NCBI GenBank assembly: GCA_016780605.1
Contig: JADHLS010000031.1
Location: 1-15,628 of the forward strand
Length of the DNA stretch: 15,628 nt
Direction: 5' to 3'
Source: Reyranella sp.
Lineage (GTDB): Bacteria > Pseudomonadota > Alphaproteobacteria > Reyranellales > Reyranellaceae
Shown here: positions 1 through 15,628 of the stretch, piece after piece
Numbering within the stretch: the first letter of the stretch is position 1
How the letters are laid out: each line of letters starts with the position of its first letter
The notes under the pieces: model-generated
Database searches by the model: none
What the model was told of the DNA's origin: nothing
The model's input: the letters and a program-made list of their open reading frames with translations, nothing else
Made by a program: the position numbers and the translations under genes

Positions 1-1221
1 TAGCCCGCCAGTCCTGGTCGCGATCGGCACCGTGCCGTATCGCATGGCGTAGAGCTGGGTGAGGCCGCATGGCTCGAAGCGCGACGGATGCAGAAGCATA
101 TCGGCGCCGGCCTGCAGACGATGGGCAAGTGGCTCCTGATAGCCGATATGCACGGCGAGACGTCGCGGCTGTGCCCGCGCGGCCGATTGGAAGCGCTCCT
201 CCAGACCGTGATCGCCCTCGCCCAGAATGGCAAGTTGGATGCCGCGCTCGAGAAGCGCAGGAAACGCTTCAGCGATTACGTCGGCCATCTTCTGCCCTGT
301 GATACGGCTCATGTAGGCGACCAGCGGTGCCTCGGGATTGATCTCGAGCCCGAACTCCTCCTGAAGCGCCTGCTTGCAGTAGCGTTTGCCCGCGAGGTCT
401 GTGGCAGTGAAATTCGCACGCAGGTGCGGATCGGTCGCGGGATCCCAGATTCGGTAATCCGCGCCATTCAGAATGCCGACCAGATCGTCAGCGCGTTCGC
501 GCAGCAGGCCGTCGAGGCCGCAACCGTAGGCCGGCGTCAGGATCTCACGCGCGTAACTCGGACTCACGGTTGTCAACTGGTCGCTGTAGCGGATGCCTGC
601 CTTGAGGAACGACATGTTGCCGTAGAACTCCATCCCGTCGACGCCGAGCGCGCTGGCAGGGATGCCGAGCTCCGGGGCCAGCGCTGGCGAGAAGAGGCCT
701 TGAAAGGCCATGTTGTGGAGCGTGAAGACGGTCGCCGGCCGGTCGGTGCCGCGCGCCGACAGGAGCATGGGCAGCAGGCCAGTATGCCAGTCGTTGGCAT
801 GCACCACGTCGGCACGCCAGCCCGATGCGGCATCGCCCAGAGCGAGCCGCGCCGCGACATGGCAGAACAGGGCGAAGCGGCGAGCATTGTCGGGCCAGTC
901 ACTGCCGTGCTCGTCCTGATAGGGCCCGCCCGGACGCTCGAAGAGCGCCGGACAATCGACCAGCCAGATCGGCAGATGCGTGTCGGGCGTGCGCGCGGCG
1001 ATCACGCGAACCGATCCGGCGCCCGCAACGCAGATGCCCGCGAGGTCGATCGGCGACGCCTTGTCGACTGCGGCCTCGATCGCCTTCGGGTAGCCTGGCA
1101 GCACGACGCGCACATCGCATCCGAGAGCGGCGAGGGCCAACGGCAGCGCCGCACTCACGTCGGCCAAGCCGCCCGTCTTGGCCAGCGGATAGATCTCGGG
1201 GGAAACGAACAGCACACGCAT
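1..1221 (-). CDS. glgA: Glycogen synthase (ADP-glucose type), C-terminus cut by window edge
   Basis: GlgA transfers glucose from ADP-glucose to the non-reducing end of a growing alpha-1,4-glucan in the cytoplasm. The minus strand is open for 407 codons from the ATG at 1221-1219 to base 1. About 70 C-terminal residues of a usual ~480 would lie outside the window. Visible GT5 motifs are KTGGLADV (residues 15-22, ADP-glucose binding), VFTLHNMAFQG, GILNGADYRIWDP, and SRFEPCGLTQLYAMRYGT near the edge, with the family's conserved Glu at 383 and Cys at 385. A GGGGGG ribosome site lies just upstream of the start (about 1227-1232). It is transcribed divergently from glgB across a 286-base gap that holds its own FNR-type box. 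No frameshift was seen. The family assignment is firm; only the C-terminus is unseen. Confidence 0.96.
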   Translation of the reverse strand, partial: MRVLFVSPEIYPLAKTGGLADVSAALPLALAALGCDVRVVLPGYPKAIEAAVDKASPIDLAGICVAGAGSVRVIAARTPDTHLPIWLVDCPALFERPGGPYQDEHGSDWPDNARRFALFCHVAARLALGDAASGWRADVVHANDWHTGLLPMLLSARGTDRPATVFTLHNMAFQGLFSPALAPELGIPASALGVDGMEFYGNMSFLKAGIRYSDQLTTVSPSYAREILTPAYGCGLDGLLRERADDLVGILNGADYRIWDPATDPHLRANFTATDLAGKRYCKQALQEEFGLEINPEAPLVAYMSRITGQKMADVIAEAFPALLERGIQLAILGEGDHGLEERFQSAARAQPRRLAVHIGYQEPLAHRLQAGADMLLHPSRFEPCGLTQLYAMRYGTVPIATRTGGL

Positions 1222-1288
1222 CGCAATCCCCCCCTTTGATTTCTGTGCCTTGAAAGCTTCTTCTGCCGATAGCCCCATCACTTCGTAA

Positions 1289-1330
1289 ATAATCGGCGAG
1301 CCAGGCAGTGCGTTCTTTGATCCAGATCAA
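1289..1330 (-). promoter_or_regulatory. FNR/FixK-type promoter of glgA (box 1317-1330, -10 at 1289-1294)
   Basis: TTGATCCAGATCAA at 1317-1330 is a perfect TTGAT-N4-ATCAA palindrome, the consensus of FNR/FixK-family activators. Read toward glgA, a -10-like GATTAT (minus strand of 1289-1294) follows after 22 bases. This would place transcription start near 1282 with the box centred at -41.5 (class II geometry), leaving a leader of about 60 bases. The box and spacing are seen directly. The regulator and its activity are inferred. The palindrome could also act toward glgB. Confidence 0.7.
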
Positions 1331-1435
1331 GTTTGCATGGAAATCTTTGGCAAGAGTCGAACACTTCCCTCCCCGCAAACTGTCTTGCTGCGCAGCTCGC
1401 CAACGATCGACTCGGCTAAGCCTTGCCGATTGACC

Positions 1436-1477
1436 TTGATCTAGAACAAACTCGCAGCCCGTCGTCTGTCCAATAAT
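1436..1477 (+). promoter_or_regulatory. FNR/FixK-type promoter of glgB (box 1436-1449, -10 at 1472-1477)
   Basis: TTGATCTAGAACAA at 1436-1449 matches TTGAT-N4-ATCAA with one mismatch in the right half. AATAAT at 1472-1477 matches the -10 consensus at five of six positions. The 22-base gap puts the predicted start near 1484 with the box at -41.5. A start there lies downstream of the ATG at 1478 and upstream of the ATG at 1508, so it also bears on the choice of glgB start codon. Confidence 0.65.
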
Positions 1478-1494
1478 ATGCAGAGACGGCTCGC

Positions 1495-1499
1495 GGGGA
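1495..1499 (+). promoter_or_regulatory. Ribosome binding site deciding the glgB start
   Basis: GGGGA at 1495-1499 sits 8 bases before the ATG at 1508. The alternative in-frame ATG at 1478 has no purine-rich site before it and overlaps the predicted -10 element. This favours 1508 as the translation start. Confidence 0.6.
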
Positions 1500-1507
1500 T
1501 TTCGGCC

Positions 1508-3733
1508 ATGAAGCGAACTATCGAGCAGACGGCCAGCGCCGACGCGGCGACCATCGCTGCCGTTGTGCGTGGCGACCACGGCGATCCGTTCGCTTTCCTG
1601 GGCCTCCACGTCGACCCGACCGGAGCAGGGCTGCTCGTGCGCACCTTGCAGCCGACCGCCGAGCATGTCGCCGTGATCGACGCCGAAGACGGCGCCGTGG
1701 TTGGAACCTTGGACAAAGTGCACGATGCGGGCTTCTTCGCCGGCCGGCTCGACCGCCGTGCGTCGCGCTTCCCCTACCGCCTGCGCCTGGAGCTGGCGAG
1801 CGCGCAGCGCGATATCGACGATCCTTATCGCTTTCCGTCGGCGCTGAACGACGCCGAGCTTCGCCGCTTCGCCGCCGGCGACCATCTGCGGGCGCATGAA
1901 CTGCTCGGCGCCCGGCGCGTCGAGCTCGAAGGCGTCGAGGGGGTAGTGTTCGCGGTTTGGGCGGCGAACGCGTCCCGGGTCAGCGTGGTCGGCCCGTTTA
2001 ACGACTGGGATGGACGGCGCCACGCCATGCGCCTCCACCCGTCATGCGGCGTTTGGGAAATCTTTATTCCCGGCCTGCAGGATGGCGAACTCTACAAATA
2101 CGAAATCAGATCAGCGGCGGGCGAGCTCCTGCCGTTGAAGGCCGACCCCTACGGAACCCGGGCGGAGCGACCGCCCGCGACTGCCTCGATCGTGTGCTCG
2201 CCTGGCAGCTTCGCGTGGGACGACCAAGATTGGATGGCGCGACGCGCGCAGGCAAGCGCGAACGCCCGCCAGCGGCCGATGGCGATCTACGAGGTCCATC
2301 TCGGCTCGTGGAAGCGCGGCGCCGATCGCCGGCCGCTCGACTACCACGCGCTCGCTGCCGAACTCGTACCTTACGTGCGCGACATGGGGTTCACCCATAT
2401 CGAACTGCTGCCGATCGCCGAGCACCCGTTCGACGGTTCTTGGGGGTATCAGCCGGTCGGGATGTTCGCCCCGACCAGCCGGTTCGGCACGCCGGATGAT
2501 TTCCGCTGCTTCGTGCAGACCTGTCATCAGGCGGGCATCGGCGTGTTGATCGACTGGGTGCCGGCGCATTTCCCGTCCGACCCGCACGGCCTGGCTCGCT
2601 TCGACGGTAGCCATCTCTACGAGCACGCCGATCCGCGGCGTGGTCTGCACCCCGACTGGAACACGCTGATCTACAATTTCGGCCGTCGCGAGGTCGCGGC
2701 CTTTCTGATCTCGAACGCGCTCTACTGGATCGAAGCGTTCCACATCGACGGGCTGCGGGTCGACGCCGTCGCCTCGATGCTCTATCTCGACTACAGCCGC
2801 AGGGATGGTGAGTGGCTGCCCAACGCGCATGGCGGGCGCGAGAATCTCGAGGCACTCGCTTTGCTCCGTCGGCTCAACGAGGTTGTCTATGCGGAGGGCG
2901 CCGGCGCGATCACGATCGCTGAGGAATCGACGGCATGGCCCATGGTGTCGCGGCCGACCTCTCTCGGCGGTCTCGGCTTTGGCTACAAATGGAACATGGG
3001 CTGGATGCACGACACGCTCGACTATATGAGCAAGGATCCCGTGCATCGCTGCCACCATCACGACGGCCTGACCTTTGGTCTGCTCTACGCGTTCCACGAG
3101 AACTTTGTCCTGCCGCTGTCCCACGACGAGGTCGTGCACGGCAAGGGCTCGCTGCTCGGCCGCATGCCCGGCGACCGGTGGCAGAAGTTCGCCAACCTGC
3201 GTCTCTACTACGCCTTTCTCTACACCCAGCCTGGCAAGAAGCTGCTGTTCATGGGCGGCGAGTTCGCGCAGACGGCCGAGTGGGACCATGACCGTGCGCT
3301 CGACTGGCATCTGCTCGATGACCCGGACCATCGCGGCGTCCGACGCCTCGTCACCGATCTCAATCGGCTCTATCGCGGTACGGCCGCACTCCATGAGCTC
3401 GACGGCGAGGCCGAAGGCTTCGAGTGGATCGATTGCCATGACGCCGAGCAGAGCGTGATAAGCTATGTTCGCCGTGGACAGAGGCGCGCCGACCATGCCG
3501 TCGTCGTGTGCAACTTCACCCCGGTGGTGCGCCACGGCTATCGCATCGGCGTGCCCTACGGTGGGCACTATCGCGAGCGCATTAACACCGACGCGTGCGA
3601 CTATGGCGGCAGTGGCGTCGGCAACGGCGGTTTGGTCAAGGCCGAACCCGTGAGCTGGCACGGCCGGCCCTATTCGCTGGTCCTCACCCTGCCGCCGCTG
3701 GGCGCGCTTGCGCTCACGCCCGAGCCCGGCTAG
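1508..3733 (+). CDS. glgB: 1,4-alpha-glucan branching enzyme, GH13 family
   Basis: GlgB cuts alpha-1,4-glucan chains and re-attaches them as alpha-1,6 branches during glycogen synthesis. The protein is 741 residues, close to E. coli GlgB (728). It has an N-terminal domain with DPFAFLGLH, a CBM48 domain ([23 protein letters not shown]), then the GH13 barrel with [18 protein letters not shown]. The catalytic triad is visible as Asp419 in DGLRVDAV, Glu472 in AEEST and Asp540 in [13 protein letters not shown]. The spacings of 53 and 68 residues equal those of the E. coli triad. Start 1508 is preferred over 1478 because of its ribosome site and the predicted promoter. The glgX remnant begins 6 bases after the stop, so the operon glgB-(glgX)-malQ is likely. 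Intact and very probably functional. Confidence 0.97.
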
Positions 3734-3739
3734 GCGGGC

Positions 3740-4033
3740 ATGACGACGCAGCAGGCGCGCGTATGGCCTGCCAGCCCGACGCCGCTGGGCGCGACCCGGG
3801 ACGGCAACGGTGCCAATTTCGCGCTGTTCTCGACGCACCCGAAGGGCATGGAGCTCTGTCCGTTCCACCAAGCGGGAGAGCGCGAAACCGAGCGCCTCCG
3901 CCTGCCCAGCATCGCCAGCAGCGGGGAGACCGGCGTCGGCGACCTAGCGACCTTCGCCCCGGGCGCGCGCCATCCCGGCGAGCCGCGCGTGCTCGCACTG
4001 CTCCGTCGGCTGGGCAACGGGGCCACGGTATGA
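3740..4033 (+). pseudogene. glgX: Internally deleted remnant of glycogen debranching enzyme
   Basis: This 97-codon frame joins the two ends of GlgX with the middle missing. Residues about 7-56 resemble the start of the N-terminal CBM48 domain: VWPASPTPLGATRDGNGANF, then a version of the usual VELCLF strand, then GERETERLRLP. From about residue 66, LATFAPGARHPGEPRVLALLRR resembles the C-terminal tail that normally follows the catalytic barrel. The roughly 550-600 residues carrying the active site are absent, with a junction near 3905-3935, so debranching activity cannot be retained. Positions usually conserved look eroded (GATWDG reads GATRDG; VELCLF reads MELCPF). The frame is still open: it starts 6 bases after glgB and ends in ATGA shared with the malQ start, so it may be kept as a translational bridge. 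Assignment of the N-terminal half is strong; that of the tail is moderate. Confidence 0.8.
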
Positions 4034-6198
4034 GCGCGCTCGAGCGGCTGGCGCGCCGCGCCGGTATCGAGCCGCATTATCACGACATCTGGGGACGGCG
4101 GCGTTCCCTGTCGGAGGGCACCATGCGCGCCTTCCTGGCCGCGATGGAGATTGCCGCCACGACAGAGGCTGAGATCTCGGCGAGCCTGGTGGCGCTCGAG
4201 GCGGCACCGTGGCAACGGTCGCTCGACCCGGTCGTCGTGCTCATCGAGGATGCTCGCCCCCAGCGCGTCGACGTGCGTCTCGCAGCCGCGCCTGATGCGC
4301 TGCTGGCATGGCGCATCGATACCGAGGACGGTGCACACTTCGACGGCAGCGCCCGCTTGGGCGAGTTGCCGTTGATCGAGGCCAGCACCAGGGACGGCCG
4401 CATCGTCGAGCGCCGCGCGCTCGCGCTGCCGGAGGCGCTGCCGCTCGGGTATCACCGGCTCGCCGTGGCGGGCGCCGCGCTCGGCGACGGCGGCGCGGCC
4501 GAGACGACCTTGATTGTCACGCCCCACCGCGCCCACCTGCCTGATGCGCTCGCGCACGGACCCGGGATCTGGGGTCTGGCGCTGCAACTCTACGGCCTGC
4601 AGGGCCGGCGCAGCTGGGGCATGGGTGATTTCGGCGCCCTCGCCCGCTTCGCCGCCGACACCGCGCTGCTTGGCGCCGGCGCGCTCGGCCTCAACCCGCT
4701 GCACGCGCTGTTTCCGGGCAACCCAATGCACGCCAGCCCCTACTCGCCGTCGAGCCGTCGGTTCCTCAATCCACTCTACATCGATGTCGAGGCGGTGCCG
4801 GACTGGGTCGACATTTCGCTTGCCAGCGCCGATCGTGCGGCATTGGGCGACGGCGCGCTGGTCGACTATGTCGGCGTCGCCGCCGCCAAGGCTCTCGTGC
4901 TCGAACGGCTGTTTGCTACATTCCAGCGCAATCATCTGCAGCGAGGCAGCGCCCGCGCCGCAGCGTTCCGCGCCTTCCGGCACGCCGGCGGCGCGGCGCT
5001 CGATCGCTTCGCTGCTTTCGAGGCGCTGGCCGAGCATTTCCGCAGTGGCGATCCCGGTCACTGGTCCTGGCGCCATTGGCCAGATGATTTTCGCGATCCT
5101 AAGTCGCCGGCGGTCGCTGCGTTCGCGCGCGCCCACGAGGATCGCGTGCTCTTCCACCAGTATATGCAATGGGAGGCGGAGCGCCAGCTCGCCGCCGCCG
5201 CTGCGGTCTGCGCGCAAGGCGGCATGGCAGTCGGGCTCTACCGCGACCTGGCGCTCGGCGTCGACCCGCACGGCGCCGAGGCCTGGGCCGATCAGCGCGT
5301 CTTGGCCAACGGCATCTCGATCGGCGCGCCGCCGGACGGCTTCAGCCGAGCCGGCCAGAACTGGGGGCTGCCGCCATTCAATCCGCATGCGCTGCGCGCC
5401 GCCGCCTATCAGCCGTTCATCGAATGTCTGCGCGCCAACATGCGCCACGCCGGCGCGCTGCGCATCGACCACATCATGGGTTTCGCACGGCTGTTCTGGA
5501 TTCCGGCCGGCAAGGGCGCCGCCGAGGGCGGCTATGTACGCTACCCGCTCGACGAACTGGTCGCGATCACCGCGCTCGAGAGCCGGCGGGCGGGTTGCGC
5601 GGTGGTTGGCGAAGATCTCGGCACGGTGCCCGAAGGCCTGCGCGAACGCCTCGGCGCGGCGCACGTCCTGTCCACACGAGTGCTCTATTTCGAGCGCGAC
5701 GACGCGGGCTTCCGGCCGCCCGACGCCTATCCCGCCTTGGCCCACGTCGCGATCGGTACGCACGATCTGCCGACCTTTCCGGGCTGGTGGCGCGCGCGGG
5801 ACATAGAACTGCATGCAGCGCTCGGGGTGCTCAAGGAGCAGGATCAATTTGCGGCGCAGCAGCACGCCCGAGCGCGCGAACGCACCGAACTGGCAGCAGC
5901 GTTGCGTGCGGCGGGCCTCGAAATCTCCGGCGCGGCGCTGACGGATTCCGAGAGTGATCTCGCGGCGCTGGTCGACACGGTGTACCGGTTCCTGGCAGCC
6001 TCGCCGGGGCGGCTCCTGATAGTCCAGCTCGAGGACGTGCTGGGCGTCGAAGCGCAGGTCAACCTACCCGGTACCACGGACGAGCATCCTAACTGGCGAC
6101 GGAAGCTTGCTTTCAGCGCCGAGGATTTGGCCGCGCTGCCTCGCTTGCTCCGGCTGGCCGACGCGTTGCGCGCACTCCGTCCGCTTGCCGGGCGCTAG
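4030..6198 (+). CDS. malQ: 4-alpha-glucanotransferase (amylomaltase), GH77
   Basis: MalQ moves alpha-1,4-glucan segments between maltodextrins and releases glucose, working in cytoplasmic glycogen and maltodextrin turnover. From the ATG at 4030 the protein is 722 residues, the long E. coli-like form with an N-terminal beta-rich extension (about residues 1-165) before the GH77 barrel, which opens at GIWGLALQLYGLQGRRSWGMGDF. Catalytic residues visible are Asp480 in LRIDHIMGFARLFWIP, Glu528 in VVGEDLGTVP and Asp579 in THDLPTFPGWW. Spacings of 48 and 51 are close to E. coli MalQ. Start 4030 is chosen because it overlaps the upstream stop as ATGA; the frame extends upstream to 3595 only as a shadow of glgB. 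Codon usage is extremely GC-rich, like glgB. It is followed by a possible terminator. Confidence 0.96.
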   Translation: MSALERLARRAGIEPHYHDIWGRRRSLSEGTMRAFLAAMEIAATTEAEISASLVALEAAPWQRSLDPVVVLIEDARPQRVDVRLAAAPDALLAWRIDTEDGAHFDGSARLGELPLIEASTRDGRIVERRALALPEALPLGYHRLAVAGAALGDGGAAETTLIVTPHRAHLPDALAHGPGIWGLALQLYGLQGRRSWGMGDFGALARFAADTALLGAGALGLNPLHALFPGNPMHASPYSPSSRRFLNPLYIDVEAVPDWVDISLASADRAALGDGALVDYVGVAAAKALVLERLFATFQRNHLQRGSARAAAFRAFRHAGGAALDRFAAFEALAEHFRSGDPGHWSWRHWPDDFRDPKSPAVAAFARAHEDRVLFHQYMQWEAERQLAAAAAVCAQGGMAVGLYRDLALGVDPHGAEAWADQRVLANGISIGAPPDGFSRAGQNWGLPPFNPHALRAAAYQPFIECLRANMRHAGALRIDHIMGFARLFWIPAGKGAAEGGYVRYPLDELVAITALESRRAGCAVVGEDLGTVPEGLRERLGAAHVLSTRVLYFERDDAGFRPPDAYPALAHVAIGTHDLPTFPGWWRARDIELHAALGVLKEQDQFAAQQHARARERTELAAALRAAGLEISGAALTDSESDLAALVDTVYRFLAASPGRLLIVQLEDVLGVEAQVNLPGTTDEHPNWRRKLAFSAEDLAALPRLLRLADALRALRPLAGR

Positions 6199-6221
6199 CC
6201 TCCAGCGCTGCCGGCCTTTCT
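6187..6221 (+). terminator. Possible terminator hairpin overlapping the malQ stop
   Basis: GCCGGGCGCT (6187-6196) can pair with AGCGC (6204-6208) and CCGGC (6211-6215), giving a 10-base-pair GC-rich stem with a 2-base bulge and a 7-base loop that contains the end of the malQ stop codon. A short pyrimidine stretch, CTTTCTCC, follows. The T-run is weak, so efficiency is uncertain, but the position at the end of the glg operon is right. Confidence 0.4.
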
Positions 6222-6417
6222 CCGAACAAACTCCCCAAAGTCGTGCATCGACGCGAGTCGGCGTCAGCCTTCCAAAGCTGCTCACCCTTGGCGTCGTTAT
6301 CTACTTCGTCGCCCTGGCGCCGGCGCGGTGCGGGTCGTCTTTTCACATCAGCATTTGCAACCGTAGAGGCCGGCGGCGCAGCTCTCGCCGCTCATCGGCC
6401 CCAGGGGTTTGGGCTCT

Positions 6418-6460
6418 TTGATTCAGGTCAAGGCCATGATGATTGCTTTCTCCCTAGATT
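6418..6460 (+). promoter_or_regulatory. FNR/FixK-type promoter of the small-protein/beta-glucosidase unit
   Basis: TTGATTCAGGTCAA at 6418-6431 matches TTGAT-N4-ATCAA with one mismatch (GTCAA in the right half). A -10-like TAGATT at 6455-6460 follows after 23 bases, predicting transcription start near 6467 and a leader of about 22 bases that includes the AAGGAG ribosome site. The rest of the 290-base gap between malQ and the small gene (6222-6417) shows no convincing gene or signal. Confidence 0.6.
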
Positions 6461-6488
6461 ACGTCGATCGAGAACCAAGGAGTTCGAT

Positions 6489-6803
6489 ATGAAAGCCACC
6501 GTGAAGACCGCCATCCTTGCTGCCTCCGTTGCTCTGATCGGCAGCGTTGGTGCGGTCTCATCGGGCTGGGCGCAGCAGCAGCCCGGCGCCACTCCCGCGC
6601 CGCAGGCGACGACGCCCACTCAGCCGGGGCCGGGCATGGGCCAGCAGATGATGCAGCAGGGCATGGAGCACGGCAAAGCCGGCCAGAGCATGAGCAAGCA
6701 GATGGAAGAAAAGGGTCACCAGCAGGGCGGCCAGCATGCGCCCATGGGTTCCGGAACGACGCCACAACCTTCGCAGGGCACGTCCCCAGCACCTTCCAAG
6801 TAG
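6489..6803 (+). CDS. Small secreted Gln/Met/His-rich protein, unknown function
   Basis: This 104-residue protein is not one I recognise. It starts with a textbook Sec signal peptide: MKATVKTA, a hydrophobic core of about 16 residues, and a probable cleavage near residues 27-29 (SGWAQQQ). The mature part is low in complexity: a Pro/Thr/Ala-rich segment, then MGQQMMQQGMEHGKAGQSM and a Gly/Gln/His stretch, ending in Pro/Ser/Thr. Methionine and histidine are clustered, as in some periplasmic metal-binding proteins, but no defined metal motif is present. Start 6489 has AAGGAG at 6477-6482 and lies just after the predicted promoter; the frame is open further upstream to 6243, but that part would precede transcription start. 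The stop lies 11 bases before the beta-glucosidase start, so the two are probably co-transcribed. Its link to sugar metabolism is unknown. Confidence 0.85.
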   Translation: MKATVKTAILAASVALIGSVGAVSSGWAQQQPGATPAPQATTPTQPGPGMGQQMMQQGMEHGKAGQSMSKQMEEKGHQQGGQHAPMGSGTTPQPSQGTSPAPSK

Positions 6804-6814
6804 GGGTAACTGCC

Positions 6815-8200
6815 ATGGACATCGATTTAATGCCGAAGCCGGACGCTCCCATCCTCGTCGCCCGCCAAGCTCTTCCGTTCGGATTTGTTTGGGGCGTTTC
6901 AACCTCGAGTTATCAGGTCGAGGGCGCTGCACGAGAAGGTGGCCGCGGTCCCAGTGTGTGGGATGTCTTCTCTCGGGTTCCAGGGAAGATCGCCAATGGC
7001 GATACGGGAGACGTCGCGTGCGACCATTATCACCGCTATTCTGAAGATATTGCGCTCATGCACGAGATGGGGGTGAACGCCTACCGCTTCTCCGTTGCAT
7101 GGCCGCGGGTGCTGCCAACGGGCAGGGGCGCCGTCAACGAAGCGGGTGTGGCTTTCTACGACCGACTCATAGACAGCTTGTTGGTGGCAGGGATCGAACC
7201 ATGGCTCTGCCTCTATCACTGGGATTTGCCGCAGGCGTTGCAAGATTTGGGCGGATGGGCCAACCGCGACATCGTTAGCTGGTATGCCGACTATGCCCGG
7301 ATTATCGCGCAGCGCTTCGGAGACCGAGTGAAGCGCTTCTCCACATTCAACGAACCTTCGGTGTTCAGCCTCTTCGGTTACGCCTTCGGCTGGCACCCGC
7401 CCGCCACCTCCGATCGAGCCGACCACTTCAAGACCATCCATCATATCAATCTGGCGCACGGCGCGGGCGTCGATGTGCTACGTGCCAATGTCGGGCATGC
7501 ATTGATCGGCTGTATCCACAACATGCAGCCGAGCCGTCCCGTCGCACCCGGCGGCGAGGATGCGGCGGCTGCGGCGATGCTGGACGAGTACTGGAACAAG
7601 GCCTTTCCGGATCCGCAAATGCTGGGCCATTACCCGCCCGGCCTCGCTCGCTTGATCGAACCCTATCAACGCAATGGCGATCTTGCCCGCATTCAGCGGC
7701 CGGTGGACTGGCTGGGGATCAACCACTACTCGCCGATCTATGCCAGGGCCGCTCCCGATTCTCCTCTTGGTTTTGCCTGGGCGGACGCGCCGTCAGGCGG
7801 GCCGCGCTCGCCCATCGGCTGGCCGATCGACCCTGACGCGTTCCGTGAGACTCTGCTTGATGCAAGTCATCGTTACGGATTGCCAATCTACGTCACGGAG
7901 AACGGCGCCGGCAGCGACGAAAAGCTGGATAGCTCAGGCAAAGTGCTCGATTACGAGCGCATCGCGTACCTGAAGCTCTATACTGAGGCTTTGCGTGAGG
8001 CAGTGCGCAAGGGGGCGGATGTCCGAGGCTATTTTGTCTGGTCGCTGCTGGACAACTTCGAGTGGGGAGCGGGATATGCCAACCGGTTTGGCCTCGTGTA
8101 TGTAGACTATCCAACGCAGCAACGCGTCCCCAAGGCATCGGCGCTGTGGTATCGACAGCTGATCAAAGAGGAAGCGCTCCGCGCGGTCGGCGCGGCATGA
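6815..8200 (+). CDS. bglB: Beta-glucosidase, GH1 family
   Basis: This enzyme hydrolyses beta-glucosides such as cellobiose or aryl-beta-glucosides to glucose by a retaining mechanism. It is 461 residues, the usual GH1 size, with no signal peptide, so it is cytoplasmic. The N-terminal GH1 signature FVWGVSTSSYQVEGA is present. Glu180 in TFNEP is the acid/base, Glu362 in VTENG is the nucleophile, and the aglycone-side strand WSLLDNFEWGAGY is intact. A ribosome site (AGGGG, overlapping the stop of the small secreted gene) lies 9 bases before the start. The last codons overlap the glucokinase start as ATGA, so the released glucose would be phosphorylated by its neighbour. Substrate specificity within GH1 (beta-glucoside or beta-galactoside) cannot be fixed from sequence alone. 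The gene symbol is by family. Confidence 0.93.
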   Translation: MDIDLMPKPDAPILVARQALPFGFVWGVSTSSYQVEGAAREGGRGPSVWDVFSRVPGKIANGDTGDVACDHYHRYSEDIALMHEMGVNAYRFSVAWPRVLPTGRGAVNEAGVAFYDRLIDSLLVAGIEPWLCLYHWDLPQALQDLGGWANRDIVSWYADYARIIAQRFGDRVKRFSTFNEPSVFSLFGYAFGWHPPATSDRADHFKTIHHINLAHGAGVDVLRANVGHALIGCIHNMQPSRPVAPGGEDAAAAAMLDEYWNKAFPDPQMLGHYPPGLARLIEPYQRNGDLARIQRPVDWLGINHYSPIYARAAPDSPLGFAWADAPSGGPRSPIGWPIDPDAFRETLLDASHRYGLPIYVTENGAGSDEKLDSSGKVLDYERIAYLKLYTEALREAVRKGADVRGYFVWSLLDNFEWGAGYANRFGLVYVDYPTQQRVPKASALWYRQLIKEEALRAVGAA

Positions 8201-9147
8201 CGACGTTGCTACTCGGCGACATCGGCGCGACACAAGCTCGCTTCGCCGTTCTCTCGAGTTCTTCGCTCGGACCTGTTAGTTCTCTCGCTGTTGTTTCATT
8301 TGCGACGATTCAAGCCGCGCTGCGCCATTTTCTTGATCTTCAGCCTGCCGCTAAGTTCGACCAGGCCATCCTGGCCGTCGCCGGGCCAGTTGAAGCCGGT
8401 CGCTGTATCATGACCAACAGCCGGTGGGTCATCGACGCGGCAGAGCTTCGGGTGCAATTCGGGTTCAACTCAGTTCGGCTGATCAACGATCTTGTAGCGG
8501 TGGCGTATGCCTTGCCACACCTCGCATCAACAGACGTGAGGGAGTTTGGCCTTGGCAAGGCAAAGGTCGGAGAGCCAGTGGCAGTGGTAGCGCCGGGAAC
8601 GGGATTGGGAGTGGCGTGCCTGCTGGACGGCAAGGGAGAGCGGGTGCTGGCAAGTGAGGGCGGACATGCCACGCTTGCGGCATCCAACGTTCGTCAGGCG
8701 GCCATAATCGCCGTCCTCCAACGTCGCTTCGGGCACGTGTCGGCTGAGCGCGTGTTGTCGGGCGCCGGCATCGTCAATCTCTATGCAGCCATCGCAGAAA
8801 TTGAAGGCATCGAGGCTAAACCTCTCACTCCGGCCCAAATCACGCGCGCTGCTCTCGATGGCACTTGTGCGCTCAGTTGCGAAGCACTCGATGCATTCTG
8901 CGCTTTTCTTGGTGCCGCAGCGGGCGATGCCGCTCTGATGTTCGGCGCACGCGGCGGCATGTATGTTGGCGGCGGAATCGTGCCCAGGATCATCGACTAC
9001 ATTGGCCAAGCCAACTTCCGCATGCACTTCGAAACCAAGGGCCGGCTCAGCGGCTATCTTGCGACCATTCCGCTCAAGGTCATTCAGCGGCCTGATCCGG
9101 CTTTTCTAGGATTGGCGACCGCCCTCGGAGGCATGGGCCATGGCTGA
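8197..9147 (+). CDS. glk: Glucokinase
   Basis: Glucokinase phosphorylates glucose with ATP to glucose-6-phosphate in the cytoplasm. The 316-residue protein belongs to the bacterial Glk family (E. coli Glk 321). Its N-terminal phosphate loop is LGDIGATQARFA, followed by LINDLVAVAYALP (catalytic Asp region), VAPGTGLGVACL (second phosphate loop), EGGHATLAA and YVGGGIVPRI. The first loop departs from the usual GDIGGTNARFA at two positions (Gly to Ala, Asn to Gln). Start 8197 is chosen for the ATGA overlap with the beta-glucosidase stop; the frame is open upstream only as a shadow. The 3' end overlaps the next gene by 8 bases. It supplies glucose-6-phosphate, the substrate of zwf encoded about 1.5 kb away on the other strand. 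Confidence 0.94.
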   Translation: MTTLLLGDIGATQARFAVLSSSSLGPVSSLAVVSFATIQAALRHFLDLQPAAKFDQAILAVAGPVEAGRCIMTNSRWVIDAAELRVQFGFNSVRLINDLVAVAYALPHLASTDVREFGLGKAKVGEPVAVVAPGTGLGVACLLDGKGERVLASEGGHATLAASNVRQAAIIAVLQRRFGHVSAERVLSGAGIVNLYAAIAEIEGIEAKPLTPAQITRAALDGTCALSCEALDAFCAFLGAAAGDAALMFGARGGMYVGGGIVPRIIDYIGQANFRMHFETKGRLSGYLATIPLKVIQRPDPAFLGLATALGGMGHG

Positions 9148-10240
9148 TACCGATGCCGCGGCCTTCGGCAGCCACGGATCGATGCGCCGCTTCTGGCAAA
9201 GCGCGCGAGGCTTCTGGAGAGGAGATACGAGCTGGTATGCGTGGGGCCTGATCGGATTGCTGGTGATATGCGTATCGCTGCAAACTGTTGTGCAGTATCA
9301 GCTGAATCTATGGAACCGCGACTTTTTCAACGCTCTGGAACGTCGCGATAGCAGTGAGATCTGGCTCCAGACGCGCACCCTCCTCGTGTTGGCGACGACA
9401 AGCATCGTGTTGGCAGTCGTAGCGGTTTGGGGCCGCATGAGCTTCCAGCGACGGTGGCGTCACTGGTTAACATCACGGCTGGTGGCCATCTGGATTGCCA
9501 ATCGCAAGTCCTGGGCACCCGATGCAAAGGATGGCGAAGCACAGCTCGTCGAGTATCGGATTGCGGAAGATGCCAGGATTGCAACGGATGCGCCCATCGA
9601 CTTCATGGTCGGCTTGCTGGGGTCTATGCTCGCGGCCACGACGTTTGTCGTCGTCTTGTGGAATGTAGGCGGCTCGGTTGATCTTTCGCGTTTTGGCCTC
9701 GGCCAAGCGGTGCCAGGCTATCTGGTGTATGCAGCCGTGGGCTACTCAGCACTGACCACGGTGGCAATGATGAAGATGGGTGGCAACATGACATCCGTCA
9801 TCGCGCAGAAGAGCCAGGCAGAGTCAGAGCTGAAATTCGCGCTTGCTGATTTGCGCGAACATTTCCATCAACGCGTGGTCACCGATGCAGCCCTGCCCGA
9901 TCCTGCGCTCAGGACGGCGGTCGAGACGCGGCTTGGCGAAGTCGTGACGCAATGGCGACAACTGTGCGGCCAACACATGCGCACGACCTTGATTTCGCAT
10001 GGAAATTCTATCTTGGCGCCGCTCATCGGGCTAATTCTCTGTGTGCCCAATTACATACACGGTACAATGTTGCTTGGTGAAATGACGCAGTCGGCAGCGG
10101 CCTTCGTCGCCGTTCAAGGTGCCTTCAACTGGCTGGTAGATAATTTTCCACGCATAGCGGACTGGGCGTCCTCCGCGCGTCGGGTCGGAACTCTGGTGTT
10201 AGGCTTTGGTCGACCCGATAAGAAGTGCAGTCCTCTCTAA
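9140..10240 (+). CDS. SbmA/YddA-like ABC transporter transmembrane protein lacking an ATPase domain
   Basis: This 366-residue inner-membrane protein resembles the transmembrane half of the SbmA/BacA and YddA families. Hydrophobic segments are at about residues 33-51, 80-98, 155-177, 189-211 and 291-308. Family-like features are LNLWNRDFFNALERRD, VEYRIAEDARIATD and FNWLVDNFPRIADWASSARR. In YddA-type proteins (about 560-600 residues) an ATPase domain follows this last motif. Here the protein stops about 15 residues later, and no Walker A motif is visible in any plus frame up to 10600. It is either an NBD-less SbmA-like carrier or a truncated ABC transporter. It overlaps the glk stop by 8 bases, so it is translationally coupled to glk. 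Its substrate is unknown. Confidence 0.8.
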   Translation: MADTDAAAFGSHGSMRRFWQSARGFWRGDTSWYAWGLIGLLVICVSLQTVVQYQLNLWNRDFFNALERRDSSEIWLQTRTLLVLATTSIVLAVVAVWGRMSFQRRWRHWLTSRLVAIWIANRKSWAPDAKDGEAQLVEYRIAEDARIATDAPIDFMVGLLGSMLAATTFVVVLWNVGGSVDLSRFGLGQAVPGYLVYAAVGYSALTTVAMMKMGGNMTSVIAQKSQAESELKFALADLREHFHQRVVTDAALPDPALRTAVETRLGEVVTQWRQLCGQHMRTTLISHGNSILAPLIGLILCVPNYIHGTMLLGEMTQSAAAFVAVQGAFNWLVDNFPRIADWASSARRVGTLVLGFGRPDKKCSPL

Positions 10241-10256
10241 TGACACTCAAATCTTG

Positions 10257-10607
10257 TCATTGGATGACGCTGTTGGGACCTGGCAGGTCCGATGTTGCAA
10301 CAGGCCGGTGCGCAAAGTCATCAGGCGGGTGCGGCGCCTCGGTCTGTTGCAGAACGGAGACGTTGTGAGGTGCGTACACGATCGCATCAGATTGCCGATC
10401 GCGCTGCGCGGCCGTTCGGTGTTCGGAGTCGCGGTTAGGGATCTCGAGGACGACATCGGCGTAGGCGAGCGAGACGACCAACGTCTCGTTCAGGAACTCG
10501 TCCCGCAGCCGGACCGCTACGGCAACCGACGCGCAGAGAGGACCTCCTCCCCTCGTCACCAGCGCTCCCTCGATGTCGGAGATCGGAAGGCGGCTCGGGG
10601 TCGTCAC
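10257..10607 (-). CDS. Hypothetical protein, GTGA-coupled to zwf
   Basis: A 116-codon frame starts with GTG at 10607-10605, overlapping the zwf stop as GTGA, and ends 16 bases from the convergent permease gene. It begins TTPSRLPISDIEGALVTRGG and contains a moderately hydrophobic middle (LNETLVVSLAYADVVLEIP). I recognise no family. It does not resemble 6-phosphogluconolactonase or 6-phosphogluconate dehydrogenase, the usual partners of zwf. The GTGA overlap is the main argument for translation. The C-terminal third is Pro/His/Gln-rich and may be a decayed or fused tail. If it is not real, 10241-10603 is a 363-base stretch with no gene, only an imperfect inverted repeat at 10297-10350. Confidence 0.4.
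   Translation of the reverse strand: MTTPSRLPISDIEGALVTRGGGPLCASVAVAVRLRDEFLNETLVVSLAYADVVLEIPNRDSEHRTAAQRDRQSDAIVYAPHNVSVLQQTEAPHPPDDFAHRPVATSDLPGPNSVIQ
10297..10350. repeat. Imperfect inverted repeat with 32-base loop
   Basis: GCAACAGGCCG at 10297-10307 pairs with CGGTCTGTTGC at 10340-10350 with one mismatch. The left arm overlaps a perfect 10-base palindrome, TGTTGCAACA (10293-10302). It lies just beyond the convergent ends of the permease gene and the minus-strand ORF. No T-run follows on either strand, so a terminator role is only a guess. Confidence 0.3.
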
Positions 10608-12145
10608 GCGAGCTCAAGCCAGTGCCGGCCGTCACGCGCCAGCAGAGCCTCGGCGGCGGCGGGGCCCTCGCTGCCCGCGGCGTAGCGTTCGACACCGGCC
10701 GGCGATGCCAGCATCGGCTGCACTGCTGCCCACCCGGCCTCCACGTTGTCGGCGCGCTGGAACAATGTCGCGTCGCCGATCAGCGCGTCGTAGAGGAGCG
10801 TTTCGTAGCCGGTGCTCGGCCCGGTCTTGAACCAGTCAGCGTACCGGAAGTCCATCCTGACATCGGCGAGGCGTACGGTTAGACCGGGCTCCTTCGCGCT
10901 CAGGCAGAGCGAGATACCCTCGCTTGGCTGGATGTGCAGCACCAGGAAATTGGGCGTCAGGCACTCAACGGGCGTGCCGCGGAACATGGCGTAGGGCGCC
11001 TGCTTGAAGTGAATGGCGATCTCGGTTCGCCGCACTGCCAGCCGCTTGCCGGTGCGGATATAGAATGGCACGCCGGCCCACCGCCAGTTGTCGATATGCA
11101 GTTTCATCGCGATGTAGGTCTCGGTGACGCTGTCGGACGCCACGTTCGGTTCCTGCCGGTAGGCGGGGACCGGCATGCCGCGCAGGGCGCCACTGTCGTA
11201 CTGGCCGCGCACGACGTCGCACGCCAACTCGTCGGCGCCCATCGGCCGGATTGCCTGCACGACCTTCGCCTTCTCCGCCCGCACCGCGTCGGCGTCGAAG
11301 CCGTTGGGCGGCTCCATTGCGCTCATGGCCAGCAACTGCATCATGTGGTTGGGCACCATGTCACGCAGCGCGCCGGTCGCCTCGTAGAAGCGCCCGCGCC
11401 TCTCGACCCCGACGGTCTCGGCCGCGGTGATCTGAACGTGGTCAATGTGGTCGCGCCGCCACAGCGGCTCGAAGATGCCGTTGGCGAAGCGGAGCGCCAG
11501 GATGTTCTGCACCGTCTCCTTGCCGAGGAAGTGGTCGATCCGGAACACTTGGCTCTCCGCCACCAGACCGAGGAGGCGCCCGTCCAGCGCGCGCGCGGAG
11601 GCGAGGTCGGTGCCGAAGGGCTTCTCGATGACGACGCGGCGGAAGCCTCTCTCTTCCTCCCGCATCAACCCCGTCGCCGCCAGCCGCTCAACGATCGGAC
11701 CGAAGAAGCGCGGCGCTGTGGCGAGGTAGAACACGCAGTTGCCGTGGCCCCGTATTCGCCGGATCTCGGCCAGCCGATCGGCCAGACGGTGATGGGTGCC
11801 GGGGTCCTCGAACTCGCCGGTCAGGTAGGACAGGCGGTCGCGCAGCCAACCCCAGGCACGGCCGTCGAGCACACTAGCCGATAATTCGCCGGCCTTGTCC
11901 GCCACGAAGGCGTGTATGGCCTCGGTGAGCCGCCCTCGATAGGCGTCGTCCGTTCTCTCGTTGTGGTCGATGCCGATCACGCTGAAGCCGTCGGCCAGCA
12001 GGCCGGCGACACTCAGATTGTACAAGGCCGGCATCAGCAAGCGCTTGGTGAGGTCGCCATTCGCACCGAAGATTACCAGCGTCGACGCGGGCGCCGGCGT
12101 CGCCCGTGACAGTGTGGCGGGGTCGGGACAAAAACGTGCGTCCAT
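10604..12145 (-). CDS. zwf: Glucose-6-phosphate 1-dehydrogenase
   Basis: Zwf oxidises glucose-6-phosphate to 6-phosphogluconolactone with NADP or NAD, opening the oxidative pentose phosphate and Entner-Doudoroff routes. From the ATG at 12145 the protein is 513 residues, typical for the family. The nucleotide-binding motif is VIFGANGDLTKRLLMPALYNL (loop at residues 27-34), the active-site signature is RIDHFLGKE (Asp204, His205), and YIRTGKRLAVRRTEI lies in the C-terminal domain. The frame runs further upstream, but 12145 has a GGGAG ribosome site and fits homologue starts. That ribosome site lies inside the end of the pntA fragment, whose stop falls 4 bases before the zwf ATG. No pgl, gnd or edd follows; instead an unknown ORF is coupled by GTGA. 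Codon usage is GC-rich, like the glg genes. Confidence 0.96.
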   Translation of the reverse strand: MDARFCPDPATLSRATPAPASTLVIFGANGDLTKRLLMPALYNLSVAGLLADGFSVIGIDHNERTDDAYRGRLTEAIHAFVADKAGELSASVLDGRAWGWLRDRLSYLTGEFEDPGTHHRLADRLAEIRRIRGHGNCVFYLATAPRFFGPIVERLAATGLMREEERGFRRVVIEKPFGTDLASARALDGRLLGLVAESQVFRIDHFLGKETVQNILALRFANGIFEPLWRRDHIDHVQITAAETVGVERRGRFYEATGALRDMVPNHMMQLLAMSAMEPPNGFDADAVRAEKAKVVQAIRPMGADELACDVVRGQYDSGALRGMPVPAYRQEPNVASDSVTETYIAMKLHIDNWRWAGVPFYIRTGKRLAVRRTEIAIHFKQAPYAMFRGTPVECLTPNFLVLHIQPSEGISLCLSAKEPGLTVRLADVRMDFRYADWFKTGPSTGYETLLYDALIGDATLFQRADNVEAGWAAVQPMLASPAGVERYAAGSEGPAAAEALLARDGRHWLELA

Positions 12146-12149
12146 GGCC

Positions 12150-12338
12150 TTAGCTCCCAGCCTCCGGTTCGGCGATCTTGCGGTCGGGCGCATGTGGTGG
12201 TTCGAAATGGCATCGCCCGCCCGACTCGATCGCCACTTGTGCACCCAGCCGTGCGAGTCTCTCGACGACGTTTGGCACCATGGCCACGCGTTGCTCGCCG
12301 GGTCGTGTTTCCTTCAGCACCGCGATTTTGATTGCCAT
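12150..12338 (-). pseudogene. pntA: 5' fragment of NAD(P) transhydrogenase subunit alpha
   Basis: This 62-codon frame starts at the ATG at 12338 behind a GGAG ribosome site. Its first ~40 residues are the typical PntA/alanine dehydrogenase N-terminal strand-helix-strand: MAIKIAVLKETRPGEQRVAM, then VPNVVERLARLGAQVAIESG. PntA subunits are roughly 370-510 residues. Here the similarity ends at about residue 42 and the remaining 20 residues (RCHFEPPHAPDRKIAEPEAG and one Ser) look unrelated to the family. The NAD-binding domain is missing, so it cannot be a functional transhydrogenase. It ends 4 bases before zwf, and its last codons contain the zwf ribosome site, so its translation could couple to or modulate zwf. 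The neighbouring aldh gene ends 115 bases upstream. Confidence 0.82.
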
Positions 12339-12385
12339 GGGGAAAACTCCGCGACCTTTCGACGAACGCACTCGGGCGCCACCGC

Positions 12386-12397
12386 GGCAGTACTGCC
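12386..12397. repeat. Perfect 12-base palindrome GGCAGTACTGCC
   Basis: GGCAGTACTGCC reads identically on both strands and lies 48 bases upstream of the pntA-fragment/zwf start, in the gap after the aldehyde dehydrogenase gene. The position would suit an operator, but no known regulator is recognised. Confidence 0.35.
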
Positions 12398-12408
12398 TGA
12401 ACAGGCGA

Positions 12409-12443
12409 GGCCATGGGAGATGGCCCTAAAAACACCTCCCATG
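12409..12443 (-). terminator. Inverted repeats just downstream of the aldehyde dehydrogenase gene
   Basis: CATGGGAG (12412-12419) and CTCCCATG (12436-12443) form a perfect 8-base stem with a 16-base loop. An alternative, overlapping stem GGCCAT/ATGGCC (12409-12414 with 12420-12425) excludes the first. On the minus strand they begin 10 bases after the dehydrogenase stop. The only T-run (GTTTTT) lies within the loop of the larger hairpin, not after the stem, so a standard terminator is doubtful. Confidence 0.35.
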
Positions 12444-12453
12444 AGTGGCTCGG

Positions 12454-13845
12454 TCAGAATGCAGCGTTGATATCGACGACGTCGATGAGCTTGTGGTTGA
12501 CGAACTCCTTGATGCCGAGGCCGAGAAGTTCCCGGCCATAGCCGGAGTGGCGAATACCACCGAAAGGCAGGTCGGCCTTGACCATCGTCGGATGGTTGAC
12601 GAATACCATGCCAGTGGAAATTCTCCTGGCCACCTCGGCGCCGTGGCTCGGATTGGAGGTAAATACTGAACCACCTAGTCCGAACGGAGAGTCATTGGCA
12701 ATTCGAACGGCGTCGTCTTCATCCTTTGCTCGAAATAGCATGGAGACGGGCCCGAAGAACTCCCAGTTGCGAGCTGGATTGTTATCCGCGACGTTGATCA
12801 GAATCGTCGGCTGCACGAAAGCTCCCTGATTGGGAACCTTAGGTCCGACTTCGGTAGCCGTGGCGCCAAGGGTGACTGCCTGTCGGATCTTCTCCTTGAG
12901 TTCGTCGGCTGCGCTCTGCGATGACAGGGGAGCTAACGTGGTCGCAGGGTCGAAGGGGTCGCCCGCGTGCAGACCGGCCACACCGGCGGTATAGCGCTTG
13001 ACAAATTCATCATAGATCTTGTCATCGATGATCATCCGCTTGGACGACACGCAGACCTGCCCACCGTTCCAGTGGCGGCCGAAGACCGCCCACTTGACGG
13101 TCTTTTCCAGGTCGGCGTCGGCCAGCACCACGAACGCATCCGCGCCGCCGAGTTCAAGCGTCGACTTCTTGAGGGCCTTCCCCGCCGCGGAAGCGACGAC
13201 CGCGCCGGCGCCTTCGGAACCCGTGAGCGCAACGCCACGCACAAATGGGTGATTAAGGATGAGCTCGATCTGGGAATGTGCTGCATAGAGGTTCTTGAAA
13301 GCCCCTTTCGGAAGGCCTGCCCGCAGCATGAGCTTCTCACACGCCGCCGCACTCTGCGGGACAATACCGGCGTGCTTGAGCAAGATCGTGTTGCCTGCGG
13401 ACAGTTGCGGCGCAATGATGCGCGCGACTTGGTAATAGGGAAAGTTCCATGGCTCGATGGTCAGCAATACGCCGAGGGGCTCATGGACGAGCACTGCGTC
13501 ACCTTCGGCCAGATTGGCTACGGGCAGTTTCTCCGGCGTGAGCAACTTCTCGGCATTCTTGGCGTAGTACTCGAAAATGGCGGCGGACAGCTCCACTTCG
13601 GCCTTTGCCTCACAAATCACCTTGCCCATTTCCAGAGTGAGAAGCTTGGCGTAGGCGTCGATATCCTTGCGCAGTAGATCCGCCGCCTTCTGCATGACCT
13701 TGGCGCGGTCGGCGAACGAGGTCTTCTTCCAGGACAGAAACGCCTTATGAGCGTTCTCGATTGCCTGAGTGACTTCGGCGTCGGTGGCGTCGGGGAACGT
13801 CTTCTCCACTTTGCCCGTGTAAGGATTCGTAGTTGCATACGGCAT
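12454..13845 (-). CDS. Aldehyde dehydrogenase, succinate-semialdehyde dehydrogenase (Sad/YneI) type
   Basis: The enzyme oxidises an aldehyde, probably succinate semialdehyde or a similar short aldehyde, to the acid with NAD(P). It is 463 residues, matching E. coli Sad (462) rather than the longer GabD. Motifs visible are the N-terminal NPYTGKVEKTFPD, EPWNFPYYQVAR (NAD site), LKHAGIVPQSA, TGSEGAGAVVAS, LELGGADAFVVL with general-base Glu231, and WNGGQVCVSSKRMI with nucleophile Cys265. The 34-residue Glu-Cys spacing is canonical. Start 13845 has AAGGAG 7 bases upstream; the frame extends to 13935 but without a ribosome site. It is divergent from the alcohol dehydrogenase, with an FNR-type box between them. 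The exact substrate is uncertain. Confidence 0.92.
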   Translation of the reverse strand: MPYATTNPYTGKVEKTFPDATDAEVTQAIENAHKAFLSWKKTSFADRAKVMQKAADLLRKDIDAYAKLLTLEMGKVICEAKAEVELSAAIFEYYAKNAEKLLTPEKLPVANLAEGDAVLVHEPLGVLLTIEPWNFPYYQVARIIAPQLSAGNTILLKHAGIVPQSAAACEKLMLRAGLPKGAFKNLYAAHSQIELILNHPFVRGVALTGSEGAGAVVASAAGKALKKSTLELGGADAFVVLADADLEKTVKWAVFGRHWNGGQVCVSSKRMIIDDKIYDEFVKRYTAGVAGLHAGDPFDPATTLAPLSSQSAADELKEKIRQAVTLGATATEVGPKVPNQGAFVQPTILINVADNNPARNWEFFGPVSMLFRAKDEDDAVRIANDSPFGLGGSVFTSNPSHGAEVARRISTGMVFVNHPTMVKADLPFGGIRHSGYGRELLGLGIKEFVNHKLIDVVDINAAF

Positions 13846-13990
13846 GACAGTCTCCTTGTTAGATATGAAGCGCATTCGTCTGGACATGATGGGACGACAT
13901 ACTCGCCAGTCCGGTTTGTTCTCCGAGCCGCGCAAGCGTCAGTCTGCATCCAGTCGGCGTTCGTTCCTTCCGACTTAAGCCTTCTGATTT

Positions 13991-14032
13991 ATTGAACCAC
14001 CAGCAGCTCCACAGCGGTTTGATCTCGATCAA
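13991..14032 (-). promoter_or_regulatory. Possible minus-strand promoter of the aldehyde dehydrogenase sharing the central FNR box
   Basis: The symmetric box at 14019-14032, read toward the aldehyde dehydrogenase, is followed after 22 bases by TTCAAT (minus strand of 13991-13996), a 4 of 6 match to the -10 consensus. Transcription would start near 13984 with a leader of about 139 bases. This is weaker than the plus-strand arrangement, and the gene may have another promoter. Confidence 0.35.
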
Positions 14033-14059
14033 GTGCGGGAGGCGTGGGTCCGCTTATCC
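14019..14059 (+). promoter_or_regulatory. FNR/FixK-type promoter of the alcohol dehydrogenase (box 14019-14032, -10 at 14054-14059)
   Basis: TTGATCTCGATCAA at 14019-14032 is a perfect TTGAT-N4-ATCAA palindrome. TTATCC at 14054-14059 is a plausible -10 after 21 bases, giving transcription start near 14066-14067, a box centre at about -41.5, and a 32-base leader holding the GGAG ribosome site. Activation at low oxygen is inferred from the known FNR/FixK consensus. Confidence 0.7.
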
Positions 14060-14098
14060 TCTTCTCAAGCAATCACGCGATCACACGGAGATTCGGTT

Positions 14099-15124
14099 AT
14101 GGCGAAGACAATGAGGGCCGCAGTGGTTCACGCTTTCGGCAAGCCGTTAAAAATCGAGGAAGTTCCGATCCCAACTCCTGGGCCGGGAGAAGTTCTCGTC
14201 AAGATCGTCGCCACGGGCGTCTGCCATACGGATCTTCATGCAGCAGGCGGCGACTGGCCCGTGAAGCCGGCGCCGCCTTTCATTCCCGGCCACGAAGGTG
14301 CTGGGATCGTGGCGGCGCTGGGTCCGGGTGTGATGGGACTTAAGGAGGGTGATGCGGTCGGCATCGCATGGCTGCACGATGCCTGCGGCGGATGTGAGTT
14401 TTGCCAGACCGGCTGGGAGACGCTCTGCGAGTCCCAGCACATGAGCGGGTACACCGTGAACGGCAGCTTCGCAGAATACGCGATCGGCGCGGCCCCTTAT
14501 GTCGCGCGGCTTCCCAAAAATGTCGATTTCGCCGAAATGGCGCCAATCCTTTGCGCCGGCGTTACGACCTACAAGGGGATAAAGGAAACCGAAGCGAAAC
14601 CCGGAGAGTGGATCGCCATTTCAGGTATCGGTGGCCTTGGCCATGTCGCTATACAATACGCAAAGGCGATGGGTCTCCATGTTGCAGCGCTCGACGTCAC
14701 CGAAGAGAAGCTCGCTCTTGCCCGACAGCTCGGCGCCGAGGTTACGGTGAATGCCAAGGCACCGGATGCCGCAGCCCAAGTGGTCAAAGCGACAGGCGGC
14801 GGTGCGCATGGCGTGCTGGTGACGGCCGTGTCGATTCCGGCCTTCGCCCAGGCGCTGAGCTTGGTACGGCGCAAGGGCACCATCAGCCTCAATGCTCTGC
14901 CGCCCGGCGATTTTCCGACGCCGATCTTCGATGTGGTGCTGAAGCGCATCACTATTCGTGGCTCAATCGTCGGCACGCGCAAGGATCTCGCCGAGGCAAT
15001 CGAGTTCGCCTCCGAAGGCAAGGTCAAGGCGCACATTCACAAGGCGAAGCTCGAAGACATCAACACGATCTTCAGCAACCTCAGTGCAGGGAAGGTTGAT
15101 GGCCGCATGGTCATGACGTTGTGA
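14099..15124 (+). CDS. adhP: Zinc-dependent alcohol dehydrogenase, AdhP type
   Basis: This medium-chain dehydrogenase interconverts primary alcohols such as ethanol with aldehydes using NAD(H), typically in fermentation. The 341-residue length is standard. Catalytic zinc ligands are Cys42 in GVCHTDLH, His65 with Glu66 in PGHEGAGIV, and Cys152 in [11 protein letters not shown]. Structural zinc ligands are Cys96, 99, 102 and 110. The Rossmann loop GIGGLG is at 176-181, followed by the acidic end of strand 2 (LDVTEEK), which favours NAD. Start 14099 has GGAG upstream; the frame is open back to 14033, but that start would precede the predicted transcription start. It is paired divergently with the aldehyde dehydrogenase, and the two could link alcohol, aldehyde and acid. 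Only 39 bases separate it from the broken adaptor gene. Confidence 0.95.
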
Positions 15125-15163
15125 GGAATTCCGATCCAGGTTTTCATGACGGAGTCGCGGTGA

Positions 15164-15628
15164 CTACTTAATCGAGTGGGCTCCGCGCAGGCCGTCGAGA
15201 AGCGCCAGCGTGACCTTCTGGCGCTCCGAGGCGGCGCCTTGAAGGATGTCGCGCAGGCCAAATCCGACCTGGTAGCGGCGCAGGGCGATCAGCACTCGGC
15301 CGAGATCGCGCTGGGAGTATCGCGCAATCGCCTGCGCATTCTTGGCTGCTCGGAGGCCCAGATCGCTGGGCTCGAGAAGATGGATCACATCGATGCTGAG
15401 ACCATCGTATCGGCGCCGATCGGCGGCACGGTGATCCAGCGCAAAATCGGATTGGGCCAGTACATCACCGGCGGCGGCAACGATCCGGTCTTCACGGTCG
15501 GCGATCTCGCGAGCGTGTGGTTGATCGCCAACGTGCGCGAATCCGACGCCCCCAAGATGAAGGTGGGCGCGCCGATCGAGGCCTCGGTGCTGGCTTATCC
15601 CAATCGTACCTTCAATGCCAAGCTCGCC
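15164..15628 (+). pseudogene. 5'-truncated RND efflux periplasmic adaptor (HlyD/CzcB-like), runs off window
   Basis: The frame opens after a stop at 15161 and continues to the window edge (155 codons; first usable GTG at 15176, no ribosome site). It encodes only the later part of a membrane fusion protein. The tip and second helix of the coiled-coil hairpin come first (KRQRDLLALRGGALKDVAQA, then AEIALGVSRNRLRILG). The returning half of the lipoyl domain follows (IVSAPIGGTVIQRKIGLGQY), then the start of the beta-barrel (VFTVGDLASVWLIANVRESD). The signal peptide, first lipoyl half and first helix, roughly 150-200 residues, have no room because adhP ends at 15124. The junction lies between about 15125 and 15190. 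CzcB-like or multidrug specificity cannot be decided. It is a pseudogene unless an assembly join is at fault. Confidence 0.8.

Follow-up and report, generated by a model that had tools for sequence, protein, structure and literature searches.

Predicted FNR/FixK sites before glycogen, β-glucosidase–glucokinase and alcohol dehydrogenase genes of a Reyranella species

Introduction

Three groups of genes on one short contig of a Reyranella sp., for glycogen synthesis, for a β-glucosidase-family protein with glucokinase and for an alcohol dehydrogenase, are preceded by very similar palindromes. An earlier note on this DNA had proposed that a single oxygen-responsive regulator of the FNR/FixK family controls all three, and the question is whether the sites, the genome and its relatives bear this out. 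We refer to the whole stretch of DNA that was analysed (15 628 nucleotides) as the window; it belongs to a draft genome of 4.34 Mb that is 61% complete.

According to the available part of a study of Alphaproteobacteria (Dufour et al., 2010; PMC2908626), FnrL/FNR and FixK recognize the box TTGAT-N4-ATCAA with TTGAC variants. Their core targets include cco and a universal stress protein, the FixK list includes a zinc alcohol dehydrogenase, and the extended FnrL/FixK regulons differ among close species. A reconstruction of the FnrN/FixK regulons of the same class gave the consensus TTGANCNNGATCAANG, common to FnrN and FixK (PMC4999443).

Sites in the window and in the genome

The motif TTGATNNNNATCAA, searched for with up to two mismatches, matches the 15.6 kb window 12 times, compared with a mean of 2.60 and a maximum of 9 in 200 shuffles. 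Only four matches have 0–1 mismatch and all four lie outside genes. The perfect box TTGATCCAGATCAA (1317–1330, assigned to neither strand) has its centre 102.5 bp before glgA, and the perfect box TTGATCTCGATCAA (14019–14032, likewise without strand) lies between divergent aldehyde and alcohol dehydrogenase genes. On the plus strand, TTGATCTAGAACAA (1436–1449) precedes glgB and TTGATTCAGGTCAA (6418–6431) precedes the β-glucosidase unit; each has one mismatch to the search motif, and the positions and mismatch counts given in the earlier note are therefore correct. The other eight matches have two mismatches each, and one of them (1430–1443) overlaps the glgB box. The window scan found no 0–1 mismatch site before zwf or directly before glk.

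With the pattern TTGAY-N4-RTCAA and a spacer of exactly four, three of the four boxes, including that at 6418–6431, fit exactly and the fourth has one mismatch. The glgB box is the weakest of the four, with its mismatch in a half-site. Because one-mismatch sites also occur by themselves (five in the 285 kb of 34 unselected contigs, with two in 29.7 kb of non-coding DNA), the assignment of this box leans also on its good −10 hexamer.

The pattern TTGAY-N4-RTCAA occurs 41 times in the 4.34 Mb. Spacers of 5–12 give 37 sites when pooled, or 4.6 per control spacer (P = 6 × 10−25), and the reversed pattern gives four; the genome-wide enrichment that the earlier note had asked about is thus present. 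These are whole-genome counts; spacer counts from the 65-contig sample described below, which was chosen in part for its sites, would be an unfair control. Three of the 41 sites fall in the window, for which the Poisson P is 5 × 10−4 at the genome density and 8 × 10−7 at the wrong-spacer density.

The sites are not as frequent in coding DNA as upstream of genes: 36 of the 41 are intergenic, compared with a non-coding share of 12.3% in the sampled contigs, although our home-made gene caller misses small genes (it missed the open reading frame at 6489–6803 and shortened glk), so that a few of these sites may fall in short unrecognized genes. The sample comprised 65 contigs (560 763 bases of the 4.34 Mb, window included), namely those holding the 41 sites, 34 taken at steps by number and contig C350. 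A called gene starts within 300 bases downstream of 28 of the 41 sites, and at 31 of the 36 intergenic sites a called gene is directed away from the site.

Promoter geometry

In class II FNR promoters of Escherichia coli the box is centred near −41.5 and the −10 element lies 22 bases past the box. The window boxes show the same spacing in a different organism, the geometry here being read from the sequence alone. A −10-like hexamer follows each box, as had been claimed: GATTAT for glgA (1289–1294, minus strand; 22 bases, 4/6 matches to TATAAT), AATAAT for glgB (1472–1477, plus strand; 22 bases, 5/6), TAGATT for the β-glucosidase unit (6455–6460, plus strand; 23 bases, 4/6) and TATCCT for adhP (14055–14060, plus strand; 22 bases, 4/6). 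For the last of these the better frame begins at 14055 and not at 14054. The start codons fit short leaders (glgA ATG 1221 on the minus strand, glgB ATG 1508, the small open reading frame at 6489 and the alcohol dehydrogenase ATG 14099).

Averaged over 28 site–gene pairs of the genome, the match to TATAAT peaks 22 bases past the box, a height reached in none of 2000 shuffles. The same peak is found in the 26 genome pairs outside the window (2/2000 shuffles as high) and in 80 site–gene pairs of relatives (0/2000). Individual promoters match TATAAT weakly, with seven of the 28 pairs reaching 4/6 at 21–23 bases (0.7 expected). The 22-base peak in three sets of pairs supports the class II architecture proposed in the earlier note, with a predicted box centre near −41.5 at the window promoters. 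For fixK1, the axis of the FixK box is reported between −41 and −40 (PMC3596328, available part).

Candidate regulators and core targets

The operon for cbb3 oxidase is a classical FNR/FixK target. In this genome a box at 5818–5831 of contig C426 precedes ccoN (727 bits; cut-off 583), which is followed in an operon by ccoO and ccoG. Universal stress proteins are also among the 30 box-associated proteins scanned against Pfam. This company supports the proposed membership of the window sites in an FNR/FixK regulon.

Two candidate regulators are encoded. A FixK-like protein on the same contig C426 (L164:17320–17997) has FixK2 (PDB entry 4i2o) as its best PDB match with an E value of 1e-53. An FNR-like protein on contig C146 (L165:1564–2295), for which FixK2 is again the best PDB match (E = 3e-23), carries an N-terminal cysteine cluster CX2CX7C, CDGCVGRSTNIC, a spacing that binds the iron–sulfur cluster in FnrN/FnrL. 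Both proteins share the motif ETVSR, and neither reaches the equivalog cut-off of NCBIfam for FnrL or FixK. Either protein may act at the window promoters, and the response would be to oxygen.

The β-glucosidase–glucokinase unit

The box at 6418–6431 precedes four genes on the plus strand: a small Gln/Met-rich open reading frame (6489–6803) with a signal-peptide-like start as judged by eye and no Pfam match, a GH1 β-glucosidase-family protein (6815–8200; Glyco_hydro_1, E = 7e-151), the glucokinase gene glk (8197–9147; Glucokinase, E = 1e-101) and a gene for an SbmA/BacA-like membrane protein that ends the unit (9140–10240; ABC_membrane_2 and SbmA_BacA). The order GH1–Glk–SbmA is kept in many relatives, and the earlier note's proposal of an FNR/FixK site finds its strongest support here, since the box is conserved in two bacterial groups. 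It accompanies the unit at 28 of 32 Reyranella-type loci, where control spacers give 0–3, and at all seven Bradyrhizobium loci. A Blastochloris locus, the eighth of this second set, is its single miss, and control spacers give none in the eight. The 32 loci (L024–L051, L083, L088, L101 and L102) were picked by identity and gene order; L096 was excluded for having too little upstream DNA. The search span of 1700 bases catches boxes in front of GH1 itself and also those in front of a gene further upstream. A third set of 38 loci, in which other Proteobacteria are mixed with other phyla, has the box at two of 35 usable loci, the level of the spacer controls.

In the available part of a study of Bradyrhizobium diazoefficiens (PMC6515984), glk (blr4658) and PEP synthase (blr4655) are induced by microoxia, but glk carries no direct-target mark for FixK2.

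Alcohol and aldehyde dehydrogenases

The box at 14019–14032 faces adhP (14099–15124, plus strand), a zinc alcohol dehydrogenase gene assigned by NCBIfam NF006940 (AdhP; 354.8 bits, cut-off 344), and on its other side an aldehyde dehydrogenase gene (12454–13845, minus strand) whose product most resembles NADP-dependent succinic semialdehyde dehydrogenase, with 464 bits against a family cut-off of 730. The same B. diazoefficiens study lists cbb3 oxidase, a universal stress protein, Hsp20, AdhP and the succinic semialdehyde dehydrogenase (SSADH)-type aldehyde dehydrogenase bll3998 as direct FixK2 targets. The placing of adhP in the regulon therefore has a precedent, but the box recurs before only one of eight other orthologues (two of nine with its own). 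Conservation among relatives, a check suggested at the outset, thus holds for the GH1 unit, is poor for adhP and is narrow for the glycogen genes.

Glycogen genes

The first two boxes lie between glgA and glgB. The glgA gene (1–1221, minus strand; start by gene caller) encodes a glycogen/starch synthase (Glyco_transf_5, E = 5e-79) whose C-terminus lies beyond the contig end. On the plus strand follow glgB for glycogen branching enzyme (1508–3733; GlgB_N, CBM_48 and Alpha-amylase_C), a called open reading frame (3740–4033) that tblastn identifies as the N-terminal remnant of a GlgX-like debranching enzyme (46% to residues 4–68 of GlgX from genome G008), and malQ for a GH77 4-α-glucanotransferase (4030–6198; Glyco_hydro_77, E = 4e-120).

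Among relatives the box on these genes is narrow in distribution. A perfect box stands upstream of three of 55 glgB genes, window included (two of 54 others), and one further glgB, L105 from an AT-rich genome, has a one-mismatch site upstream. For glgA the box is found upstream of four of nine genes, window included (three of eight others, one of them 244 bases away), in a count that excludes ten weaker matches; the genome's own second glgA has none upstream. The two perfect boxes outside the window precede glgB–glgX–malQ in two genomes, G008 and G080, the second of which belongs to a different family. In G008 the box is shared with glgA, and no −10-like hexamer was seen 22 bases from it in the glgA direction. 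In a tree of 42 of the 55 GlgB sequences (13 were dropped), the glgB genes typical of the genus group together in a separate clade that lacks the box; the genus also has two accessory glgB genes, that of the window included, and both fall outside this clade (support 100/99). The 5.1 kb contig C399, which carries a phosphorylase-type gene of this genome, lacks the box, as do L265 and L266, the phosphorylase relatives in two other genomes. The extension of the regulon to glgA and glgB put forward in the earlier note is thus supported as to the box and is narrow in its spread.

We found no earlier report in the literature of FNR/FixK boxes on glycogen genes. Neither 'glycogen' nor 'glg' occurs in the main text, as available, of PMC6515984 or PMC2908626; PMC4999443, likewise in part, has 'glycogen' once in its reference list and no 'glg' in the main text. 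Glycogen genes under FNR/FixK appear to be uncommon and would be the less usual branch of the regulon.

Discussion

We predict that the four sites are bound by an activator of the FNR/FixK family, each in a promoter of class II, and the contig would hold three gene groups of a low-oxygen regulon; we put the probability of this at about 0.8. The groups are glgA with glgB–(glgX remnant)–malQ, the small open reading frame–GH1–glk–sbmA-like unit, and adhP, perhaps with the divergent aldehyde dehydrogenase. The enrichment, the geometry, the ccoN box, the encoded regulators, the conservation at GH1 and the FixK2 precedents favour a genuine FNR/FixK regulon in which the glycogen genes would be a less usual branch. 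When oxygen falls, the FNR-like protein, which carries cysteines for an iron–sulfur cluster, or the FixK-like protein would bind the boxes and recruit RNA polymerase. α-Glucan would then be built and remodelled, glucose released from β-glucosides would be phosphorylated, and alcohol and aldehyde conversion would dispose of reduced cofactors, alongside cbb3 oxidase. Binding, activation as the direction of control, the oxygen signal and the physiological role are all predictions at the window boxes.

The boxes are highly unlikely to be palindromes that arose by chance, or inverted repeats of some unrelated kind, in GC-rich DNA: lone one-mismatch sites do occur, as noted above, but the spacer, intergenic, −10 and conservation tests refute this explanation for the site set as a whole. 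Real sites of the CRP/FNR superfamily might instead serve a regulator of the NnrR/DNR type, which would respond to nitric oxide or to some other signal than oxygen. Some overlap between NnrR and FixK sites is possible (PMC5596199), and the genome encodes five proteins over the HTH_Crp_2 cut-off, three beyond the two regulators described here. The boxes before ccoN and universal stress genes, however, mark the usual oxygen-regulated set, and no denitrification family was found by Pfam among the 30 box-associated proteins, which represent part of the box-linked genes of a genome 61% complete; we consider this reading quite unlikely. It is unlikely, too, that the glg boxes bind a regulator that represses or fine-tunes, with the glycogen genes mainly under other control. 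FnrL can act as a repressor and not just as an activator (Table 2 of PMC2908626), and few glgB genes carry the box, but the glgA and glgB boxes sit 22 bases from their −10-like hexamers, the activating class II position.

A division or sharing of the promoters between the FixK-like and FNR-like proteins has somewhat less than an even chance. The shared ETVSR motif and the close similarity of FnrN and FixK sites (PMC4999443) speak for it, nothing found speaks directly against it, and it is compatible with the preferred reading; with two regulators acting, co-regulation would be graded and not a single switch.

The preferred reading, of an FNR/FixK low-oxygen regulon, has parallels in known systems. 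The box, the core targets and the zinc alcohol dehydrogenase are all as in the FnrL/FNR/FixK regulons of Alphaproteobacteria (PMC2908626), and the consensus TTGANCNNGATCAANG is a further point of likeness. The FixK2 regulon of B. diazoefficiens likewise has a FixK-type regulator with cbb3 oxidase, a universal stress protein and AdhP as targets (PMC6515984). In the PhaR–FixK2 system of that organism a FixK-type low-oxygen regulator is also coupled to a carbon store, but that store consists of polyhydroxybutyrate instead of glycogen, and its control also involves PhaR (PMC6305480). The switch itself would thus be of the ordinary FNR/FixK kind, and its glycogen targets, which look rare, the unusual part.

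The glgA/glgB–glgX–malQ genes could, tentatively, form an accessory cassette, joined in G008 by an α-glucan phosphorylase, that is switched by FNR/FixK in at least three alphaproteobacterial genomes (the window, G008 and G080), unlike the usual glgB of the genus. Such a low-oxygen α-glucan module might make and turn over glycogen when respiration is limited, and not solely when carbon is in excess. If this is true, storage, mobilization and fermentation would be one oxygen-gated programme, with the GH1–Glk unit of the window sharing the switch.

The low-oxygen regulon of Alphaproteobacteria is known for genes of respiration, haem and stress and for some genes of fermentation. The present analysis would add glycogen synthesis and a conserved glucoside–glucose unit, and it supplies a box and a list of targets for the little-studied genus Reyranella. 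If borne out, it would tie the glycogen store to the oxygen supply through a single promoter class.

The FNR/FixK-type boxes

The FNR/FixK promoter architecture in the window is real. Four inverted repeats of the form TTGAT-N4-ATCAA, at 1317–1330, 1436–1449, 6418–6431 and 14019–14032, lie exactly where the earlier note placed them and are the only window sites with no or one mismatch. The −10-like hexamers it described are present 22, 22, 23 and 22 bases after the boxes, with the correction that the hexamer of the alcohol dehydrogenase gene is better placed one base to the right. Across the genome, the perfect repeat occurs 15 times and its reversed pattern not at all; with one mismatch allowed, the counts are 134 and 11. 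The pattern widened to TTGAYN4RTCAA occurs 41 times (reversed, four); a table in PMC2908626 gives TTGAC sites bound by FnrL. The same half-sites with spacers of 5 to 12 occur 37 times when pooled, or 4.6 per spacer (reversed, 13), against the 41 sites at spacer 4 (P = 6e-25). In a sample comprising every contig holding one of the 41 sites, 34 other contigs and contig C350, 36 of the 41 sites are intergenic, while 12.3% of the sampled DNA lies between genes. The earlier note had said that boxes as frequent in coding DNA as upstream of genes would refute its reading; they are not.

Promoter geometry

Promoter geometry was analyzed with 28 site–gene pairs in which the box centre lies 35–150 bases before the gene, sites between divergent genes being allowed to count twice. 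When averaged at each distance, the match to TATAAT is highest at 22 bases past the box (2.18 of 6; 0/2000 shuffles as high). The maximum stays at 22 for the 26 pairs outside the window, which supplies only two (2.04; 2/2000 shuffles), and for 80 pairs (66 without near-copies) from Reyranella-type loci, the GH1 loci chosen by identity and gene order (2.3; 0/2000 shuffles). With a box centred at −41.5 and a −10 element at −12 to −7, the gap must be 22 bases; PMC3596328 cites a FixK box of fixK1 whose axis falls between −41 and −40. Single promoters match TATAAT weakly (7/28 pairs reach 4 of 6 at 21–23 bases, 0.7 expected), and the class II reading therefore applies to the set rather than to each member.

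Gene layout

The draft genome totals 4.34 Mb in 515 contigs and is 60.7% complete; the window is one whole contig (C448). Pfam and a codon-based gene caller assign glgA to the minus strand, glgB, a glgX remnant and malQ to the plus strand, a small ORF, GH1, glucokinase and an SbmA/BacA-like protein to the plus strand, zwf and an aldehyde dehydrogenase to the minus strand and adhP to the plus strand. The glgX-like gene between glgB and malQ (3740–4033, plus strand) is an N-terminal remnant only; in genome G008, of the same genus, the glgX at the matching position is full-length (L163:9115–11220). The small ORF (6489–6803, plus strand), the first gene downstream of the 6418 box, encodes a Gln/Met-rich protein with no Pfam family and no tblastn match among 79 GH1-search loci. 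Upstream of zwf, a 62-residue ORF starting MAIKIAVLKETRPGEQRVAMVP (12150–12338, minus strand) may be the truncated N-terminus of an NAD(P) transhydrogenase alpha subunit.

Conservation of the boxes

The nearest named relatives of the window GH1 protein come from two groundwater metagenome genomes, at 78–79%, and from numerous Reyranella and Enhydrobacter genomes, most of them at 69–72%; the source of the window is therefore most probably related to Reyranella. Of 32 Reyranella-type loci, 28 have a non-coding box with no more than one mismatch in the 1.7 kb preceding GH1 (spacer controls, 0–3/32). The best box is directly before GH1 (<250 bp) in nine loci and ∼0.95–1.3 kb upstream, before the preceding gene, in 19; in one locus, L032, the gene behind the distal box is a zinc alcohol dehydrogenase. 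All seven Bradyrhizobium loci have a box within 130 bases of GH1, an exact TTGAYN4RTCAA in the five where glk adjoins GH1 and one with a single mismatch in the other two. The coupling of GH1, glucokinase and box in Bradyrhizobium strains is the same as that in the window, in a genetically tractable group; in L066, L071, L076, L077 and L081 (BTAi1 included), GH1 is followed by glucokinase and the exact box stands 67–71 bases before GH1. Other GH1 loci have a box in only 2/35 usable cases, the level of the spacer controls, and the one Blastochloris GH1 locus examined has none. Five loci (L031, L041, L045, L048 and L088) carry paired perfect boxes 25–26 bases apart, which may be tandem sites; the equivalent place in L032 is flanked by genes of DUF992 and phasin types.

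For glycogen, 55 glgB genes with upstream DNA were compared (27 from a 61-genome search and 28 further best-scoring ones from 385 genomes). Three of them have a perfect box at 500 bases or less: those of the window, of G008 and of G080, a genome of another family. Wrong-spacer controls before the 55 genes give no perfect site, and 0.03 perfect boxes are expected among the other 54 (P of two or more = 4e-4). In G008, alpha-glucan phosphorylase and then glgA come before the box, and glgB, glgX and malQ follow it in that order; a further box, 211 bases upstream of the phosphorylase gene, is shared with a divergent gene. G080 has the order box, glgB, glgX, malQ, with a phosphorylase-like gene one gene further. 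The glgB genes usual in the genus lack the box and group in a clade of their own (support 100/99); G008 carries both kinds. Among nine glgA copies, a box stands no more than 500 bases away in four (window, G011, G008 and, at 244, G033); one of the five lacking it is the second copy in the window's genome. This second copy (L300, on contig C159) matches the window glgA at 49% and shares its contig with a zwf-like gene. The glycogen–box link looks real where present, yet narrow and patchy.

The window alcohol dehydrogenase is AdhP by NCBIfam, and one of eight other orthologues fetched has a box before adhP. Conservation in related genomes, which the earlier note had proposed as a check, holds for the GH1 unit in the Reyranella-type and Bradyrhizobium loci, is narrow for glgB and glgA, and extends to one of eight orthologues for adhP. 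The window aldehyde dehydrogenase is nearest to the succinate-semialdehyde dehydrogenase type, below the cut-off. Table 2 of PMC6515984 gives B. diazoefficiens adhP (bll5655) and succinate-semialdehyde dehydrogenase (bll3998) as direct FixK2 targets, and the same source gives glk (blr4658) as microoxia-induced. GH1-Glk and AdhP are consistent with known FixK biology.

Regulon and candidate regulators

A box precedes ccoN, which is followed by ccoO and ccoG, as well as genes for universal stress proteins, a DsbD-like protein, cytochrome b561, a ribosome hibernation-type protein, PPK2, GH65 and a radical SAM protein, among others. Such a set is typical of FNR/FixK regulons in Alphaproteobacteria. 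The regulon has a second tie to carbohydrates on a 6.6 kb contig (L184, on C201), where four boxes lie around a GH65 glycoside phosphorylase/hydrolase, a DUF2267 gene, a universal stress protein and a ribosome-hibernation-type protein that contains a cold-shock domain.

Five proteins in the genome exceed the HTH_Crp_2 cut-off. The one encoded on the ccoN contig has FixK2 as its closest match (4i2o, E = 1e-53). A second bears a CX2CX7C cluster at its N-terminus and hits structures of FixK2 and FNR. Both contain ETVSR and neither passes the NCBIfam equivalog cut-offs, and they are therefore named FixK-like and FNR-like.

No account of glgA or glgB being controlled by FNR/FixK emerged from our search, a weak negative since subscription literature lay mostly outside it. 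PhaR–FixK2 control of polyhydroxybutyrate, as described in PMC6305480, is a precedent for a FixK link to another carbon store. This type of regulon is known, and what is new in it is the glycogen branch; a single regulator over all units, with oxygen as the signal, is likely.
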